DNA of 64,000 nt from Actinomycetota bacterium (GCA_020438795.1 JAGQTY010000004.1:1-64000); one strand, 5' to 3'; shown: positions 1 to 64,000, counted from the stretch's first letter. Notes: a model not told the origin generated them from the sequence alone. Numbers and translations are program-made.

Positions 1-2
1 CT

Positions 3-3000
3 GAGGCTCCAGAACAGCCCCGCTCGTTGCCCACAGCGATCTCGGCAGCAGCGTGGGGACTCCGGACGGTGGGAAACCGATCGGCTCCGGTGTCTTTGGA
101 CAGACTTGAGCTCGGCCGTCGTGGCGCTGCCGTCTACGGGTTGGAATGGTCCTGGAGTGGTGATGGCGGTCCAATCCTTCGGCTTTCTGGGGTTCCGGAG
201 GGGGTGTCGGTTGCTGCAGCGCAGGTGCCGTCGTTCGTGAGCCGGCAGTTGCGAGCTCAGGTGCAGGGTTGCACTTCTGCCGGTTCGGGGCAGTGGGACT
301 GCGTGGTTCACCAGCCAGAGCAGGGGGGCATGGGAGCTTCGGCCCTGCTGCTCACAGCCAGCGGTAGCGCCGCCCTGGGCAAGGCTGCCGTGAGTGTTGC
401 AGTGCTGCGCGACGGTCAGCAGGAAACCGCGACGACGTCACTTGGGGTCCGGGTCCGTAACCGACCGGTGAACCGGATCGCGCTAGCCCAAACGGGTGAT
501 TCTCTGGTGAGCGCGGGGCAACCAGCGGTGCTGAAGTATCTCGCGTACCGATTGGGCGGACCACGACGAGTCAAGCAGGAGACCCTGCAACTGCATCGTT
601 TGGTGCCGCCGGCACTGCTCAATGGCAGGAGCCGCACCAAGGGCAAGGGTGCATGGCGGTGTGTCGGCAATGACTGCCGCTTCACCAGAGCGGTAGCGGT
701 CGGCAAGCGATTGCCCAGCGTCGGGGGGTTCGTGCAGCCGACGGCAGCCCAGGCCCGTCGCTTCACCAGAGTGGAGGGCGCGCAGGCCACAGTGACGCGT
801 TGGCGCAGCGTGGCCAGCCTCTCCAGTGGCGGCAAGCAGGCTCTGGACAACCAGTTGGCAGTCACTCGCTATCAGAAGCCGAAGAAGGCCGGCAGGACTC
901 CCCTGCAAGCAGTGGCTGCCGTCAAGGGCCCGAGGGTTCAGGTGAAAGTGACCTCCCAGCATGCAGTACGCGCCCGGGGCCTGGCCGACTATCAGGTCAC
1001 GGTCAACAACGGCGGCAGCAGCAACGCCCGCAACGTGCGCCTTCGGTTGCGCCCCCCTCCCGGATCCAGGTTCCTGCAGGCAACGGCCGAGGAGTCGAAG
1101 GCGTGGCGCTGCAGCGGTACATCGTGCCAGCTTCGCGGAAGCCTAGCTTCTCATTCAGTCGCGGTGAGTCTGCATGTGCGGATCCAGCACGAGCACGTTC
1201 GCAAGGGACGTCGGGCCTTGCAAGCTGAAGTGCGCTGGTCAGGATCTCGGCGCGACTATGGCGGCCGACATCGTGCCAAGGCAACTGGTGCGTGGCTGGC
1301 GCCGTTGGGGGTGAAACTTCGTGCACCGAACGGTCGGCAGGTGTTGGGTGGAACGCAGAATCAGACTGCGCTGTTCGCTGAGGTGTCGAACGCCGGCTCC
1401 AAGACCTTCGACTACGCGTTCAAACAGCTGTGCTCCCAGCAGTGCCCTCGGGTCACCTGGCCTGGCGACCGCGTGGGAGCGCAGGTCAACCCTGAGTTCT
1501 CTGCGATGGTCGAACCACGCACCAACGTGTCGAAGCGAACGAAGTTGCGTTTCCAGGTGAAGGTCATCAGTTCCGACGGTGCCGTCGCAACGGCCCGCAC
1601 AAGCCTGACAGTCGATCCTGGTCCCGGTGACGTTGCCACCTGGGATCCGAATCTGGCCTCCAGCGGGCCGCCCACCCCAGATGAGATGCAGGAACGTCTG
1701 AACAGCCCGCGCGACCCCGCCACTGACCGGCACCTCGCAGCGAGACCACTGGTCAAGGCCCGCATCAACACCCGCCCAGGGATCACCCGAGTCACGCCGG
1801 GGCGCACCGGAACCCTCCGCTTGAAGGTGAAGCCCAACCAGGGATCGCGAGCCAGTCGCGTCAAGAAGGTCGAGTGGACCATCAATGGCAGACCAGTACG
1901 ACAGGTAAAACACGCGAGACTGCGCAAGGGCGGCTACCAGCTCAGACTCAAGACACCCAAACGGGAAGCGAAATATCCGATCCTGGTCCGCACCACACTG
2001 ATCCATCCCAAGGGCCGCTTCACGGGCACCGACGAGGCCATCATCCCCGCAGCCCCGCACGGTGGCCGTGCGGCGAAATCGGATCGCGCCACCCCGCAAA
2101 TCCGAGGCGTTCCGCACGCCAGTCCACTGTTCCAGCCGAGCACCTCGGTTACCTCGCAAGGCGCCCAGATCTATTCCGCGGCGGCCTCAGTCGAAGCCAG
2201 CACCTTCTGCGAACTGTTCCAGGATCTCGCGGACCTGGCTGCTGACGAGGTCGACGGCACTCAGTTCAGCGTAGGGTCGGCCACCATCACCATCGGCTCG
2301 TTGAACCTGAGCACAGGCAGCTGCTCGACCAGCACGGCATCCATCAAGCTCTCCAACAGCTCTCTGGCAGTCAACGGGGTCGACCTGACCGGGCTCACGG
2401 CGACGATCACCTCCACCGGGATCACCCTCGGGGCTGCTTCGATCACGTTCCCCGGCGACGACACTGCCATCGCGATCAGCAATGTGAGCCTGTCGGCTGC
2501 CTGGACCAGCGCTGGCCTGCAGTCGCTGTCTGGTTCCCTGACATTGAGCGGAGTGCCGTACTTCGATCTCCCGGACGGTTGGGACATCACCACGGCGACG
2601 TTGAGCTTCGCATCCTCCCCCGCCGACCTGTCGTTGAGTCTCACCGCCTCGGACACTGCGACGAACACAACTGGGACCGCCCCCTCAGCGACACTCAGCG
2701 GGACAGTGAGCGCGGACGAAACTGCCTCACTCAACATGACGGTGACGAACATCTTCACTTTGACCAGTTCAAGCGATTCCACCGTGAGCTTCAGCGGCTG
2801 TGGAACAGTCACCGGCTCAAGTGCGGGGGTGTCGTTCGGAGTGGCTGCCTGGGCCACGACTTCGTCTTCCAACGCCAGCATTGACTGCTCCACCCCCACT
2901 TCCATGAGTTGCGCCAGTCCGCCCTCCGCTGACTTCCAGCTATTCGACAACGTGACATTGAATACCGCCTGCGTGGCCCTGGGCTCCAGCGGGCTGAGCT

Positions 3001-6000
3001 TCAACGGGTCCGCGGACATTGACGTTGATGGCACGCCACTGTCACTCACCCTCACCGGTTCGGCCACGAACAGCCGCAACTGGAATCTGTCGTTGTCGGC
3101 CGACGGAACCGCTTCGCTGGGTGGCATGGACCTCGACCTCTCGGCCGCTGGCAGCCTCTCTTACGCCGAACCGACCCTGAGCTTCTCGATCACCGCGGCA
3201 GTGCAGACCGAACAAGTGCAGAGTTTCCTGAACGGGTCTGGCCTCTCCTTGGCTTCGGCGAGCGCCACACTGAGCAACGCCTGCCCCGCCAACGATGCTG
3301 GCTGCAAGACCAGCAACGTCACGCTGCAACTCGCAATCACCGGGACCGATTCCTACCTCAACAGCAGTCTCACCGTGAACACCACCATCCTGGTCGACCT
3401 GTCCAACGGCGACTTCGAGTTCGAAGTCGCCGTCTCAGACGCCTTCGGTCCCGCTGAGCTCAACCTGGCCAACGTGGAGTTCTTCGCCGAGGACGCTGGC
3501 TCCGGCGATCTCCCCGATCTAGTGACCTCCTCCAGCAATCCGTGCACGAGTACGTCATCGAGCAGCGTATCCAGTCCATCGCCGACCGGCAGCAGTGACC
3601 TCACCGTCGGCTTTGTGGCTTCAGCAACCGTGGCCACCGGCAGCGATAGCACCGCCACGTTCACCGTCGCCGCGGTCTACACCGACTCGAGTCAGAGCAG
3701 CTACTGCCTGTACGGCGACGCAACCGGCAACTCACTCGACATCGGACCTTATGAGCAGGGCTCGACCGCCAGCATCGGTTTCGTCTACTCCTCGAGCAAG
3801 ACCGTGGAGGTCTCAGGACTACCCAGTGGCATACCGGCGCGCACCCCGACCTTCTGGATGAGCATCCAGACGCCCACGGCGCAACTCCCGGCAGGAGCTC
3901 CGAGCGAGATCATCGCCTACTTGTCGATCACCTTGTCATCGGACGACGTGCCCAGCGGCTTCAAGATCGGAGCCACACTCGATTTCGCCGAGGCGGACTA
4001 TGAGACCCTCACCAACAACGGGACCAGCAACGGCAGCGTCCAGCTGACCTCCCTGGGCCTGGATGTGGCGATCAGCTGGGGATCCAAAGACTCCGTGTCG
4101 TTGACATTCACCGCAGGATTCAACGTGAACACGCCCGGCGCCGGCACTCCCGGCGACCAGGGCTATATCGAGGCCGCTTCGGTGCCGCTGGTGGGACAGA
4201 TCAGCTTCACCGCTTACAGCAAGGGCGGCGCCATCACTCTTTCCGTGGGGACCTCCAACCCCTGCCAGGCCGGTCAGTCCTACCCCAACGCGTTCGGAAT
4301 CTCCGGGTTCACCCTCAACTGTTTCACGCTCTCAGCAACGTTGAGTGAGAACATCACAGCCGACGAGTTCCTGTTCACCGCGAGCTTCACGCTGGAGACC
4401 AGCGGCGACGACGTCAGTTCCTTCGCGACAGATCTCGGCCTCTCTGATGATCCCACCGTGACGCTGACTGTGGAGATCGGTGCCTCTGACACCTGTTTCG
4501 CCTTCTCCATCACTCCACAGACCACCGGAGACACGGTCCTCAACTGGGGTGGTGTCATCACCGCCACTGATATCAGTTTCCTCATGGCACCCCTGGGCAC
4601 GTGCACCACGATCATCAACGGCACCACCACGACCAGCAAGGAGACGTTCGCCTTCGTCTTCGACGGAACCCTACTCGGCGACACAGTCGACGTGAACATT
4701 GCGATCGAACTGCACCCCAATGTCGTGGTGGACGCCAGCATCAACATCGGTGGCTTCAGCCTCGGCGACATCCTGACCATCGACAACACGGAGCTGAATA
4801 TCGACTTCAGTACCAGCATCGAAGGGGTGCAGTCCGATCTGGCACTCTCCTTCTCGGGAGGCATCTCCCTGCTGGATGTCGGGTCCGTGGCCGTCCAGGG
4901 GAACCTGTCCACAGATTTCGCCCCCGTGCAAGGAACCGCCGACATCTCGTTCAATCTTGCAGGCAGCGCGGACGCGAGCCTGCTCGGCATCTTCGGCGGC
5001 GACCTGAACCTGGCCGTCGGAGCGACCCTCGGGATGATCGACAACGAATTTTCCGTGAGCCAGCTCTATGTCAACGCGCAGGCGGAACTTGACTTCCTGA
5101 TGTTCAAGGGCGGTGCCGGCATCGAGTTCGACTACGCCAACAACGCTCTGCAATCGTTCGGCATCAACTTCAACGTAGGCTTCGACTTCTTCATCGGCAG
5201 CATCGACGGCGGCTTTGCCATGACCTACAACAAGAGCCAGGGCAACAACGTCACGTTCACCTTCGACGTCGAATTCACGCTCGGGTTCTGGATCTTCAAG
5301 AAGACCTGGGAGTGGAGCGACTCCTTCACCGAACCGCTCGGCCAACCCGTCGACCGGGCCAAGCTCGGCTTCCTCGGCTCGCTGCTGCCCGAGAACGCCA
5401 CCAAGAACACGTGGGAAATCACCTACGACATGTACAACGACTACTACTTCATGCGCGAGGACCCCACCCCCTTCTACGATGCAATCGCGCTGGCAAGCGC
5501 CGACAGCAGCTTCGCATGGCGCTCCGGCCAGGGCGAAGGCCTGCCACTGCCCGCTATCGAGACCGTGTTCGACCAGGACATGCCTGAGGGGTATCCCAGC
5601 GGCATCACGAACCCACAGATCAAGGTCGTCAACAGCAACGGCAACGCCAGCGTGGGCCTCAGCGGCGGACCGTCGCAGACCAACACCCAACTGGAAGTGA
5701 CCGCCACACTGCCGCAGTCTCCGCTGGTCGCCTACTACCAGGCCCAGTACCCGGACGACAGCTCCAACTGGGATGCCTGCCCCTCCAGTGGAGTGACCAA
5801 GACCTTCACCATCAACCTCCCGGCCACCACCGGTGGCGACGCCGCCTCGAACTGGGCCTGGGTGATGATGGACGTCAACTGGCGCCTCCAGGTCGCCTCG
5901 TGGCTCGAACGCATCCAAGTCGCCCAGACCATGTTCGGAACCACACAAACCACCACGACGCCCGCCAGCGTCGGCTACCAAGTCCCCACCACCCCATTAC

Positions 6001-7661
6001 CCACGGGGCTAGATTGCGGCTACTCCGTCTTTGACGACAGTGTCCCCGGTCTTCTTGAATTCCACCGGAGCAACCGATTCCCACTGCACTACATCGCCCC
6101 CAACATCACCACCCAGCAGGCCGAATCAGGAGGACCCCTGCAGCCAGGTTGGGGCAACGGATTCCTCAAGAGTGCCGGAACACAACTACCAGCCAATGCA
6201 CCTGACGCCGGACTCTCCGTGATCGGCGGCTACTACTTCACCTCCCTCATGATCGAGCTGGGACTTGCAACGTCCCCAGTCTCCTTCTACGGAACGGAAA
6301 TCACCTTCAATTCCGAACAGGATCAGAACACGTGCGTGCAAGCCCTGCTGTATGCGGCGGCCAATCTCAACTACGTGAATGAAGATCCCGATCGCAGCAT
6401 CTCGGCATGGCCCACAGCACAGACCCTGTGCGGGATCACGCCGACCAGGGGTGGTGGTCGAATGGCGGGGGTGAACCTCACCACGAACAACTACCCAACG
6501 CCGGGCGGGTTGACCGAAGATCAGATGCAGATCATTGAGAACTGGCAGGACGAGGCCAACAACTTCTTCGTGAATCAGGTCTACCACAACTTCCAGGAAG
6601 CGGCTTCGGAGATCCCAGCCGGAGCCCTCGTCAGCAACTACATTGCCGGCAGCAGCGGAAACAGCAACCAACAACCCGGCCTGAACCTGATCGTGGACAA
6701 CGCACAATATCCGGGATATCACCAAGCGAGCCCCGTGTATGCCTACCAGGACATCAACGGCAACCAGCCACTCCTAGAAGCTGACAACGTACTGTGCACT
6801 CAGCTCAGTCAGATCCTGTGTCCCTGGGATCAGGGCTGGAGCTTCGGGGCCGCCTCGCCACAAGGCTCCCAGGCGCCGCCACCACTCGGGGAGTACGGCG
6901 CCTACCAGGCCCTCACCGTCATGGACATCCCCTTCCCCTCCTGCACCGCAGCACAGAACAGCACCCAATCCCCCAGCCCAACCCCCAATGAGCTGAGCCC
7001 CAGCAGCACCCCCACAACTCCGCCAACCAGCGAACCGAGCACCTCTGTGTCACCAACAGAAACCCCTACGGCCACAGCGTCGCCCTCCCCCAGCGCATCG
7101 CCCACACCCTCTACCTCAGTCAGCCCCTCAACGACACCCACCACGCTCACCTTCAACAGCTACGAAGTCGTCCCCCTCAACATCAACCAGCTGAGCCTGG
7201 TCGTCCCGGACGGAGACGCAGCATCAGTGACGCTCGGCGACTACTACCTCAGCCTCGAAGCAAACCCAACCGCCCCCCCGTCAGCAAACGCGGAACCAGA
7301 CAGCAACCCCTACCCCTACTCGCTGCAGCTCTACAACAGCAGCGGCACCCAACAGGTATGGGACGGAGACAACTGGGTCGACGAACCCACCACCCAACAG
7401 GGAAGCGCGTTCTCCCAACTGGGCCAGCTCTACGGGGCAAGCGACGAAGGCGTTCTATACATCTCCAGTGAAGGCCGAGCCACATTCCTCAACTGGGCGC
7501 CACAAAGTCCCTTCGACATCAGCAGCGGCGGCACCGTCGACTCCGGCGCCAGCGTGACCATCTCCCCCACAGTATCCACTCCAGGCGACGCCCCTTGGAA
7601 CGAATGCCTCCACGGCCAAACCATTTTCGCCAACCCCGCCGTCGGCTACTCCACCGGCTGA
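3..7661 (+). CDS. Giant Ser/Thr-rich surface/secreted protein with DUF11-like repeats (5' partial)
   Basis: The frame is open to the left edge, so the true start is outside the window; numbering here is from the TTG at 27, which gives 2,544 residues. The N-terminal ~700 residues are basic and carry three copies of a W-x-C-N4-C-like pattern (near residues 82-92, 209-218 and 359-368), typical of DUF11-type immunoglobulin-like repeats. Residues ~740-1900 are a long Ser/Thr/Gly/Asp-rich stretch of short alternating hydrophobic segments, suggesting repeated beta-structure. Residues ~2312-2372 form a Pro/Thr/Ser linker, followed by a ~170-residue C-terminal domain. No C-terminal LPxTG/LAxTG motif or terminal membrane helix is visible. 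The composition suggests a cell-surface adhesin or matrix protein, but I do not recognise the family and the export signal lies outside the window. Confidence 0.85.
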   Translation, partial: EAPEQPRSLPTAISAAAWGLRTVGNRSAPVSLDRLELGRRGAAVYGLEWSWSGDGGPILRLSGVPEGVSVAAAQVPSFVSRQLRAQVQGCTSAGSGQWDCVVHQPEQGGMGASALLLTASGSAALGKAAVSVAVLRDGQQETATTSLGVRVRNRPVNRIALAQTGDSLVSAGQPAVLKYLAYRLGGPRRVKQETLQLHRLVPPALLNGRSRTKGKGAWRCVGNDCRFTRAVAVGKRLPSVGGFVQPTAAQARRFTRVEGAQATVTRWRSVASLSSGGKQALDNQLAVTRYQKPKKAGRTPLQAVAAVKGPRVQVKVTSQHAVRARGLADYQVTVNNGGSSNARNVRLRLRPPPGSRFLQATAEESKAWRCSGTSCQLRGSLASHSVAVSLHVRIQHEHVRKGRRALQAEVRWSGSRRDYGGRHRAKATGAWLAPLGVKLRAPNGRQVLGGTQNQTALFAEVSNAGSKTFDYAFKQLCSQQCPRVTWPGDRVGAQVNPEFSAMVEPRTNVSKRTKLRFQVKVISSDGAVATARTSLTVDPGPGDVATWDPNLASSGPPTPDEMQERLNSPRDPATDRHLAARPLVKARINTRPGITRVTPGRTGTLRLKVKPNQGSRASRVKKVEWTINGRPVRQVKHARLRKGGYQLRLKTPKREAKYPILVRTTLIHPKGRFTGTDEAIIPAAPHGGRAAKSDRATPQIRGVPHASPLFQPSTSVTSQGAQIYSAAASVEASTFCELFQDLADLAADEVDGTQFSVGSATITIGSLNLSTGSCSTSTASIKLSNSSLAVNGVDLTGLTATITSTGITLGAASITFPGDDTAIAISNVSLSAAWTSAGLQSLSGSLTLSGVPYFDLPDGWDITTATLSFASSPADLSLSLTASDTATNTTGTAPSATLSGTVSADETASLNMTVTNIFTLTSSSDSTVSFSGCGTVTGSSAGVSFGVAAWATTSSSNASIDCSTPTSMSCASPPSADFQLFDNVTLNTACVALGSSGLSFNGSADIDVDGTPLSLTLTGSATNSRNWNLSLSADGTASLGGMDLDLSAAGSLSYAEPTLSFSITAAVQTEQVQSFLNGSGLSLASASATLSNACPANDAGCKTSNVTLQLAITGTDSYLNSSLTVNTTILVDLSNGDFEFEVAVSDAFGPAELNLANVEFFAEDAGSGDLPDLVTSSSNPCTSTSSSSVSSPSPTGSSDLTVGFVASATVATGSDSTATFTVAAVYTDSSQSSYCLYGDATGNSLDIGPYEQGSTASIGFVYSSSKTVEVSGLPSGIPARTPTFWMSIQTPTAQLPAGAPSEIIAYLSITLSSDDVPSGFKIGATLDFAEADYETLTNNGTSNGSVQLTSLGLDVAISWGSKDSVSLTFTAGFNVNTPGAGTPGDQGYIEAASVPLVGQISFTAYSKGGAITLSVGTSNPCQAGQSYPNAFGISGFTLNCFTLSATLSENITADEFLFTASFTLETSGDDVSSFATDLGLSDDPTVTLTVEIGASDTCFAFSITPQTTGDTVLNWGGVITATDISFLMAPLGTCTTIINGTTTTSKETFAFVFDGTLLGDTVDVNIAIELHPNVVVDASINIGGFSLGDILTIDNTELNIDFSTSIEGVQSDLALSFSGGISLLDVGSVAVQGNLSTDFAPVQGTADISFNLAGSADASLLGIFGGDLNLAVGATLGMIDNEFSVSQLYVNAQAELDFLMFKGGAGIEFDYANNALQSFGINFNVGFDFFIGSIDGGFAMTYNKSQGNNVTFTFDVEFTLGFWIFKKTWEWSDSFTEPLGQPVDRAKLGFLGSLLPENATKNTWEITYDMYNDYYFMREDPTPFYDAIALASADSSFAWRSGQGEGLPLPAIETVFDQDMPEGYPSGITNPQIKVVNSNGNASVGLSGGPSQTNTQLEVTATLPQSPLVAYYQAQYPDDSSNWDACPSSGVTKTFTINLPATTGGDAASNWAWVMMDVNWRLQVASWLERIQVAQTMFGTTQTTTTPASVGYQVPTTPLPTGLDCGYSVFDDSVPGLLEFHRSNRFPLHYIAPNITTQQAESGGPLQPGWGNGFLKSAGTQLPANAPDAGLSVIGGYYFTSLMIELGLATSPVSFYGTEITFNSEQDQNTCVQALLYAAANLNYVNEDPDRSISAWPTAQTLCGITPTRGGGRMAGVNLTTNNYPTPGGLTEDQMQIIENWQDEANNFFVNQVYHNFQEAASEIPAGALVSNYIAGSSGNSNQQPGLNLIVDNAQYPGYHQASPVYAYQDINGNQPLLEADNVLCTQLSQILCPWDQGWSFGAASPQGSQAPPPLGEYGAYQALTVMDIPFPSCTAAQNSTQSPSPTPNELSPSSTPTTPPTSEPSTSVSPTETPTATASPSPSASPTPSTSVSPSTTPTTLTFNSYEVVPLNINQLSLVVPDGDAASVTLGDYYLSLEANPTAPPSANAEPDSNPYPYSLQLYNSSGTQQVWDGDNWVDEPTTQQGSAFSQLGQLYGASDEGVLYISSEGRATFLNWAPQSPFDISSGGTVDSGASVTISPTVSTPGDAPWNECLHGQTIFANPAVGYSTG

Positions 7662-7713
7662 CCAGAACCATCGCAGGGCAGCCGGAGCTTGGAAGCGCGA
7701 TGAACTGACCACC

Positions 7714-8205
7714 ATGTCGCACGGCGAAGAGCACAGAGCCAGGGTGGCTGATCAGGCCATGAGCGAGTTGGCCAACCGGATTCTGGCGGGTGTCTGGCCG
7801 GCCGTCTCAGCAATCCCCTCCGAAACGACGCCCGCCGAGGAGCTCGGTGTGAGCCGACCGGCGCTCCGCGAGGCGTTGAGCCGGTTGTCGCAAGCCCGCT
7901 TGGTAGTGTCACGGCAGGGTGGACCAGCCCTGGTCACTCTGTGGACGGGTCTGACGGCTGTCAAAGGAGTCCACACCACACCTCATGAAGCGGGTGAGGT
8001 GTTCATCGCCGTGCACCCGAGGATGGCTGCCACGTGGCACACGATGATCGTCGAGGGAGCCATCGCCCCATTCTTCGAAGACGTGCAGGAGACCTTCGCT
8101 GGGCCCGTCGTACTCCGCCTGGACCTCACGACCTTCAACGCGACACCCGCGACCATCACCGCCCGCCAAGCCAGAGTGCCGGACGGCGGATCTTCCGGTC
8201 CGTAG
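7714..8205 (+). CDS. GntR/FadR-type regulator, C-terminally degenerate
   Basis: Residues ~15-75 match the GntR winged helix: a PSE-like motif, then EELGVSRPALREAL (recognition helix) and an arginine/glycine wing. FadR-type members normally continue into a ~150-residue helical FCD ligand domain. Here only ~85 residues follow, and they do not look like FCD. The start at 7714 follows the giant gene by 52 bases. The DNA-binding half is convincing; whether the protein works is doubtful. It may be a decayed regulator whose effector domain was lost by frameshift or replaced. It lies just upstream of the sortase gene, but regulation of that gene is speculation. Confidence 0.6.
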   Translation: MSHGEEHRARVADQAMSELANRILAGVWPAVSAIPSETTPAEELGVSRPALREALSRLSQARLVVSRQGGPALVTLWTGLTAVKGVHTTPHEAGEVFIAVHPRMAATWHTMIVEGAIAPFFEDVQETFAGPVVLRLDLTTFNATPATITARQARVPDGGSSGP

Positions 8206-8283
8206 GAAACTGCCGCAACCTCGAGACATGCCAGCGATTACAACCGTCCGTTTGCGGACTCGTTTGTCTGGGCACACCTGCTT

Positions 8284-9018
8284 GTGATGAGCGTTGATAC
8301 TCGGCCGCAACTATTGCCGCCGTCGGGCCCACCGCCGCGCCAGCGGCGGCGCTTCAGCCTGGCCGCACTGCTTGGCGAGATCCTTATCACGCTGGGCGTG
8401 ATCGTCCTGCTGTTCGTGGTCTGGCAGCTCTGGTGGACCGATGTGACTTCAAGGGCCAGTTTCGAGGCCACCGGCGACGCGCTGCAATCCGAATGGCACG
8501 CCTCCGCTGGGGATGCTCCGAAGCAGATCAGCGAGCCCGACTACGGTGAGGCGTTCGCGCTCATGTACATACCAGCCATCAAGGACGCGGTCTGGGGAGT
8601 GCCTGTCGTCGAGGGCACCAGCCGCGATGAGCTGATGCGCGGTGTGGGCCACCATCCCGACGCCGCGCTGCCCGGCGAGGACGGCAACTTCGCCGTCGCT
8701 GGTCACCGCGTGACATACGGCAAGCCGTTCAACCAGATCGCCGAACTCCGACCTGGTGATCAGGTGATCGTCGAGACAGAGAGCGGCTACTACACTTACG
8801 AACTCGACAACAGTGAGATCGTCGAAGCATCCGAGGGCTGGGTTCTGCAGCCCAACCCGCAGGCCGAGATCACCAGCAAGCCCGGCGATCCGCTGATCAC
8901 CATCTACTCCTGCCACCCCATGTATAGCGCCGCACAGCGATACGTGTACTTCGGGCACCTGGTCGAGGAGACCACCAAGGACAATCCACCCGCGGCACTC
9001 GAGGACAGTTCAGCATGA
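8284..9018 (+). CDS. Class E sortase
   Basis: A membrane-anchored cysteine transpeptidase of 244 residues, with a cytoplasmic Arg-rich N-terminus, one transmembrane helix at ~25-50 and an extracytoplasmic sortase domain at ~90-230. The catalytic set is present: His141 in FAVAGHRVTYG, Cys210 in TIYSCHPM, and Arg219 in SAAQRYVYFGH. The TxxSCHP motif and overall length fit actinobacterial class E sortases, which attach LAxTG-type proteins to peptidoglycan. The start may be GTG 8284 or the ATG three bases later. The stop overlaps the next gene by 4 bases (ATGA), so the two are translationally coupled. No obvious sorting-signal substrate is encoded in this window. Confidence 0.93.
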   Translation: MMSVDTRPQLLPPSGPPPRQRRRFSLAALLGEILITLGVIVLLFVVWQLWWTDVTSRASFEATGDALQSEWHASAGDAPKQISEPDYGEAFALMYIPAIKDAVWGVPVVEGTSRDELMRGVGHHPDAALPGEDGNFAVAGHRVTYGKPFNQIAELRPGDQVIVETESGYYTYELDNSEIVEASEGWVLQPNPQAEITSKPGDPLITIYSCHPMYSAAQRYVYFGHLVEETTKDNPPAALEDSSA

Positions 9019-9206
9019 TCTACCCGTGGCTCTGGCGGAACCTCCCCGGCCCGACCGGCCTGAAGGTGATGCTGCTGTTCGCTCTCGCGGCACTCATCGT
9101 CGCTGCGCTCTTCCTCGCGGTCTTCCCGGTCGTGGACTCACATCTCCAGTTCGATCAGTCCCATGTCGAGAGTCTCGCCCTGCCAGCAACTGCCGTGACC
9201 GCCTGA
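9015..9206 (+). CDS. Small membrane protein coupled to sortase E
   Basis: A 63-residue protein with the pattern WLWRxLPGP followed by one hydrophobic helix (~residues 17-40) ending in VFPVVD. Short proteins of this shape commonly follow class E sortase genes in actinobacteria. The ATGA overlap with the sortase stop supports it as a real gene. It has no catalytic motif; a role as sortase accessory or stabiliser is inferred from position only. Confidence 0.8.
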   Translation: MIYPWLWRNLPGPTGLKVMLLFALAALIVAALFLAVFPVVDSHLQFDQSHVESLALPATAVTA

Positions 9207-9250
9207 GCCACGAAGCTGCCGCCCTGGGTGGCCGTTAGCCATTCCAAGCG

Positions 9251-10711
9251 CTACTCCTCGGAAAGGAATCCCCCTACCTCAATGGGCTTGCCAGTCACCG
9301 ATGAGAATCCCTCCGCCATGCAGCGCAGCAGTTCATCGCGGTCAGGCACCGCGGCGTCGTCCATGGACAGCCCGATTGCTGCCTGCTTGTCGTAGGTGAG
9401 CATCGCGACGAACACAGCCGCCCCGATCAATGGCGGGAACGGCACCATGTGTTCGATCTTCGCGCCCGCGATCCACAGTTCGAGCGGGGGTCCGGGCACG
9501 TTCGATGCGGTGACGTCGCTGCTCGTCGCGGCCGACAGCACCATGTCGGTGGGCAGGAACCGGCTCACCTCACCGAGCTGGTTGGACATGCCGATCACGG
9601 GTTCCTGGCGCCACTTCTGGACGATCTCGTGGATCTCGTCCATGGCCGTCTCGGCATTCGGTGTTGACAGTTTCAGGTCGAAGTGGGCGATGCCGACCGC
9701 ATTCCCTCCGCCGCCGCCGGGCTTGCGCGTGCTGATCGGCATGCTGATGTGAAGCGCTTCGACGGGTGCGTTGTGCGCGTCGTGGTAACGGCGCATTCCT
9801 TCGGCAACGGCTGCCAGGAAGGCGTCATTGACAGTGTGGCCACCGGCCTTTGCAGCCCCGCGGAGGTCCTGGAACGGGAACTCGAAGGCACCGAAGTGGT
9901 AGTTCACACTGCGCTTGGTCATGATCGGCGACGCCGGGGCTGATGGCTGCTGAGTGAACTTCGCCAGCGACTTGGCAGCGCCCCCGACCTTGCCGGCAGT
10001 CTCGACCGGGGACTTGATCGCCTGCACAGTGGCGGGCACCGCCCCCTTGGCCACGCGGGTTGCTGTCTTGGCCACCCACTCCGCGTTGTCCTGGATCATC
10101 GTCCGGCCGAAGTCCCGCTTGGAGGAGAGGTCTCCCGCCTCCGGCGCGTCCGGCATCGGGCCGAGGTCGGTCTCCTCCTCGGTCAGGTCGATCAGCGCCG
10201 CACCGATCTCCATGCCCTTCTGACCATCAGCGATGGCATGGTGCAGTTTGAACAGGAGAACCGCCTTGCCGCCGGGCAGGCCCTCCAGCACAGTCACATG
10301 CCACAGCGAACGGTTCCGGTCGAAGTCCATCATCGCCTCGCGGCGGGCCTCGTCAAGGACATCTTTCCAGGTCGAGCCCTCGGGCATACTGAACCGGCTC
10401 ATGTGGAAGGAGAGGTCGAAGTGCTCGTCCACAACGAGCCGCGGATTGGCGATCGCCACCGGACCCTCGACCATCTTCATCCGAAGCACGGGGGACAACC
10501 TGGTCGCCCGGTCGTACCGGGACACCAGTCGGTCCCAGTCCGGCGCCCGGTCAAGCACGTACACGGCCATCATCGTGGATCGGAGCATCTGCGCGTCGCT
10601 GGCCGACCGCCAGGTAGCGAAGTCCCATCCGGACACGCGGTGCGCTTTGGGCTTGTCGCCCTTCTCCTGAGAAGAGCTGCCATTGTCTGCGGATGAGCTG
10701 GTGGTGGACAC
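9251..10711 (-). CDS. Wax ester synthase/diacylglycerol acyltransferase (WS/DGAT)
   Basis: An acyl-CoA-dependent O-acyltransferase of the bifunctional WS/DGAT family, making storage triacylglycerol and/or wax esters. The active-site motif HHAIADG (HHxxxDG) lies at residues ~157-163, preceded by the family pattern RNRSLWH (~133-138), and there is a C-terminal NVPGP motif typical of the second domain. The GTG at 10711 was chosen because GGGAGG lies 10 bases upstream; a TTG at 10729 would extend it by six residues but overlaps that Shine-Dalgarno sequence. The first ~25 residues are Ser-rich and divergent. It is transcribed alone and convergently with the sortase pair. It implies neutral-lipid storage, a common actinobacterial trait. 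Confidence 0.93.
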   Translation of the reverse strand: MSTTSSSADNGSSSQEKGDKPKAHRVSGWDFATWRSASDAQMLRSTMMAVYVLDRAPDWDRLVSRYDRATRLSPVLRMKMVEGPVAIANPRLVVDEHFDLSFHMSRFSMPEGSTWKDVLDEARREAMMDFDRNRSLWHVTVLEGLPGGKAVLLFKLHHAIADGQKGMEIGAALIDLTEEETDLGPMPDAPEAGDLSSKRDFGRTMIQDNAEWVAKTATRVAKGAVPATVQAIKSPVETAGKVGGAAKSLAKFTQQPSAPASPIMTKRSVNYHFGAFEFPFQDLRGAAKAGGHTVNDAFLAAVAEGMRRYHDAHNAPVEALHISMPISTRKPGGGGGNAVGIAHFDLKLSTPNAETAMDEIHEIVQKWRQEPVIGMSNQLGEVSRFLPTDMVLSAATSSDVTASNVPGPPLELWIAGAKIEHMVPFPPLIGAAVFVAMLTYDKQAAIGLSMDDAAVPDRDELLRCMAEGFSSVTGKPIEVGGFLSEE

Positions 10712-10990
10712 GTCGACCGAGCCTCCCAATTCTTTGCTTGGAGAACGCCAAGCTACCGCTCAAGCATGCCCCGACATAATCGCATCATCCGCTTGGCCCA
10801 AGAGAGATTGACCTGCTCCCCAGGACTCGTCGCACACTGAGGTCGGAATGTCGCCACTGGGCCTGCGCGGCCCACAGGAGTCGGATGCCAGCAGCGGGGT
10901 CATGGCTGCGAGCGTGCATGGCACAGCACGAAAGTGGCTCTGCATCGCCCGCCCCTCGACCTGGCCTGAGATCACCACCTCATCGGTCAG

Positions 10991-11158
10991 TCAGCGGACA
11001 CCTCGACCGGACGTGAGACTGTTGAGCTGCAGTGCCGCGAACTCGTACGCTGTCTTCCCAGAGTGAGAGATGCTGGCAGCGGAGAGAGCGTCGTCCTCCA
11101 CGAGAAGAACCGTATCCACGCCCTCCCCCGGGGTCGTCATCCTATCGCTCACTTCCAT
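10991..11158 (-). CDS. Unrecognised 55-residue protein, second of a small tandem pair
   Basis: An ATG at 11158 begins 2 bases after the stop of the upstream small gene, and the frame runs 55 codons to a TGA at 10991. The composition is balanced (acidic middle, YEFAALQLNSL near residues 38-48) rather than biased like antisense shadows. No domain or signal is recognised. The tight spacing with its neighbour is the main support. It may be a bacterial small-protein gene or a chance frame. Confidence 0.35.
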   Translation of the reverse strand: MEVSDRMTTPGEGVDTVLLVEDDALSAASISHSGKTAYEFAALQLNSLTSGRGVR

Positions 11159-11160
11159 GG

Positions 11161-11430
11161 CTATTCCGAGCCCTGCTCCTCCTGCGCCGATCCTGAGTCG
11201 CCCCTGTCATCGATCGCCTCCGCAGGTGGTTGACCCGCCTCCACTCCGACGTTCACCGTCGTGATGACGTCGCCCTGGGGCACCGAAGGTGGATCGACGT
11301 TCGTGAAGATGACGTTGATCGTGATGTTCGGGCCCATCCGTCTGACGAAGAACCTGGCCCGACGTGCCTTGACCAACGCACTCGACAGAGGACCTGTCAC
11401 AATGTCCCGGTTGAACGTCAATCCAGCCAT
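11161..11430 (-). CDS. Unrecognised 89-residue protein, first of a small tandem pair
   Basis: The ATG at 11430 has a GGAG about 3-6 bases upstream on the coding strand, and the protein runs 89 residues. Residues 1-35 are basic (KARRARFFVRR), 36-65 are alternating polar/hydrophobic and likely beta-strand, and the tail is acidic (DDRGDSGSAQEE). There is no signal peptide or membrane helix. The frame stays open further upstream, but that part is Arg-rich and low-quality, so the internal ATG is preferred. The function is unknown. Confidence 0.45.
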   Translation of the reverse strand: MAGLTFNRDIVTGPLSSALVKARRARFFVRRMGPNITINVIFTNVDPPSVPQGDVITTVNVGVEAGQPPAEAIDDRGDSGSAQEEQGSE

Positions 11431-11660
11431 GACTCCGTGTCTACCCCTCCACAGGTCGGAACACAACCGGGCTGCCATCCGTACCAAGCAGGGGCTTGCG
11501 CACCTATGGACGCTCACTGAGCCGGAGTCGACTGTTCCCTTGAGAGGTTCTGCCTGTCGGGATCGGACCGGAGGTAGGTGGGCTTGGCGCCGTGGCCGAT
11601 CGACACGTCCTGATCGCCAGGAACATCCTCGGTTGCCATGGGTGACTGTAGGATTGCGGC

Positions 11661-12137
11661 ATGCCCAAGAACACGATCTGTCTGTGGTTCGAGGACGACG
11701 CCGAGGCAGCCGCACGGTTCTACGCCTCAGTGTTCCCGGACAGCAGCGTCCAGGCGGTGCGTCGGGCTCCCGCCGACTATCCGACCGGCAAGGCCGGCGA
11801 TGTGCTCACCGTGGAGTTCACCGTGGCTGGCGTTCCCTGTCTCGGCCTCAATGGGGGCCCCGCCTTCCCCCAGACCGAAGCGTTCTCCTTCCAGATCGCG
11901 ACCGAGGACCAGGATGAGACCGATCGCTACTGGAACGCCATCGTGCAGAATGGTGGCCAGGAGAGCGCTTGCGGATGGTGCAAGGATCGTTGGGGTCTTT
12001 CCTGGCAGATCACACCAAGGGCACTGACCGAGGCGTTGGCTGAGGGCGGCGATGAAGCCCAGCGCGTCTTCGAAGCGATGATGACGATGGGCAAGATCGA
12101 CATCGCGGCGATCGAGGCCGCCCGACAGGCCAACTGA
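11661..12137 (+). CDS. VOC-family (PhnB-like) protein
   Basis: 158 residues with the vicinal-oxygen-chelate/PhnB signature: an N-terminal strand and helix with the FYASVFPDS pattern near residues 20-28, the GVPCLGLNGGP segment near 56-66, and the C-terminal WCKDRWGLSWQITP motif near 105-118. Members of this group (annotated 3-demethylubiquinone-9 methyltransferase-like in Pfam) are mostly uncharacterised and rarely methyltransferases. AGGA lies 9 bases before the ATG. It appears to be a monocistronic gene. Confidence 0.9.
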   Translation: MPKNTICLWFEDDAEAAARFYASVFPDSSVQAVRRAPADYPTGKAGDVLTVEFTVAGVPCLGLNGGPAFPQTEAFSFQIATEDQDETDRYWNAIVQNGGQESACGWCKDRWGLSWQITPRALTEALAEGGDEAQRVFEAMMTMGKIDIAAIEAARQAN

Positions 12138-12215
12138 CACGACTGGGCTCCTGTGCCAGTACCGAACGGGTGACACGGCACAGACCCGGCCGGCTCACGA
12201 TGCTGCACTGTCCAT

Positions 12216-12452
12216 ATGGACACCGGCGCTCGACCGACGACATACCTGGTGATCTTGGCCATCGTCGCGATGGCTGTCGTCGTGGCGCTCGTAGCCGCTG
12301 CCAATACTGCAGCAACCTCCGCCGTAGCCAGCAGCGGCACGATCAACGACGACGTCACGCAGGCTCCAGGCCCGGCTCAGAACCAAGCGCAGACTTTCGT
12401 CTACGACTTCACCAACGCCTGGCAGGGCCCTGAGTGCTGCTACTTGAAGTGA
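12216..12452 (+). CDS. Small single-helix membrane protein, unrecognised
   Basis: 78 residues with an N-terminal hydrophobic helix at ~9-30 (YLVILAIVAMAVVVALVAAA), then a polar Thr/Gln/Pro-rich segment and the tail NAWQGPECCYLK with adjacent cysteines. This could be a membrane anchor or a small exported protein. The ribosome binding site is weak. The coding character is moderate and the protein is not recognised. Confidence 0.45.
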   Translation: MDTGARPTTYLVILAIVAMAVVVALVAAANTAATSAVASSGTINDDVTQAPGPAQNQAQTFVYDFTNAWQGPECCYLK

Positions 12453-12640
12453 CGTAGCGCTGGACCGAGCCGTAAAGACTCTTCGCATCCCGGTCACGAG
12501 AAAATTGATCGTGGTTTGGTACGACATGGACAGACGTTGACCGAGCATCAGAGTTCGTTCCAACAGGCACATGGCCGTCGAGGTGCACTAGGGTCGGAGC
12601 AACGGGAAGTGCGGCACAACCAGCGGCCTTGGGGGCAGTA

Positions 12641-13480
12641 GTGGCGGACTCAGAACGCTTGTCCACGGCTCTGCGGCATGTGCGAGTGGGGTGTGAGTTT
12701 GTCCAGGAACGCGACTCCGATACTCCCAGCGTGATCCAGGTGCGTCCCCGGCCCGAGTATCTCGTCGGGCTGCACGACGAATCATGGAGCACCGATCCGC
12801 AGGTCGACACCCACCTGTACACCGACATGTACGGCAACTCCTGCCTGCGGCTCATCCTGCCCCCGGGCCGCTCCACGTTCAGGTATTCCGCGATCGCCGA
12901 TGTCCTGGACGAGACCGAGGCCGTCGACCCGACTGTTCCGCAGAACGATCCACAAGACCTACCGGACGATGTTCTTGTCTACACGCTGCCCAGCCGGTTC
13001 TGCCTGCCGGACCTTCTCGGCGATGAGGCCGTGGAACGATTCGAGTCCCTTCCGCGCGACTACTCCCGGGTGCAGCACGTGGTCGACTACGTATGGCATC
13101 ACCTGCGGTTCCGGTACGGCAGCAGCACGGCGACGACGACCGCAGCCGACGTCAACGATTCCGGACTCGGGGTCTGCCGGGACTTCGCCCACTTGGCGAT
13201 CTCGTTCTGCCGAGCACTGGACATTCCCGCCCGCTACGTCTTCGGCTACCTGCCCGCTATGGATATCGCACCCCGGCCCGAACCGATGGACTTCGCGGCC
13301 TGGATGGAGGTGTGGCTCGGTGATCGCTGGTGGACCTTCGACCCGCGGAACAACGAGCAGCGCAAGGGCCGCGTGCTGATCGGTCACGGCCGCGACGCCG
13401 CCGATGTGGCGATGATGACATCGTTCGGGATGCCCCGGCTGGAGTCGATGACGGTCGTTGCCGAGGAGTACCACGAGTGA
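12641..13480 (+). CDS. Transglutaminase-like protein lacking the canonical His
   Basis: The C-terminal half carries the transglutaminase/protease core: GVCRDFAHLAISFCRALDIPARY contains the nucleophilic Cys (~residue 179), and GDRWWTFDPRNN supplies the Asp (~234). Where this family normally has H-A-W the sequence reads DFAAWMEVW, so the catalytic His is replaced by Ala (~219). The C-terminal GRDAADVAM motif is typical of the bacterial group with an N-terminal beta-rich domain (~residues 1-120). The GTG at 12641 is chosen because GGGGG precedes it by ~5 bases; a TTG 12 bases earlier is possible. If the His loss is real, the protein may be a binding or pseudo-enzyme, or may use another residue. 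Confidence 0.88.
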   Translation: MADSERLSTALRHVRVGCEFVQERDSDTPSVIQVRPRPEYLVGLHDESWSTDPQVDTHLYTDMYGNSCLRLILPPGRSTFRYSAIADVLDETEAVDPTVPQNDPQDLPDDVLVYTLPSRFCLPDLLGDEAVERFESLPRDYSRVQHVVDYVWHHLRFRYGSSTATTTAADVNDSGLGVCRDFAHLAISFCRALDIPARYVFGYLPAMDIAPRPEPMDFAAWMEVWLGDRWWTFDPRNNEQRKGRVLIGHGRDAADVAMMTSFGMPRLESMTVVAEEYHE

Positions 13481-13596
13481 GCGACGGCCTTCCGGGCCAG
13501 CACACCCGACCGGGGCAGCGTGCAGGAGGCTGACAACGTGTCTGATCCGACGGTCTGAGCCACGCCATAAGGGCTGCCGCACCGCAGGAGAAGAGA

Positions 13597-14181
13597 TCAG
13601 ATCTCCGCAGCCCCGAACGGAACACTGAACCGGTCGCACCACAACACGACGGACGTGTAGTCATCGAGATTCAGATCGGCGGGCAACTTGTAGTTCTGGC
13701 TTCCGATGTTGCCCTTCATGTCGCCGAGGTTGACCCAGCTGCCGTCCCTGGCTGCAGCCGCATCCTTGGCAGACGTGTTCGTGATCCAGACCTTCACATC
13801 GGGACCGTTGTCGGTCTCGAAGTTCTCGAACCGAACGAACCGGTCCCCGTTGGCCGTCTCGATGATCTTGACGTCCCCAGCCGTCGGATGGTCGAGGCTG
13901 ATGAACGTGCCGCTGGCCAACGTCTCCGGCCCTGACGAGGCAGGAGCACCGGACGGCCCAGTCGACGCGGATGCCGCCGCCGGGCCGGCCGGAATGGCCT
14001 CGTCCACCTCAACGTTCGTGAACAGCGCCCACGGTTGGAACAGATACATCGCCACGGCGAGGACCGCAGCACCGACAACGAGTACGGGGATGATGACCCG
14101 CTTCCGCCGCCACACAGGCTTGTCTGACTCGGATGTGGCCGTCTCCCTATCGCTCGACCCCACTTCTGCTTCCACCGACAT
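13597..14181 (-). CDS. DM13-domain membrane protein
   Basis: 194 residues: a short cytoplasmic N-terminus, one transmembrane helix at ~29-48, a Pro/Ala/Ser/Gly linker (~62-85), and an extracytoplasmic DM13 domain (~88-194). The DM13 signature is clear: RFENFETDNGPDVKVWI at ~117-133 and YTSVVLWCDRFSVPFGAAEI at ~175-194, with the single conserved Cys182. DM13 domains are proposed to act in electron transfer or redox through that Cys. The ATG at 14181 is preferred because GAGGAG lies 4 bases upstream, although the frame opens 14 codons earlier. It converges with the transglutaminase-like gene. Confidence 0.9.
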   Translation of the reverse strand: MSVEAEVGSSDRETATSESDKPVWRRKRVIIPVLVVGAAVLAVAMYLFQPWALFTNVEVDEAIPAGPAAASASTGPSGAPASSGPETLASGTFISLDHPTAGDVKIIETANGDRFVRFENFETDNGPDVKVWITNTSAKDAAAARDGSWVNLGDMKGNIGSQNYKLPADLNLDDYTSVVLWCDRFSVPFGAAEI

Positions 14182-14451
14182 GTCACTCCTCGCGCCGTTA
14201 CCCATCAACGGATCTACCGCCACAGTTGGACGACATGGGCAACAACGGCACGCCGAAGGCGACCATTCCGCAGATCGTGCCGTCGGAGATTACGCCTTCC
14301 TTACGTGAGGGGCTTCTCCCGCCAAAGACTCATCGATCAGCTGTCCAGTCAACACGGCGACCAGTTCACCGTCAGTCAAGCCGCCTACGCGCGAAGCAGG
14401 TTGGCCTCCGACGACGATAGTTGCGCGCATAACCCGATTCTGGCCGGTGCG

Positions 14452-15783
14452 TTACCCGATGGCTTGGCCACGGAAACAACCGAGCGTGTACGGGTAGCTC
14501 AGTGTCGCGTGGTAGTGGTACCCAAGTGAGCCGTGGTCGTGGCCGTGGCAGACGTCCAGATCGCTGTTGGTCATCTGCACGCCACCGCTACCGTAGTAGC
14601 CGTACAGCGGGTAGCCGTCCAGGGCGTAACCGACGATGCCGGAGTGACCGTCAGCCAGCCGCGCGGTGTCCTTTTCCAGTTGCTCGGAAACGAAGTGGTA
14701 GTGGTACTGGTCTTGGGCCGGATGGCCACCGTAGACGTCGACGATTTCGTGGGCCACCGCGTCGTCGCCACGGGCGTCGACGGCGTTGTAGATCACCACA
14801 CCGTTCGTGCCAATCGCGATCGCACCCATGGACAGGCAGCCGGGACTGGCAGCTGGCGTGGGTGAAGCCGGGATCGTGAAGGAATGGTTCTGCGCTGCCG
14901 GGACGCCCGGGTTGGCGTCGATGGCGGTGAGCAGCGGGTACTGGGTCATCGGCCAATTCCCGATCTGGCCACCGGTCGGCAGTCCGGTGCTGGTGATGGT
15001 GCGACTGCCGCCATTTACCGATTGGCCGTAGCTGCCCGTCATCGCTGACCCAGCCGGGAGCCACGGCTTGTTGGTGAAGTCCCAAGTGTTGTTGTCGAAG
15101 TCGATCCAGGTAATCGCCGAGGTCTCGCTGCCTGGCGCCGATGGGTTGCCAGCCTGGCAGGCGTACATCTTGCCGACCGCCGGAGTGGTGGTGGTGAGTT
15201 TGATATCGCCGAGGGGGAGTTGTTCGCAGTCGGCACCCTCGCAGAGAGATGAAGTGATGAAGTACGGCGACAACGGATTGTTGTCACCGGAGCCGCTGTC
15301 AGGCTCTGATGCGCTGCTGTCCGTGGTGAACGACACCTTGGTGGCCTTTCCTGTTCCCTCGGCGTTCTTGGCGCGCACCTTCACCACGTGTCGACTATCA
15401 ACCGCTAGGTTCTGCCAAGTCTTGGCGAACCAACCGTTGCTGCCGGTCTTGAGTTTCCCAGGCTTGGTGGACTTCCACGAACCCCAGGAGCCGTTCTTCT
15501 TGATCCGGAGTTGATAGCGTTTGATCCTGCTATCGCCGCTGTCGTTCGGGGCCTTCCATTTGGCTGTTGCCGTGCTAGTGGTGATTTTCTTGCTGGGGAC
15601 TGTGAGTTTGCGGACCTTGCCTGGGGTACCAGAGTCGGCGGCGGTCACGGCTGCAGTGCCGTCCATTCCCGGCGAGGTGGGAGTCGTGCTGTCGGAAGTA
15701 TGCGCCGATGCTGGTGTGATGACCAGTGCACCGGCCAGCGCCGTAGCAGTTGCCGCTGCAACCGCGGTCATTCCGATCCTCAT
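14452..15783 (-). CDS. Secreted fibronectin type III - YHYH domain protein
   Basis: 443 residues starting at an ATG preceded by AAGGGA. A Sec signal peptide occupies ~1-27 (hydrophobic core, ending ASA-HT). A fibronectin type III domain spans ~52-155 (WKAPNDSGDSRIKRYQLRI, then VKVRAKNAEGTG). The remainder is a YHYH domain with DQYHYHFVSEQLEK and, near the C-terminus, HDHGSLGYHYHAT; the GYALDGYPLYGYYG segment between is also characteristic. YHYH proteins are secreted and of unknown function; His-rich motifs suggest metal binding. A second YHYH protein is encoded at 59228-60328. The gene is monocistronic, followed by 270 bases with no gene. Confidence 0.9.
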   Translation of the reverse strand: MRIGMTAVAAATATALAGALVITPASAHTSDSTTPTSPGMDGTAAVTAADSGTPGKVRKLTVPSKKITTSTATAKWKAPNDSGDSRIKRYQLRIKKNGSWGSWKSTKPGKLKTGSNGWFAKTWQNLAVDSRHVVKVRAKNAEGTGKATKVSFTTDSSASEPDSGSGDNNPLSPYFITSSLCEGADCEQLPLGDIKLTTTTPAVGKMYACQAGNPSAPGSETSAITWIDFDNNTWDFTNKPWLPAGSAMTGSYGQSVNGGSRTITSTGLPTGGQIGNWPMTQYPLLTAIDANPGVPAAQNHSFTIPASPTPAASPGCLSMGAIAIGTNGVVIYNAVDARGDDAVAHEIVDVYGGHPAQDQYHYHFVSEQLEKDTARLADGHSGIVGYALDGYPLYGYYGSGGVQMTNSDLDVCHGHDHGSLGYHYHATLSYPYTLGCFRGQAIG

Positions 15784-16412
15784 AGTGTCCCTTCCCGGGT
15801 TCGTGTTGCCACGGGAGCAACTGCGCACCAAGCTGACACCAGGCTACGGGTGAAATGCGCGATGCGGCGCTGGCATGGGCGGCCTTCCCCCAAGAGGGGC
15901 AAGGTCGCCAAGGACGTCGTCGCTGCTACGCGTGCTCATACGGACCCCTTGTCGAGTCCTCGCAAGAGCGGGGTGGCAGCACGGTAAGGAACGGCGAGAG
16001 GGACCGTCCCTCTCGCAGTTGTGGGCCGTGGCCACCAGGTGGCTAGCACCCGATCTTGTTTGTCCCTGAAACTGTCGACCGGACGGTGGCGACCAGGTAT
16101 CAGGCCGCCATCAGTCAGGTCAGGTCAGGTGTCAACGGTCATCCAATGTCCCTTCCAACGGCCACGGAATGCCCATCCGAGCAAGCGCCACAGCGCAGGG
16201 GCATGACGGACCTCGCCGACCCGCAGTCGGGTGAAGTCCCCAAGATCGTCTTCAAACTCAGCCGGCAACCGGCCAGCGCCCTGAAGTCTGCGAGCGATGC
16301 ATTCTGGCGTGTGTTGCGCCGCCGTCGGGATTCGCCATGCGCCTTCCTCCCCCTCCAGAATGTACCGGACTCTCGAATCACCCGGATCAAGCAGAAGCGT
16401 CCGCCTCCCAGG
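15784..16412. other. 629-base stretch without a supported gene
   Basis: The region lies between the start of the Fn3-YHYH gene and the end of the transglutaminase-like gene, both leftward. Open frames here are short, Arg/Pro-rich and lack ribosome binding sites. It holds a 21-base palindrome (15995-16015) and three tandem CAGGT units (16116-16130). It presumably contains the YHYH promoter and the end of the UbiD-operon transcript. Confidence 0.6.
15995..16015. repeat. Perfect 10-bp inverted repeat, 1-base centre
   Basis: Arms CGAGAGGGAC and GTCCCTCTCG are separated by a single base. It could be an operator for a dimeric regulator; the 1-base centre makes an RNA hairpin loop unlikely without opening of the top pairs. 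It sits ~210 bases upstream of the YHYH start and ~400 bases past the end of the upstream operon. Confidence 0.6.
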
Positions 16413-17231
16413 TCAGGGACCTGCGGAAACGGTTCCACGATCAGCCACAGACTCAGGGTTCTCCGGGATCTCGGTCGCGCATCTCTGGTTGGATTCGGCA
16501 TCCCTGGTGGACCCCCTGAAACCGAGCGAGTCCCCACGGTCTGGCGGGATGCCGAACTGCGGACGAACGACCAGGTCCAGTCCAGGCCGAATCAGCGACT
16601 CGGGGCAGCCTCTCTCACGGAAGGTGAACCACTCGTTGACCCCGGCGCAGAACCTGTCGTATTGATCAACATCGGCGGAAGTCCACGAGGACTTGCTCTC
16701 AACCAAGTATCGGGTTCTTTGCTCGAAGGAGTCGTGCACGACCACGTTCTCGCAGTCCACCGCGACCGCACAGTTCGCGATGCCGTCCCACGTCGGCGTC
16801 ACATGGGCACCGATCCGGGCCAACGGCAAATCATAGGTGGCATCCACGATCACCCACTTGCCTTCGACTCGGATCTGGATGTTCTCATGGTTGCACTCTG
16901 GAAGTGCGCGAGCGAGTTCGAGCAGATGCTGCGGGTAGTCAAGTTGCTGCGCCGCCCACCGCATCGGATAGAACAGGTAGCGAACGTCGAATCCGAGCAG
17001 CGAGTACATGCACCCCAGCACGGTGTGCTTCGGAGTGCACGTGCCACGCTCATGCGTCAGTACATGTCGCGCCCAGGCCCGCGTTTTCAGGCCACGCTTC
17101 TCGTAGTAGGGCATATCCCGCACCCGGGGGAACAGCTGGATCCGGGCGGAAGACTCCTCGCTGTCAGATGTGAGCCAACTCGCCAGATACGGTCTGCAAT
17201 CATCGCAAACGCCGTCAAGAAGAGACCGCAT
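16413..17231 (-). CDS. Transglutaminase-like cysteine protein, last gene of the UbiD operon
   Basis: 272 residues. A cysteine-protease/transglutaminase-like core is visible: Cys65 in ERGTCTPKHTVLG, His115 in CNHENIQIRVEGKW and Asp130 in VIVDATYD, in the right order and spacing for a C-H-D triad. The N-terminus has a CDDC pair (residues 9-12). The last ~60 residues are polar and poorly structured. There is no signal peptide, so it is probably cytoplasmic. The ATG lies 6 bases after the UbiD stop, with AAGG just upstream, so it is co-transcribed with the decarboxylases. Its role there is unknown: processing, amide hydrolysis of a conjugate, or an unrelated passenger are all possible. Confidence 0.8.
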   Translation of the reverse strand: MRSLLDGVCDDCRPYLASWLTSDSEESSARIQLFPRVRDMPYYEKRGLKTRAWARHVLTHERGTCTPKHTVLGCMYSLLGFDVRYLFYPMRWAAQQLDYPQHLLELARALPECNHENIQIRVEGKWVIVDATYDLPLARIGAHVTPTWDGIANCAVAVDCENVVVHDSFEQRTRYLVESKSSWTSADVDQYDRFCAGVNEWFTFRERGCPESLIRPGLDLVVRPQFGIPPDRGDSLGFRGSTRDAESNQRCATEIPENPESVADRGTVSAGP

Positions 17232-17237
17232 CGTCCT

Positions 17238-19019
17238 TCAGCTCCCACTGGCCTTGTCCGATTCGTCAACGTGGGTGCTACTCACCTTCTCCGGCTTGTG
17301 CTCCACAACTGAAGTAGGCAGATTGGTGGTCGACATCTTTCGTCGCCGCGGCCATGTCTCACTACCGTTCGTCTCCCAGTCACTGACAGCTGCACGTTGC
17401 GCGGCTTCGTCCCAGCGCGGATCGTCGACGCCGAGTGAATAGCCGTACCACGGATTCGTCGGCCGCAGCTTGGGGAGTCCGAGGGAGTCCCACAGTTCCT
17501 TGGCTGCCTCCATGTGCGCTTGTTTCGGCAGCGCAACGGCGGGCATGGGTCCCTTCTGCGTGGCGTTGATCAGGACGGTCGAGTCGATCTCCATGCCTGC
17601 TTCGGCCGGAGCATGTCCGTGTGAACGGTACGGCAGCACGACCAAGTCCTCACGTGGGTTGCAGCGAAACGCCATGGCCCACAAGACGTGGTCAGTGTTG
17701 CTCGGGTCGATGTCCTCATCGACAGCGATGCAGAACTTGCCGACGGCGGGTTGCAGTGAGGTGGCTCCTTCCAGGGCTCGCCAGATCTCCGTCTTCGGGG
17801 TGCCGTGTTCGAAGACGATGAACAGGAATGCCCGCAGGTTGGTGAGTGGCTCGTGCATGACGACCTGCCTGACTTGCTTGATGGCCAGATGATCGCGCAG
17901 GTGCTCCAGGTAGATGGGTTCGTAGGCGAGCTTCTTGATCACGCTGGACTCCGAGGGAGTCACCTGTGAGATGAGGGAGGTGATGACCGCCTTGCGTCGG
18001 CGAGTGATGGCGGAGACCTCGAAGATCATGTTGAACTCCTCGAGGGACATGTAGCCGTGACTCTCTCCGAAGGGGCCCTCCGGCTCGAGGTATTCGTCGT
18101 CGATGAAACCCTCGACAATGACTTGTGCGTGAGCGGGTACGAGCAGGTCGACGGTCTTGGCCCGGACGACCTCCACCGGTTGTCCGGCGAGGGCACCGGC
18201 CACGCGGACCTCATCATTGTCGAGGGGCAGTTTCTGCGGGCCACAGTATTCGACGGCGGGCGGCGCGCCCAGGACGACCGCAGCCGGCATCTTCTCGCCG
18301 CGCGCCCGGTACTTCTTCCAGTCCTCCCAGCCACCGGCCAGTGTTGCACGTTCCATCATCACGGCAACCCGGGTCGAGGATTTGAGGTTCCCCCGGTACA
18401 CGCCCATGTTCTGGATGCCGTTGTCAGGGTCTTTGGTGACCCAGCATCCTGCAGTGAAATAGGGCGCCACGTCGTAGCCCGGGGTTGACACTGGGATGGG
18501 TAGGCCGTCCAGGCCGCCACCCTCCTTGGTGAGGTCCTCCCCGGTGACTACGATCTCCTGACAGGGCGCTTGTGTGACTTCGACAGGATCGACAGGTTGC
18601 TCCATGGACGTCAGCCAGTGACCGGCGATCTGGTCGATGGGCACACCCATCCCGACGCTGTAGATGTCGGGGTTTCCTGCCATGACCCCGACAGCGACGT
18701 CGATATCGTAGGTGCGGCCCTTGCCATCGACCACGTTGGTGAACAGGAATCCCTTTCGTTCGTCCTCCGGGATTCCCCCGCAGTACTGCCAACGCACCAG
18801 CGGGTGCAGCACGGTGTCCTTGTTCACGGGTACGTCGACCTCCACGAGGAGATCCTTGGCACGCAACGCGTCCAAGTGTGCCTGCATGTCGACCGAGGAC
18901 TGGGGTTCTGCTGGCGCAGGTGTTGCCGACCGCTGTGGTGGCTGCAGATGAGGCGACTGCGGGCTGGCTGCCGCAGCGTGCGGGTCCATCGACCGGTCGG
19001 ACTTGTCACTGGCGCTCAT
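17238..19019 (-). CDS. UbiD-family decarboxylase (copy A, 593 residues)
   Basis: A prenylated-FMN-dependent (de)carboxylase of the UbiD family. The N-terminal ~45 residues are a Pro/Ala/Ser-rich extension. The core shows HPLVRWQY (~77-84), the GAPPAVEYCGPQ segment, EGPFGESHGYMS (~322-333, the active-site Glu motif region) and TPSESSVIK (~361-369), and FEHGTPKTEIWRAL marks the C-terminal part. It is a close paralogue of copy C at 21076-22842, which shares the same landmarks and length. The ATG at 19019 has AGGAGG 6 bases upstream and overlaps the split-barrel gene by 14 bases. It would depend on the UbiX encoded in the same operon for cofactor. The substrate is unknown. Confidence 0.9.
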   Translation of the reverse strand: MSASDKSDRSMDPHAAAASPQSPHLQPPQRSATPAPAEPQSSVDMQAHLDALRAKDLLVEVDVPVNKDTVLHPLVRWQYCGGIPEDERKGFLFTNVVDGKGRTYDIDVAVGVMAGNPDIYSVGMGVPIDQIAGHWLTSMEQPVDPVEVTQAPCQEIVVTGEDLTKEGGGLDGLPIPVSTPGYDVAPYFTAGCWVTKDPDNGIQNMGVYRGNLKSSTRVAVMMERATLAGGWEDWKKYRARGEKMPAAVVLGAPPAVEYCGPQKLPLDNDEVRVAGALAGQPVEVVRAKTVDLLVPAHAQVIVEGFIDDEYLEPEGPFGESHGYMSLEEFNMIFEVSAITRRRKAVITSLISQVTPSESSVIKKLAYEPIYLEHLRDHLAIKQVRQVVMHEPLTNLRAFLFIVFEHGTPKTEIWRALEGATSLQPAVGKFCIAVDEDIDPSNTDHVLWAMAFRCNPREDLVVLPYRSHGHAPAEAGMEIDSTVLINATQKGPMPAVALPKQAHMEAAKELWDSLGLPKLRPTNPWYGYSLGVDDPRWDEAAQRAAVSDWETNGSETWPRRRKMSTTNLPTSVVEHKPEKVSSTHVDESDKASGS

Positions 19020-19536
19020 CAGTTGCCTCCTGCATCTCCCTGTCGGGGCTGGGGTCCCCGAGTCGTCCGTCTTCGACCTCCGCGGACAGCGATTGTCCGA
19101 AGCCGAGGGTGTTGTCGATCAGCCGGATCCGCGTGACCCGCAGTTCCCACGGCACAGCGGACCTGGCCGACGCACCGTTGATCAAGGGCTTGGCAAAGGG
19201 GTACTTGGCGAGATAGGTCTGTGCCGCCCGATCCGTATCGCTGGCGCGAGCCGTCGTCCCGGTGAGTTGGAGCCCGGTGATCGTCTGCCATGATCGGACA
19301 ACCGGGTGGATGGTGGCGGCACATCTCGGGACTTGACCCAGGTCGAGGCAGTGCCGCGAGCTGGGGGATGACCAGAAGTACAGTCGAAACTCGTCGGCGG
19401 CGAAGAACACGTCTGCCGCCCATGGGCCTTCGGGGCTCACGGTTGCCAGCGTCAGCACATCTACCTCAGCCAGGATGGATCTCACGGAGCCGTCGAACGA
19501 CTCCTGGTCGATGATCGCAGTGCCCTGCTCGTTCAT
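19006..19536 (-). CDS. Pyridoxamine 5'-phosphate oxidase-like (FMN split-barrel) protein
   Basis: 176 residues. The split beta-barrel pattern is visible: VDVLTLATVSPEGPWAADVFFAAD (~26-49), then LYFWSSPSSRHCLDL, and an ITGLQLTGTTARASD strand. The family binds FMN, F420 or haem, and many members are uncharacterised reductases. The ATG at 19536 was chosen over a longer frame from 19650 because the latter would overlap the upstream UbiD by 62 bases and adds only polar residues. It is embedded between two UbiD genes and overlaps the next start by 14 bases, so it belongs to the operon. A possible role is flavin reduction or reduction of the decarboxylated product, inferred only from context. Confidence 0.82.
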   Translation of the reverse strand: MNEQGTAIIDQESFDGSVRSILAEVDVLTLATVSPEGPWAADVFFAADEFRLYFWSSPSSRHCLDLGQVPRCAATIHPVVRSWQTITGLQLTGTTARASDTDRAAQTYLAKYPFAKPLINGASARSAVPWELRVTRIRLIDNTLGFGQSLSAEVEDGRLGDPSPDREMQEATDERQ

Positions 19537-19588
19537 GTCCGCGTCCTGCTCGTACCGTTCGGGTTCGTTCTCCGCTTGATTGGACCTG

Positions 19589-20998
19589 TCATGTGATGCC
19601 GTACTTGTCCCACTGCGCCTTGACGCGAGCCTTGATGTCGGGGTCATCACACAGGGATGGGAAGTCTTGACCCTCCTCCTGGTAGTCGAAGATGGGTCCG
19701 GTTGCGTCGATGCCCAGCTTCGTTCCCCAGTTTCTTCGGGTCTGTGAAGCGTCCAGGCTGGTCTGTGGGCATCGCGGGATGATCAGGAGATCCCTATCTG
19801 CCTGCACGTGGGTGGCAACCGCCCAAGCCACGTCGTCACGGTTCCTGATATCGATGCCCTCGCCGACGACGGTGACGTGTTTGATGTAGCCCCCGACGTC
19901 AGGGTCCCCGAAGACCTCCTGGATCACTTGGCGGACCTGTCCCCGACTGGTCACCCGCATGGAGATGATGAGCTCGAAACCCACCCCCGACAGTGGCATG
20001 TGAACGTCGAGCACACCCTCGACGCTCTGCAGCTTTGCCAGGACGACCGGTTCCATGCCAAGGATGTAGATCAGTCCACCCTCGGACGGGTAACCTTCAC
20101 GTTCACCGTGGAAGATCGGATCGTCCCGGTGCGTGATCGTCGTGATTCGGAAGATGTTGCAGCGGCTCTGATGATCCAGGAAGCCTGTGAATTCGCCGAA
20201 CGGGCCATCCTTGTCCATTTCGCCAGGCATGACCAAGCCCTCAAGTACCAACTCGGCATTTGCCGGTACCTTGAGGCCTGAGTCTTCACAGGTGACGACT
20301 TCGATCGCTTCGCCTCGCAGTCCACCCGCGTAGGCATCCTCACTTGGGGGCTGGTCGAACTTGGATCCGCCGGCCAGGACGTAGCAGGGGTCGGCGCCGA
20401 ACACCACAGCCACCGGCATCGCGACACCGGGGTGCAACCGGCTCCACTTCTCCAGGTGTTGTGCCCCACCCTGGAACGGTTGCATCATGAGACCGGTCTC
20501 CGTGCCGCTGCGATACATCATGCGGTAGCAGCCGACGTTCTGATCGCCCGTCTCGGGATCGGCAGTCACCAGCATGCCCAGTGTCCCTGGGTAGTAGCCG
20601 CCGTCGCCCTCATGCCAGCGGACCATCGGGAACAGCCCATCCATGCTCGCCCGTTCCCCTGTGAGGATGTTCTCCTTACAGGGCCCGCTGTCCACGAGCA
20701 CTGGATCGATCGGCTCCTCGATCCGCTTCATCCACTCAGCCCGAATCGAGACCTGATCTGTGGTGTCGAGATCCATAGCCAGCCCCAGCCGACGCCAGGA
20801 GCGCCCGAACAGCTCGGAGAGCACCGGTGTTGATGTCCCTTTCACGTTCTCGAAGAGGACGGCCGGCCCCCCTTCGCTGGTCACCGTGTGGGTGACGCCG
20901 TTGATCTCCCATTCGGGATCGACTTCGGCGCCGATCCGACTCAGTAGGCCCTTCTTCTCAAGGACGTCGACAAACTCGCGCATGTCCTTGTATGGCAT
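19589..20998 (-). CDS. UbiD-family decarboxylase (copy B, 469 residues)
   Basis: This copy has the classical UbiD length. Landmarks are DPEWEINGVTH near the N-terminus, GDQNVGCYRMMYRS (~155-168), KDGPFGEFTGF (~268-278, the catalytic Glu motif region), EGYPSEGGLIYILGMEPVVL, and a C-terminal PRCPQTSLDAS segment. It is clearly more distant from copies A and C than they are from each other. AAGGAG lies 11 bases before the ATG. It follows copy C after 77 bases, in the same operon. UbiD enzymes remove (or add) a carboxylate on aromatic or alpha,beta-unsaturated acids using prFMN; the substrate here cannot be read from sequence. Confidence 0.9.
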   Translation of the reverse strand: MPYKDMREFVDVLEKKGLLSRIGAEVDPEWEINGVTHTVTSEGGPAVLFENVKGTSTPVLSELFGRSWRRLGLAMDLDTTDQVSIRAEWMKRIEEPIDPVLVDSGPCKENILTGERASMDGLFPMVRWHEGDGGYYPGTLGMLVTADPETGDQNVGCYRMMYRSGTETGLMMQPFQGGAQHLEKWSRLHPGVAMPVAVVFGADPCYVLAGGSKFDQPPSEDAYAGGLRGEAIEVVTCEDSGLKVPANAELVLEGLVMPGEMDKDGPFGEFTGFLDHQSRCNIFRITTITHRDDPIFHGEREGYPSEGGLIYILGMEPVVLAKLQSVEGVLDVHMPLSGVGFELIISMRVTSRGQVRQVIQEVFGDPDVGGYIKHVTVVGEGIDIRNRDDVAWAVATHVQADRDLLIIPRCPQTSLDASQTRRNWGTKLGIDATGPIFDYQEEGQDFPSLCDDPDIKARVKAQWDKYGIT

Positions 20999-21075
20999 CA
21001 GCTCACGACTCCTTGCTGTTCCTACGGGCCCTCTCGACGATCCGGGGGGAACCGGCTCCGGGGCGGATCGGTGGA

Positions 21076-22842
21076 CTAATCGTCAGTGCTGAAGTCGTCG
21101 ACGACTGGGAAGCTATCGGGGTAGGTGACGTTGCCCGTGGACTCGTTGTACACGACGGGATGGGCATTGGGGACACCGGCGGTCGGGCCACCGACCTGGT
21201 CGGTATCCACCAGCCGGGCGGTGCGCACACCATTGGCCAGCCAGTCGCCCTCTGCCGCCCGTTTGGCACACGCATCCCACTCGTCGCACCAGTCGCCGAG
21301 AGAGTAGCCGTACCACTTGCGCACCGGCTTGATCTCCGGCAGTCCGGCCTTGTGCCACAGGTCTTTCGCTTCTTCCATGTACTGCTGCTTCGGCAATGAT
21401 ACGGGCGGCATCGGGTACTTGGTGGTTGCGTCAATGATCATCTGACCCTCCCATTCGCGACCGCCTCGCAGCTTCGGTGCGTGACCGTTGGCCTGGTAGT
21501 CGTTGATCTGGACGTCGTGAGGCAGGTCAGTGCGGTAGGCGACTGCCCACCAGATCTCTTCCATCGACTCGGGGTTGATGTCCTCACTGACGCCTATCGT
21601 GATCTTGCCCACCGAGCGCATCAGAATCGTGGCGGCTCGTAGTGCCCGCCAGATCTCCGTCTTGGGCGTGCCGTGTTCGAACACGATCGTGGTGAACCGG
21701 GAAACGCCGATGAGATGGTCGTAGAGCACGACGTCCTTGACGAAGTTGCACTGGATGGTGTTCTGCAGGAAGTTGAGCATCACCCCGTTGTAGCCCATGG
21801 ACTTGATGACCCCTGACTCGGACGGTGTCAGTTCGGAGATCATCGACGTGATGATGGCGTGCTTGCGTTTCGTGACCGCGGTCACCTCGATGGAGTGGTT
21901 GTACTCTTCGGTCGACATGTAGCCGTGGGACTCCCCGAAGGGGGCTTCCATCTCCAGCTTGGTGGGATCGATCCATCCTTCGATGATGATGTTCGCATCC
22001 GCGGGGACCATCAATGGGACCGTCTTGGCCTTGACCTCACGCATCGGCGCGCCGGCAAGCCCGCCCGCGAAGCCGATGTCATTGGCCGAGCCAGGAGTCT
22101 TCTGCGGTCCGATGACCTGGATCGCCGGAGGTGCTCCGACGATCAGAGCCACTGGCATCTTCTCGCCGCGCTCCTTGTACTTCACCCAGTTCTTGTGTGC
22201 GTCACCACCGGTCTGGATCAGCCACATCCCGTTCATCCGGTCGGAGGCCTTGATGTTCACCCGGTTCTGGGAGTAGTTGACCCGACCCGTATCTGGGTCC
22301 TCGGTGATCCAGAGCCCGGTCGAGAAGTAGGGAGCCGTGTCCCACCCCGGGGTGTTGTTCGGGATGGCCAGGCTGGCCAGCCCCTTATCGTCACCCACCA
22401 GATCATCACCCGTCATGACCACTTCGTGAACAGGCGCATCCTCCGACGAGATCTCCACGGGTGCCAGGGGATTGGCGAAGGCTGCCCCCCACTTGGCCGC
22501 GACGGCCTCACGGAGCTGCCGGCCGTCAACTGCCCCGCTGAGGTCGACGGTCGAGTCCAGCCCGAGCGCTGCCGCGTATATCTTCTCCTGGCCAGCTGTG
22601 GTGCCGACGGCCACATCACACGCGCCCTTGTACTTGCGACCATTGCTGTCGGTCACGTTGGTGAAGTAGAAGCCCCGACGATCCGTGGCTTCGATGTCTG
22701 ACACGTAACTCCACCGCACAAACGGATGCAGATGCTTGTCCTTGTTGATCTCATCATCGATCGTGTAGAGCAGGTCAAGCTTGTCCAAGCGGGACAGGTA
22801 GTCCTGCAGATCCGGGTACTGTCGTGCGGGCGCATCGGTCAT
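21076..22842 (-). CDS. UbiD-family decarboxylase (copy C, 588 residues)
   Basis: A long UbiD-type protein paralogous to copy A. Shared landmarks are HPFVRWSYVSDI (~39-50), a DVAVG..AGQEKIYAAALG segment, EAPFGESHGYMSTEEYN (~304-320), TPSESGVIKS (~348-357) and FEHGTPKTEIWRAL (~392-405). Relative to copy A it lacks the Pro-rich N-terminal extension and reads EAPFGE where A reads EGPFGE. The start at 22842 has AGGAG 8 bases upstream and is 11 bases after the UbiX stop. It is directly co-transcribed with UbiX, whose product prFMN it should need. Copies A and C may form a heteromer, as in multi-subunit UbiD-type carboxylases; this is inference. Confidence 0.9.
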   Translation of the reverse strand: MTDAPARQYPDLQDYLSRLDKLDLLYTIDDEINKDKHLHPFVRWSYVSDIEATDRRGFYFTNVTDSNGRKYKGACDVAVGTTAGQEKIYAAALGLDSTVDLSGAVDGRQLREAVAAKWGAAFANPLAPVEISSEDAPVHEVVMTGDDLVGDDKGLASLAIPNNTPGWDTAPYFSTGLWITEDPDTGRVNYSQNRVNIKASDRMNGMWLIQTGGDAHKNWVKYKERGEKMPVALIVGAPPAIQVIGPQKTPGSANDIGFAGGLAGAPMREVKAKTVPLMVPADANIIIEGWIDPTKLEMEAPFGESHGYMSTEEYNHSIEVTAVTKRKHAIITSMISELTPSESGVIKSMGYNGVMLNFLQNTIQCNFVKDVVLYDHLIGVSRFTTIVFEHGTPKTEIWRALRAATILMRSVGKITIGVSEDINPESMEEIWWAVAYRTDLPHDVQINDYQANGHAPKLRGGREWEGQMIIDATTKYPMPPVSLPKQQYMEEAKDLWHKAGLPEIKPVRKWYGYSLGDWCDEWDACAKRAAEGDWLANGVRTARLVDTDQVGGPTAGVPNAHPVVYNESTGNVTYPDSFPVVDDFSTDD

Positions 22843-22853
22843 CGCATCTACTC

Positions 22854-23564
22854 CTATTGTCGGTACGTTGCTTCCCAGAGGTTGGTGGAGGGCATGTCGC
22901 GCGGCACGCGAACCGGTGGCCCATCAGGGGACTGCTCGCCCACCGGCTTCCTGCTCCGGCTGCTGGGAAGGGTGTCGAGATCCTCGCCCCAGCGCCGGAG
23001 GGATCCGGTGTCCAGCCCGAACAGGTCCAGAGCGCGCGAAACACTGTGATCCACGATCTCGGTGATGTCCCGAGGACGTGCATACATGGCAGGGACGGGC
23101 GGACAAATGATTCCCCCCATCTCTGTCACCGACGACATCGAGCGGAGATGACCGGCGTGGAGAGGTGTTTCCCTGACCATCAGCACCAAGCGGCGTCGTT
23201 CCTTCAACACGACGTCTGCCGCGCGAGAGATGAGACTCCCAGTGATCCCGTTGGCGATCTCCGAGAGGGTCTTGATCGAGCACGGGACAACCATCATGCC
23301 CAGCGTCCGAAACGACCCTGAGGCGATGCTGGCTCCAATGTCGCTGGCCGAGTGCACCACATCAGCGGCCTCCTCCAACTGCTCGGCCCGTAGGTCAGTT
23401 TCCGTCACGAGCGTTCGTCGGGCTGCAGAGGACATCACGAGGTGCACTTCGATCTCCAGCGGCGAGAGCAGTTGCAGCGTTCGGTAGGCATAGAAGCTTC
23501 CTGACGCACCGGTCACAGCCACGACCAGACGGGCCGGGGTCTTCGCCGCCATCATGATCGCCAC
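22854..23564 (-). CDS. ubiX: Flavin prenyltransferase UbiX
   Basis: The enzyme prenylates reduced FMN with dimethylallyl phosphate to make prenylated FMN, the UbiD cofactor. 236 residues. The flavoprotein (UbiX/Pad1) signature is clear: VAVTGASGSFYAYRTLQLL (~15-33), MVVPCSIKTLSEIANGI (~90-106), and LVLMVRETPLHAGHLRSM (~126-143). The C-terminal ~40 residues extend past the usual ~190-200 length as a polar tail. The start is a GTG at 23564; in-frame ATGs 9-12 bases further in are possible. It is the first gene of a leftward operon with three UbiD genes, and its promoter region carries the tandem palindromes next to tetR. Confidence 0.93.
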   Translation of the reverse strand: MAIMMAAKTPARLVVAVTGASGSFYAYRTLQLLSPLEIEVHLVMSSAARRTLVTETDLRAEQLEEAADVVHSASDIGASIASGSFRTLGMMVVPCSIKTLSEIANGITGSLISRAADVVLKERRRLVLMVRETPLHAGHLRSMSSVTEMGGIICPPVPAMYARPRDITEIVDHSVSRALDLFGLDTGSLRRWGEDLDTLPSSRSRKPVGEQSPDGPPVRVPRDMPSTNLWEATYRQ

Positions 23565-23819
23565 TCGGAGCGAACCTCAATCGACCTGGTCCCCGCTGTG
23601 CAACATCTGGGTTCTGCTCCAAGCCACAAACCACCCGGGCTCAGCAGCACGACCGAGGAAAGACTGATGCACTGGCTGCCGCTCCCCCTGGTTCGTCCAC
23701 GGGGACGCCCCGGACAATTCAGCAAGACCCCACTCGGTGCCAACACGGCACATCCCTCCCGCAATACGAGCAGTCCAGTCAGGACCCCGCTGCTTGCTGA
23801 AGCTGACGCTAGCATGAAC

Positions 23820-23833
23820 TGAATCATGATTCA
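23820..23833. promoter_or_regulatory. Predicted TetR operator 1 (TGAATCATGATTCA)
   Basis: A perfect 14-base palindrome in the divergent ubiX/tetR region, of form TGAAT-N4-ATTCA. Its start is 22 bases (about two helical turns) from operator 2. The same half-sites recur upstream of the PrpF-like gene. Assignment to the adjacent TetR protein is inferred from position and recurrence. Confidence 0.7.
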
Positions 23834-23841
23834 GGCATAAT

Positions 23842-23855
23842 TGAATAGTGATTCA
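23842..23855. promoter_or_regulatory. Predicted TetR operator 2 (TGAATAGTGATTCA)
   Basis: The second TGAAT-N4-ATTCA copy, 8 bases after operator 1 and 28 bases before the tetR start codon. It overlaps the expected core promoter of tetR, which fits autorepression. The 22-base phasing puts both sites on the same DNA face, allowing two dimers to bind side by side. Confidence 0.7.
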
Positions 23856-23883
23856 CTCGTCTGGTTGTCGGTAGGGTGGATTC

Positions 23884-24549
23884 GTGCACACGGATTCCCT
23901 TGCGGCCGAAGCCAGCAGCGAGACGCTAGGCCAACCTCGGAGCAAGCGAGAACGCACCCGCATGCGCCTCATTGAGGCCGCCAAGCAAATCCTGGCCTCG
24001 AGAGGCCCGGAAGCCGGCGTCGCAGAGATCACCGACCTCGCTGACTTGGCTGTCGGATCCTTCTACAACTACTACTCCGGGAAGGAAGAGCTCTTCGAAG
24101 TCGCGGCCAACGAGGCCGTCACTGCATTCGAGCAGTTCATGTTCGAATCTACCGCCAGCCTGAGCGACCCTGTAGAGGTGCTGAGCGCCAGGATCCGCCT
24201 CTTCGGGCGTTCGTCCGAGAGTCACGAACTGGCAGCACACATCATGGTCCGCACCTTCTCAGAACAACTCGGCTTACACGCGGGTTACCGGCCGGGTGCC
24301 ATGGACGACCTGCATGCGGCGATGGCAACGGGCAGGGTGGCGCCCAAGCACCCCGAGGCAGCCTTGTCTGCGATTGTCGCCTCGGGGGTCTCGCTACTTG
24401 CGCGGCGCCTGGCAGACCCGAGTATTGGCCCGCAGGCCGTTGACGACTACACCGAGACGATGCTGGTCATGATCGGGCTCGGCCAGGAAGAAGCCGAGGA
24501 ACTCGCGCATGGCCCGCTGCCGACATCCGGGACCGACAACCCGGATTGA
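23884..24549 (+). CDS. TetR-family transcriptional regulator
   Basis: 221 residues beginning at a GTG. The TetR helix-turn-helix occupies ~22-70, with RTRMRLIEAAKQILASRG and then the recognition region LADLAVGSFYNYYSGKEELF. The C-terminal ligand domain (~75-205) is helical and unassigned. It is divergent from the ubiX-ubiD operon and immediately upstream of the PrpF-like gene. Three TGAAT-N4-ATTCA sites flank it. It most likely represses itself, the UbiX/UbiD operon and the PrpF gene until an acid or CoA-ester ligand is present; the ligand is unknown. Confidence 0.92.
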   Translation: MHTDSLAAEASSETLGQPRSKRERTRMRLIEAAKQILASRGPEAGVAEITDLADLAVGSFYNYYSGKEELFEVAANEAVTAFEQFMFESTASLSDPVEVLSARIRLFGRSSESHELAAHIMVRTFSEQLGLHAGYRPGAMDDLHAAMATGRVAPKHPEAALSAIVASGVSLLARRLADPSIGPQAVDDYTETMLVMIGLGQEEAEELAHGPLPTSGTDNPD

Positions 24550-24780
24550 GGACTGCTGATCCCGGGTTTGGGGCGACGGCGGCAGGTGCTTGTCCCGGGG
24601 CGACGGCCACCACCCGGCAGTTGCGCGGCAGGCAGCCGACGTAGTTCCGGTGGACTCATCGTATGAGCCTGCAGACCATCCTGCGACCAACGACCTGGTC
24701 GCGCTAGAACCGGCGGAGAGACCGTGCTTGAGGTCCGCTGTCCAAGGATGGGCAGGTTGGCGGGAAGCAGACCAAGGAAT

Positions 24781-24794
24781 TGAATTCCCATTCA
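24781..24794. promoter_or_regulatory. Predicted TetR operator 3 (TGAATTCCCATTCA)
   Basis: The third copy of TGAAT-N4-ATTCA, 35 bases upstream of the preferred start of the PrpF-like gene. The spacer differs from operators 1 and 2 but the 5-base half-sites are identical. It suggests that the PrpF-like gene has its own promoter under the same regulator rather than only read-through from tetR. Confidence 0.6.
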
Positions 24795-24829
24795 GAACTA
24801 GCCGGCGAAACCCCGGCCTCTCTGCGAAG

Positions 24830-26134
24830 ATGCCACTTGTGAGCTACTTCCACCATGACCGCAACCTCGAACAGATCCTGGCGCCCATCACATTGATCCG
24901 CGGCGGTAGCAGCCGGGGCTTCTACTTCCAGGGCAACAACGTCCCCAAACCCGGGAAGGGCCTTGAGGAATTCCTCCTGGCTGTCCGGGGATCACCGGAC
25001 CCCATGGGCATGGACGGCTTGGGGGGCGACACGATCCTGCAGTCGAAGACTGCGATCGTCTCGCCTTCGGCACGTCCGGATGCGGACGTCGACTACACCT
25101 TCATCCAGATCTTCCCCGATCAGCCGGCGACCGTGACCTACAAGATGAACTGCGGCAACATCTCGGCCGGAGTGCCGGTGTTCGCGCTCATGAAGAACAT
25201 GATCCCTGACGTCACAGATGGCTCCATCACCGTCCGAGCGTTCTCCACGAATACCCAGAAGATGATGTACATGACCCTCGACGTCCTGAACGGCGAAGCC
25301 AGGGTGAATGGCTCGACGAGCATCGGGGGTGTCCCTGGCACGGGCGCCGACATCGTGGTCGACTTCCGGGATCAGGGGGGTGGTTTCACCGGCAACACCT
25401 TCCCCACCGGGAACCTCGTCGACACCGTCACACTGTCCGATGGCAGTCGCGTGGACGTAACGATCATGGACATGGTCAACATCTGTGGCTTCTTCAACGC
25501 CGAGCAGTTCGGGATCGGCTGCACCGGCCTGGAGCTGCCCGCCCCCGACGGCAGCATCCTCGCTCCGCCCAATATGCTGCCTCGGCTCACTGAGCTCCGG
25601 CTGAAGATCGCGGAACTGATCGGGTGGGACCAGTACTCGAAAGACACCATCGGCAAGGCCACGCTGCCCTTCGCCGTCTCGGTCACGCACCCGAAGGACT
25701 ACTCAGATCTTGACGGGCATACGGTCAGGGCCTTGAGCATCGACCTCGTGGCTCGTTTCTACCTGGAATCAATCATGCACAGCGCTGCACCGGGTAGTGG
25801 GGCGACCTGCCTCGCTGCCGCGGCCGCCGTGCCCGGAACGATCCCGAACATGTCGCTGGCTGAGAGCCCAATGAAGTCCGGCACCGGCGGCGACTTCACC
25901 CTCGGACACCCGTCCGGAACTTTCCGTGTGCACGTGGAGCCCGTGATCGGCAACGACCCCCGGGCAGTCACATACTCCGGATTGAGTTTCCCAAGAACGG
26001 CGAGGATCCTCTGCGACGGAACTGTCTACATCAGGAACGATCGGCCACCCGAGCACTCGGCATGGCTGGAGGCTGATGAGCTGACGGCCGCCTCGTTCTT
26101 CCTCAAGGGTGACGACATCTCAGTCCAGCGCTAG
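24830..26134 (+). CDS. PrpF-like isomerase (4-oxalomesaconate tautomerase / methylaconitate isomerase family)
   Basis: 434 residues in the two-domain diaminopimelate-epimerase-like fold used by PrpF, which moves double bonds in unsaturated di- and tricarboxylates. Landmarks are TLIRGGSSRGFYF (~18-30), GGDTILQSKTAIV, the MNCGNISAGVPVFAL segment with Cys108, MVNICGFFNAEQFG, and a C-terminal GHPSGTFRV segment. The ATG at 24830 was chosen because the family starts close to this point; the frame opens 80 codons earlier but those residues are low quality and cover operator 3. It lies downstream of tetR in the UbiX/UbiD cluster. A PrpF next to UbiD decarboxylases suggests an unsaturated polycarboxylate intermediate. 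Confidence 0.88.
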   Translation: MPLVSYFHHDRNLEQILAPITLIRGGSSRGFYFQGNNVPKPGKGLEEFLLAVRGSPDPMGMDGLGGDTILQSKTAIVSPSARPDADVDYTFIQIFPDQPATVTYKMNCGNISAGVPVFALMKNMIPDVTDGSITVRAFSTNTQKMMYMTLDVLNGEARVNGSTSIGGVPGTGADIVVDFRDQGGGFTGNTFPTGNLVDTVTLSDGSRVDVTIMDMVNICGFFNAEQFGIGCTGLELPAPDGSILAPPNMLPRLTELRLKIAELIGWDQYSKDTIGKATLPFAVSVTHPKDYSDLDGHTVRALSIDLVARFYLESIMHSAAPGSGATCLAAAAAVPGTIPNMSLAESPMKSGTGGDFTLGHPSGTFRVHVEPVIGNDPRAVTYSGLSFPRTARILCDGTVYIRNDRPPEHSAWLEADELTAASFFLKGDDISVQR

Positions 26135-26315
26135 GAGTTGAAGCGCAGTACTCATTCATCCTCATCCGTTGCAGCTGGTGGTCGCCTGAGCTGAGCAAGC
26201 CACCCACGATACCGTCTACCTCACCGAAGACATAGCTGGTCCGCACCCGTGACATTCCATGTCCGACGCTCGGCATAGTGTGACCGCTGAGCGTGCCATT
26301 GAATGACCGTTGACA

Positions 26316-29243
26316 TCAGGAGCAGCCCGATGTCGCCCCACATCCCTCACAGACGTAGCAGGAGCCGGCCGGACGCATCTTGATGCCACAGGTCATGCAC
26401 AATGGCGCGTCAGCAGACTTGCCAGTGATGATCTCCAGCAGTTCGGCCGTGGAGTGTGCATCGGAGGTCCCAGTGGCATCGGCCGAGCCCAGCCCCCGAT
26501 CGCCCGGCTCCTCAGACACAGCGGCGGACTGCTGCATGGTCTCGACGTCGAGGTCATCCGACCCCGGTGCCGAAGCAGCGTTGTCCAGAGTCTGGGCCCT
26601 CTCCTCGGCGGTATGGATGCCGAGAGCCGCCCGCTTCTCATACGGGAGATGGTCCAGGGCCAGGCGGCGGAAGATGTAGTCCATGATGGACTGGGCCATC
26701 CGGATATCCGGATCATCGGTGAGTCCGGCCGGATCGAAGCGCATGTTCACGAACTTCGACACGAACGCCTCCAACGGGACGCCGTACTGAATGGCGATCG
26801 ACACCGCGATGGAGAACGCATCCATGACACCGGCCAGCGTGGAGCCCTGTTTGCCCAGTTTCAGGAACACTTCCCCAAGACCGTCGTCCGGGTAGGAGCC
26901 GGCAGTCATGTAACCCTCCGCGCCGCCGACGGTGAAGCTCACCGTCTGCGAAGGGCGCTTCTTGGGCAGGCGCTTGCGAACCGGGCGGTATTCGACCTGG
27001 ACCTCAGGCTTGTCCGAACTGGACTTCGCTTTGGAGTCCGACAACGGCTGACCCACCTTGGAAGCATCCCGGTAGATGGCAAGGGCCTTGAGGCCGAGAC
27101 GCCACCCTTCGAGATAGATCTCGGCAACATCATCGACCGTGGACTCGCTCGGCATGTTCACCGTCTTGCTGATCGCACCGGACAGGAACGGCTGCACGGC
27201 AGCCATCATCCGCACGTGACCCATCGGAGTGATCGCCCGCTCCCCGACTGCGCAGTCGAAGATGGCGTAGTGTTCCTCGCGCAGTCCCGGAGCGCCGACC
27301 ACGTTGCCCTTCTCGCCGATGTGCTCGACGATGGCTTCGATCGTCTCCTCCGGGTACTGCAGCTTCTTCAGCGCGCGGGGGATCGTGTTGTTCACGATCT
27401 GCATGGAACCGCCGCCCACGAGCTTCTTGAACTTGACCAACGAGAAGTCCGGCTCAACACCGGTGGTGTCGCAGTCCATCATGAAGCCGATCGTGCCGGT
27501 CGGTGCCAGGACGCTGGCCTGGGCGTTGCGCCAGCCGTTCTTGGCGCCGGTGTCGATGCCCAACTGCCACTGCTTGGTCGCCTCTCGCAGAATGTCGCGA
27601 TCCATGGTTGCCGCTGGACGAACCGAGTCGGTCGCGGCAGCGTGCTTGCGCATGACACGGGTGTGCGCCTCGGCATTGCGGTGATACCCCTTGTAGGGGC
27701 CGACGATCCCAGCGAGCTCGGCACTGCGTCGATAGGAGACACCCGTCAGCAGTGACGTGATCGAAGCGGCCAGCGCACGACCGCCGTCGGAATCGTAGGG
27801 CAGACCCGCCGCCATGAGCAGCGCACCGAGATTGGCGTAGCCGATGCCCAGCTGTCGGTAGTCCCTGGTGGTGTCCCCGATCGCCTCGGTCGGGAAGTCT
27901 GCGAAGCAGATCGAGATGTCCATCGCGGTGATGATGTGCTCAGTCGCCTTCACGAACCGCTCGACATCGAAGGTATCGTCGCTTCGGAGGAACTTGAGCA
28001 GGTTGAGCGAGGCCAGGTTGCAGCTCGAGTTGTCCAGGCTCATGTACTCCGAGCACGGGTTGGAAGCCGTGATCCGACCGGTCTCCGGGTTGGTATGCCA
28101 GTCGTTGATCGTTCCGTCGTACTGGATCCCAGGGTCAGCGCAGGCCCAGGCGGCCTCTGCCATCGCCCGGAACACCTTCTGTGCTCTCACAGTCTCGATG
28201 ACCCGACCGTCAGTGCGTGCCACCAGATTGAAGTCTCCGTCCGCCTCGACCTGACGCATGAAGTCGTCGGAGACCCTGACCGAGTTGTTCGCGTTCTGAT
28301 ATTGCACCGAGGTGATGTCCGAGCCGCCGAGGTCCATGTCGAAGCCCGCATCCCGCAGGACCCGGATCTTCTCCTCCTCACGCACCTTCGTGTCGATGAA
28401 TTCCTGGATGTCCGGGTGGTCGACGTCGAGGACCACCATCTTGGCGGCGCGACGGGTCGCCCCACCGGACTTGATGGTTCCTGCACTGGCGTCGGCGCCG
28501 CGCATGAACGACACAGGTCCACTGGCGGTGCCGCCCGAGGAGCGCAGCAACTCCTTGCTGGAACGGATGCGGGAGATGTTCAGCCCTGCCCCGGAGCCGC
28601 CCTTGAAGATGAGCCCCTCCTCCTTGTACCAGTTGAGGATCGAGTCCATCGTGTCGTCCACGGCCAGGATGAAGCAGGCCGAGACCTGCTGCGGACTGGT
28701 GGTGCCCACGTTGAACCAGACAGGCGAGTTGAACGAGAAGTGCTGGTGCAGCAGCAGCCAGGTCAGCTCGTCGGAGAACACCGAGGCATCCTCCCGGCTC
28801 GCGAAGTAGCCGTACTTCAGTCCATTGCTGACGTACTGCCCCACGACCCGGTCGATGAGTTCCCGCAACGACCATTCGCGCTCCTCCGAACCCAGAGCGC
28901 CCCGGAAGTACTTGCTGGTGACGATGGTCGAGGCGTTGATACTCCAGAAGTCGGGGAACTCCACCCCCCGCTGCTCGAAGACCGTCTCGCCGGTCTTCCA
29001 GTTCGTCTGCACGACATCGCGACGTTCCCAGTTGACCTCGTCGTAGGGGTGTACGCCTTCGTTGCTGAAGGTGCGCTCGATCACGAGACCACCGTCGCCC
29101 TTGATCGAAATCTCACTGGCGGGCTTGGACACTTCTTCCTCTGTTCTCTCGTAGGGCAGTTGGGTCATCGTCGCTTGCTTCTCCTCTATCTGTGTCACTG
29201 ATTCGTTCAGGCTCATCTGATCGGGCACCTTGGCCTCAGTCAT
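26316..29243 (-). CDS. nrdJ: Adenosylcobalamin-dependent ribonucleoside-diphosphate reductase (class II)
   Basis: Makes deoxyribonucleotides using vitamin B12. About 975 residues, the usual length for actinobacterial NrdJ. Landmarks are [38 protein letters not shown], the [20 protein letters not shown] active-site segment (N-x-C-x-E), and [21 protein letters not shown]. The C-terminal end is a zinc-ribbon-like MTCGIKM...[14 protein letters not shown] with the redox cysteines. The ATG at 29243 overlaps the nrdR stop by 8 bases; an ATG at 29168 has a better GAGGAG, so the start is uncertain by 25 residues. It is co-transcribed with nrdR, which should control it through the boxes at 29797-29844. 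Confidence 0.97.
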
Positions 29244-29697
29244 CCTCGGACCGACCTTCCTGGCGCATGTCCCTGATCTCCTTCTCGAAGTCCTCCGCAC
29301 TGGTGAAACCCCGGTACACCGAGGCGAACCGCAGGTATGCGACCTCATCGAGACTGCGAAGCGGGCCCAGGATGGCCAGGCCGACCTCATCGCTGGGAAC
29401 CTCCGCCAGACCGGACTGCCGGATGGTGTCCTCGACCTGCTGGGCCAGCACTGCCAGGTCGTCCTCGCTGACAGGCCTGCCCCGGCAGGCTTTGCGGACC
29501 CCGCTGACGACCTTGTTCCGGCTGAACCCCTCGGAGACACCGGAGCGTTTGAGCACGTTGAGGCTGGGGGTCTCCACCGTGGTGAAACGACGTCCGCAGG
29601 CGGCGCACTGACGGCGCCGGCGAATCGCCACACCATCGTCGGTGGCCCGGGAATCAACGACTCGCGACTCCGAGGTCCGGCAGAACGGGCAATGCAT
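29236..29697 (-). CDS. nrdR: Transcriptional repressor NrdR
   Basis: 153 residues. It senses ATP/dATP and represses ribonucleotide reductase genes. The N-terminal zinc ribbon has CPFC (residues 3-6) and CAACGRRF (~31-38). The ATP-cone domain follows (~49-139), with [14 protein letters not shown] and [15 protein letters not shown]. The ATG at 29697 is supported by AAGGAAG about 6 bases upstream; the open frame extends 35 codons further but into the predicted promoter. It overlaps nrdJ. Two NrdR-box-like palindromes lie 100-147 bases upstream, consistent with autoregulation. Confidence 0.97.
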
Positions 29698-29796
29698 GTG
29701 GATCTTCCTTCTTCCTGTTACCTGCGAATACCGCCCATGTGGATGGTTCTGTGGAGATCTCTGTGGGTTTCTTGGGGACCACTTGTGAATCTCACA

Positions 29797-29812
29797 CCAC
29801 AACCTGTGGACG
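29797..29812. promoter_or_regulatory. NrdR box 1 (weaker)
   Basis: The core CAACCTGTGG fits the NrdR-box core C-w-A-t-A-T-a-T-w-G with two mismatches, and the surrounding CCACA-N3-TGTGG is palindromic. Its centre is exactly 32 bases (three helical turns) from box 2, the paired arrangement known for NrdR. Confidence 0.55.
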
Positions 29813-29828
29813 AATCACACGCACGTAA

Positions 29829-29844
29829 CTACAACATGTTGTGA
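29829..29844. promoter_or_regulatory. NrdR box 2
   Basis: The site contains the perfect palindrome ACAACATGTTGT, and its core CAACATGTTG matches all fixed positions of the NrdR-box consensus core. It is located upstream of nrdR-nrdJ, phased 32 bases from box 1. The known NrdR mechanism (paired boxes) plus position make this assignment fairly strong. Confidence 0.7.
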
Positions 29845-29923
29845 CGATAGAGCCATTCCCCCACAAACGGCAACCGTGTCCGAATTGTGGGCGTGTCGGC
29901 CCAGGAGACTCTCCTCCACGGCG

Positions 29924-30394
29924 TCACCTCACCGGCAGCACGATGACGTCACCCGCCGAGATGGACGCCGTTCTCAGGCCGTTGAGCACCGAGATCTCGT
30001 GCACCACGGCTCGGGGGTCTTCGTCGGCCGCGATGGCCGTCGCCAGTCCCCAGAGGGTCTCCCCGGCGCTGACAACGTGCTCTCGATGCGAAGGCGCACT
30101 CAGCAGCGACGCGCCGTCGTTCTCCGTCACAGCAGTGGCCGCTGGACCACTGCCCCGAGCCGCCGCCGCATCGAGGCTCGCCCGCGAGGCCGAACCTCCC
30201 GAACTCCACGCCGTATAGAGCGCCCAGGCGATGGCGACCACACATGCCAGCACCACGATGCGGGCAACCACACCACCGACGGCTATCACCGGCTTCCAGC
30301 GATCCCGTCTGCGATCCAGTCGCCCGGAGGCCACGACGCTATCCATTCCATCCCCTGCGAATGGAGCTCCTCGCAACGATCCCTGCAATGACAT
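29924..30394 (-). CDS. LysM-domain membrane protein divergent from lexA (SOS-linked)
   Basis: 156 residues: a basic cytoplasmic N-terminus, one transmembrane helix at ~36-60, an Ala/Ser/Gly linker, and a LysM peptidoglycan-binding domain at ~105-155 (HVVSAGETLWGLATAI, then ISVLNGL and GDVIVLPV). The ATG at 30394 has GGAGG 4 bases upstream. Divergent LysM genes next to lexA occur widely in Gram-positives and include SOS-induced cell-division suppressors (YneA type, and Rv2719c in mycobacteria). A LexA-box-like site at 30483-30498 lies 89 bases upstream, so SOS induction is likely. The division-inhibitor role is inferred. Confidence 0.85.
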   Translation of the reverse strand: MSLQGSLRGAPFAGDGMDSVVASGRLDRRRDRWKPVIAVGGVVARIVVLACVVAIAWALYTAWSSGGSASRASLDAAAARGSGPAATAVTENDGASLLSAPSHREHVVSAGETLWGLATAIAADEDPRAVVHEISVLNGLRTASISAGDVIVLPVR

Positions 30395-30482
30395 GTCGCC
30401 TCCTCCTGATCAACACCCGCAACCGGACGACGATTCGCCCACTGGACCCAAGCTCGATTCACGCCCGACGCGCCCAGTCGAT

Positions 30483-30498
30483 TCGCACACTTGTTCGA
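30483..30498. promoter_or_regulatory. LexA (SOS) box, LysM-gene side
   Basis: TCGCAC-ACTT-GTTCGA differs at one position from the Gram-positive SOS box TCGAAC-N4-GTTCGA. It lies 89 bases upstream of the LysM-gene start and 69 bases from the second box, so each divergent gene has its own site. Confidence 0.65.
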
Positions 30499-30538
30499 TT
30501 TCGGCTGTTGTAACAGTTCTATCAAGCAGGTCCGACAC

Positions 30539-30580
30539 GCACCAGAGGTATTCGAACATTTGTTTGAATACCTCTGGTGC
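30539..30580. repeat. 42-base near-perfect palindrome enclosing the lexA SOS box
   Basis: Perfect 15-base arms (GCACCAGAGGTATTC and GAATACCTCTGGTGC) flank the centre; inside, four of six further positions also pair, with only 30554/30565 and the centre pair mismatched. The SOS box is its middle. It is much longer than a LexA site alone needs, and could bind a second regulator or form a strong hairpin in the lexA leader if transcribed. Confidence 0.85.
30552..30567. promoter_or_regulatory. LexA (SOS) box, lexA side
   Basis: TCGAAC-ATTT-GTTTGA is one mismatch from TCGAAC-N4-GTTCGA. It lies about 85 bases before the lexA start, as expected for LexA autoregulation. Confidence 0.8.
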
Positions 30581-30652
30581 TGGGCGCTAAGCTCTGAAGG
30601 AAAGCTTGAGGGTTGAGTTCGTCAGATCTCAGCAGGGGGTGAAGGAGTGCAG

Positions 30653-31402
30653 ATGACGGAATCATCGAAGACGCGACAGCGACTCACCAAGCGGCAGCAA
30701 GCAGTGCTGCGGTTCCTGCGGGAGTTCATCGCCGATCACGGCTACCCGCCCAGCGTCCGGGAGGTGGGCCAAGCAGTCGGACTGACCAGCTCCTCCAGCG
30801 TTTCGCACCAACTGCGGACCCTTGAGGCGAAGGGATACCTGCGCAAGGACCCGAACCGTCCCCGCACCTTGGTCGTGGTCGACGTGGCCGCAGGCGAGGT
30901 TGACGCTGCCGATGACCTGGAGGTGCTGGAAGGGATCTCCGACGAGGAATCACCGGCGGCGCTGGCGACCGTCACCTCACTCGAGTCACGCAGGGAATCA
31001 CCCGGGCAGACGGCAAGCAGCGTCGCAGTGCCGGTGGTGGGACGTATTGCAGCCGGCGGACCCATCCTGGCCGAACAGCACGTGGAGTCGGTGTTCTCAC
31101 TCCCCACGGAGCTGACCGGTCCGGGAGAGCTCTTCATCCTCGAGGTCCGGGGGGACTCGATGATCGACGCGGCCATCTGCGACGGCGACTACGTGGTCGT
31201 CCGTTCCCAGCCGACCGCCCAGAACGGCGACATCGTCGCCGCGATGTTCACCGACGGCCCCGACAGCGAGGCCACCGTGAAGACATTCAAGCGCGATGGC
31301 GCCGGAGTGTGGCTCCTGCCCCAGAACAGCGCCTACGAACCGATCCCGGCCGAACGAGCCACCATCATGGGAAAGGTCGTCTCAGTCCTGCGGCGCGTCT
31401 GA
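30653..31402 (+). CDS. lexA: LexA repressor (SOS regulator)
   Basis: 249 residues. The N-terminal winged helix (~5-70) shows [15 protein letters not shown] and [25 protein letters not shown]. After an unusually long acidic/Ser linker (~78-125) comes the S24 autoprotease: the Ala-Gly cleavage site in VGRIAAGGP (A134/G135), catalytic Ser169 in RGDSMID, and Lys210 in EATVKTF. The ATG at 30653 has AGGAG 6 bases upstream; a GTG two codons earlier would overlap it. The 3' end overlaps the end of the convergent dinG-like gene by 21 bases. Confidence 0.98.
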
Positions 31403-33379
31403 TCCTGACGGACGCAGGTCCGTCATACCGCGCCCGCGGCGACTCGCCTCCCTCAGGCGCTCGAGAGCGGCCATGACCACCGTCCGGTCCTGCGTGTTCC
31501 AGAAGTCCGGCAGGCTGCGCCTCAGATAGCTTCCATAGCTGGATCTGACCAGCCGCGGGTCAAGGACCGCGACCACACCACGATCGCTGGGTGTCCTGAT
31601 CAGACGCCCCGCTCCTTGCGCCAGCAGCAAGGCCGCACGGGGCACCGAGATCGCAGTGAAGCCACTGCCCCCAGCCTCCTCGACCCGGGAGCTGCGGGCC
31701 GCGAGCACAGGCTCATCGGGCCGGGGGAAGGGGATTCTGTCGATGATCACCAGCCGACACAGGTCACCGGGCAGATCGACCCCCTGGAAGAGCGAGAGAG
31801 TGCCGATGAGCACACCCGAACTCGACAGTGACATCTCCTTCACAAGTCTGGTGACCGGTTCGCCGCGCCTCTGCAGCAGCAGCGAGAATTCCGGGGACAG
31901 CTTCGCCCGGAAGTACTCGCCGTACTCTTCGACCGCGCGCCAGGAGCTCAACAGGATGAGCGCCCCGCCCCCGCTTGCCTCGACAAGCTCCAGAGCCCGT
32001 TCGAGTGTCGCCTGATTCATCGCGTCCCGGCCCGGGCGAGGCAGGTCCGTGGCCACGTAAAGAATGCCCTGGGCACCGTAGTCGAAGGGTGATCCGACGT
32101 CCAGTTCCGAGCTCTCGATCCCGGCGCCGGCCAGCCCGAGGTCGTGACGGAACGATTCGAAGGAGCCACCGAGTGCCAGGGTCGCACTGGTGAGGATGAC
32201 AGCCTTCGGCTCACCGATCACCGTCTTGGTCACCTCCGTCACCGACAACGGCGCAAGATGCAGCCCGGGCGCACCGCGACCTTCGAACCACAGCACATCA
32301 TCGGGGCCCTGGGAGAGGAGATCGCCGATCACATCATGGATCTCCTGGAGTCCCGCGGCCACCCGGTGCCGGCGAGCCGCTTCGGCGTCCGAACGGTTCA
32401 CCTCGGAGACCGCCACATGGCAGCAGTCCCGCAGCGCGGCCAGGGGTTCCACCAGGGATTGCGGCAGCGCCTGGAAAGTCACCCGTTCGGAACCGTAGTC
32501 GATGAAGGCTTTCTCGAGGTCGGCGGTCGCCGCCACCAGGTCTCCGTGGGTCGAACCGTCGATCAGGCTCCTGGCCTCACGCGTCGCCCGTTCGCACGCC
32601 GCGATCGTCAGGTCGACGGCCGATGCGGAGGTGGCCCGCGCAGGGAAGTCGTGAGCCTCGTCCACGATCAGCACATCGTGCTCAGGCAGCAGTGCCGTCG
32701 AGTCGAGCCCGTCGAGAGCCAGGACCGCGTGGTTGGTGACCACGATGTCCGCACGCGCGGCCGCCTCCTTGGCATTCTCCGCGAAGCACTCCAGCGCATA
32801 GCTGCACTTGGACGCCCCGACGCACTCGCGCCCTGTCGCCGACATGGCCCGCCATACTCGGGGATCGATATCATCATCGAAATCGTCCCGGTCGCCGGTC
32901 TGCGTCTGCTCGGCCCAGCTTCGCAGCCGGTCAGCCTCCTTCTCCAGGCGTCCGACCGCGCCATCGAGCTCCATGGCATCCTGGCCGTCCGCCCCGGCTG
33001 CCAGGCGCGCCTTGCACAGGTAGTTCGCCCTGCCTTTGAGCACAGCCGTCGTCAGCCCGGCTGCGTCCAGTTCGAGCACCGAGGGGAGATCTCCGGTGAC
33101 CAGCTGCCGCTGCAGGGCAAGCGTGGCGGTGGAGATCACCACACGTTCCGTGGCGTCTCCCAGCGCCAGGATCGCGGGAACGAGGTAGCCGAGCGACTTG
33201 CCGGTTCCAGTGCCTGCCTGGACCAGCAGGACACCGCCCTGCTCGATCGTGTCGGCGACTGCCACTGCCATCTCATCCTGATTGGCGCGGTGCTGACCCT
33301 CGAGGCCGGCAATCACCTCGGCCAGACGGACCGGCACGTCGGACACTTCGCTCACCACTCCACGGTAGTCCACGCTCAC
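31382..33379 (-). CDS. DinG/XPD-family ATP-dependent DNA helicase
   Basis: A superfamily 2 helicase of about 665 residues. Walker A GTGTGKS is at ~56-62 and the DEAH box at ~240-243. Four cysteines (~122, 186, 192 and 198) sit between them in the position of the XPD-type 4Fe-4S cluster. The C-terminal motif ends in [14 protein letters not shown]. DinG unwinds D-loops, R-loops and 5'-tailed DNA in repair. The GTG at 33379 is chosen because AGGG lies 6 bases upstream; a TTG at 33442 would add 21 residues. It is last in the dapF-hflX-GGDEF/EAL run and overlaps the lexA 3' end tail-to-tail. Confidence 0.92.
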
Positions 33380-33462
33380 CCGTACCCTGTCGCGCGAATC
33401 GGTTCCTGGGGACAGTGGCGCGTCAGATGGCGCGGTCCGCAAGCAGAACCGGCCGATCCGGA

Positions 33463-36201
33463 TCAGCGTTGCTGGTCCTTGGTCGCCGTCACACCACCAG
33501 CAGCCAGCCAGTCCTCGAGCTCCGCCCTGCTCATCGGGGCGCCGAACAGGTAGCCCTGGGCCCGATCACATCCCAGACCTCGCAGGATGTCCGCCTGTTC
33601 GGTACTGCGCACACCCTCGGCGAGGGTGTGCAGCCCGAGGTTACGGCCGAGTGCCACGATGGAGCGGAAGATCGCGATCGCACGCGCGTCCGTGGCGACC
33701 CTGCGCACGAAGCTCTGGTCGACCTTGATCACGTCCACATCCAGATCGCTGAGCCCGGACAGCGACGAGTACCCAGTGCCGAAATCGTCCAGAGCGACCC
33801 AGGCACCGACCCGGTGCAGCCGGGAGATGACCGCTCTCATGACATCCTCGTTCTCGGCCACCGTAGACTCCGTGAACTCGACCACCACACGGTCGGCCGG
33901 TAGTCGAGAACCCACGATCTGCTCGACCAGTCCGGGCAGCAACTCCGAGGTCAGCTCCATGGGCGCCACGTTGATCGATACGCACAGACCCGGAGTGATG
34001 GACTGCAGATCAGCGACGTCCTCCAGCGCCTGGCGGTGGATCATGGCATCGATCCTCCCGACCAGGCCGAGCCGCTCCGCCGACGGTATGAACTCCTCGG
34101 GTGAGATCAGCTCCCCGGTGGGCAGCCGACGCCGTGCCAGCGCCTCCACTCCCCACACCCGGCCCGAGTCGAGCTCGATGATCGGCTGGTAGAAGGGCAC
34201 GAACTCACGGTTCTCGATGGCCTCACGAACGTTCTGGAACAGCAGGAACCGGCGGTTGAGGTCCTCTTTCATCCGCGGCTCGTATCGCACGAGTTCCTGC
34301 TGGTGCTCGGCGTTGGACACCGCTGCGGCGAGGTCGGCGTGCTCAACCAGCGTCGCCGCGGAGTCCGTCGCGGACAGCAGCTGGGCGTAGCCCACGGCGG
34401 CCCGGACCCCCACATGGGAACCATCGGGCAGCCTGACCGCACTCATCCCGTTCTTCGAGGTCTCCGCGACGTGCTCGGCGGCGGCCTGAGTCTCCGAGGA
34501 CCGCAGCAGGACTCCGAACTCGTCACCCCCGAGTCGTGCGACCGCGACCACGGGCGCGTCCAGACCCTCGAGCAGGTCGGCGAATCGCCGCAACAGGATG
34601 TCGCCGACGTCATGACCGCGGGTGTCGTTGATCGCCCGGAAATCGACCAGATCGATGACGACCACCGCCAGCCTCGTGGGGGCCACCCAGTCCTGGGCCT
34701 CGGCGATGCTGGAGATGAAGCCGTCACGGTTGAGCAGTCCGGTGAGACTGTCACGACGCCGCGATTCACCGAGCTGCGTCCGCAGACGACGTGCGTCGGT
34801 GATGTCGCTGCCGGTCAGCACATAGCCGTCGGTACCGGAGCTGTGCAGTGCCGAGACGAGGAACTGCAGGTCGTGGTCACGCCCGGCGTGATCGACCACC
34901 GACAGCTCGATCTGCACTGGAATCCCGGAGTCACTGGTCTCCAGCGCATCGAGCAGGTCGTCCCGGGTCACGCCCGGCAGGACCGTGTTCAGGTAGCGCC
35001 CGCGCACATCATGGCCTTCGAGACCGAGGACCCGGACCAGCGGATGGCTCAGGTAGACGATCCTGGTCTGCTCATCGACCACGACGACCATCTCGCGGCT
35101 CTGCCGCGTGAGCACCTGGAACCAGCCCTGCTGCTCGGCGGCGTCGAAGTGCACGGCCATGGAACTCACCGTCGCGCGCCTGACGGACAGGGTGGCGAGC
35201 ATCCGTAGCCAGATGATGGCAGCGATCAGCAGCAGCAGGGCCACAGCAACCGCCGCGGATGCCGCAGTCGACGGGTCCCCGGTTCCCAGGATGAACAGCA
35301 GCAGCGCTGCCGCGACCGCCACCGGGCTCAAGGGCACGAACGTGGACCAGATGTCCCGCATCCACAGGTGCCGGGCGAGCTCACGCTCGGAACTGCGCCT
35401 GCCCAGGAAGGCCAGGGCCAGGACCAATGCCGCCGACAGTGCAACAAGGGCAGCAGTCATGACCAGTGTTGGCTTGCTGAGCAGCCAGAAGCTCGACAGC
35501 AGGTGCTGGGCCGCCAGCACACCCACACTGAGTTGCAGCAGGATCGCCTGGATGATGGGCAGATCGGTCTTGATGCGCGTCAGCGAGGCCACCAGGAGCA
35601 CGACTGAGATGGTGGCGAACTCGGAGAGGCTGACCGCCACCGCGGAGAAGGCACTGAACCAGGTGCCGTCGTAGGTGTGCCCGGGGGCCACCAGAGCCAT
35701 CCACAGCACCAGAAGCCCGAGGAACCCCACTGCCAGGTCGATGAGGGCCCGACGACGAAGGCCGGGAGCGCCGCGCTGCGGCCAGCAGAGCAGGAGCAGC
35801 GCTGTGATCAGGAAGGGAGCCGCCAGCGCAGTCAGCAGCGACGAAGGTACGGCCGCTGCCGGCGCGTCGGGCCAGAACAGGAACTCCATGACGGCCCCGA
35901 GCAGGGTGAGCAGATACCCGAGCAGCAGGAGCGCGATCCCGGTCCGGTGCCTGACCGACTGGTGCTGCTGCAGGCGCCAGAGGCCGGTGAGACCGACGAG
36001 CAGCGTGAGCATGCCGAGGCCGGCGAACACGACCGCTCGGGTCTGGGGCCATTCCGTGATACCGGCAGCGCCGGGCTGCGCGACCGACACTGACAGCACG
36101 ATGCCGGGGACCGATACCGTGACCCCGGCGGCGATGACCACGGGCAGCCAGGACGGAGCGCTGCGCCGCCCGACCACAGCCGTCACATCAGCCTCCATCA
36201 C
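33463..36201 (-). CDS. Membrane PAS-GGDEF-EAL cyclic-di-GMP enzyme
   Basis: 912 residues. The N-terminal ~345 residues hold about nine or ten hydrophobic helices, an integral membrane sensor. A PAS-like domain follows at ~355-465 (REMVVVVDEQTRIVYLSHPL). The GGDEF domain (~475-630) has an intact RLGGDEFGVLL near residue 557, so diguanylate cyclase activity is possible; no RxxD inhibitory site is visible just upstream. The EAL domain (~650-900) has VEALARRR near 687 and DDFGTGYSSL, so phosphodiesterase activity is also possible. Its start overlaps the hflX end by 14 bases, which is odd company for a signalling enzyme. The net activity cannot be told from sequence. Confidence 0.92.
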   Translation of the reverse strand: MMEADVTAVVGRRSAPSWLPVVIAAGVTVSVPGIVLSVSVAQPGAAGITEWPQTRAVVFAGLGMLTLLVGLTGLWRLQQHQSVRHRTGIALLLLGYLLTLLGAVMEFLFWPDAPAAAVPSSLLTALAAPFLITALLLLCWPQRGAPGLRRRALIDLAVGFLGLLVLWMALVAPGHTYDGTWFSAFSAVAVSLSEFATISVVLLVASLTRIKTDLPIIQAILLQLSVGVLAAQHLLSSFWLLSKPTLVMTAALVALSAALVLALAFLGRRSSERELARHLWMRDIWSTFVPLSPVAVAAALLLFILGTGDPSTAASAAVAVALLLLIAAIIWLRMLATLSVRRATVSSMAVHFDAAEQQGWFQVLTRQSREMVVVVDEQTRIVYLSHPLVRVLGLEGHDVRGRYLNTVLPGVTRDDLLDALETSDSGIPVQIELSVVDHAGRDHDLQFLVSALHSSGTDGYVLTGSDITDARRLRTQLGESRRRDSLTGLLNRDGFISSIAEAQDWVAPTRLAVVVIDLVDFRAINDTRGHDVGDILLRRFADLLEGLDAPVVAVARLGGDEFGVLLRSSETQAAAEHVAETSKNGMSAVRLPDGSHVGVRAAVGYAQLLSATDSAATLVEHADLAAAVSNAEHQQELVRYEPRMKEDLNRRFLLFQNVREAIENREFVPFYQPIIELDSGRVWGVEALARRRLPTGELISPEEFIPSAERLGLVGRIDAMIHRQALEDVADLQSITPGLCVSINVAPMELTSELLPGLVEQIVGSRLPADRVVVEFTESTVAENEDVMRAVISRLHRVGAWVALDDFGTGYSSLSGLSDLDVDVIKVDQSFVRRVATDARAIAIFRSIVALGRNLGLHTLAEGVRSTEQADILRGLGCDRAQGYLFGAPMSRAELEDWLAAGGVTATKDQQR

Positions 36202-37576
36202 GAGCCAGGAACGGCACTACCTGCGCATACAGCCAGCGTGGCACGAGCACGTCGAGCGCCACCCCATTCTCCAAGTATGCGACGGATCGCACCTGCCCGT
36301 GGTCATGTAGGTCGGAAACGAGGTCTCCGCGGTCGAACGGTACGACGATCCGGACCTCCGTCAGGCTGCGTTGCAGCTCTGTGGCGATGCGTTCGTTGAG
36401 CTCCTCGATACCTGCCCCGGTCCGGGCCGACACGCCCAGCGCCTCGGGCGGAGCGCCCGAGGGGCCGAGGTCGGCCTTGTTCGCCACCAGGATCTCGGGG
36501 AGGTCCTGGGCGCCTATCTCCTGGAGCACCTCTCGCACAGCGGCGATCTGGCCAGCTGGATCAGGGTCGGCACCGTCCACGACGTGCAGCAGGAGGTCGG
36601 CGTGGCGCACCTCCTCCAGTGTCGAGGTGAACGCGTCGACCAGTTGATGGGGCAGATGTCTAACGAACCCCACAGTGTCGGTCAGGGTGTATTCCTGTCC
36701 GGCACTCGTTCTGGCCCGGCGCACGGTGGGGTCCAGCGTGGCGAAGAGCTCGTCGGCTACCATCACGTCCGCATCGGTGAGCCGGTTCAGCAGAGACGAC
36801 TTGCCCGCGTTCGTATAACCGACGATGGCGACCGAGGCGACGTGATGGCGACGACGGTTGCGGCGCTGGGTCTCGCGGGCGGCGGACATGTCCTTGATCT
36901 CGCGGCCGAGCCTGGAGATCTGATCGCGGATGCGGCGCCGGTCGGACTCGAGCTTGGTCTCACCGGGACCCCGGGTACCGATGCCGCCGGCTTGCCGGCT
37001 CATCGCCTCACCCCAGCCCCGAAGGCGCGGGAGCATGTACTGCAGCTGCGCGAGCTGCACCTGGGCCTTGCCCTCCCTACTGCGGGCGTGCTGGGCGAAG
37101 ATGTCGAGGATCAGCCAGGTGCGATCGACCACCTTGACCTTGACGATCCGCTCCAGAGCCTGCAGCTGGCCCGGGGTCAGTTCGCCGTCACAGATCAGCG
37201 TGTCGGCGTCGTGGGCAGCGATGATTCCGGCCAGCTCACCGGCCTTGCCCTTGCCGACGTAGGTCGCACTGTCGGGTCGATTCCTGCGCTGGATCAGGGC
37301 GTCGCACACCACGGACCCGGCGGTCTCGGCAAGCCTCGCCAGTTCCGTCATCGAGAGTTCCGACTCCGCAGCCGAGCCCCCGGTCCAGACACCGACGAGC
37401 ACGACGCGCTCCAGCCGGATCCGCCGGTACTCGACCTCGCTGATGTCTTCGAGTTCGGTGGACAGGCTCGCGATCCGGCGCAGCGCCTCACGCTCCAGCG
37501 CCTCGGTGTTCTCAGCATCCGAGGCCGGGTCAGCGCGGTGTCCATCGGTGGACACTGCTTCATCGTCCTGTCTCAT
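36188..37576 (-). CDS. hflX: GTPase HflX
   Basis: A ribosome-associated GTPase that splits stalled or heat-damaged ribosomes. 462 residues. The N-terminal HflX domain (~50-240) has the KGKAGELAGIIA segment and the conserved GGIGTRGPGETKLE (~197-210). The G domain starts at GYTNAGKSSLLNRL (P-loop, 253-266), with ATLDPTVRRA (switch I region), DTVGFVRHLP (G3) and VANKADL (G4). The start codon overlaps the dapF stop (ATGA) and the end overlaps the GGDEF/EAL start, so it is the middle of a tightly coupled operon. Confidence 0.96.
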   Translation of the reverse strand: MRQDDEAVSTDGHRADPASDAENTEALEREALRRIASLSTELEDISEVEYRRIRLERVVLVGVWTGGSAAESELSMTELARLAETAGSVVCDALIQRRNRPDSATYVGKGKAGELAGIIAAHDADTLICDGELTPGQLQALERIVKVKVVDRTWLILDIFAQHARSREGKAQVQLAQLQYMLPRLRGWGEAMSRQAGGIGTRGPGETKLESDRRRIRDQISRLGREIKDMSAARETQRRNRRRHHVASVAIVGYTNAGKSSLLNRLTDADVMVADELFATLDPTVRRARTSAGQEYTLTDTVGFVRHLPHQLVDAFTSTLEEVRHADLLLHVVDGADPDPAGQIAAVREVLQEIGAQDLPEILVANKADLGPSGAPPEALGVSARTGAGIEELNERIATELQRSLTEVRIVVPFDRGDLVSDLHDHGQVRSVAYLENGVALDVLVPRWLYAQVVPFLARDGG

Positions 37577-38379
37577 GGGTTGGCGTCGATCCAGTCCGCT
37601 GCGAGTTGTCCGTGTGCAACGAGGACCGCGGGACCTTCAAGTGCGACTGACTCCGCGCCAAGCGCCCGAACGGTCAGGAGACCGCCGGGGACCTCAACAA
37701 GCACACCATCGCAGAGGGCTATCCCGTACTCGGCGGCATGAGCCGCAGCCACCGCGACCGCTCCGGTCCCGCATGACATCGTCTCCCCCACCCCCCGTTC
37801 GAAGACACGCATGCTCACCCTGCCAGGAGCGTCCACCCGCACGAACTCGATGTTGGCGCCTTCGGGGAAGACATCGGGGGGGATCCCGGGCGCGCCGAGC
37901 AGATCACCGGCATCGGCGAGGTCGCTCACCTCGACGACTGCGTGCGGGTTGGGGGCGAACACCGCGTCTCCTGCCCATTCCCGGTCACCCACCCTGACAA
38001 TGACGTGGGTCCCGATCACGGGCGCCGACATGGTCACCGCGATTGCGCCATCGGGCAGGACCCGGTAGGCCACCTGCCCGGCACGGGTGAGGAACTCCCC
38101 CGAGGTGCGCTCTTCCAGTCCGCTCTCCAGCAGGTACCTCGCGAACACCCGGGCACCGTTGCCGCACATCTCGGCCAGGCTCCCGTCGGCGTTGCGGTAG
38201 TCCATGAACCACTCGCCGTCGAGACGGACCACGCGCAGAATGCCGTCCCCGCCTATCCCGGTGCGACGATCGCAGAGCGCCCGAACGGTCGACGGCGTCG
38301 GATCCCAGGTGTCGTCGGGCAGGATCACGAAGTCGTTGCCGGTTCCGTGCCCGATGGCGAAATCCCTTTGCATAACCAT
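37573..38379 (-). CDS. dapF: Diaminopimelate epimerase
   Basis: Converts LL- to meso-diaminopimelate for lysine and peptidoglycan. 268 residues. The two catalytic cysteines are present: Cys72 in AEMCGNGARV and Cys203 in ETMSCGTGAVAV. Other landmarks are HGTGNDFVIL (11-20) and RRTGIGGDGIL. The start is the first ATG at 38379, and a second ATG lies 6 bases in; the ribosome binding site is weak. It is the first gene of dapF-hflX-GGDEF/EAL-dinG and overlaps hflX by 4 bases. Confidence 0.97.
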   Translation of the reverse strand: MVMQRDFAIGHGTGNDFVILPDDTWDPTPSTVRALCDRRTGIGGDGILRVVRLDGEWFMDYRNADGSLAEMCGNGARVFARYLLESGLEERTSGEFLTRAGQVAYRVLPDGAIAVTMSAPVIGTHVIVRVGDREWAGDAVFAPNPHAVVEVSDLADAGDLLGAPGIPPDVFPEGANIEFVRVDAPGRVSMRVFERGVGETMSCGTGAVAVAAAHAAEYGIALCDGVLVEVPGGLLTVRALGAESVALEGPAVLVAHGQLAADWIDANP

Positions 38380-38443
38380 ATTTTCGCGCTGATCACGAGG
38401 AATCGGAAATCAGCCACACATCCTCTCGAATCACCACAGAGGG

Positions 38444-39595
38444 TCAGCCCGTCCGCTGCGCCAGTCGGTCGATGGCGGTGCCGTAGGCGGCTGACACAGT
38501 CTCCAGGACGTTGGACCACACCTGCTCGGGTGGGACATCGGTGTTGTGGCGCTGCATCTGGATCCGCAGTTCGTCATCGACAGCGAGCCTCGCGATGGCC
38601 TTGGCCATCCCCTGGTCGTCGTCGGCCAGCAGTCCCTCGACACCCGAGTTCACGAACTCGGTCAGACCCGTCTGGGAACGCGCCACGATCGGCAGGCCAG
38701 TGGCGCGCGCCTCCAGCGCCGCGAGACCGAAGCTCTCCTTGATGCTGGGCTGGATGAACACATCGCTGTCGAGGTAGAGCTGCTGCAGATCCGGGCGGCT
38801 GAGCCGGCCGGTCAGTGTGACGACATCGGCCAGTCCGTGCGAGTCGATCCAGCGCTGCAACCTGGCCCGGTGCGGACCATCTCCTGCGATGTGCAGGGTC
38901 ATCTCCCTGCCCGCGGCCAGTTCCCTGGCCGCGAGGAACATCCGCAACAGTGGAGTCGCGCGCTTGCGCGGAGCCAGCCGCATGGCGGCCACGAACCGCA
39001 CCGGAGCGGCCGCTGCCTGTTCGGGCGTCGGGATATGACGGCCCCGGGCATTCCAGTCCCGGGGGTCAACTCCATTGGGCACCACCAGCACCGTCACCGG
39101 GTGGTCAGAGGCCGCCTCGATCCGCTCGGCTGCCACCGTGCTCACAGCACTGAGCTGAACGCCGGACTCGCTCCACTTCACGAGGTGATCGGCGAAGCCG
39201 TATGACGCCTTCGCGGCCTGGCCCCAGACACAATGAACCGTGACCAGTGTCGGAAGACCCACACGCACTGCTGAGCGGATACCGCCCCAGGCGAACGGTG
39301 AGACCACACCCAGATGAACCTGGACGATGTCCGGTTCGAGCTCCTCGAGCAGCGGGACGAGGTGGGCAGTCGTGCGCGGATGCACCGGCATGTCGAACGG
39401 CATCCGCGCGGTAACCCGGTTGACGGTGACCCCGTCGAGGACCTCCACCCCATTGCGCACCTGCTCCCCCGGCGTTGCGGTGAACACGGTGACGTCGAGG
39501 CCGGTGGCCGCCTGCCGCCTGCTCAGCTCGGTCACCTGGACCTCGATCCCGCCGAGCCGGGGCATGTAGCAGTCGCTGATGTGAGCGACCTTCAT
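38444..39595 (-). CDS. GT4-family glycosyltransferase
   Basis: 383 residues with the GT-B fold. The N-terminal domain starts VAHISDCYMPRLGGIEVQVTELS. The C-terminal domain has VVPNGVD and the donor-binding motif KESFGLAALEARATGLPIV (~312-330). The ATG at 39595 has GGAGG 6 bases upstream; the open frame continues 92 codons further, antisense to the deacetylase gene. It diverges from a PIG-L-type deacetylase with 55 bases between starts. This pairing suggests a glycolipid, mycothiol-like or surface glycan pathway, but the sugar and acceptor are unknown. Confidence 0.93.
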   Translation of the reverse strand: MKVAHISDCYMPRLGGIEVQVTELSRRQAATGLDVTVFTATPGEQVRNGVEVLDGVTVNRVTARMPFDMPVHPRTTAHLVPLLEELEPDIVQVHLGVVSPFAWGGIRSAVRVGLPTLVTVHCVWGQAAKASYGFADHLVKWSESGVQLSAVSTVAAERIEAASDHPVTVLVVPNGVDPRDWNARGRHIPTPEQAAAAPVRFVAAMRLAPRKRATPLLRMFLAARELAAGREMTLHIAGDGPHRARLQRWIDSHGLADVVTLTGRLSRPDLQQLYLDSDVFIQPSIKESFGLAALEARATGLPIVARSQTGLTEFVNSGVEGLLADDDQGMAKAIARLAVDDELRIQMQRHNTDVPPEQVWSNVLETVSAAYGTAIDRLAQRTG

Positions 39596-39650
39596 GGACA
39601 CCTCCGGTCGTTGCAGCCAATCTATCGCGCCGTTCGCATCGTTGCGGATT

Positions 39651-40424
39651 ATGCGGCAGTATGCCAACGTGTCCGGAGCCATCCTGTTCTTCCACGCCCA
39701 TCCTGACGATGAGGCGCTGCTTACGGCCGGCACCATGGCACGGGCCAACGCCGAGGGGCAGCGGGTGATCCTGGTGACGGCCACCGCAGGTGAGGCAGGC
39801 CTGGCCGACGAGTCGAGGGGGTCCGGGCTCGGGAGCCGCCGGATCCACGAGCTGCAGCGATCCGGGCGCATCCTTGGTGCCGCTCGGATCGAACTGCTCG
39901 GCTACGCCGATTCGGGAATCGACGGCGATTCGGCCGTCGGTGGAGCAACGGCCTTCTGCCAGGTCCCCGTGGCCGATGTCGCAGCGAGGCTTGCCGCGAT
40001 CATCGCGGAGGAGGGCGTCCACACCCTGGTGACCTACGACGCCTCCGGGGGCTACGGACATCCGGACCACGTCCACGTGCACCGGTGTGGCGTGGCAGCG
40101 GCTCAGCTGAGCGGCCTGGACCGGGTCTTCGCCGCAACAGCCCCCCGGGAGCCGTTCGCCTTCGGCGTGCACGTCGCCGACCGGTTCGCCGAACTACCTC
40201 CTGGTACCGTGCCACAGTTCGAGAACGCCTACACCCCCTCAGGCCAGATCACCCACCGGGTGGACGTTCGCGACTACTGCGACTTCAAGCGGGCGGCCAT
40301 GGCAGCCCACGCGAGCCAGGCCACCGGTGGGGACATCCGCACACTGGGAGTCCTGCTGAAACTTCCTCGCCCGCTGTACCGGCGGATTCTGGGGACCGAG
40401 TACTACCGTCGGCTGCCCGTGTGA
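39651..40424 (+). CDS. PIG-L/LmbE family N-deacetylase
   Basis: 257 residues. The zinc-binding motif HAHPDDEAL (His17, Asp20) and the second motif GHPDHVHVH (~137-144) are intact, as in MshB/Mca and GlcNAc-PI deacetylases. The ATG at 39651 is preferred for domain fit; the ribosome binding site is poor and a GTG six codons on is possible. It is divergent from the GT4 glycosyltransferase and ends 4 bases from the end of the convergent miaA. The likely role is de-N-acetylation of a sugar conjugate, possibly the product of the neighbouring glycosyltransferase. Confidence 0.9.
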   Translation: MRQYANVSGAILFFHAHPDDEALLTAGTMARANAEGQRVILVTATAGEAGLADESRGSGLGSRRIHELQRSGRILGAARIELLGYADSGIDGDSAVGGATAFCQVPVADVAARLAAIIAEEGVHTLVTYDASGGYGHPDHVHVHRCGVAAAQLSGLDRVFAATAPREPFAFGVHVADRFAELPPGTVPQFENAYTPSGQITHRVDVRDYCDFKRAAMAAHASQATGGDIRTLGVLLKLPRPLYRRILGTEYYRRLPV

Positions 40425-40428
40425 CGGG

Positions 40429-41370
40429 TCAGCCTCCCAGGTGCTCGAGCACCTGGACCAGCAGGTCCGGGTCCGCGCCCTCGAACCAGACGATCCTGTC
40501 GTCCGAACGCAGCGTTCGCTCCTGGCGCCTGGCGAGCTTGCAGGTGGCCGTGATGGTGGCGTCGCGTGCCTGCGCCATGGTCAGTTCGCCGCGCAAGGCA
40601 GCCATCATCTGCTGATAGCCGACCGCTTTGCCGGCCGTGCTGTCCGGAGTCAGTCCTGCCGCCAGCAACGTCTCCACCTCGTCCCGCAGCGCATCCTGGG
40701 ACCACCACTGTTCGACGCGCCGCGTGATCCGGTCATCGAGATCCTCGCGGGTGCGACGGATACCGATCCACCGGGTCGGCGCCCAGGCGGTGGGGGTGGG
40801 CAGCGCCGCCGCGAAGCTGCCGGTGAGTTCGACGACTTCCAGCGCTCGCACGATGCGGCGGCCGTTGCTGGGCTCGATCAGGGCCGCTGCCTGCGGATCA
40901 CGGTCGGCCAGCAGCCGGTGGGCCGCCGCAGCTCCGGACTCATCCAGCAGGCGCTGGTACCTGGCTCGCGTCTGCGGGTCCGTCGGGGGAACATCGAGCT
41001 CGTCACACACGGCCTTCAGGTACAGCGGAGATCCCCCGACCACCAATGGCACCCGCTCCCGCGACCAGACCTGCCGGATGGCCGCGCGGGCGGCGTCGCG
41101 GTACTGAACGACGGAGGCTGTGGTGGTCACGGGCCACACATCCAGCATGTGGTGCTCGACCTGCTGGCGCGCCACCATGCCCGGCTTGTCGGTGGCGATG
41201 TCCATCCCGCGGTAGAGCGCCATGGCATCGGCGTTCACGATCGCGCCATCCAGCGACCGGGCCACATCCAGCGCCAGTGCGGACTTCCCGGCTGCGGTGG
41301 GACCGACGATCGCGACGAGATACTCACTGGCTGCGATGTGATCATCTTCTCGATCGTATGAACGCGACAT
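40429..41370 (-). CDS. miaA: tRNA dimethylallyltransferase MiaA
   Basis: Adds the dimethylallyl group to A37 of tRNAs reading U-starting codons. 313 residues. P-loop GPTAAGKS at 23-30, NADAMALYRGMDIATDKP (~41-58; most homologues have S-Q-Y/M-Q), DVWPVTTTASVVQYRDAA, VVGGSPLYLKAV, and RRIVRALEVVELTG are all present. Its product is the substrate of MiaB, encoded 1.8 kb upstream on the same strand. An MT0933-like gene on the other strand lies between them. Confidence 0.96.
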   Translation of the reverse strand: MSRSYDREDDHIAASEYLVAIVGPTAAGKSALALDVARSLDGAIVNADAMALYRGMDIATDKPGMVARQQVEHHMLDVWPVTTTASVVQYRDAARAAIRQVWSRERVPLVVGGSPLYLKAVCDELDVPPTDPQTRARYQRLLDESGAAAAHRLLADRDPQAAALIEPSNGRRIVRALEVVELTGSFAAALPTPTAWAPTRWIGIRRTREDLDDRITRRVEQWWSQDALRDEVETLLAAGLTPDSTAGKAVGYQQMMAALRGELTMAQARDATITATCKLARRQERTLRSDDRIVWFEGADPDLLVQVLEHLGG

Positions 41371-41428
41371 ACCCCCAATATTCCCCTAGTCTTGCGGGGT
41401 TGATATCCACGCAGAAGGGACAATCCCC

Positions 41429-41776
41429 ATGAACGATCGAGTGGAGCAGGCCAAGGGCGCCGCTGCGGGTGCCGCCGCCAAGGCGCAGGAGCAGGCAGGC
41501 GATCTGGCCGCCAAAGCGCAGGAGCAGGCCACCGGGCTGGCCGCCAAAGCACAGGAACATGCAGCCGGACTCGCCGCCAAGGCCCAGGAGCACGGCGCCG
41601 GTATCGCGGGTCAGGTCTCCGACGCCATCGACATGGCCACAGACTTCGTGGATTCGAAGACCGGCGGCAAGCTGTCCCAGGTGACCGAGAAGGTCGACGG
41701 AGTGGCTTCAGGGCTGGTCGACAAGGTTCAGAATGCTGACAACGAGAGCGACGCCGACGGGGCGGCCGGCAGCTGA
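41429..41776 (+). CDS. MT0933-like protein with four 11-residue Ala/Lys/Gln repeats
   Basis: 115 residues. Residues 16-59 are four tandem 11-mers (AAKAQEQAGDL, AAKAQEQATGL, AAKAQEHAAGL, AAKAQEHGAGI), an amphipathic LEA-like helix. The C-terminal part (VSDAIDMATDFVDSKTGGKLSQVTEKVD) matches the MT0933 antitoxin-type family. AAGGGA lies 9 bases before the ATG. No toxin gene is adjacent; the gene is alone between divergent miaA and convergent miaB. A role in stress protection or as an orphan antitoxin is uncertain. Confidence 0.8.
   Translation: MNDRVEQAKGAAAGAAAKAQEQAGDLAAKAQEQATGLAAKAQEHAAGLAAKAQEHGAGIAGQVSDAIDMATDFVDSKTGGKLSQVTEKVDGVASGLVDKVQNADNESDADGAAGS
41474..41605 (+). repeat. Four 33-bp tandem coding repeats
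   Basis: Four in-frame 33-bp units encode the 11-residue helices of the MT0933-like protein. The GCCAAGGCGCAGGAGCAGGC-type core is strongly conserved between units, so copy number may vary by slippage. Confidence 0.8.
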
Positions 41777-41788
41777 CCGACCGGCAGG

Positions 41789-43213
41789 TCAGGACGTCAC
41801 GGGCACGCTCGGCAACCCAAGTGTCACCGTCGAGCCCTGCGGCTCACATGAGGACGCCCCCGCCTCGAATCGCCTGATCACGGCGATCTCGTCGTCCGCA
41901 ATCAGGTGGTGCGGGGCGGCGTGGGTGACCGTGGCGGTGACGAGGTCCCCGGGCTCCAGTCCGGCGTCCGCGGGCAGATGGACGAGTCTGTTGTCCCGGG
42001 CACGGCCTGAGACCCTGGCGTTCGGCGAGTCCTTGCGTCCGCTGCTGCGACCCACCAGCACCTCGACACGAGAGCCGAGCAGTGCCCGGTTCTGTTCCCA
42101 GGCGATGTCCTCGACCACTGCCAGCAACCGCTCGTAGCGATCGCTGACGACCTCGGGCGCGACTTGGTCTGAGTATTCGGCTGCCGGCGTGCCGGGCCGC
42201 ACCGAGTACTTGAAGGTGAAGGCGCCACTGAACCGGGCGGACCGCACCACCTCGAGCGTCTGCTCGAAGTCGTCCTCGGTCTCGCCGGGGAACCCGACGA
42301 TGATGTCGGTGGTGATGGCAGCCTCCGGCATCGCGGTCCGAACCTCGTCCACGATCTGGAGGAACCTCTGCGCGCGGTAGGACCGGCGCATGCGGCGCAG
42401 CACCTGATCCGAGCCGCTCTGCAGCGGCATGTGCAGACTCGGCATCACAGTCGGGGTCTGCGCCATGGCCGCGATCACGTCGGTGGTGAAGTCGCGGGGG
42501 TGCGGGCTGGTGAACCGCACCCGCTCGATCCCGGACACCCCACCGACACTGCGCAACAGCTTGGAGAAGGCCTGCCGGTCGCCGAACTCCACACCGTAGG
42601 CGTTCACGTTCTGTCCGAGCAGCGTGATCTCCTTGACCCCACTGTCGGACAGGGCCCGAACCTCGGCGAGGATGTCCTCGGGCTCGCGGTCCCTCTCCCT
42701 GCCCCGCAGACTCGGGACGATGCAGAAGGTACACGTGTTGTTGCACCCCACACTGATGGCCACCCACGCGGAGAAATCCGACCCCCGTGCCACGGGCAGG
42801 TCGGAGGGGAACGCCTGCAGGGTCTCGGCGAACTCCGAGACCGCCTGTGACTGCTGCGCCGACCGCCGCAGCAGTGCCGGCAGCGAGTCGATGTTGTGAG
42901 TTCCGAGCACGACATCGACCCAGGGGGCGCGCTCCGAGACCGAGCCCCGGTCCTTCTGGGCCAGGCAGCCGGTCACGACAATCCGCAGGTCGGGGTTCTC
43001 ACGCTTGCGGGGGGCCAGCATGCCCAGGTGTCCGTAGAGCTTGTTGTCCGCGTTCTCTCGGACCGCGCAGGTGTTGATCACCACGACGTCGGCGGTTTCA
43101 TCGCCGGTCGCCGCCCGGTAGCCCTCACCCTGCAGCAGTCCGGCGATCCGTTCGGAGTCGTGGACGTTCATCTGGCAGCCCAGGGTCTGCACTTCGTAGG
43201 TGGGTCTGTCCAC
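41789..43213 (-). CDS. miaB: tRNA-2-methylthio-N6-dimethylallyladenosine synthase MiaB
   Basis: A radical-SAM methylthiotransferase acting after MiaA. 474 residues. The N-terminal UPF0004 domain carries the auxiliary-cluster cysteines C13, C49 and C83 ([23 protein letters not shown]). The radical-SAM motif CNNTCTFC is at 157-164, and a C-terminal TRAM domain spans ~395-455. The GTG at 43213 is chosen because AGGAGG lies 6 bases upstream; the open frame reaches a TTG 48 bases earlier. Upstream is the TIGR04338/DUF2786 pair on the same strand. Confidence 0.97.
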
Positions 43214-43263
43214 GTTGAACCTCCTGTCCCAGGCTAAGCCCTCCCCTGCACACGCGGCCAACC

Positions 43264-43749
43264 TCAGCAGCGTGGCACCCCTGAGAGCCCCGCGTTGTGG
43301 AAGGCATCCCGCAGCAGCAGCGCGGCCTCAGGACTGATCGCGCGCTCAACGAGGTCGCAGTACACGGCACGGAATTCCGAGCCGTGTGCCGCCGCGTCAT
43401 GATGCCTGTGGTGGGTGACATGGTGGGCATACTCGTGCGTGACCACCAGGGCACGCATGGCGAAACGGCTCCCGGAGGTGGGGATGGCGATCGTGCCGGG
43501 TGGTTCCCAGTGGGCGCGTGCCGTGCCCTTCCGCTCCCGCACGGTCACAGGCGGCGTGTCCCCGTATCCCCAGGACATCTCCCGGACCCACGCAAGCCAC
43601 CTTCGCACGGAGGCGATGTCTCCGAACCTGACGTCGCGGCCGACATCAAGCGTGGAACCGTGGAAGTCGACCGGCCCGCCGCGATCCAGCACCGCGCTGA
43701 CCAGGGCCTCGCAGTCGTAGACGGCGGCCCTGTGACTGTCCCGACTCAC
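43264..43749 (-). CDS. Putative metallohydrolase (TIGR04338-like, HEYAHH)
   Basis: 161 residues with a zinc-metallopeptidase motif HEYAHH (His105, Glu106, His109) and a following H-x3-SEF segment (~122-126) that could give the third ligand. The protein matches actinobacterial TIGR04338-type proteins in length and motif. No signal peptide is seen, so it is likely cytoplasmic. Its start overlaps the DUF2786 gene end by 4 bases, a coupled pair. The substrate is unknown. Confidence 0.85.
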
Positions 43750-44606
43750 GAGCCGCGACCGAGCTGCCGGGCGGGTCCACCGACTGGCGTGGCGGACGAC
43801 AACGGCATCCGTGCGCCGTCTGCTCTCCCCTGTTCGTGACTTCTCTGCGCCTGCCCTGAACGCCGGGCACCCCGCCAGCTGCCGCGGGCGGTCGTGGTCT
43901 CCTCGTAGAAGCTGCGTATCTCTTCGGACTTGCGGGCGAGCACGAGGGCGGCCCCACTGTCACTCTGAGCGCCGGAAGTCTCCGCGGCTGTCTCCTCGTG
44001 GAAGTGCTCGGCGGCCTCGCTACGACTGATCTGTGCCGCGCGCTCGGCCTGCAGCCGGGTGCCGAGGGCCCGAATGAACCCGTCGAGGTAACTCGCTCGC
44101 GCGGCCTGTGCCGTGACGGGATACCAGCCCTCCTGCCTGGTGGTCCGGCGGCGGCTGTGGGGCCCTGAAGCTGACGATGAGCGGGTGCGCCACATGACCT
44201 CATCGCGCCACTGACCCGCTGCCATGTAGGTGTCAGCGAACCGGATCATGGTGGTGGCGATCCGCGACCACAATTCTTCGACCAGGGCCAGATCGGAGGG
44301 GAGTCCGTAGAGCGTGCAGGACGTGTTGTCGGTCCTGATGTCCATGATCACGTCGTTGACCCGCGCCACCTCGAACAGCATCGTGATCAGGGCGCGGTTC
44401 ACGTGCCGCTTCTTGGGACCGATGCTGATCCATCTGGTGGTCGGGCGCTCGATGCGTCTGCGGTCCACTGAGGCCTGGCGGGCCTGCGCCAGCGAGATGG
44501 CGTGAACGGTGCACAGCGCCTGGGCTTTGGCGTAGAACGCTTCGCTCTCCTCCGGCGTCTTGGCGCCGTCGGCCGCGGCCAGCAGCTTGCTGATCTTCTC
44601 GATCAT
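43746..44606 (-). CDS. DUF2786-domain protein
   Basis: 286 residues. The N-terminal ~40 residues match DUF2786 (IEKISKLLAAADGAKTPEESEAFYAKAQAL). The central region (~55-140, MLFEVARVNDVIMD to IATTMIRFADTYMAAG) is globular, and the last ~90 residues are polar and low-complexity. GGGG lies 8 bases before the ATG. It overlaps the metallohydrolase start by 4 bases; this pair recurs in actinobacteria. The function is unknown; DUF2786 occurs in cellular and phage proteins. Confidence 0.87.
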   Translation of the reverse strand: MIEKISKLLAAADGAKTPEESEAFYAKAQALCTVHAISLAQARQASVDRRRIERPTTRWISIGPKKRHVNRALITMLFEVARVNDVIMDIRTDNTSCTLYGLPSDLALVEELWSRIATTMIRFADTYMAAGQWRDEVMWRTRSSSASGPHSRRRTTRQEGWYPVTAQAARASYLDGFIRALGTRLQAERAAQISRSEAAEHFHEETAAETSGAQSDSGAALVLARKSEEIRSFYEETTTARGSWRGARRSGQAQRSHEQGRADGARMPLSSATPVGGPARQLGRGS

Positions 44607-44701
44607 CGTCTCACCCCTGAACCCACATCCGGCTACGGCCAGTAGTACGGGGACCCGCCGACAACCGCAGCCCTGACCGCTGAGCCAAATCTACGACAGT
44701 G

Positions 44702-44732
44702 CGTGGGCAGTGCCTCCGACGGACTGCCCACG
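44702..44732. repeat. 10-bp inverted repeat with 11-base loop
   Basis: Arms CGTGGGCAGT and ACTGCCCACG are perfect. It lies in the 278-base gap between divergent genes (DUF2786 leftward, unknown rightward), so it is more likely a regulatory site or leader hairpin than a terminator, and no U-run follows. Confidence 0.6.
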
Positions 44733-44884
44733 TGTGGACGACCGAGCACTGCCGAACCGATCACGGCGTGCTCGAAGGCGGGCCCCTACCGGCGAGGTCC
44801 GCAGTCGGCTGTCGACCACTTGGGCGAACCTGCAAGCGTCACGAAGTCAGCGCCTGTAGGGTCACAGACGTTGAAGGAGTATGG

Positions 44885-45286
44885 ATGATCGTCGCGGTAT
44901 TTCGTCGTCGCCTGAGAGAGGGTTCCACCTACGCGGACTTCCTGCGCGAGCAGGAGGACGATCCCGGCTTCAGCGTCCCCACACGGGTGTTCAACTCCGT
45001 GAACCTGAGCAACGATCGTGAGATCTTCACGCTGGCCTTCCTGCCCGTGACCCCGAAGGAACTGGCGGAGGGTCAGACCATTCTGGCGGAGGAGATCGCC
45101 AACCGGGTGCAGCGGATCAGCCAGGTGGTCGAGTCCGTCGAGTACGAGAACATCTTCGAGGTGCACACCGAACTCGACTTCAGCCAGGGACCGATCGAGA
45201 TCAGTGTCGGTGGCAGCGACAGCCTCCTGGGGCCGTTGGAGGTCATGCGCGAGAGCATGGAGCGACAGGGCCGGTTCCTGCTCTGA
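44885..45286 (+). CDS. Unrecognised 133-residue cytoplasmic protein
   Basis: The ATG at 44885 has AAGGAG 6 bases upstream; the frame is open for 62 codons before it but that part is Cys/Arg-rich and non-coding in character. The protein is acidic and well balanced: MIVAVFRRRLREGSTYADFLREQED, FNSVNLSNDREIFTLAFLPV, and a C-terminal acidic helix. The layout loosely resembles dimeric alpha-beta-barrel proteins, but I cannot assign a family. There is no signal or membrane segment. Confidence 0.75.
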   Translation: MIVAVFRRRLREGSTYADFLREQEDDPGFSVPTRVFNSVNLSNDREIFTLAFLPVTPKELAEGQTILAEEIANRVQRISQVVESVEYENIFEVHTELDFSQGPIEISVGGSDSLLGPLEVMRESMERQGRFLL

Positions 45287-45346
45287 GCCACTCCTGAGAA
45301 CCCAGCAGGGACTGCACCGGCCGACCAAGGGCCGGCGCCGGGACGA

Positions 45347-46318
45347 TCACTCGTACAGGATGTATTCGGGTTGCGGCTTCAGTGCCATCACTTCGGCGGG
45401 CGTCATCAGTGGTGTGCCGGCGGGGGCGTGCGGCGGGCCAGTGTCCTCGGTGTAGAAGAGCTTGAAGCCGGGGTGGAAGTATTTCGGCTGGCCCTTGGTG
45501 AGCCGTTTCCAGGTGTCGACCTTTGCAGAAGGTGATCCGAGGCCGTCGATCGAACGCACGAGCGCCACACCCTCGTGGGGTTTCAGATCCTCCACGTTCT
45601 CGACCGCCTCGTTGAACTGGTGGAACACCATGACCTTCTGCGGCAGGTCGTACTCATCGACGATGTCGGCCAACCAGTCGGCGGCCTCGTTGAGCTCTTT
45701 GCCGGTGCTGCGGCCCAGGTGCACGCCCGGGCTCTCCCCCGGATCCATGGCCCATTCGGCGTCCAGGGCAACGCCCACGTCCGGTTCCTTGATGAACTTG
45801 CGGAAGTGTTCCATCTCGTCGATGAACTCCGAGTAGCCCGGCTGGATGTTGAGCAGCAGGATCGCCTTGCACTTGCGGGCCGCTCGCAGATACTCGCGGA
45901 CCTGCTTGTCCTTGCGCCGGAAGTTGTAGTTGCCCTCATCGCCGGGCGAGCTGGTGACCACGGTGGCGATCAGTTCGTAGACCGGCATGAGTTTGCGGCC
46001 GTACTTGTACTTGCGACCGATACTGGTGATCTCGTCGCAGCGGGCATCCAGATCACCGGTCAGCCGCCCAAGAGTCAGCGACGAGTCCTCGGGACCACCG
46101 GAGTAGCCCACCAGCCGGTAGGTGGGGAAGACCTTGCGTCCACCCCGCGGTAGCTCGGGGGGTTCCGGAGTCGTCGAGGGGCTGGCCTCGGCGCCAGTGG
46201 GGCCCAGGGTGGTCGATTCCCCGCCGGAGGCGGTGCAGCCGGCGAGCAGGAATGCCGAGCTGAGCAGTCCCGCAACGGCAGTGCGGAACCAGGGAGACCG
46301 AGGACTCTGTCGACGCAT
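45347..46318 (-). CDS. Lipoprotein with a TIM-barrel-like domain, function unknown
   Basis: 323 residues. A lipoprotein signal peptide ends in the lipobox FLLAGC (Cys ~28), followed by a Thr/Pro-rich spacer. The globular part (~60-323) alternates strands and helices: ILLLNIQPGYSEFIDEMEHF, VGVALDAEWAMDPG, VMVFHQFNEAVENV. This suggests a TIM barrel like some glycoside hydrolases, with acidic residues (Asp/Glu in LDAEW) where catalysis might occur. The ATG at 46318 begins a typical RRQ signal; the frame opens 16 codons earlier. It is monocistronic, downstream of ackA. Confidence 0.82.
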   Translation of the reverse strand: MRRQSPRSPWFRTAVAGLLSSAFLLAGCTASGGESTTLGPTGAEASPSTTPEPPELPRGGRKVFPTYRLVGYSGGPEDSSLTLGRLTGDLDARCDEITSIGRKYKYGRKLMPVYELIATVVTSSPGDEGNYNFRRKDKQVREYLRAARKCKAILLLNIQPGYSEFIDEMEHFRKFIKEPDVGVALDAEWAMDPGESPGVHLGRSTGKELNEAADWLADIVDEYDLPQKVMVFHQFNEAVENVEDLKPHEGVALVRSIDGLGSPSAKVDTWKRLTKGQPKYFHPGFKLFYTEDTGPPHAPAGTPLMTPAEVMALKPQPEYILYE

Positions 46319-46375
46319 CCCACGATTGTCACACGGCGCCCGTGGCACGCCAACATCGCCTGACACGAAACGGTA

Positions 46376-46394
46376 ACGGCCGCGCCTGGGCCGT
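46376..46394 (-). terminator. Possible weak hairpin after ackA
   Basis: ACGGCC and GGCCGT arms with a 7-base loop lie 5 bases past the ackA stop on the ackA strand. The stem is short and no U-run follows, so it is at best a weak terminator. Confidence 0.25.
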
Positions 46395-46398
46395 CCGG

Positions 46399-47523
46399 TC
46401 AGGCAGAGATCACTGCTGCGGTCTGCTCCGCGATGGCGAACTCCTCATCGGTCGGCACGACCAGAATCTCGACGGGACTGTCGTCCGCGGAGATCCTGGC
46501 GATCTCACCGTGCACCGCTGCATCATTGCGGTCCGGGTCGAGCATGAGCCCGAGCGACGTGAGCCCGTCCGCCACCTCTGCGCGCAGCCACGGGTAGTGT
46601 TCCCCGACGCCGGCGGTCCACACCACGGCTTCGACACCGTCGAGGACACCGATGTAGGAGGCCAGGTACTTCTTGATCCGGTAGGCCATGACGTCCCTGG
46701 CCAGGAGAGCAGCTGCGTCACCGTTCTCGGCGGCCTGATGCACCTCTCGAACGTCGTTGTTGCCGGCGAGCCCCTTGAGCCCGCTGCGGCGGGACAGCAG
46801 TTCGTCCACCTGCGTCGCGTCCCAGCCGGCCGCGAGCAATATCCCGGGGATGGCCGGGTCCAGGTCGCCACTCCGGGTGCCCATGACCAGACCCTCGAGC
46901 GGTGTGACCCCCATCGATGTGTCGACACTCTCGCCGCCCCGTATCGCGCAGGCACTCGCGCCGTTGCCGATATGCAGCGTCACGATCCGCAGTTCCGACA
47001 GGGGCCGCTCCAGGAAGCGGGCTGCCCGTCCCGCGACATACTCGTGGGAAGTGCCGTGGAAACCGTAGCGCCGGAGGTCGTACTCCCTGGCCACTTCGGT
47101 ATCGATCGCGTAGGTGCTTGCCTGCGCCGGAATCGTGCGGTGGAACGCCGTGTCGAAGACCGCCACCTGGGGCACATCGGGGAAGGTCGCCATGGCTCCG
47201 GCGATCCCCGCGAGCGCCGGCGGGTTGTGCAGGGGAGCCAGTGGCACACAGTCCTCGATGGTCGCCACCACCTCGGGAGTGATCAGCGCCGGCCGCGAGA
47301 AGTGACTGCCTCCGTGGACAACACGGTGGCCAACGGCATCCGGGCCGGGCAGTTCGGCCTCCTCGAACCGCTCCAGCAGCCGGGAGAAGGCGTCCTGGTG
47401 GGTAGGGCACTCGGGGGTCCCGATCCGCTCCACGTTCCCCTCGAGCAGCTTCGCCCCCGACGACGGGTCGATCAGGGCGTAGCGCAGTGAGGATGACCCT
47501 GCATTGAGCACAAGGACCTTCAT
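46399..47523 (-). CDS. ackA: Acetate kinase
   Basis: Acetyl phosphate + ADP = acetate + ATP. 374 residues, slightly short of the usual ~400. Landmarks are VLNAGSSSLRYALID at the N-terminus, GHRVVHGGSHF, FDTAFHRTIP, YGFHGTSHEYVAGRAA, LHIGNGASACAIRGGESVDTSMG, and MGTRSGDLDP. The start overlaps the pta stop by 4 bases (ATGA), so pta and ackA are coupled for acetate excretion and assimilation. Confidence 0.98.
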   Translation of the reverse strand: MKVLVLNAGSSSLRYALIDPSSGAKLLEGNVERIGTPECPTHQDAFSRLLERFEEAELPGPDAVGHRVVHGGSHFSRPALITPEVVATIEDCVPLAPLHNPPALAGIAGAMATFPDVPQVAVFDTAFHRTIPAQASTYAIDTEVAREYDLRRYGFHGTSHEYVAGRAARFLERPLSELRIVTLHIGNGASACAIRGGESVDTSMGVTPLEGLVMGTRSGDLDPAIPGILLAAGWDATQVDELLSRRSGLKGLAGNNDVREVHQAAENGDAAALLARDVMAYRIKKYLASYIGVLDGVEAVVWTAGVGEHYPWLRAEVADGLTSLGLMLDPDRNDAAVHGEIARISADDSPVEILVVPTDEEFAIAEQTAAVISA

Positions 47524-49598
47524 GATTTCCTTCCGGCCTGGATCGCGGTGATGACGATGGTGTTGACGATGTCGGTGACGGTGGCACCGCGGGACAGGTC
47601 GTTGACCGGAAGGCGCAGACCCTGGAGCACCGGCCCCATGGCGATGGCACCGGAGGATCGCTGCACGGCCTTGTAGGTGCTGTTTCCGGTGTTCAGATCC
47701 GGGAACACGAAGACCGTTGCATGGCCGGCCACGTCGCTGCCGGGCAGCTTGGCCTGCCCCACGACCGGATCGATGGCGGCGTCGTACTGGATCGGTCCCT
47801 CGATGACCAGCTCCGGATCGCGTTCCTTGGCCAGCCGGGTGGCCTCGGCCACCTTGGCGACCTCGGGACCGGCACCTGAGGTTCCCGAGGAGTAGGACAG
47901 CATGGCGACGCGGGGTTCGATACCGAAGTCCCTCGCGGTCCGCGCGCTGGACAGGGCGATGTCGGCCAGCTGTCCCGCGTCGGGATCGGGGATCACCGCA
48001 CAGTCCCCGAACACCAGGACCTGGTGCTTCAGTGCCATCAGGAACACGCTGGAGACCACATCGACGCCCGGCTCAGTCTTGATGATCTGGAGGGCCGGAC
48101 GGATGGTGTTGGCGGTCGTGTGGCAGGCCCCGGACACCATCCCGTCCACGTCGCCGTTGTAGACGAGCATGGTGCCGAACCACGACCAGTCCCCGGCCAG
48201 ATCGTAAGCAGCGGCCTCACTGAGGCCCTTGTCCTTGCGAGCCTGGTAGATCTGTCCCGCGAACTTCTTGCGCAACGGGTCGGTTCGCGGATCCATGAGC
48301 CGGGCCCGCGAGATCGAGAGGCCGAGCTTGCCCGCCCTGGTCTCGATCTCGTCGATGTCGCCCAGGATTGTGAGATCAGCCGTGTCCGAGGCGAGGACGT
48401 GGTCGGCGGCGATCAGGATGCGGTCGTCATTGCCCTCGGGAAGCACGATCCGGCGCCGGTGCTCACGAGCCTTGGCACGCAGGCGTCGTTCGAACATCGC
48501 AGGTGTCACGGTGTCGGAGACCGTGATCCGGGCCCGTTTCACCAATGTTTCGGTGTCGATCGCTGCCTCGAACGCGCGGATGGCCAGATCGAGCTTGCGA
48601 TTGTCCGACAACGCCAGCGTGCCGACGGCGTCATCGATGGCCCGTACGGTCGCAACAGTGTCCAGGTCGGTCCCCAGCACCGGAACAGCGTCCGGCAGGC
48701 CCTCCAGCAGCTGCATCACCTCCGGGGCCGGCCGGACTCCACCGGTGGCGATCACACCCGAGAGCCGGGCCGCGCCCTTGGACTGGTTGTGCAGCCCCGC
48801 GAGCAGAAGCAGGTCGGTGCGGTCTCCTGGCGTGACCAGCAGACAGTCCTGGGTCAGGGCGCCCAGTCCTGCATCCAGCCCCATGGCACCCGCCAGCACA
48901 GCAGCCACCATCCGGGCCGAGGGATCACCCGCCGGGATGAGCTGCTGCGCTCCCAGCGCCTGCTGGACATCAGCGAGTGACGGGATGAGCAACTCGGGGA
49001 TCTCGGGCAACAGCCAGACGGGAACACCGGGGATGTCGGCGGCCACCTTCCGCATGGGGGCGAGCTGACCGGGTCGCACCCGGTTGATGATCAGGCCCAG
49101 CAGCGGCACGTCCCGGTCGGTGTAGCTGGCCAGCGCTCCGCTGAGGGCGCCTTTGACCTGCTCGGCCCGGTGGCGATGCCCCCGCTGCACCAGGATCGCC
49201 GAAGCACCGAGGTTCGCTGCGAGCTCGGCATTGAGGGCGAACTCGAAGGCCGCAGAAGCCCCGGTGAAATCCGTACCCTCGATGACCACCGCGTCGCAGT
49301 CCCTGCTCAGATTCTCGAACTTGGTGAGGATCTCATGAACGATGGGCCGCTCCACGTTCTCGCCAAGCGCGCGGGTCTCCTCGGTCGTCACACCGAAGGA
49401 CTCCTCATAGCTCTGATCGAGTCGGAAGCGTTCCCGTAGCCGGTTGATCTCGGCGTCCTCGGCGCCGGCGCCCACCACAGGACGGAAGAACTTCACCTTC
49501 GCCAACCGCGAAACCATGTCCACGACTCCGAAGGTCACCAGCGATTTCCCGCTGTTGGGTTCGAGCGAGGAGATGTAGATGACGGTGGGACCACTCAT
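47520..49598 (-). CDS. pta: Phosphate acetyltransferase (long form)
   Basis: Acetyl-CoA + phosphate = acetyl phosphate + CoA. 692 residues, the long class. The N-terminal P-loop/BioD-like domain (~1-210) starts YISSLEPNSGKSLVTFG. A DRTGG-type middle domain follows (~215-335). The catalytic PTA domain (~365-690) has VLPEGNDDRILIAADHVL, SGACHTTANTIRPALQI and MLSYSSGTSGAGPEVAKV. It overlaps the NUDIX-like gene upstream (4 bases) and ackA downstream (4 bases). Confidence 0.97.
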   Translation of the reverse strand: MSGPTVIYISSLEPNSGKSLVTFGVVDMVSRLAKVKFFRPVVGAGAEDAEINRLRERFRLDQSYEESFGVTTEETRALGENVERPIVHEILTKFENLSRDCDAVVIEGTDFTGASAAFEFALNAELAANLGASAILVQRGHRHRAEQVKGALSGALASYTDRDVPLLGLIINRVRPGQLAPMRKVAADIPGVPVWLLPEIPELLIPSLADVQQALGAQQLIPAGDPSARMVAAVLAGAMGLDAGLGALTQDCLLVTPGDRTDLLLLAGLHNQSKGAARLSGVIATGGVRPAPEVMQLLEGLPDAVPVLGTDLDTVATVRAIDDAVGTLALSDNRKLDLAIRAFEAAIDTETLVKRARITVSDTVTPAMFERRLRAKAREHRRRIVLPEGNDDRILIAADHVLASDTADLTILGDIDEIETRAGKLGLSISRARLMDPRTDPLRKKFAGQIYQARKDKGLSEAAAYDLAGDWSWFGTMLVYNGDVDGMVSGACHTTANTIRPALQIIKTEPGVDVVSSVFLMALKHQVLVFGDCAVIPDPDAGQLADIALSSARTARDFGIEPRVAMLSYSSGTSGAGPEVAKVAEATRLAKERDPELVIEGPIQYDAAIDPVVGQAKLPGSDVAGHATVFVFPDLNTGNSTYKAVQRSSGAIAMGPVLQGLRLPVNDLSRGATVTDIVNTIVITAIQAGRKS

Positions 49599-50140
49599 GG
49601 CAGCACTCCGCAGTGGGCCAAGGCCATCTGCAGCAACTTGTCACGACCTCCGTCCATCTCCATCGTGATCTCGGGACTCATCGCCTCGGAGGGCGACAAC
49701 CATGAGAGGTCCAGGGCCTCCTGGGACGGTTCGCAGTCGCCGTCGACCGGCACCACGAACGCCAGACTGACCGCATGCTGACGGGGATCGTGGAAGCCGG
49801 TCACGTCGGGATCCGGGAAGTACTCGACGACAGTGAACGGCGCGGGGCTGGCCGGGATCCTTGGCAGGGCCATGGGGCCGAGATCCTTCTCGAGGTGTCG
49901 CAGCAGTGCATCACGGATCCGTTCGCCCACATGCACCCGACCGCTCACCATCGAACGCTTCAGCTGGCCCTCCTCGGTTCCCCGGAGCAGCAGGCCGACC
50001 TCGTCGACCTCTCCCATCGGATCGACACGGACGGGCAGCGCATCGATGTAGACGACCGGCAACTGCCCTCGCACCTGCTCGAGCTCGTGGCCGGCCAGCC
50101 AGCCCCCTTTAGCCTGGGTGATGTCGGTGATGTCGGCCAT
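49595..50140 (-). CDS. NUDIX-like protein (DUF4916 type) with degenerate box
   Basis: 181 residues. The fold region reads VVYIDALPVRVDPMGEVDEVGLLLRG, then SGRVHVGERIRDALLRHLEKDLG (~66-88), which occupies the NUDIX-box position but lacks the R-E-x2-E-E residues needed for metal-dependent hydrolysis. LSWLSPSEAMS near the C-terminus is typical of NUDIX folds. This pattern fits the actinobacterial DUF4916 group. The stop overlaps the pta start by 4 bases, which suggests a regulatory or binding role near acetyl phosphate metabolism; that is inference. Confidence 0.8.
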   Translation of the reverse strand: MADITDITQAKGGWLAGHELEQVRGQLPVVYIDALPVRVDPMGEVDEVGLLLRGTEEGQLKRSMVSGRVHVGERIRDALLRHLEKDLGPMALPRIPASPAPFTVVEYFPDPDVTGFHDPRQHAVSLAFVVPVDGDCEPSQEALDLSWLSPSEAMSPEITMEMDGGRDKLLQMALAHCGVLP

Positions 50141-50270
50141 CGATCCTCCACGAACTCACCAAACGTCTGCCTCAAGCTTGCCTGGAACACCGTAACTTCG
50201 CTCCCTGAGCGAGCTGATGTCGGACATTGAGGACCAACGGCATGGAGCGAGCTGAGGAGTGGACCTTGCC

Positions 50271-51113
50271 TCAGGCAGTCACGTCCGCAAGGAATTCAGC
50301 AAGGACCTCGTTGAACAGGGTGGGATTCTCAACCATCGGGAAGTGGTTGCCCCCCTGCTCCTCCTCGAAGACGAACAAGCGCGATCCCGGCACCTGGTCA
50401 CGCATCCATTCGTGGGAACGCCACGGATGGATACTGCCCCGCCCGGTGATGAACAGCACCGGGATATCGAGCAGCGGCAGTACGTCCCGGAAGTCCTGGC
50501 TGATGTTGTTGAAGAACAGCTTCGTGGCCGCCGGGCCAGGAATCCGCAGGCAGGACCGGATGAAGTCCTTGGTGGCGTCGTCGGCCTGTGGTGTGGTCAT
50601 GTTGTCCACGATGTTCGTGAGCAGTTCGGAATTGTCCGGCTGGCTGAAACCCGCGGTGAGGGCGTGCAGCTCCCCCGGCTCGTAGACGGCACCGAGCTCC
50701 GCAGCCACGTCATCGGACCAGGCAGGATCGCGCAGGAGCACTGCCGGCTCGTCGACCACCACCAGGCTGTTCAGGCGCTCGGTCCCGTACAGACTGACGT
50801 AGTTGTAGACCATGGCCGCACCGAGGGAGTGTGCCACCAGATTCACCTCGTGCAGGTCCAGTGCCTCCAGCAGATCGCGGAGGTCCTTCGCGAACCGGGA
50901 CACCCGATACCCATGTGACACAGGCTCGGAGTCACCATGACCCCGCTTGTCCAGGGAGATCACGTCGAAGGATGTGGCGAAGTGGTCCAGTTGCCGGGTG
51001 AACAGCTCGGCACTGAACCCCGCGCCCGGCAGGAACAGGACGGTGGGTCCAGCCCCACCGCGCAGATAGTGCAGCGTCGCCCTGTCACTGGCTCTGAAGG
51101 TGTGGTCTCTCAT
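50271..51113 (-). CDS. Alpha/beta hydrolase
   Basis: 280 residues with the alpha/beta-hydrolase pattern: VLFLPGAGFSAELF (oxyanion region, ~25-38), LDKRGHGDSEP (~54-64), the nucleophile elbow AHSLGAAM with Ser96, and His in GGNHFPMVENP near the C-terminus. The usual acid residue after beta-7 is not obvious (LFITGRGSIHPW). No signal peptide is seen. It is downstream of the cNMP/acyltransferase gene on the same strand (60 bases). The substrate is unknown. Confidence 0.88.
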   Translation of the reverse strand: MRDHTFRASDRATLHYLRGGAGPTVLFLPGAGFSAELFTRQLDHFATSFDVISLDKRGHGDSEPVSHGYRVSRFAKDLRDLLEALDLHEVNLVAHSLGAAMVYNYVSLYGTERLNSLVVVDEPAVLLRDPAWSDDVAAELGAVYEPGELHALTAGFSQPDNSELLTNIVDNMTTPQADDATKDFIRSCLRIPGPAATKLFFNNISQDFRDVLPLLDIPVLFITGRGSIHPWRSHEWMRDQVPGSRLFVFEEEQGGNHFPMVENPTLFNEVLAEFLADVTA

Positions 51114-51173
51114 GGGTCTGAACCTACGCAGTGACCGACCCGGAGGCGCGGTCGATGATTCGGATGGCGGTGT

Positions 51174-53171
51174 TCACGAACGCATGAGGGCGAGGTCTGC
51201 GGCCAGACGCCGAGCGTCATCGACGTACTGCGCGAAGGTGCTCTGGTAGTGAGACAGCCACTCGTACATGGCCTCATCGGGCGCGTGCGGGTCCACGAAC
51301 TCGGACATCCGGAACGGCTCGTGGATGACGGCCGCCAGTGGCGCCCTGGTGAGTTGCTTGTCGAAGTTGGCGACGGTGACCGGGACGATGTACGGCTCGG
51401 GCCGGGCGAATCTGGCGAGCCTGAACGCACCCACCTTGAGCGCGAGCGGCGACTCCTCAGTGCTGGTCACCTCCCCCTCCGGCGCGATCACGATATCCCT
51501 GCCCGCCGACAGATGCCCGCTCGCCTCGTCGAGGAACTCCTGGCGGCGCTGGCGTGCATCCTCACCCTCGGCGATGCTGACGGGGTCCAGGTGGGCACGG
51601 TAGACGCAGATGTAGCCGAGTCGGTCGTAGTACATCTGATAGCCGTACTCGGTGGGCCCGGATTTCCTGATGACCCGGATGGGCGGAGCACCGTAGCGCC
51701 GGTAGACGATCAGGCACGAGACGAAGTTCGTGTCCATGGTGAGATGCAGCCCGTTCGGCAGCACGTTGCGCTCGTCCGGGGTGAGATGGTTCATGATGAA
51801 GATGTTCCCGGATTCCTTCGGCAGCAGGTCCCAGCCATCGATCCGGTACTGAGTGCCTTCGAAGAGCTTCTCGAACTCCTGGCAGCACCGCTTGCCCACC
51901 AGCATCGGCGGAGTCTCACTGTCCGCCTGGGCCACGTGCTGGTATATCAACTGCAGCCGCTGGTAGATCCCGATCTCCTTTCGGATGTTCTCCATCAGGT
52001 CGAGGCAGGCATCGGCCAGCGTACGCTCGAGGTCGCTGCCGTGGACCGAAAGTACCTCCATCGCGGCGAATGCATCGGGGATGGTGACCCGGTTCTGCAG
52101 ATACACGGGCAGCTTGTGCAACGGGGAGGTGACCGAGAGTTCCTCGGCATGCTGGTCGATCAGCGCCTTGATCGCGACCACCTCATCCTGATACCGGCGC
52201 GAGATCAGCCACGTGCGAGCCTCCCGGAGCCGGTTGCCCAGCACCGCCAGGATGCTACGCAGGATTCTGGCGGCAAAACGTGGGTCCTGCTTGCCGCGAG
52301 CGCTGAGGACCTCCCAGCTGAGCCGCAGTACCCGCACGCGCGACAACGCCACCACGTTGCTGCGGTACCGGTAGGGGGGCACGAGACAGGACCAGCCCAC
52401 TACCCGACCCGGCTCCCCTATGGTCTGGCTGCTCCAGCCAGTGCCGGGAGCCGGAGCACCCTCCACTGCTTCGGCGACCACCTGCAGCACGCCCTCACTC
52501 AGGATCCAGAGATGATCGGCGGCCTGTCTCTTGTGGATGACGAAGTCCTCCGGTTCGAAATCGAAGACCTCGCACTCATCGAGCAGGTCTCGCAGTTCAG
52601 CCTCGGAGAACGCATCGAAGAAGGGAGCTCCCAGCAGCGCGGCCGCGTCCTGGTTGTCAGGGCCTTTCGCGCTGCGACGACCCGCCTGATAGGACGAGAA
52701 GGTGAGCTCATCACTGTCCGGGGCCCAGCCCTGTTCCGTGTGCTGCAGGCGCTGCGCCACCACGATGGCCACCTGCTCCAGGACCCGCGGTTCGAGGGCT
52801 GGATCCTTGGTGAAGATGAGCTCGAAGACCTCAGCCGGTATCACGTAGAGCTCGCATTCGGTCTCTGCGCGCAGCGTGGTGGTGTATCGGTACGGCGGGC
52901 GCAGGATCGACCAGCCCAGGACTGGGTCAGTCGGGTCGAGTGTCTCAACGATGAGGTCCCTGCCTGTGTCCACTGTGAGCAGCACCTGCACACGCCCGGA
53001 GCGCAGCACGAACAACCTGTCCGCCTTCGCGTGGGCGGACACGACCACCTCTCCGGGCGCCAGTCGCGATTCGGTCGTCGACAGGGCGAGCAGTTCCAGA
53101 GCCCATTGCGGCAGCACTCGGAAGAATCCGATGTCCTTCAACGTGTCTTGCACGTCCTGGGCCCGTACCAT
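51174..53171 (-). CDS. Double cyclic-nucleotide-binding-domain / acyltransferase fusion
   Basis: 665 residues. Two cNMP-binding-like domains are seen at ~13-145 and ~183-320 (LAPGEVVVSAHAKADRLFVLRSG; FEPEDFVIHKRQAADHLWILSEG). A helical linker spans ~325-440. A PlsC-type glycerolipid acyltransferase domain follows at ~445-650, with NHLTPDE (461-467, the N-H-x4-E/D motif) and APEGEVTSTEE (~573-583, the E-G-E motif). The combination suggests a phospholipid or storage-lipid acyltransferase gated by a nucleotide or by protein interaction. Canonical cAMP-binding R-A residues are not clear in either domain. It is divergent from the AXE1-type esterase gene. Confidence 0.88.
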   Translation of the reverse strand: MVRAQDVQDTLKDIGFFRVLPQWALELLALSTTESRLAPGEVVVSAHAKADRLFVLRSGRVQVLLTVDTGRDLIVETLDPTDPVLGWSILRPPYRYTTTLRAETECELYVIPAEVFELIFTKDPALEPRVLEQVAIVVAQRLQHTEQGWAPDSDELTFSSYQAGRRSAKGPDNQDAAALLGAPFFDAFSEAELRDLLDECEVFDFEPEDFVIHKRQAADHLWILSEGVLQVVAEAVEGAPAPGTGWSSQTIGEPGRVVGWSCLVPPYRYRSNVVALSRVRVLRLSWEVLSARGKQDPRFAARILRSILAVLGNRLREARTWLISRRYQDEVVAIKALIDQHAEELSVTSPLHKLPVYLQNRVTIPDAFAAMEVLSVHGSDLERTLADACLDLMENIRKEIGIYQRLQLIYQHVAQADSETPPMLVGKRCCQEFEKLFEGTQYRIDGWDLLPKESGNIFIMNHLTPDERNVLPNGLHLTMDTNFVSCLIVYRRYGAPPIRVIRKSGPTEYGYQMYYDRLGYICVYRAHLDPVSIAEGEDARQRRQEFLDEASGHLSAGRDIVIAPEGEVTSTEESPLALKVGAFRLARFARPEPYIVPVTVANFDKQLTRAPLAAVIHEPFRMSEFVDPHAPDEAMYEWLSHYQSTFAQYVDDARRLAADLALMRS

Positions 53172-53247
53172 GATTCATGCCTACTCGATGGGCCGTGCGA
53201 GGTCAATCAGCGACCGGCCGCGCGGGACAACCTGGGGGTGAAACTCA

Positions 53248-54198
53248 GTGCGCCGCTACGTGAAGCCGGGCCACCGGCGTCCGCCCGACTTCTGGCGGTT
53301 CTGGGCGGAGACTGCCGCGATCCTGGACAAGACCCCCGCGGACACACACCTGGTCGAGCGGCCCGAATGGTCCACATCGGAGTACCGCGGCTACTCGGTG
53401 ACGTTCACGTCCTACGGCGGCGCTCGCATCACCGGGTACGCACTGCTGCACGAACGAGCCCGCCACCTGATTGTGCACAGTCACGGCTACGGCAGTCGCT
53501 GCGAACCCCGCCACAACTGGGCCTCGGCGGGCGTGAACGTGCTGGGCGTCGACATCCGGGGTTTCGGCTGGTCCGCCGAGGCACTGGCAGAGCCCTCCAG
53601 GCACGGCTACGTGCTCACCGGCATCGAGAGCCCAGAGACCTCAGTACTGCGCGGAGCGGTGTGCGACTACGTGAGGGCGACCGAGGTCGCTGCCTCGATC
53701 TGCCCGCGCCCACCCTCCCGGACGGTCGCGCACGGGATCAGCTTCGCCGGGGGGCTCGCGCTCATGGCTCAGGGTCTCGCCGGTCGCGCGGATGTGCTGT
53801 GCGTGGGGGTTCCGACCTTCGGCTGGGCCGACGGCCGGCACTTCTTCGTGAAGGCGGGCTCGGGCGCAGAGATCAGTCAGTATCTGAGCCGACGGGCCGA
53901 CATGGCCGAGGACGTGGCTCTCGTGCTCCGGTACTTCGACTCCACGGCGTTCGCCGAACGGGTCACAGCACCAGCCCTGGTGGGTGTGGGGCTGCAGGAC
54001 GACGTGGTGCCCGCCGCCACTGTCTACGCGATAGCCAACCATCTGCGCGGCCCCCACGAGGTGATGGAGTTCCCGATCAGTCATTCCGACCACCCGGATG
54101 AGGACCTGTGGCAGGCTTTCGACGACCGGTGCCTCTCGATCGCGCTGAGCGGACTCGATCACAAGTTCGGCGAGCACAAGCGTCTGCCGGGCGGCTGA
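53248..54198 (+). CDS. Acetyl xylan esterase-like (AXE1/CE7) hydrolase
   Basis: 316 residues. The serine elbow HGISFAGG contains Ser165, the Asp candidate is in GLQDDVVP (251/252), and His is in FPISHSDHPDE (279 or 282). The arrangement and length match AXE1/cephalosporin-C deacetylases. An early HSHGYGSRCEPRHNW segment (~77-91) supplies the oxyanion region. There is no signal peptide, so it is cytoplasmic. It starts at a GTG with GGGGG 9 bases upstream. The likely role is removal of acetyl groups from imported sugars or antibiotics. Confidence 0.9.
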   Translation: MRRYVKPGHRRPPDFWRFWAETAAILDKTPADTHLVERPEWSTSEYRGYSVTFTSYGGARITGYALLHERARHLIVHSHGYGSRCEPRHNWASAGVNVLGVDIRGFGWSAEALAEPSRHGYVLTGIESPETSVLRGAVCDYVRATEVAASICPRPPSRTVAHGISFAGGLALMAQGLAGRADVLCVGVPTFGWADGRHFFVKAGSGAEISQYLSRRADMAEDVALVLRYFDSTAFAERVTAPALVGVGLQDDVVPAATVYAIANHLRGPHEVMEFPISHSDHPDEDLWQAFDDRCLSIALSGLDHKFGEHKRLPGG

Positions 54199-54226
54199 AC
54201 CGGCCAACGTCTGCCGGACCAACTGC

Positions 54227-55078
54227 TCACACAGGCTGGCCGGGGCGCAGAGCATAGGCCGCAACGGCCACGGCGGCCGCGACGTTCAGTGAGTCCACGC
54301 CGCCTCCCATGGGGATCCGGACCCCTGTCGCCTGCGATCGGACCGCCGAGGACAGTCCTGGGCCTTCGCTGCCGACGATCACGGCCACGCGCTCATCCCC
54401 AAGTACGTGGACGCCGTCCAGAGCCGCGGCCGCCGGGTCCGGTGTCAGCGCCAGCAGTCGCCAGCCCGAGAACAGGCGCGGGTACTCGTGATCCGGCACT
54501 CTGGCCCACGGGACCTGGAACACCGTTCCCATGGACACCCGTACAGCGCGCCGGTAGAGCGGGTCCGCGCAATTGTCGGTGAGCAGCACCGCGTCCATCC
54601 CCAGCGCGGCGGCAGAGCGGAAGGCCGCTCCGACGTTCGTGTGGTCCACGAGTCCGTCGAGGACGACGACGCGGCGAGCCGGTGCCAGCACGTCGGCGGG
54701 CTGCGCCTCCTGCGGCCGCTGCATGGCCGCAAGCAGGCCTCGGTGAACGCGGTAGCCCGTGATCTGCTCGAGGACAGCGGGCTCCGCGGTGTAGACGGGG
54801 ACTTCACTGGGCAGCGCCAACCGGGTCACCTCGGGCAGCCACTTGGGCTGACAGAGCACGGACCGGACCTCACAGCCGGCGGCCATGGCCCGCGCGATCA
54901 CCTTCAGGGACTCCGCCATGAAAAGGCCTCGTTCGGGCTCCTGCCGACGCCGTAGCGCAACATCGGTCAGGCGGATGTAGTCGCCGATCCTGGGGTCCGA
55001 GGAGTCGTGGACCAGCTTCACTTCGCGCAGGTCCTCAGGGAGGTCGCCCGTCGCGGAGGACGAATCAGCAAGGGCCAT
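54227..55078 (-). CDS. TrmH/SpoU-family RNA methyltransferase
   Basis: 283 residues. An N-terminal substrate-binding domain (~20-125) is followed by the SPOUT knot domain. The three motifs are visible: VDHTNVGAAFRSAAALG (~143-159), VGSEGPGLS (~235-243) and IPMGGGVDSLNVAAAVAV (~254-271). It methylates a ribose 2'-OH in tRNA or rRNA, but the site is unknown. It is followed by no co-directional gene and is preceded (10 bases) by the stomatin gene. Confidence 0.95.
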   Translation of the reverse strand: MALADSSSATGDLPEDLREVKLVHDSSDPRIGDYIRLTDVALRRRQEPERGLFMAESLKVIARAMAAGCEVRSVLCQPKWLPEVTRLALPSEVPVYTAEPAVLEQITGYRVHRGLLAAMQRPQEAQPADVLAPARRVVVLDGLVDHTNVGAAFRSAAALGMDAVLLTDNCADPLYRRAVRVSMGTVFQVPWARVPDHEYPRLFSGWRLLALTPDPAAAALDGVHVLGDERVAVIVGSEGPGLSSAVRSQATGVRIPMGGGVDSLNVAAAVAVAAYALRPGQPV

Positions 55079-55088
55079 CGACGCGGAT

Positions 55089-55970
55089 TCAGTCGGCCTG
55101 ATCAGCGCCGCGGCCGAAGGCCGAACCGAGGGAGTCCATGACCTTGGACAGCTCCGCGGGGACCACCCACACCTTGTTGGCGTTGCCGTTGGCGATCGTG
55201 GGCAGGGACTCCACGTACTGCCAGGCGAGCACCTTCTCCGTGACGTTGCTGGCGTTGATCGAGTCCACGACCCGCTGGATCGCCTCAGCCTCGCCCTCGG
55301 CCTTGAGAATGGCTGCCTGCTTCTGCCCCTCGGCTGTCAGCACCGCCGACTCCTTGTAGCCCTGCGCATTGAGGATCGCCGACTGCTTCTGGCCCTCGGC
55401 ATTCAGGATGGCGGCTCGCTTGTCGCGCTCTGCGCGCATCTGCTTCTCCATGGAGTCCTGCACACTGGGCGGCGGCTCGATCGACTTGAGCTCGACGCGG
55501 TTGACGCGGATGCCCCACTTGCCGGTGGCCTGATCCAGCACGCCACGCAGCGCGAGGTTGATCTCCTCACGCGACGTGAGTGTCTGCTCCAGGTCCATGC
55601 CGCCGACCACGTTGCGCAGCGTCGTGACGGTCAACTGCTCGACGCCGTGGATGTAGTTCTCGATCTCGTATGTCGCAGCCTTCGGGTCGGTGACCTGGAA
55701 GTAGATCACCGAATCGATCTCCACCACCAGGTTGTCCTCGGTGATCACCGGCTGGGGCGGGAAGCTCACGACCTGTTCGCGCAGATCGATCAGCGGCTGT
55801 ACCCGGTCGATGAAGGGGATCACGATACTCAATCCCGCGTTCAGGGTCCGCGAGTAGCGTCCCAGCCGTTCGACGATCCCGGCGCGCGCCTGTGGCACGA
55901 TCCGGATCGTCTTGACCAGAATGATGATCACCAGGATCGCCAGCAGGCCGCCGATTATCAGAGCTTCCAT
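55089..55970 (-). CDS. SPFH/band-7 (stomatin-like) membrane protein
   Basis: 293 residues. An N-terminal hydrophobic anchor (~3-25) precedes the SPFH domain (VPQARAGIVERLGRYSRTLNAGLSIVIPFID). The C-terminal half has an Ala/Glu-rich coiled coil with repeated AILNAEGQKQSA / AVLTAEGQKQAA units (~187-220). Such proteins form oligomeric membrane scaffolds. The gene lies 21 bases downstream of an NfeD gene, the standard pairing. Proximity to trmH suggests co-transcription. Confidence 0.95.
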   Translation of the reverse strand: MEALIIGGLLAILVIIILVKTIRIVPQARAGIVERLGRYSRTLNAGLSIVIPFIDRVQPLIDLREQVVSFPPQPVITEDNLVVEIDSVIYFQVTDPKAATYEIENYIHGVEQLTVTTLRNVVGGMDLEQTLTSREEINLALRGVLDQATGKWGIRVNRVELKSIEPPPSVQDSMEKQMRAERDKRAAILNAEGQKQSAILNAQGYKESAVLTAEGQKQAAILKAEGEAEAIQRVVDSINASNVTEKVLAWQYVESLPTIANGNANKVWVVPAELSKVMDSLGSAFGRGADQAD

Positions 55971-55991
55971 GTCTTCCCCTCAGCCGATGGG

Positions 55992-56417
55992 TCAGGCCAC
56001 CAGTGCGGTGGCACCTTTGATCTCAAGAACGCGGACTCGGTCCCCCACGGCGAATGACGACTCACCGTCGAAGGGCTTGGCAGACCAGATCTCGCCAGCG
56101 AGTTCCACCCTGCCGTCCTCGGGCGTCACCGCTGCCGTGACCTTGGCCTCCGCGCCGATCAGCGCGGCCGTTCCCGAGCGCATCTCGATCGGTGTTCGCA
56201 AGTGCCGACGGGCGGCTGGACGCACGAACAGCAACATGGCGGCGCTGGTCCCCGCGAACACCAGCCAGGGCACAAGTGTGGAGTCGGTGAAGCCGGCGGT
56301 GACGGCTCCGGCGATGGCTCCGACTCCCACCATGCCGGCGACCAGCGTCCCGCCGGTGACGACCTCGATGATCCCGAAGATGAGGGCTGCGATCAGCCAG
56401 TACACCCAGGGATCCAC
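55992..56417 (-). CDS. NfeD-family membrane protein
   Basis: 141 residues. Helices at ~5-30 and ~33-65 give a small membrane domain, followed by a C-terminal OB-fold (~75-141: GTAALIGAEAKVTAAVTPEDGRVELAGEIWSAKPFDG, then FAVGDRVRVLEIKGATALV). It is the typical partner of SPFH proteins, here encoded directly upstream of one. NfeD OB domains are thought to bind or stabilise the SPFH oligomer. Confidence 0.93.
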   Translation of the reverse strand: MDPWVYWLIAALIFGIIEVVTGGTLVAGMVGVGAIAGAVTAGFTDSTLVPWLVFAGTSAAMLLFVRPAARRHLRTPIEMRSGTAALIGAEAKVTAAVTPEDGRVELAGEIWSAKPFDGESSFAVGDRVRVLEIKGATALVA

Positions 56418-56541
56418 ACATTCAGTCTACGTGCTGGGATCGGTTCAGCTCCAACTCCTGCGGCGCCTGCGTCCGGGGACCGCCACACATGCACCGCGGA
56501 CCTGCGCACAGAACTGCGGACCGGGGTAGCACAATGGTGGG

Positions 56542-56820
56542 ATGCTGCCACCGGAGATGATCGACGCGCAGTCCCGGAGGGTGATCGTGCGCAGGGGCGC
56601 CAACCTCAACGTGATCACCGAGGGCGTGATCCGGGTGACGAGCAGTGACCCTGCCGTTCTGCGTGTGTCGCAGCCGTACACTGATGGCAGCGCCCGGTTC
56701 AACGCGGGTGGCAGGGCTGTCGCGTCGGGTGAGGCGACGCTGTGTGTCTTCGGGAGCGATGACCAGGAACTCTACCGCGTCGACGTGATTGTGGGCGATC
56801 ACCGCACAGGAGCGGACTGA
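56542..56820 (+). CDS. Small protein resembling the pilus-assembly N-terminal (Ig-like) domain
   Basis: 92 residues that read as one beta-rich domain: RRVIVRRGANLNVITEGVIRVTSSDPAVLRV, then RAVASGEATLCVFGSDDQELYRVDVIV. This resembles the N-terminal domain of secretin/pilus-assembly proteins (T2SS-T3SS pil_N). Here it stands alone, without a signal peptide or secretin partner. It ends 6 bases before the GluQ-like gene, so it may be co-transcribed. The family assignment is tentative. Confidence 0.65.
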   Translation: MLPPEMIDAQSRRVIVRRGANLNVITEGVIRVTSSDPAVLRVSQPYTDGSARFNAGGRAVASGEATLCVFGSDDQELYRVDVIVGDHRTGAD

Positions 56821-56826
56821 GTCGTC

Positions 56827-57618
56827 ATGCTCCGCACTCGGATCGCTCCCACTCCAAGTGGCTACTTGCACATCGGCAACATGGTGAACTTCGTCCTGAC
56901 CGCCCGGCTCGCCACCGAGCACGGTGGCCGGCTGCAGTTGCGGATCGATGACTATGACTCGACGCGGGTCCGGGCCGAGTATGTCGAGGACATCTTCGCC
57001 ACCTGCCAGTGGCTGGGCATCTCATTCGACACCGGGCCGAGTGGGGTCTCGGAGTTCGAGCGATCATACTCGCTGCCCCACCGCATCGAACGACATCGGG
57101 AGGCGCTGAGGGACCTGGCACCGATCGGATACACCTGCGACTGTTCCCGCGCCGCCATTGCTGCCGGCACGGTCCCCAGCGCCTGCATCCCGCGGGAACT
57201 GCCCCTGAGCGACCCCGGTGTCGCCCTGCGGGTGCGCGCCCCGGCGCTGAGCGTGGAACTGGGCTCACACACGGTCGATCTCGCCGACCTCGGGGACTTC
57301 GTCGCCTGGCGCAGTGATGGTCTGCCCTCCTACCAGCTCGGCAGCCTCGTCGACGACCGGGACTCCGGCACGAACCTGCTGGTCCGCGGCGTTGACCTGC
57401 TGCAGTCCAGTGCTGCACAGCTGTACCTCGCCCGCTACATCCAGGCCCCAGCGTTCAGCCAGGCCCGGTTCTGGCACCACCCACTGCTCACCGATGACAG
57501 CGGGGTCAAACTCTCCAAGAGCGCCGGCAGCCAGTCGCAGCCCGCGCGCATGCTCGCATCAAGGCACGAGGTCCATGTTCTGGCCGACCGGATGTGGCAC
57601 GATCTCGGGACCCTGTGA
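56827..57618 (+). CDS. Glutamyl-Q tRNA(Asp) synthetase-like protein
   Basis: 263 residues, a truncated glutamyl-tRNA synthetase catalytic core without an anticodon-binding domain. The HIGH-like motif YLHIGN (13-18) and KMSKS-like VKLSKS (~226-231) are present, and DDYDSTR replaces the usual DLDxxR. The zinc motif is reduced to CDC (~103-105). It is shorter than the usual ~300. GluQ-type enzymes charge queuosine in tRNA-Asp with glutamate; whether this protein does so is uncertain. It ends 4 bases from the end of the convergent ABC gene. Confidence 0.85.
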   Translation: MLRTRIAPTPSGYLHIGNMVNFVLTARLATEHGGRLQLRIDDYDSTRVRAEYVEDIFATCQWLGISFDTGPSGVSEFERSYSLPHRIERHREALRDLAPIGYTCDCSRAAIAAGTVPSACIPRELPLSDPGVALRVRAPALSVELGSHTVDLADLGDFVAWRSDGLPSYQLGSLVDDRDSGTNLLVRGVDLLQSSAAQLYLARYIQAPAFSQARFWHHPLLTDDSGVKLSKSAGSQSQPARMLASRHEVHVLADRMWHDLGTL

Positions 57619-57622
57619 CCGC

Positions 57623-58405
57623 TCAGACGGCAAAAGCCCAGTAGCGGGAGAACACCTTGCTCACCGACAGCGGGATGTCGAAGGTCTTGGTCAGGTTCTC
57701 GTCGGTCAGCGTCGCATCGATCTGACCTGCAGCGACGACCTGCCCGTCACGCAGCAGCATGGCATGGGTGAACCCGGCGGGGATCTCCTCCACGTGGTGA
57801 GTGATCATCACCTGCACCGGCGCAGACCGGTCGCCGGCCAGCACCGACAATCGCTGCACCAGCGCCTCACGGGCGCCGAGGTCCAGGCCGGTTGCTGGCT
57901 CGTCGAGCAGTAGCAGCTCGGGGTTCGGCATGAGCGCTCTCGCGATCAGGGCACGCTTCTTCTCACCGTCGGAAAGTGTCGAGAACGCACGATCAGCCAG
58001 ATGCCCGACCCCCATCACCCGCATGAGCTCATCCGCCCGGTTCAGGTCGTCGTCCTCGTAGCTCTCACGCCAGCGACCAGTGATGGCCCACGCCGAGGTC
58101 ATCACGACATCGCGAACCGGCTCCGTGGAGGGAATGAGGCTGGTCGTCCTGGGCGACACGACGCCGATCAGCGGTCGCAGATCGAAGACATCGACGAGTC
58201 CAAGCTCATTGCCGAGCACGGATACGTTGCCACGCGTCGGGTGACTGTTGGTGGAGAGCATGTTGAGCAGTGAGGTCTTACCCGCCCCGTTGGGCCCCAG
58301 AATGACCCACCGTTCCTCTTCCTGCACCGTCCAGTCGAGTCTGTCGAGCACGACCGTGCCGTCGAAGGCCACTGTCGCCGCTTCGGTTCGGATTACCTCC
58401 ACCAC
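57623..58405 (-). CDS. ABC transporter ATP-binding protein
   Basis: About 260 residues. Walker A GPNGAGKTS (~39-47), signature LSDGEKKR, Walker B LLLLDEPATGLD, and a switch His in ITHHVEEIP are intact. The arrangement resembles the YlmA/ModF-type ATPases. The GTG at 58405 is the preferred start by domain fit; an ATG at 58453 would add 16 residues, and the frame is open for 169 codons further but over an unrelated gene. No permease is encoded next to it, so the transporter partner is elsewhere or the protein is a soluble ABC ATPase. Confidence 0.9.
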   Translation of the reverse strand: MVEVIRTEAATVAFDGTVVLDRLDWTVQEEERWVILGPNGAGKTSLLNMLSTNSHPTRGNVSVLGNELGLVDVFDLRPLIGVVSPRTTSLIPSTEPVRDVVMTSAWAITGRWRESYEDDDLNRADELMRVMGVGHLADRAFSTLSDGEKKRALIARALMPNPELLLLDEPATGLDLGAREALVQRLSVLAGDRSAPVQVMITHHVEEIPAGFTHAMLLRDGQVVAAGQIDATLTDENLTKTFDIPLSVSKVFSRYWAFAV

Positions 58406-58459
58406 GGTTGGTAACTCTACCCGCTTTCCCGAGCTCCTTTTCTCTCCTACCATGTCCAA

Positions 58460-59221
58460 GTGCGGAATCAGGTGTCGCGTGTCGTGGCTGCCGGTGTCAC
58501 CAGTTGGTGGACATCTGCGGTATTGACCGGCTGCTGCCCAGCCGATGATGCCGTCTCGCACGTGCCGCCCAGTTCGGTGCTGCTGTCCCGGGCGCAGACC
58601 GCAGGCGGCGACCGCGAGCAGCAGCGACCCATGGTGAGCGACCGCGCGGGCTGGGCGCACACCTGGGGCTGGTTGCGCAGCCGCGGGGCACGTGGGCTGC
58701 GGCTCGTCGTCCCGGCACCCGGTGATCCTCTTGGGCTGCCGGGCCCGGCGGCGACCAACAGGCTGGCGATGACGGCGGGCGTAGCGCTGGTGAGCGTGGC
58801 AGGTGATCCGGTGGTGCTCGTTGCTGAGGAGCCGGGTCTGTGGCGCGCGCATCCGGCACTCGATGATGCGCTGGCTGCGGCCCAGCTCGGTACTCGCAGC
58901 GAGGTACGCCGCGCCATGCGCGAATCGATGGCGGTCGTCACGGCCGCACTGGAGGACCACGAAATGCAGCCGGACGCCGAGGCGCTGGCGGCCATCGAAG
59001 AGATGCGGAGGTTCTCCTTGCCCACCCCGCCCTCATCGGTGGATCCGGAGGATGTCGCGCTGGTCGCGTCAGCGCTGCGGGTATGGCAGCTGACCCTGAT
59101 CGCGGGCAGGCTGGCCGACAGGATGAACCGCTCGCCCGATCCTGCGCTGCTGGAGGTCGCCCGGTGGTCCAGACGTGCGGTTGCGGTCGGGTTCTCGGCG
59201 AACTCCGACCGCCACCGGTGA
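58460..59221 (+). CDS. Unrecognised actinobacterial-type cytoplasmic protein
   Basis: Up to 253 residues; the start is uncertain, because the first ~55 residues are low quality and an ATG at 58631 (MVSDRAGWAHTWGWL) could be the real one. The body contains LRLVVPAPGDPLGLPGPAATNRLAMTAGVALVSVAGDPVVLV and a C-terminal helical region (~190-245, VALVASALRVWQLTLIAGRLADRM). No known motif is seen. It ends 6 bases before the end of the convergent YHYH lipoprotein gene. The function is unknown. Confidence 0.68.
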   Translation: MRNQVSRVVAAGVTSWWTSAVLTGCCPADDAVSHVPPSSVLLSRAQTAGGDREQQRPMVSDRAGWAHTWGWLRSRGARGLRLVVPAPGDPLGLPGPAATNRLAMTAGVALVSVAGDPVVLVAEEPGLWRAHPALDDALAAAQLGTRSEVRRAMRESMAVVTAALEDHEMQPDAEALAAIEEMRRFSLPTPPSSVDPEDVALVASALRVWQLTLIAGRLADRMNRSPDPALLEVARWSRRAVAVGFSANSDRHR

Positions 59222-59227
59222 GACCTC

Positions 59228-60328
59228 TCAGGTGTTGTTCGTTCCCGCGGCCGCGTTGCGGTCGGGCGGTGCTCCGAACTGACCCTGGCCCGGGCCCATC
59301 GGGCCCTGTCCGCCGGGTCCCTGTCCGCCGGGTCCCTGCCCCTGTCCCATGCCACCTTGGCCACCGTTGGCGAGCGTCTGGTCGAACTCGCCGTTCAGGC
59401 ACCGGCTGATGTAGGGGAACTCGTCGGTGATGAAGTAGGCATAGGTGCCCTCCGGGTACTCCGGGGTCACCGTCCAGATGCCGTTGCACTCGTCGAGATC
59501 CCCGCTGCCCTCAACAAACTCGTAGTCGGTGGTGTAGGTACCGTCGTAGGTGCCGTCAGGTTCACCTTCGGACCGCTCTCCGGACTTGAGCTGCCAGCTC
59601 GACTGCATCTCACTCACAGTCCCGTCGACCTCGTCCTGGGCGCCATACCCGTACAGCGTATAGACGGGATAGCCGTCGTACATGAAACCGACCAGGGCGG
59701 AGTGCTCGGTCCCGTCACTGTCCGACAACGGGCTCGGATCGGCATGGAAGTGATACTGACCGTTGGGCTGCACGTGGGCGTTGTTCTGGTCGAGGCCGAG
59801 GTCCATGATGTCGTTGAACGCCTCGATCGGGGCACCGGTCTGCGGATCCCGCTCGGCGGTACCAGGTTCGAACTTGACGCTGGCCAGACTCATGCCCGGC
59901 TCGCGGACCTCCACGGCCTCGCCCGTCCAGGTCGGGTTCCTGGTCACCGTGACATCGATGTCCTGCTCGCTGATCGAGTTGGGGTTCCCCGAGTTCGGAA
60001 ACGCTCCGGTCTCGAAATCAGGGACACCGTTGCCCTGAATCCGGATCGACTCGTCGTCGTAGCTGATGTCGACGTTGTCATTGTTCGCCGAATAGGCGTC
60101 CAGGTATGCCTCGAGGTCACCCACGGCGACTGCATCGGTATCTGCGTCAGTCTCCGAATCGTGCGTGTGGGTGGTGCCGTCCTCGTGAGTGTGACTGTCG
60201 TCCTCGACAACAGCGGGTTCGCTGGTAGCGGCAGTGTTCTCGACCGCCGCCCCGCAGCCGGCAAGGGCCGCGATCAGCCCTGTGGCAGCCAATCCGTAGC
60301 CCAGTCTCGTGTATGTGGAAGTCTTCAT
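59228..60328 (-). CDS. YHYH-domain lipoprotein
   Basis: 366 residues. Lipoprotein signal with lipobox LAALAGC (Cys ~25), then a His/Asp/Thr-rich segment (SHTHEDGTTHTHDSE, ~45-60) that may bind metal. The YHYH-type domain (~110-330) has NAHVQPNGQYHFHADP, GFMYDGYPVYTLYGYG and a late CNGIWTVTPEYPEGTYAYFIT. The C-terminal tail is a Gly/Gln/Pro repeat (GQGPGG units). The ATG at 60328 has GAGGAG 7 bases upstream. It follows an ECF-type sigma gene by 153 bases on the same strand and may be its target. This is the second YHYH protein in the window. Confidence 0.9.
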   Translation of the reverse strand: MKTSTYTRLGYGLAATGLIAALAGCGAAVENTAATSEPAVVEDDSHTHEDGTTHTHDSETDADTDAVAVGDLEAYLDAYSANNDNVDISYDDESIRIQGNGVPDFETGAFPNSGNPNSISEQDIDVTVTRNPTWTGEAVEVREPGMSLASVKFEPGTAERDPQTGAPIEAFNDIMDLGLDQNNAHVQPNGQYHFHADPSPLSDSDGTEHSALVGFMYDGYPVYTLYGYGAQDEVDGTVSEMQSSWQLKSGERSEGEPDGTYDGTYTTDYEFVEGSGDLDECNGIWTVTPEYPEGTYAYFITDEFPYISRCLNGEFDQTLANGGQGGMGQGQGPGGQGPGGQGPMGPGQGQFGAPPDRNAAAGTNNT

Positions 60329-60481
60329 GATTCTGCTCCTCTCAACCACACCTCCAATCTGCGAGGGCCACCTTGTGGAGCCTTGGAGGGCTTCTTGGAG
60401 TTCGCTGAGAAGCGGGTCGCGATTCGGTCTCAAGGAGCGGGGCGAAGACAGGACGGAGGGTGGCGAGAACGGCGCGCGGGT

Positions 60482-61234
60482 TCAGCGGCTCAGTCTGCGA
60501 AGCAGCGCCTCCGGGAGCACGGTGTCGGCATCCTGCAGACCTGCGATGGTGTCCCGGGTCGGCACCAGTGCCGCCAGCAGAGGCGGACATGTGGGGCAAC
60601 GGGCCAGATGCGCCTCGACCGCCGCTCGTTCTCCGAGCGGCAACTCGCCGTCGAGGTAGTCCTCCACCACTCTCCGGGCGTCCCAGCAGGCCATCGGAAC
60701 CTTCAGTTCCGCGTTGAGCTGCTCGTGTCCCTCTGCGAGCTTCGAGACCAGCATCATGCGGCCCCGGCGGATGCGCTGCTTGGCAGCAGGGAGTCCGATC
60801 GTCAGGCGCTCGGCCACCTCGGAGCCGCTGAGACCGAACATGTCGTGCAGGACGAGCGCTGAGCGGTAGCCGACCGGGACATGCACGAGTGCGGCCCTCA
60901 CCTTCTCGGCATCCATCGCACGGTCGGCAACCACCGCCGCATCCACGGTGTACCGGTCGTCACGCCAGCGCTTCTCCACACGCTGCGCGATGAGCTCATC
61001 GCCGGCCGGAAACTCCCGGGTCCGCCTGGCACGGTCCACCGCGAGGTTGTGCATCATCCGGTGCAGCCAGGTGGCCAGGGCCGCGTCACCGCGGAACTGG
61101 TCACGCCGCTCGAGTGCCCGGGCGACCGTCTCGGAGAGCAGATCCTCAGCGGCATCCTCGTCGCGCGAAAGCGCCCTGGCATAGCCCAGCAGACCTGGCA
61201 GGGCGTCGACGAGTTCCTGGTCGTCCACCCTCAC
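60482..61234 (-). CDS. ECF sigma factor fused to a zinc-finger (anti-sigma-like) domain
   Basis: 250 residues. Sigma region 2 spans ~10-75 (LLGYARALSRDEDAAEDLLSETVARAL) and region 4 spans ~110-165 (VPVGYRSALVLHDMFGLSGSEVAERL). The C-terminal ~75 residues carry the zinc anti-sigma motif H-x3-C-x2-C (His209, Cys213, Cys216) plus Cys183, in the ACWDARRVVEDYLDGEL context typical of anti-sigma factors. So sigma and anti-sigma-like domains are on one chain. The downstream YHYH lipoprotein is a candidate target. No separate anti-sigma gene is seen nearby. Confidence 0.9.
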   Translation of the reverse strand: MRVDDQELVDALPGLLGYARALSRDEDAAEDLLSETVARALERRDQFRGDAALATWLHRMMHNLAVDRARRTREFPAGDELIAQRVEKRWRDDRYTVDAAVVADRAMDAEKVRAALVHVPVGYRSALVLHDMFGLSGSEVAERLTIGLPAAKQRIRRGRMMLVSKLAEGHEQLNAELKVPMACWDARRVVEDYLDGELPLGERAAVEAHLARCPTCPPLLAALVPTRDTIAGLQDADTVLPEALLRRLSR

Positions 61235-61340
61235 ATCCTATGAGACGACCCCATGTGCCAAGAGTGTCGGCGGGCGCCGGGGAGAGCCAAACCGGAGCCG
61301 GTCATTCGCCGGCCGCCGACGCCGACCCGTCACGTGAGTG

Positions 61341-61565
61341 TCAGTGAGCCGTGTCCGTCCGGCAGGTGGAGATACCGAACGGCAGATAGGCCGGGCAGAC
61401 CCCGATGGCCGCCGTGCCAGCCATGGCAGCGCCGACCACGAGCAGCACGATCCCCAGCCAGAGCGGCCAGCCGAGGGCCAGCGCGACCACGCCGAGGATG
61501 AGCGCGACCGGCGCGAGCACGAAGCCGCGGATGCGGCGATCCATGATTCCTTCGTTGAGTTTCAT
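61341..61565 (-). CDS. DUF2892-type small membrane protein
   Basis: 74 residues: a short N-terminus (MKLNEGIMDRRIRG), then two hydrophobic helices (~14-33 and ~35-56) and a Cys-containing C-terminus (GVCPAYLPFGISTC). This matches the DUF2892/YgaP transmembrane domain. AGGAGG lies 6 bases before the ATG. It is downstream of no gene on the same strand within 1 kb. The cysteines suggest a sulfur or thiol link, as in YgaP, but no rhodanese domain is attached. Confidence 0.85.
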   Translation of the reverse strand: MKLNEGIMDRRIRGFVLAPVALILGVVALALGWPLWLGIVLLVVGAAMAGTAAIGVCPAYLPFGISTCRTDTAH

Positions 61566-61799
61566 GACCAACCTCCTGGGTTCTGCTCTGTTTGACGCAC
61601 GTGGAGCCCGAACGGATACATCGCCAGCCCTGGCCGCCACGCAAGGCCGGATCCGAGTCGGGCCGGGGGCAGCTTGGCGCCTTGATCGGCGACCGGTCGT
61701 CAATGGCAAGGACCCACTCGGAGTAACTCGCCGCACGGGTGCCTCCGAACGGCTGACTGGCCTCGTGATCGAGGGCTGCCGGTCAATAGCCTCTGGCCC

Positions 61800-62696
61800 A
61801 TGACCGCAATCAGTGTGGTGGTGAATCCCACCAAATTCGACGATCTCGACAAGGCACAGGGCAAGCTCGCAGAACTCCTCAAGGAGTTCGGAGTGGACGA
61901 CTTCAACTGGGTGGTCACCACCGCCGAGGACACCGGCGAAGGGTGGACCCGCAGAGAGGTGGCCGACGGAGCAGAGATGGTGCTGTCCTGGGGCGGGGAC
62001 GGCACGGTGCGAGCGGTGGCCAAAGGCCTCATGGGCAGCGGAATCCCCATGGGAATCCTTCCTGGTGGCACTGGCAACCTGATTGCCAAGAATCTGGATC
62101 TGCCCGACAGCCTGCACGGATGCGTCGGCGTGGCCATGGGCGGCGGCTCGATGACGCTGGACGTCAACGAGGTGGACCTCGGCGACGGTGCCGGCTACGA
62201 CAGCATCAGCCTCCTTATGTGCGGGATGGGACTGGATGCCGCCGTCATCGATTCACCGGAACGGCTCAAGGCGTGGCTGGGTTCCATGGCCTATGCCGCG
62301 GCGGCTGCCAAGTCGCTGATCGGCGAGGCCAAGCCATTGACCGTGGTCGTCGACGACGAACTACCCCGACGGGTGCCCGCCCGCATGGCACTGGTCGGCA
62401 ACGTCGGCCGGATGCAGATGGGGATCAACGTGTTCGATCATGTCGACCCCACCGACGGTGAACTCGCCGTATTCGTGGCGAAGATGCGAGGCATCCGGGA
62501 GGCCATCGACACGGGCCGGCACATCGTGATGGGCAAGACCGCAGAGGGCAAGCACCGGCTGCAACTGTCCGGCAAGCAGGTCACCTTCGAGACCACCGAG
62601 GACTGGCCCCGTGAGGTGGACGGCGACCTTGTCGACCCCGGCACCTTCATGGGGGTGCGGGTCGTACCCGGTGCGATCACGGTCCGCGTCCGCTGA
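61800..62696 (+). CDS. Diacylglycerol kinase-like (DAGK catalytic) protein
   Basis: 298 residues. The catalytic motif GGDGTVRAVAKG is at 65-76, followed by PMGILPGGTGNLIAKNL, a standard lipid-kinase nucleotide-binding pair. The C-terminal beta domain (~125-290) fits the DgkB/YegS group. It phosphorylates diacylglycerol or another lipid; the exact lipid is unknown. It starts at an ATG without a strong Shine-Dalgarno sequence. It converges with serB, 9 bases apart. Confidence 0.92.
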   Translation: MTAISVVVNPTKFDDLDKAQGKLAELLKEFGVDDFNWVVTTAEDTGEGWTRREVADGAEMVLSWGGDGTVRAVAKGLMGSGIPMGILPGGTGNLIAKNLDLPDSLHGCVGVAMGGGSMTLDVNEVDLGDGAGYDSISLLMCGMGLDAAVIDSPERLKAWLGSMAYAAAAAKSLIGEAKPLTVVVDDELPRRVPARMALVGNVGRMQMGINVFDHVDPTDGELAVFVAKMRGIREAIDTGRHIVMGKTAEGKHRLQLSGKQVTFETTEDWPREVDGDLVDPGTFMGVRVVPGAITVRVR

Positions 62697-62705
62697 TCGG
62701 CGGAT

Positions 62706-63335
62706 TCAGGATTCGGTCAGTTCCAGCACCTGTTCTAGTCCGCCCTCGTCGATGACGTGGTCGACGAAGGGGATGAGAGCGCCCTTCGGGTGGTATCCGA
62801 TCCCGATCCCGGCCGCCCGGATCATCTCGATGTCGTTGGCCCCGTCGCCCACGGCGACGGTCTCACTCAACGGCACTCCGTAGTCGCTGGCCAGCCGCCG
62901 CAGCGTCGCGGCCTTCACCGCTCGATCCACGATGCGGCCGACGACCCGGCCGGTCAGCGTGCCATCGACGATCTCAAGCGTGTTCGCTGTGACATCGGTG
63001 ATGCCGAGATCGGTAGCGATCGGTTCGATCACCTGCACGAACCCCCCAGAGACGAGCGCGACCACCGTTCCTCGAGCATGTGCCGCCCGCGTCATCTCGA
63101 TGGCTCCGGGAGAGAGCCGCACCTGGGAGCGGACCTCGTCGATGACCGAGGCCGGTAGCCCGGCAAGGAGCTCGACGCGTTCGGTCAGTGATTCCGCGAA
63201 ATCCAGTTCCCCCCGCATCGCCCGATCGGTGATGGACGCCACCTGCTCACCCGCACCGGCATGTTCGGCCAGCAGATCCACCACCTCGTCCCGGATGAAG
63301 GTTGAGTCGACATCGAGCACGATCAGTCCTGGCAC
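62706..63335 (-). CDS. serB: Phosphoserine phosphatase (HAD family)
   Basis: Last step of serine synthesis. 209 residues without the N-terminal ACT domains of longer SerB. HAD motif 1 is LDVDSTFIRDEVVD (8-21), motif 2 is VSGGFVQVIEP, and motif 4 is VGDGANDIEMIRAAGIGIGYHPKG. The GTG at 63335 is preferred because GGAG lies just upstream; the frame extends 49 codons further but is Arg/Pro-rich. It sits upstream of nothing on its strand but a SixA-like gene at 53 bases. Confidence 0.93.
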   Translation of the reverse strand: MPGLIVLDVDSTFIRDEVVDLLAEHAGAGEQVASITDRAMRGELDFAESLTERVELLAGLPASVIDEVRSQVRLSPGAIEMTRAAHARGTVVALVSGGFVQVIEPIATDLGITDVTANTLEIVDGTLTGRVVGRIVDRAVKAATLRRLASDYGVPLSETVAVGDGANDIEMIRAAGIGIGYHPKGALIPFVDHVIDEGGLEQVLELTES

Positions 63336-63388
63336 AGCTCCAAGCCTACGCGTCCGCGGGCCCACCGGACCGGCAGGGCGGGACAGTC

Positions 63389-63928
63389 TCAGCGGTTCAG
63401 CGGCAGTCCCTCGGAGGACTGGTTCGAGCGCGGCACGACGAAGTCGATCAACCGCGCCCCTCCCACCTCGAGCTCCGCCCACGGCGTACTGACGCCGAAG
63501 ATGCTGGTGCCCATGGTGGGGTACTTCAGCTGCAACTGGCGCAGTGCACCCTGGTCCGACTCCGGGGAGGCCAGCTCATTGGCGAGCCGTTCGCAGCCCG
63601 GATTGTGCCCGACGACCGCCAGGGTTCCGACGCCGTCGTCGGTTCGCTGGATCAGCTCGAGTAATTCGGTCCAGCGCGCCAGATAGATGGATGCCTCGAA
63701 GTCGGTGGGGATCTCGGCGTGCAGCTGATCGCTCACCAGCTGCCAGGTCTGCCGGGTCCGCCTGGCCGGTGACACCAGCGCGAGGTCCGGCTCGAGGCCG
63801 GCCGCGAGCAGCCACTCGCCCGCTGCGGTCGCATTGCGGCGTCCTCTCCTGGCCAGAGGGCGTTCCTGATCGGCGAGCCCGGCGGTCCAGTCCGACTTCG
63901 CGTGACGCATGATCACCAGTCTGTGCAT
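63389..63928 (-). CDS. SixA-type histidine phosphatase
   Basis: 179 residues. The phosphoglycerate-mutase-like RHAKSDW motif is at the N-terminus (Arg8, His9), with PARRTRQTW (~55-63) and GHNPGCERLA (~110-119) completing the active site. Length fits SixA-like phosphatases that remove phosphate from protein histidines or small molecules. The ATG at 63928 has no clear ribosome binding site; an ATG three codons earlier is possible, and translation may be leaderless. Confidence 0.9.
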   Translation of the reverse strand: MHRLVIMRHAKSDWTAGLADQERPLARRGRRNATAAGEWLLAAGLEPDLALVSPARRTRQTWQLVSDQLHAEIPTDFEASIYLARWTELLELIQRTDDGVGTLAVVGHNPGCERLANELASPESDQGALRQLQLKYPTMGTSIFGVSTPWAELEVGGARLIDFVVPRSNQSSEGLPLNR

Positions 63929-64000
63929 GCAGACCATAGTGGCAGCGGCTCACTGACATTTCCTGATGAGCCGGGACTTCTGGAGACAAGCATCACAGGA

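Follow-up and report, generated by a model that had tools for sequence, protein, structure and literature searches.

Eight genes occupy positions 16413 to 26134 of the window, the whole 64-kb stretch of DNA that we analyzed (Table 1), and both their places and their Pfam/NCBIfam families agree with the initial annotation. The leftward operon runs in the order UbiX, UbiD-A, UbiD-D, split barrel, UbiD-B, and transglutaminase-like protein (the UbiD proteins are called A, D, and B below), with successive spacings of 11, 77, 52, -14, and 6 bases; the tight packing described earlier holds, with gaps of 6 to 77 bases and one 14-base overlap. Divergent from this operon are the genes for a TetR regulator and then PrpF, which do not abut but are separated by 280 bases. 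The most likely start of the split-barrel gene is ATG 19536, giving 176 aa, in place of GTG 19650 (214 aa), and PrpF starts at ATG 24830 (434 aa), not at the mechanically assigned TTG 24590. The transglutaminase-like gene is present and encodes a Cys65/His115/Asp130 triad, but the family call is weak, with a PF01841 match (E = 0.005) that falls below the cut-off.

Table 1. Genes and candidate operator sites of the cluster, in window coordinates.
Feature	Position	Strand	Evidence
Transglutaminase-like protein, 272 aa, last gene of leftward operon, pathway membership doubtful	16413..17231	-	weak PF01841, Cys65/His115/Asp130
UbiD-B, 593 aa, HmfF-branch prFMN (de)carboxylase	17238..19019	-	PF01977; R209, E314, E319 kept
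PNPOx/YhbP-like FMN split-barrel protein, 176 aa, candidate prFMN carrier/maturase	19006..19536	-	PF01243; NF002900 below cut-off
UbiD-D, 469 aa, canonical-length UbiD nearest E. coli UbiD	19589..20998	-	phmmer 237 bits to 2idb
UbiD-A, 588 aa, derived paralog of B, A/B clusters only	21076..22842	-	63-76% identity to five lake copies
UbiX flavin prenyltransferase, first gene of leftward operon	22854..23564	-	NF004685 + TIGR00421 above cut-offs
Operator-like palindrome TGAATCATGATTCA, site 1	23820..23833	.	palindrome search
Operator-like palindrome TGAATAGTGATTCA, site 2, 22 bp from site 1	23842..23855	.	palindrome search
TetR-family regulator	23884..24549	+	PF00440 + TetR_C_40
Operator-like palindrome TGAATTCCCATTCA, site 3, 35 bp upstream of PrpF start	24781..24794	.	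palindrome search
PrpF-superfamily tautomerase/isomerase, 434 aa	24830..26134	+	PF04303 275 bits; K73, C108 kept

The symmetric pattern TGAATN4ATTCA occurs three times in the 64 kb versus 0.05 expected; the pattern had been broadened once a two-mismatch search revealed the third site, which makes the count post hoc, and the expected value must be taken with that reservation. Within the window, all three sites are confined to the cluster's two promoter gaps, two of them between ubiX and tetR and one upstream of prpF. Given that operator-like sites lie at both gaps, TetR is predicted to control both the UbiX operon and prpF, a likely arrangement that ties prpF to the operon. The TetR control proposed in the initial annotation is strongly suggested by these candidate sites.

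All three UbiD proteins in the window score above the cut-off for PF01977. The catalytic Arg and acidic pair, which correspond to the R173/E277/E282 region of Fdc1, are kept in A (R194/E299/E304), B (R209/E314/E319), and D (R159/D264/E269, with Asp in the first acidic position), so none of the three looks like a dead subunit from its sequence. A and B share 46% identity, and each is about 30% or less identical to D. In a maximum-likelihood tree, A groups with the lake B proteins in a single clade (100/94), where A (100/100) sits on a long stem; this clade is nested among B-like UbiDs, inside a large clade of long UbiDs. Based on this topology, A and B are sister paralogs produced by duplication, and the simplest reading of A is that it duplicated from B and then diverged.

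Orthologs of B are 54-57% identical in lake metagenome-assembled genomes (MAGs) and about 51% identical on rhizobial and Paraburkholderia plasmids. B-like UbiDs without A are found on these plasmids, in Desulfobacterota, and in other Pseudomonadota, and several of their genes adjoin ubiX and Mo-hydroxylase (xanthine dehydrogenase family) genes. A was seen only in A/B clusters, always with B or at least a B remnant. AlphaFold models of A and B, built on shallow alignments, have mean pLDDT values of 39 and 32, too low to use, and dS is saturated in the dN/dS analysis of A. We considered the loss of a prFMN metal-site His/Glu in A and B as a meaningful feature and dropped it, since the same column also varies in characterized UbiDs.

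UbiX is the maker of prFMN, and the window's copy scores 249.5 and 225.7 bits against NF004685 and TIGR00421, above both cut-offs. Four related contigs (L071, L072, L073, L077) have a homolog of the split-barrel protein that overlaps UbiX or lies directly against it, and in a Lentisphaeria cluster an LpdD-type protein (PF21758) stands in place of the split barrel. LpdD is a chaperone that binds prFMNH2 (PMC10865409), and PhdC, a flavin-binding barrel protein, matures prFMN (PMC13040415). By analogy, the split barrel probably carries or matures prFMN; we infer this helper role from its position beside UbiX and its exchange with LpdD, not from homology to PhdC. A profile search with the split barrel returned no PhdC chain at E ≤ 1 in a database copy in which the presence of 9SRG/9SRJ is unconfirmed.

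A scan of species-representative genomes, used to find A, revealed that A, B, and UbiX recur in five further lake MAGs from what are labelled as four other phyla; the MAGs with A carry the labels Desulfomonile, Competibacteraceae, Synechococcus lacustris, Lentisphaeria, and Methylococcaceae. Four of the five also have a split-barrel or LpdD-type cofactor protein, and three of the five have PrpF. The genes are arranged as A-B with a convergent UbiX-split barrel in Competibacteraceae and as A-UbiX-C-PrpF-B in Synechococcus, where C is a further UbiD type. Lentisphaeria has C-MmgE/PrpD-PrpF-C and A-LpdD-B-UbiX, and is the only one with MmgE/PrpD inside such a cluster. In Desulfomonile, short contigs carry TetR-A-B, A-C-PrpF-C'-B, and two copies of B-UbiX-split barrel that are 95% identical, while Methylococcaceae has a fragment of B together with A-UbiX-split barrel at the end of a contig.

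The A sequences pair across the labelled phyla, Competibacteraceae with Synechococcus (100/99) and Methylococcaceae with Lentisphaeria (98/98), as would be expected of transfer. A 5.3-kb contig nearly identical to the Synechococcus lacustris one (2 differences) also turns up in a bin labelled 'Geobacter', and one or both of these labels are probably wrong. The way the contigs are named recalls an oxygen-stratified-lake dataset that has Loclat among its lakes (PMC8121793), and on this likeness a single lake study seems to be the source of all five related MAGs.

The expected co-occurrence of the genes is therefore largely seen: A, B, UbiX, the split barrel, and PrpF are found together in unrelated genomes, but D, the transglutaminase-like gene, and a close ortholog of the window's PrpF are absent from the other A/B clusters examined. 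Nor do the window's three UbiDs recur as a trio, as had been supposed; the recurring set is A, B, and C, with C encoded elsewhere in the window's genome. These results show that the gene set is a real shared working unit that recurs in unrelated freshwater-lake bacteria, and that D and the transglutaminase-like gene are local additions to it.

C-type UbiDs are 531-565 aa long and 63-83% identical among the lake clusters; at 28-31% identity to the window's D, they are not orthologous to it. The C-type protein of the window's genome (545 aa, 51% identical) is encoded on contig C33, with an SRPBCC protein before it and a second UbiX after it, and a search of this operon found no TetR-type sites. 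The window's genome thus encodes A, B, C, UbiX, the split barrel, and PrpF in two places. The SRPBCC-C-UbiX trio is also present in G009, a genome of the same taxonomic order, and on plasmid pMNOD02 of Methylobacterium nodulans, where a short UbiX separates SRPBCC from C.

The cluster begins just past an RNR-NrdR-LexA-helicase block on its right, for which relatives in the same family show synteny and 49-83% identity. This conserved right flank shows that the contig belongs to the host and rules out contamination. Among 166 genomes of the host's order, A and B are found in the window's genome alone, and a C-type UbiD in that genome and one other, which suggests that the window's genome gained the UbiD module laterally. 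A search of viral contigs found no relatives of A.

The window's PrpF shares PF04303 and the Lys and Cys motifs with the superfamily of PrpF, GalD(LigU), and 3-methylitaconate isomerase, and its nearest solved structure is 3-methylitaconate isomerase (3g7k, 234 bits). In contrast, it scores 197 and 230 bits against the PrpF and 4-oxalomesaconate tautomerase equivalogs, under their cut-offs of about 440 bits; no NCBIfam model for Mii was among those in the output. The window's PrpF is 33-37% identical to the PrpF proteins of the other clusters. We considered a role for it in the 2-methylcitrate (propionate) pathway and find this unlikely, as no MmgE/PrpD was detected in the 88% complete genome.

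Known decarboxylase systems resemble the cluster in part. Like PhdA-PhdB-PhdC (phenazine-1-carboxylate decarboxylase, UbiX, and maturase), it combines a UbiD, UbiX, and a small flavin-binding barrel in one operon, but here the barrel is PNPOx/YhbP-like and did not match PhdC in the profile search, there are several UbiDs, and PrpF is present. The hydroxyarylic acid decarboxylases LpdBCD and VdcBCD likewise pair UbiX and UbiD with a small accessory protein, of which the Lentisphaeria chaperone is an LpdD-type example; the cluster differs in its extra UbiDs and PrpF, and all its UbiDs fall far under the VdcC cut-off of 650 bits (D 264.5, B 148, A 109), as does the window UbiX under that of VdcB (233 versus 290 bits). 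The initial annotation matched the genes to no nameable pathway, and this stands: the equivalog scores lie below their cut-offs, and among the papers covered by a literature search, none treats UbiD and PrpF together with UbiX or decarboxylase. We found no transporter, CoA ligase, or downstream pathway for the cluster.

On balance, we think it fairly likely that the cluster is a laterally acquired, TetR-regulated prFMN decarboxylation module with an A/B pair, a further UbiD, and a PrpF that isomerizes a polycarboxylate. UbiX would supply reduced prFMN, and the split barrel would carry or mature it, a place that an LpdD-type chaperone would fill in one relative. A and B would be a dedicated pair whose target is a conjugated or (hetero)aromatic polycarboxylate, processed by a heteromer or in two successive steps; another carboxyl group would be taken off by the further UbiD, C in the wider module and D in the window operon; and PrpF would move a double bond in an unsaturated di- or tricarboxylate of this route. 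Here we infer the direction of the reaction, the class of substrate, the pairing of the A and B proteins, what the split barrel does, and that TetR represses. We count against this explanation the divergence of PrpF, the lack of a counterpart of D elsewhere, the missing transporter, CoA ligase, and downstream pathway, the distant split-barrel homologs that lie away from ubiX in other genomes, and the apparent origin of all five related MAGs in a single lake study. It could also be that only A, B, and UbiX make up the functional core and that PrpF is a habitual neighbor. The fuller version, in which an obligate A/B heteromer, a new class of prFMN carrier/maturase, C, and PrpF make up an undescribed, horizontally travelling polycarboxylate pathway of stratified lakes, is possible but doubtful.

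We regard it as unlikely that the cluster arose by accretion, with unrelated decarboxylases gathered on one UbiX and regulator, D and the transglutaminase-like protein as passengers, and A and B acting on separate substrates. This would fit the lack of D, the transglutaminase-like gene, and the window's type of PrpF in the other clusters, as well as the existence of C in its own SRPBCC-C-UbiX unit (G000, G009, and Methylobacterium nodulans, the last with ubiX between SRPBCC and C); however, A was never seen apart from B or some remnant of it, and one set of operator-like sites spans both transcription units. Catabolism of furan-2,5-dicarboxylate, decarboxylated by A and/or B, seems very unlikely, even though the furandicarboxylate decarboxylase HmfF is the best solved match to both proteins (6h6x/6h6v), is sister to the large clade that contains them (98/90), and, like them, is a UbiD with the catalytic Arg/Glu motif that works with UbiX (HmfFG). 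His297 of HmfF sets furan specificity (PMC7976604), whereas all A and B sequences have Ser or Gly at this position, within a PSES[GS] motif. Long branches separate the A/B clade from HmfF, and A and B form a paralog pair with C-terminal extensions that is accompanied by PrpF, not by furoate genes (CoA ligase, Mo-hydroxylase).

In favor of a carboxylating complex of the phenylphosphate or benzene carboxylase kind, UbiD reactions are reversible, and phenylphosphate carboxylase (PpcABCD) is a precedent with paired, paralogous UbiD-like subunits. Its alpha and beta subunits are named (PMC7976604), and against their cut-offs of 564.6 and 468.95 bits A scores 78/64, B 102/75, and D 176/175. The operon also lacks the gamma and delta subunits, phenylphosphate synthase, and any phosphate- or CoA-activating enzyme, and a PrpF isomerase is foreign to these systems; we find such a complex highly improbable. 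To a biosynthetic or tailoring role, for a specialized metabolite or cofactor instead of catabolism, we give hardly any weight: the absence of a transporter and, if the bin labels hold, the scattered hosts not known as aromatic degraders (a methanotroph, a picocyanobacterium) speak for it, but every cluster lacks a biosynthetic core enzyme, and the MmgE/PrpD and PrpF neighbors point to small carboxylic acids.

To our knowledge, most UbiD subfamilies have no known substrate. With its defined partner set, duplicated A/B pair, and simple regulator, this cluster makes the questions of substrate and cofactor directly testable. Its spread over lineages in oxygen-stratified lakes suggests a common carboxylic substrate there, and the split barrel may be a third kind of prFMN helper protein. 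More distant YhbP-like homologs in 8 other Pseudomonadota genomes (9 places) do not lie beside UbiX or UbiD in any of the 8, and we rejected YhbP as a general partner of UbiX on this ground. In E. coli, yhbP lies near ubiTUV.

On contig C33 of the window's own genome, a C-type UbiD, a third type distinct from the window's UbiD-D, forms part of a trio that is conserved in G009 (locus L133), a genome of the same order. In the Methylobacterium nodulans pMNOD02 locus (L130), the trio has a short UbiX placed between the SRPBCC and C-type UbiD genes. A repetitive protein immediately adjoins the C-UbiD operon.

In the window, the YHYH/fn3 and DM13 genes are neighbours, flanked by a WS/DGAT gene on one side and the UbiX/UbiD cluster on the other.

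Features elsewhere in the window and on C33
Sequence	Position	Feature
Window	27-7661	2544-aa open frame; possibly a giant surface protein
Window	8284-9018	Sortase, alongside the open frame
Window	13597-14223	DM13 protein
Window	14452-15831	YHYH/fn3 protein, secreted-looking
C33 (L129)	10335-13019	SRPBCC (AHSA1) - C-type UbiD - UbiX
C33 (L129)	13064-19780	2238-aa repetitive protein, fn3 match

The UbiD-A profile search returned 82-89 first-look candidate stretches per genome in the Desulfobacterota G1062 and G899, apparently UbiD-rich anaerobes; several of their long UbiDs adjoin Mo-hydroxylase genes.

The UbiD-A-carrying contigs L034 and L035 share a 5.3-kb sequence with 2 differences, binned once as Synechococcus lacustris and once as Geobacter; because near-identical sequence sits in two differently labelled bins, at least one of these public MAGs probably contains a binning error.
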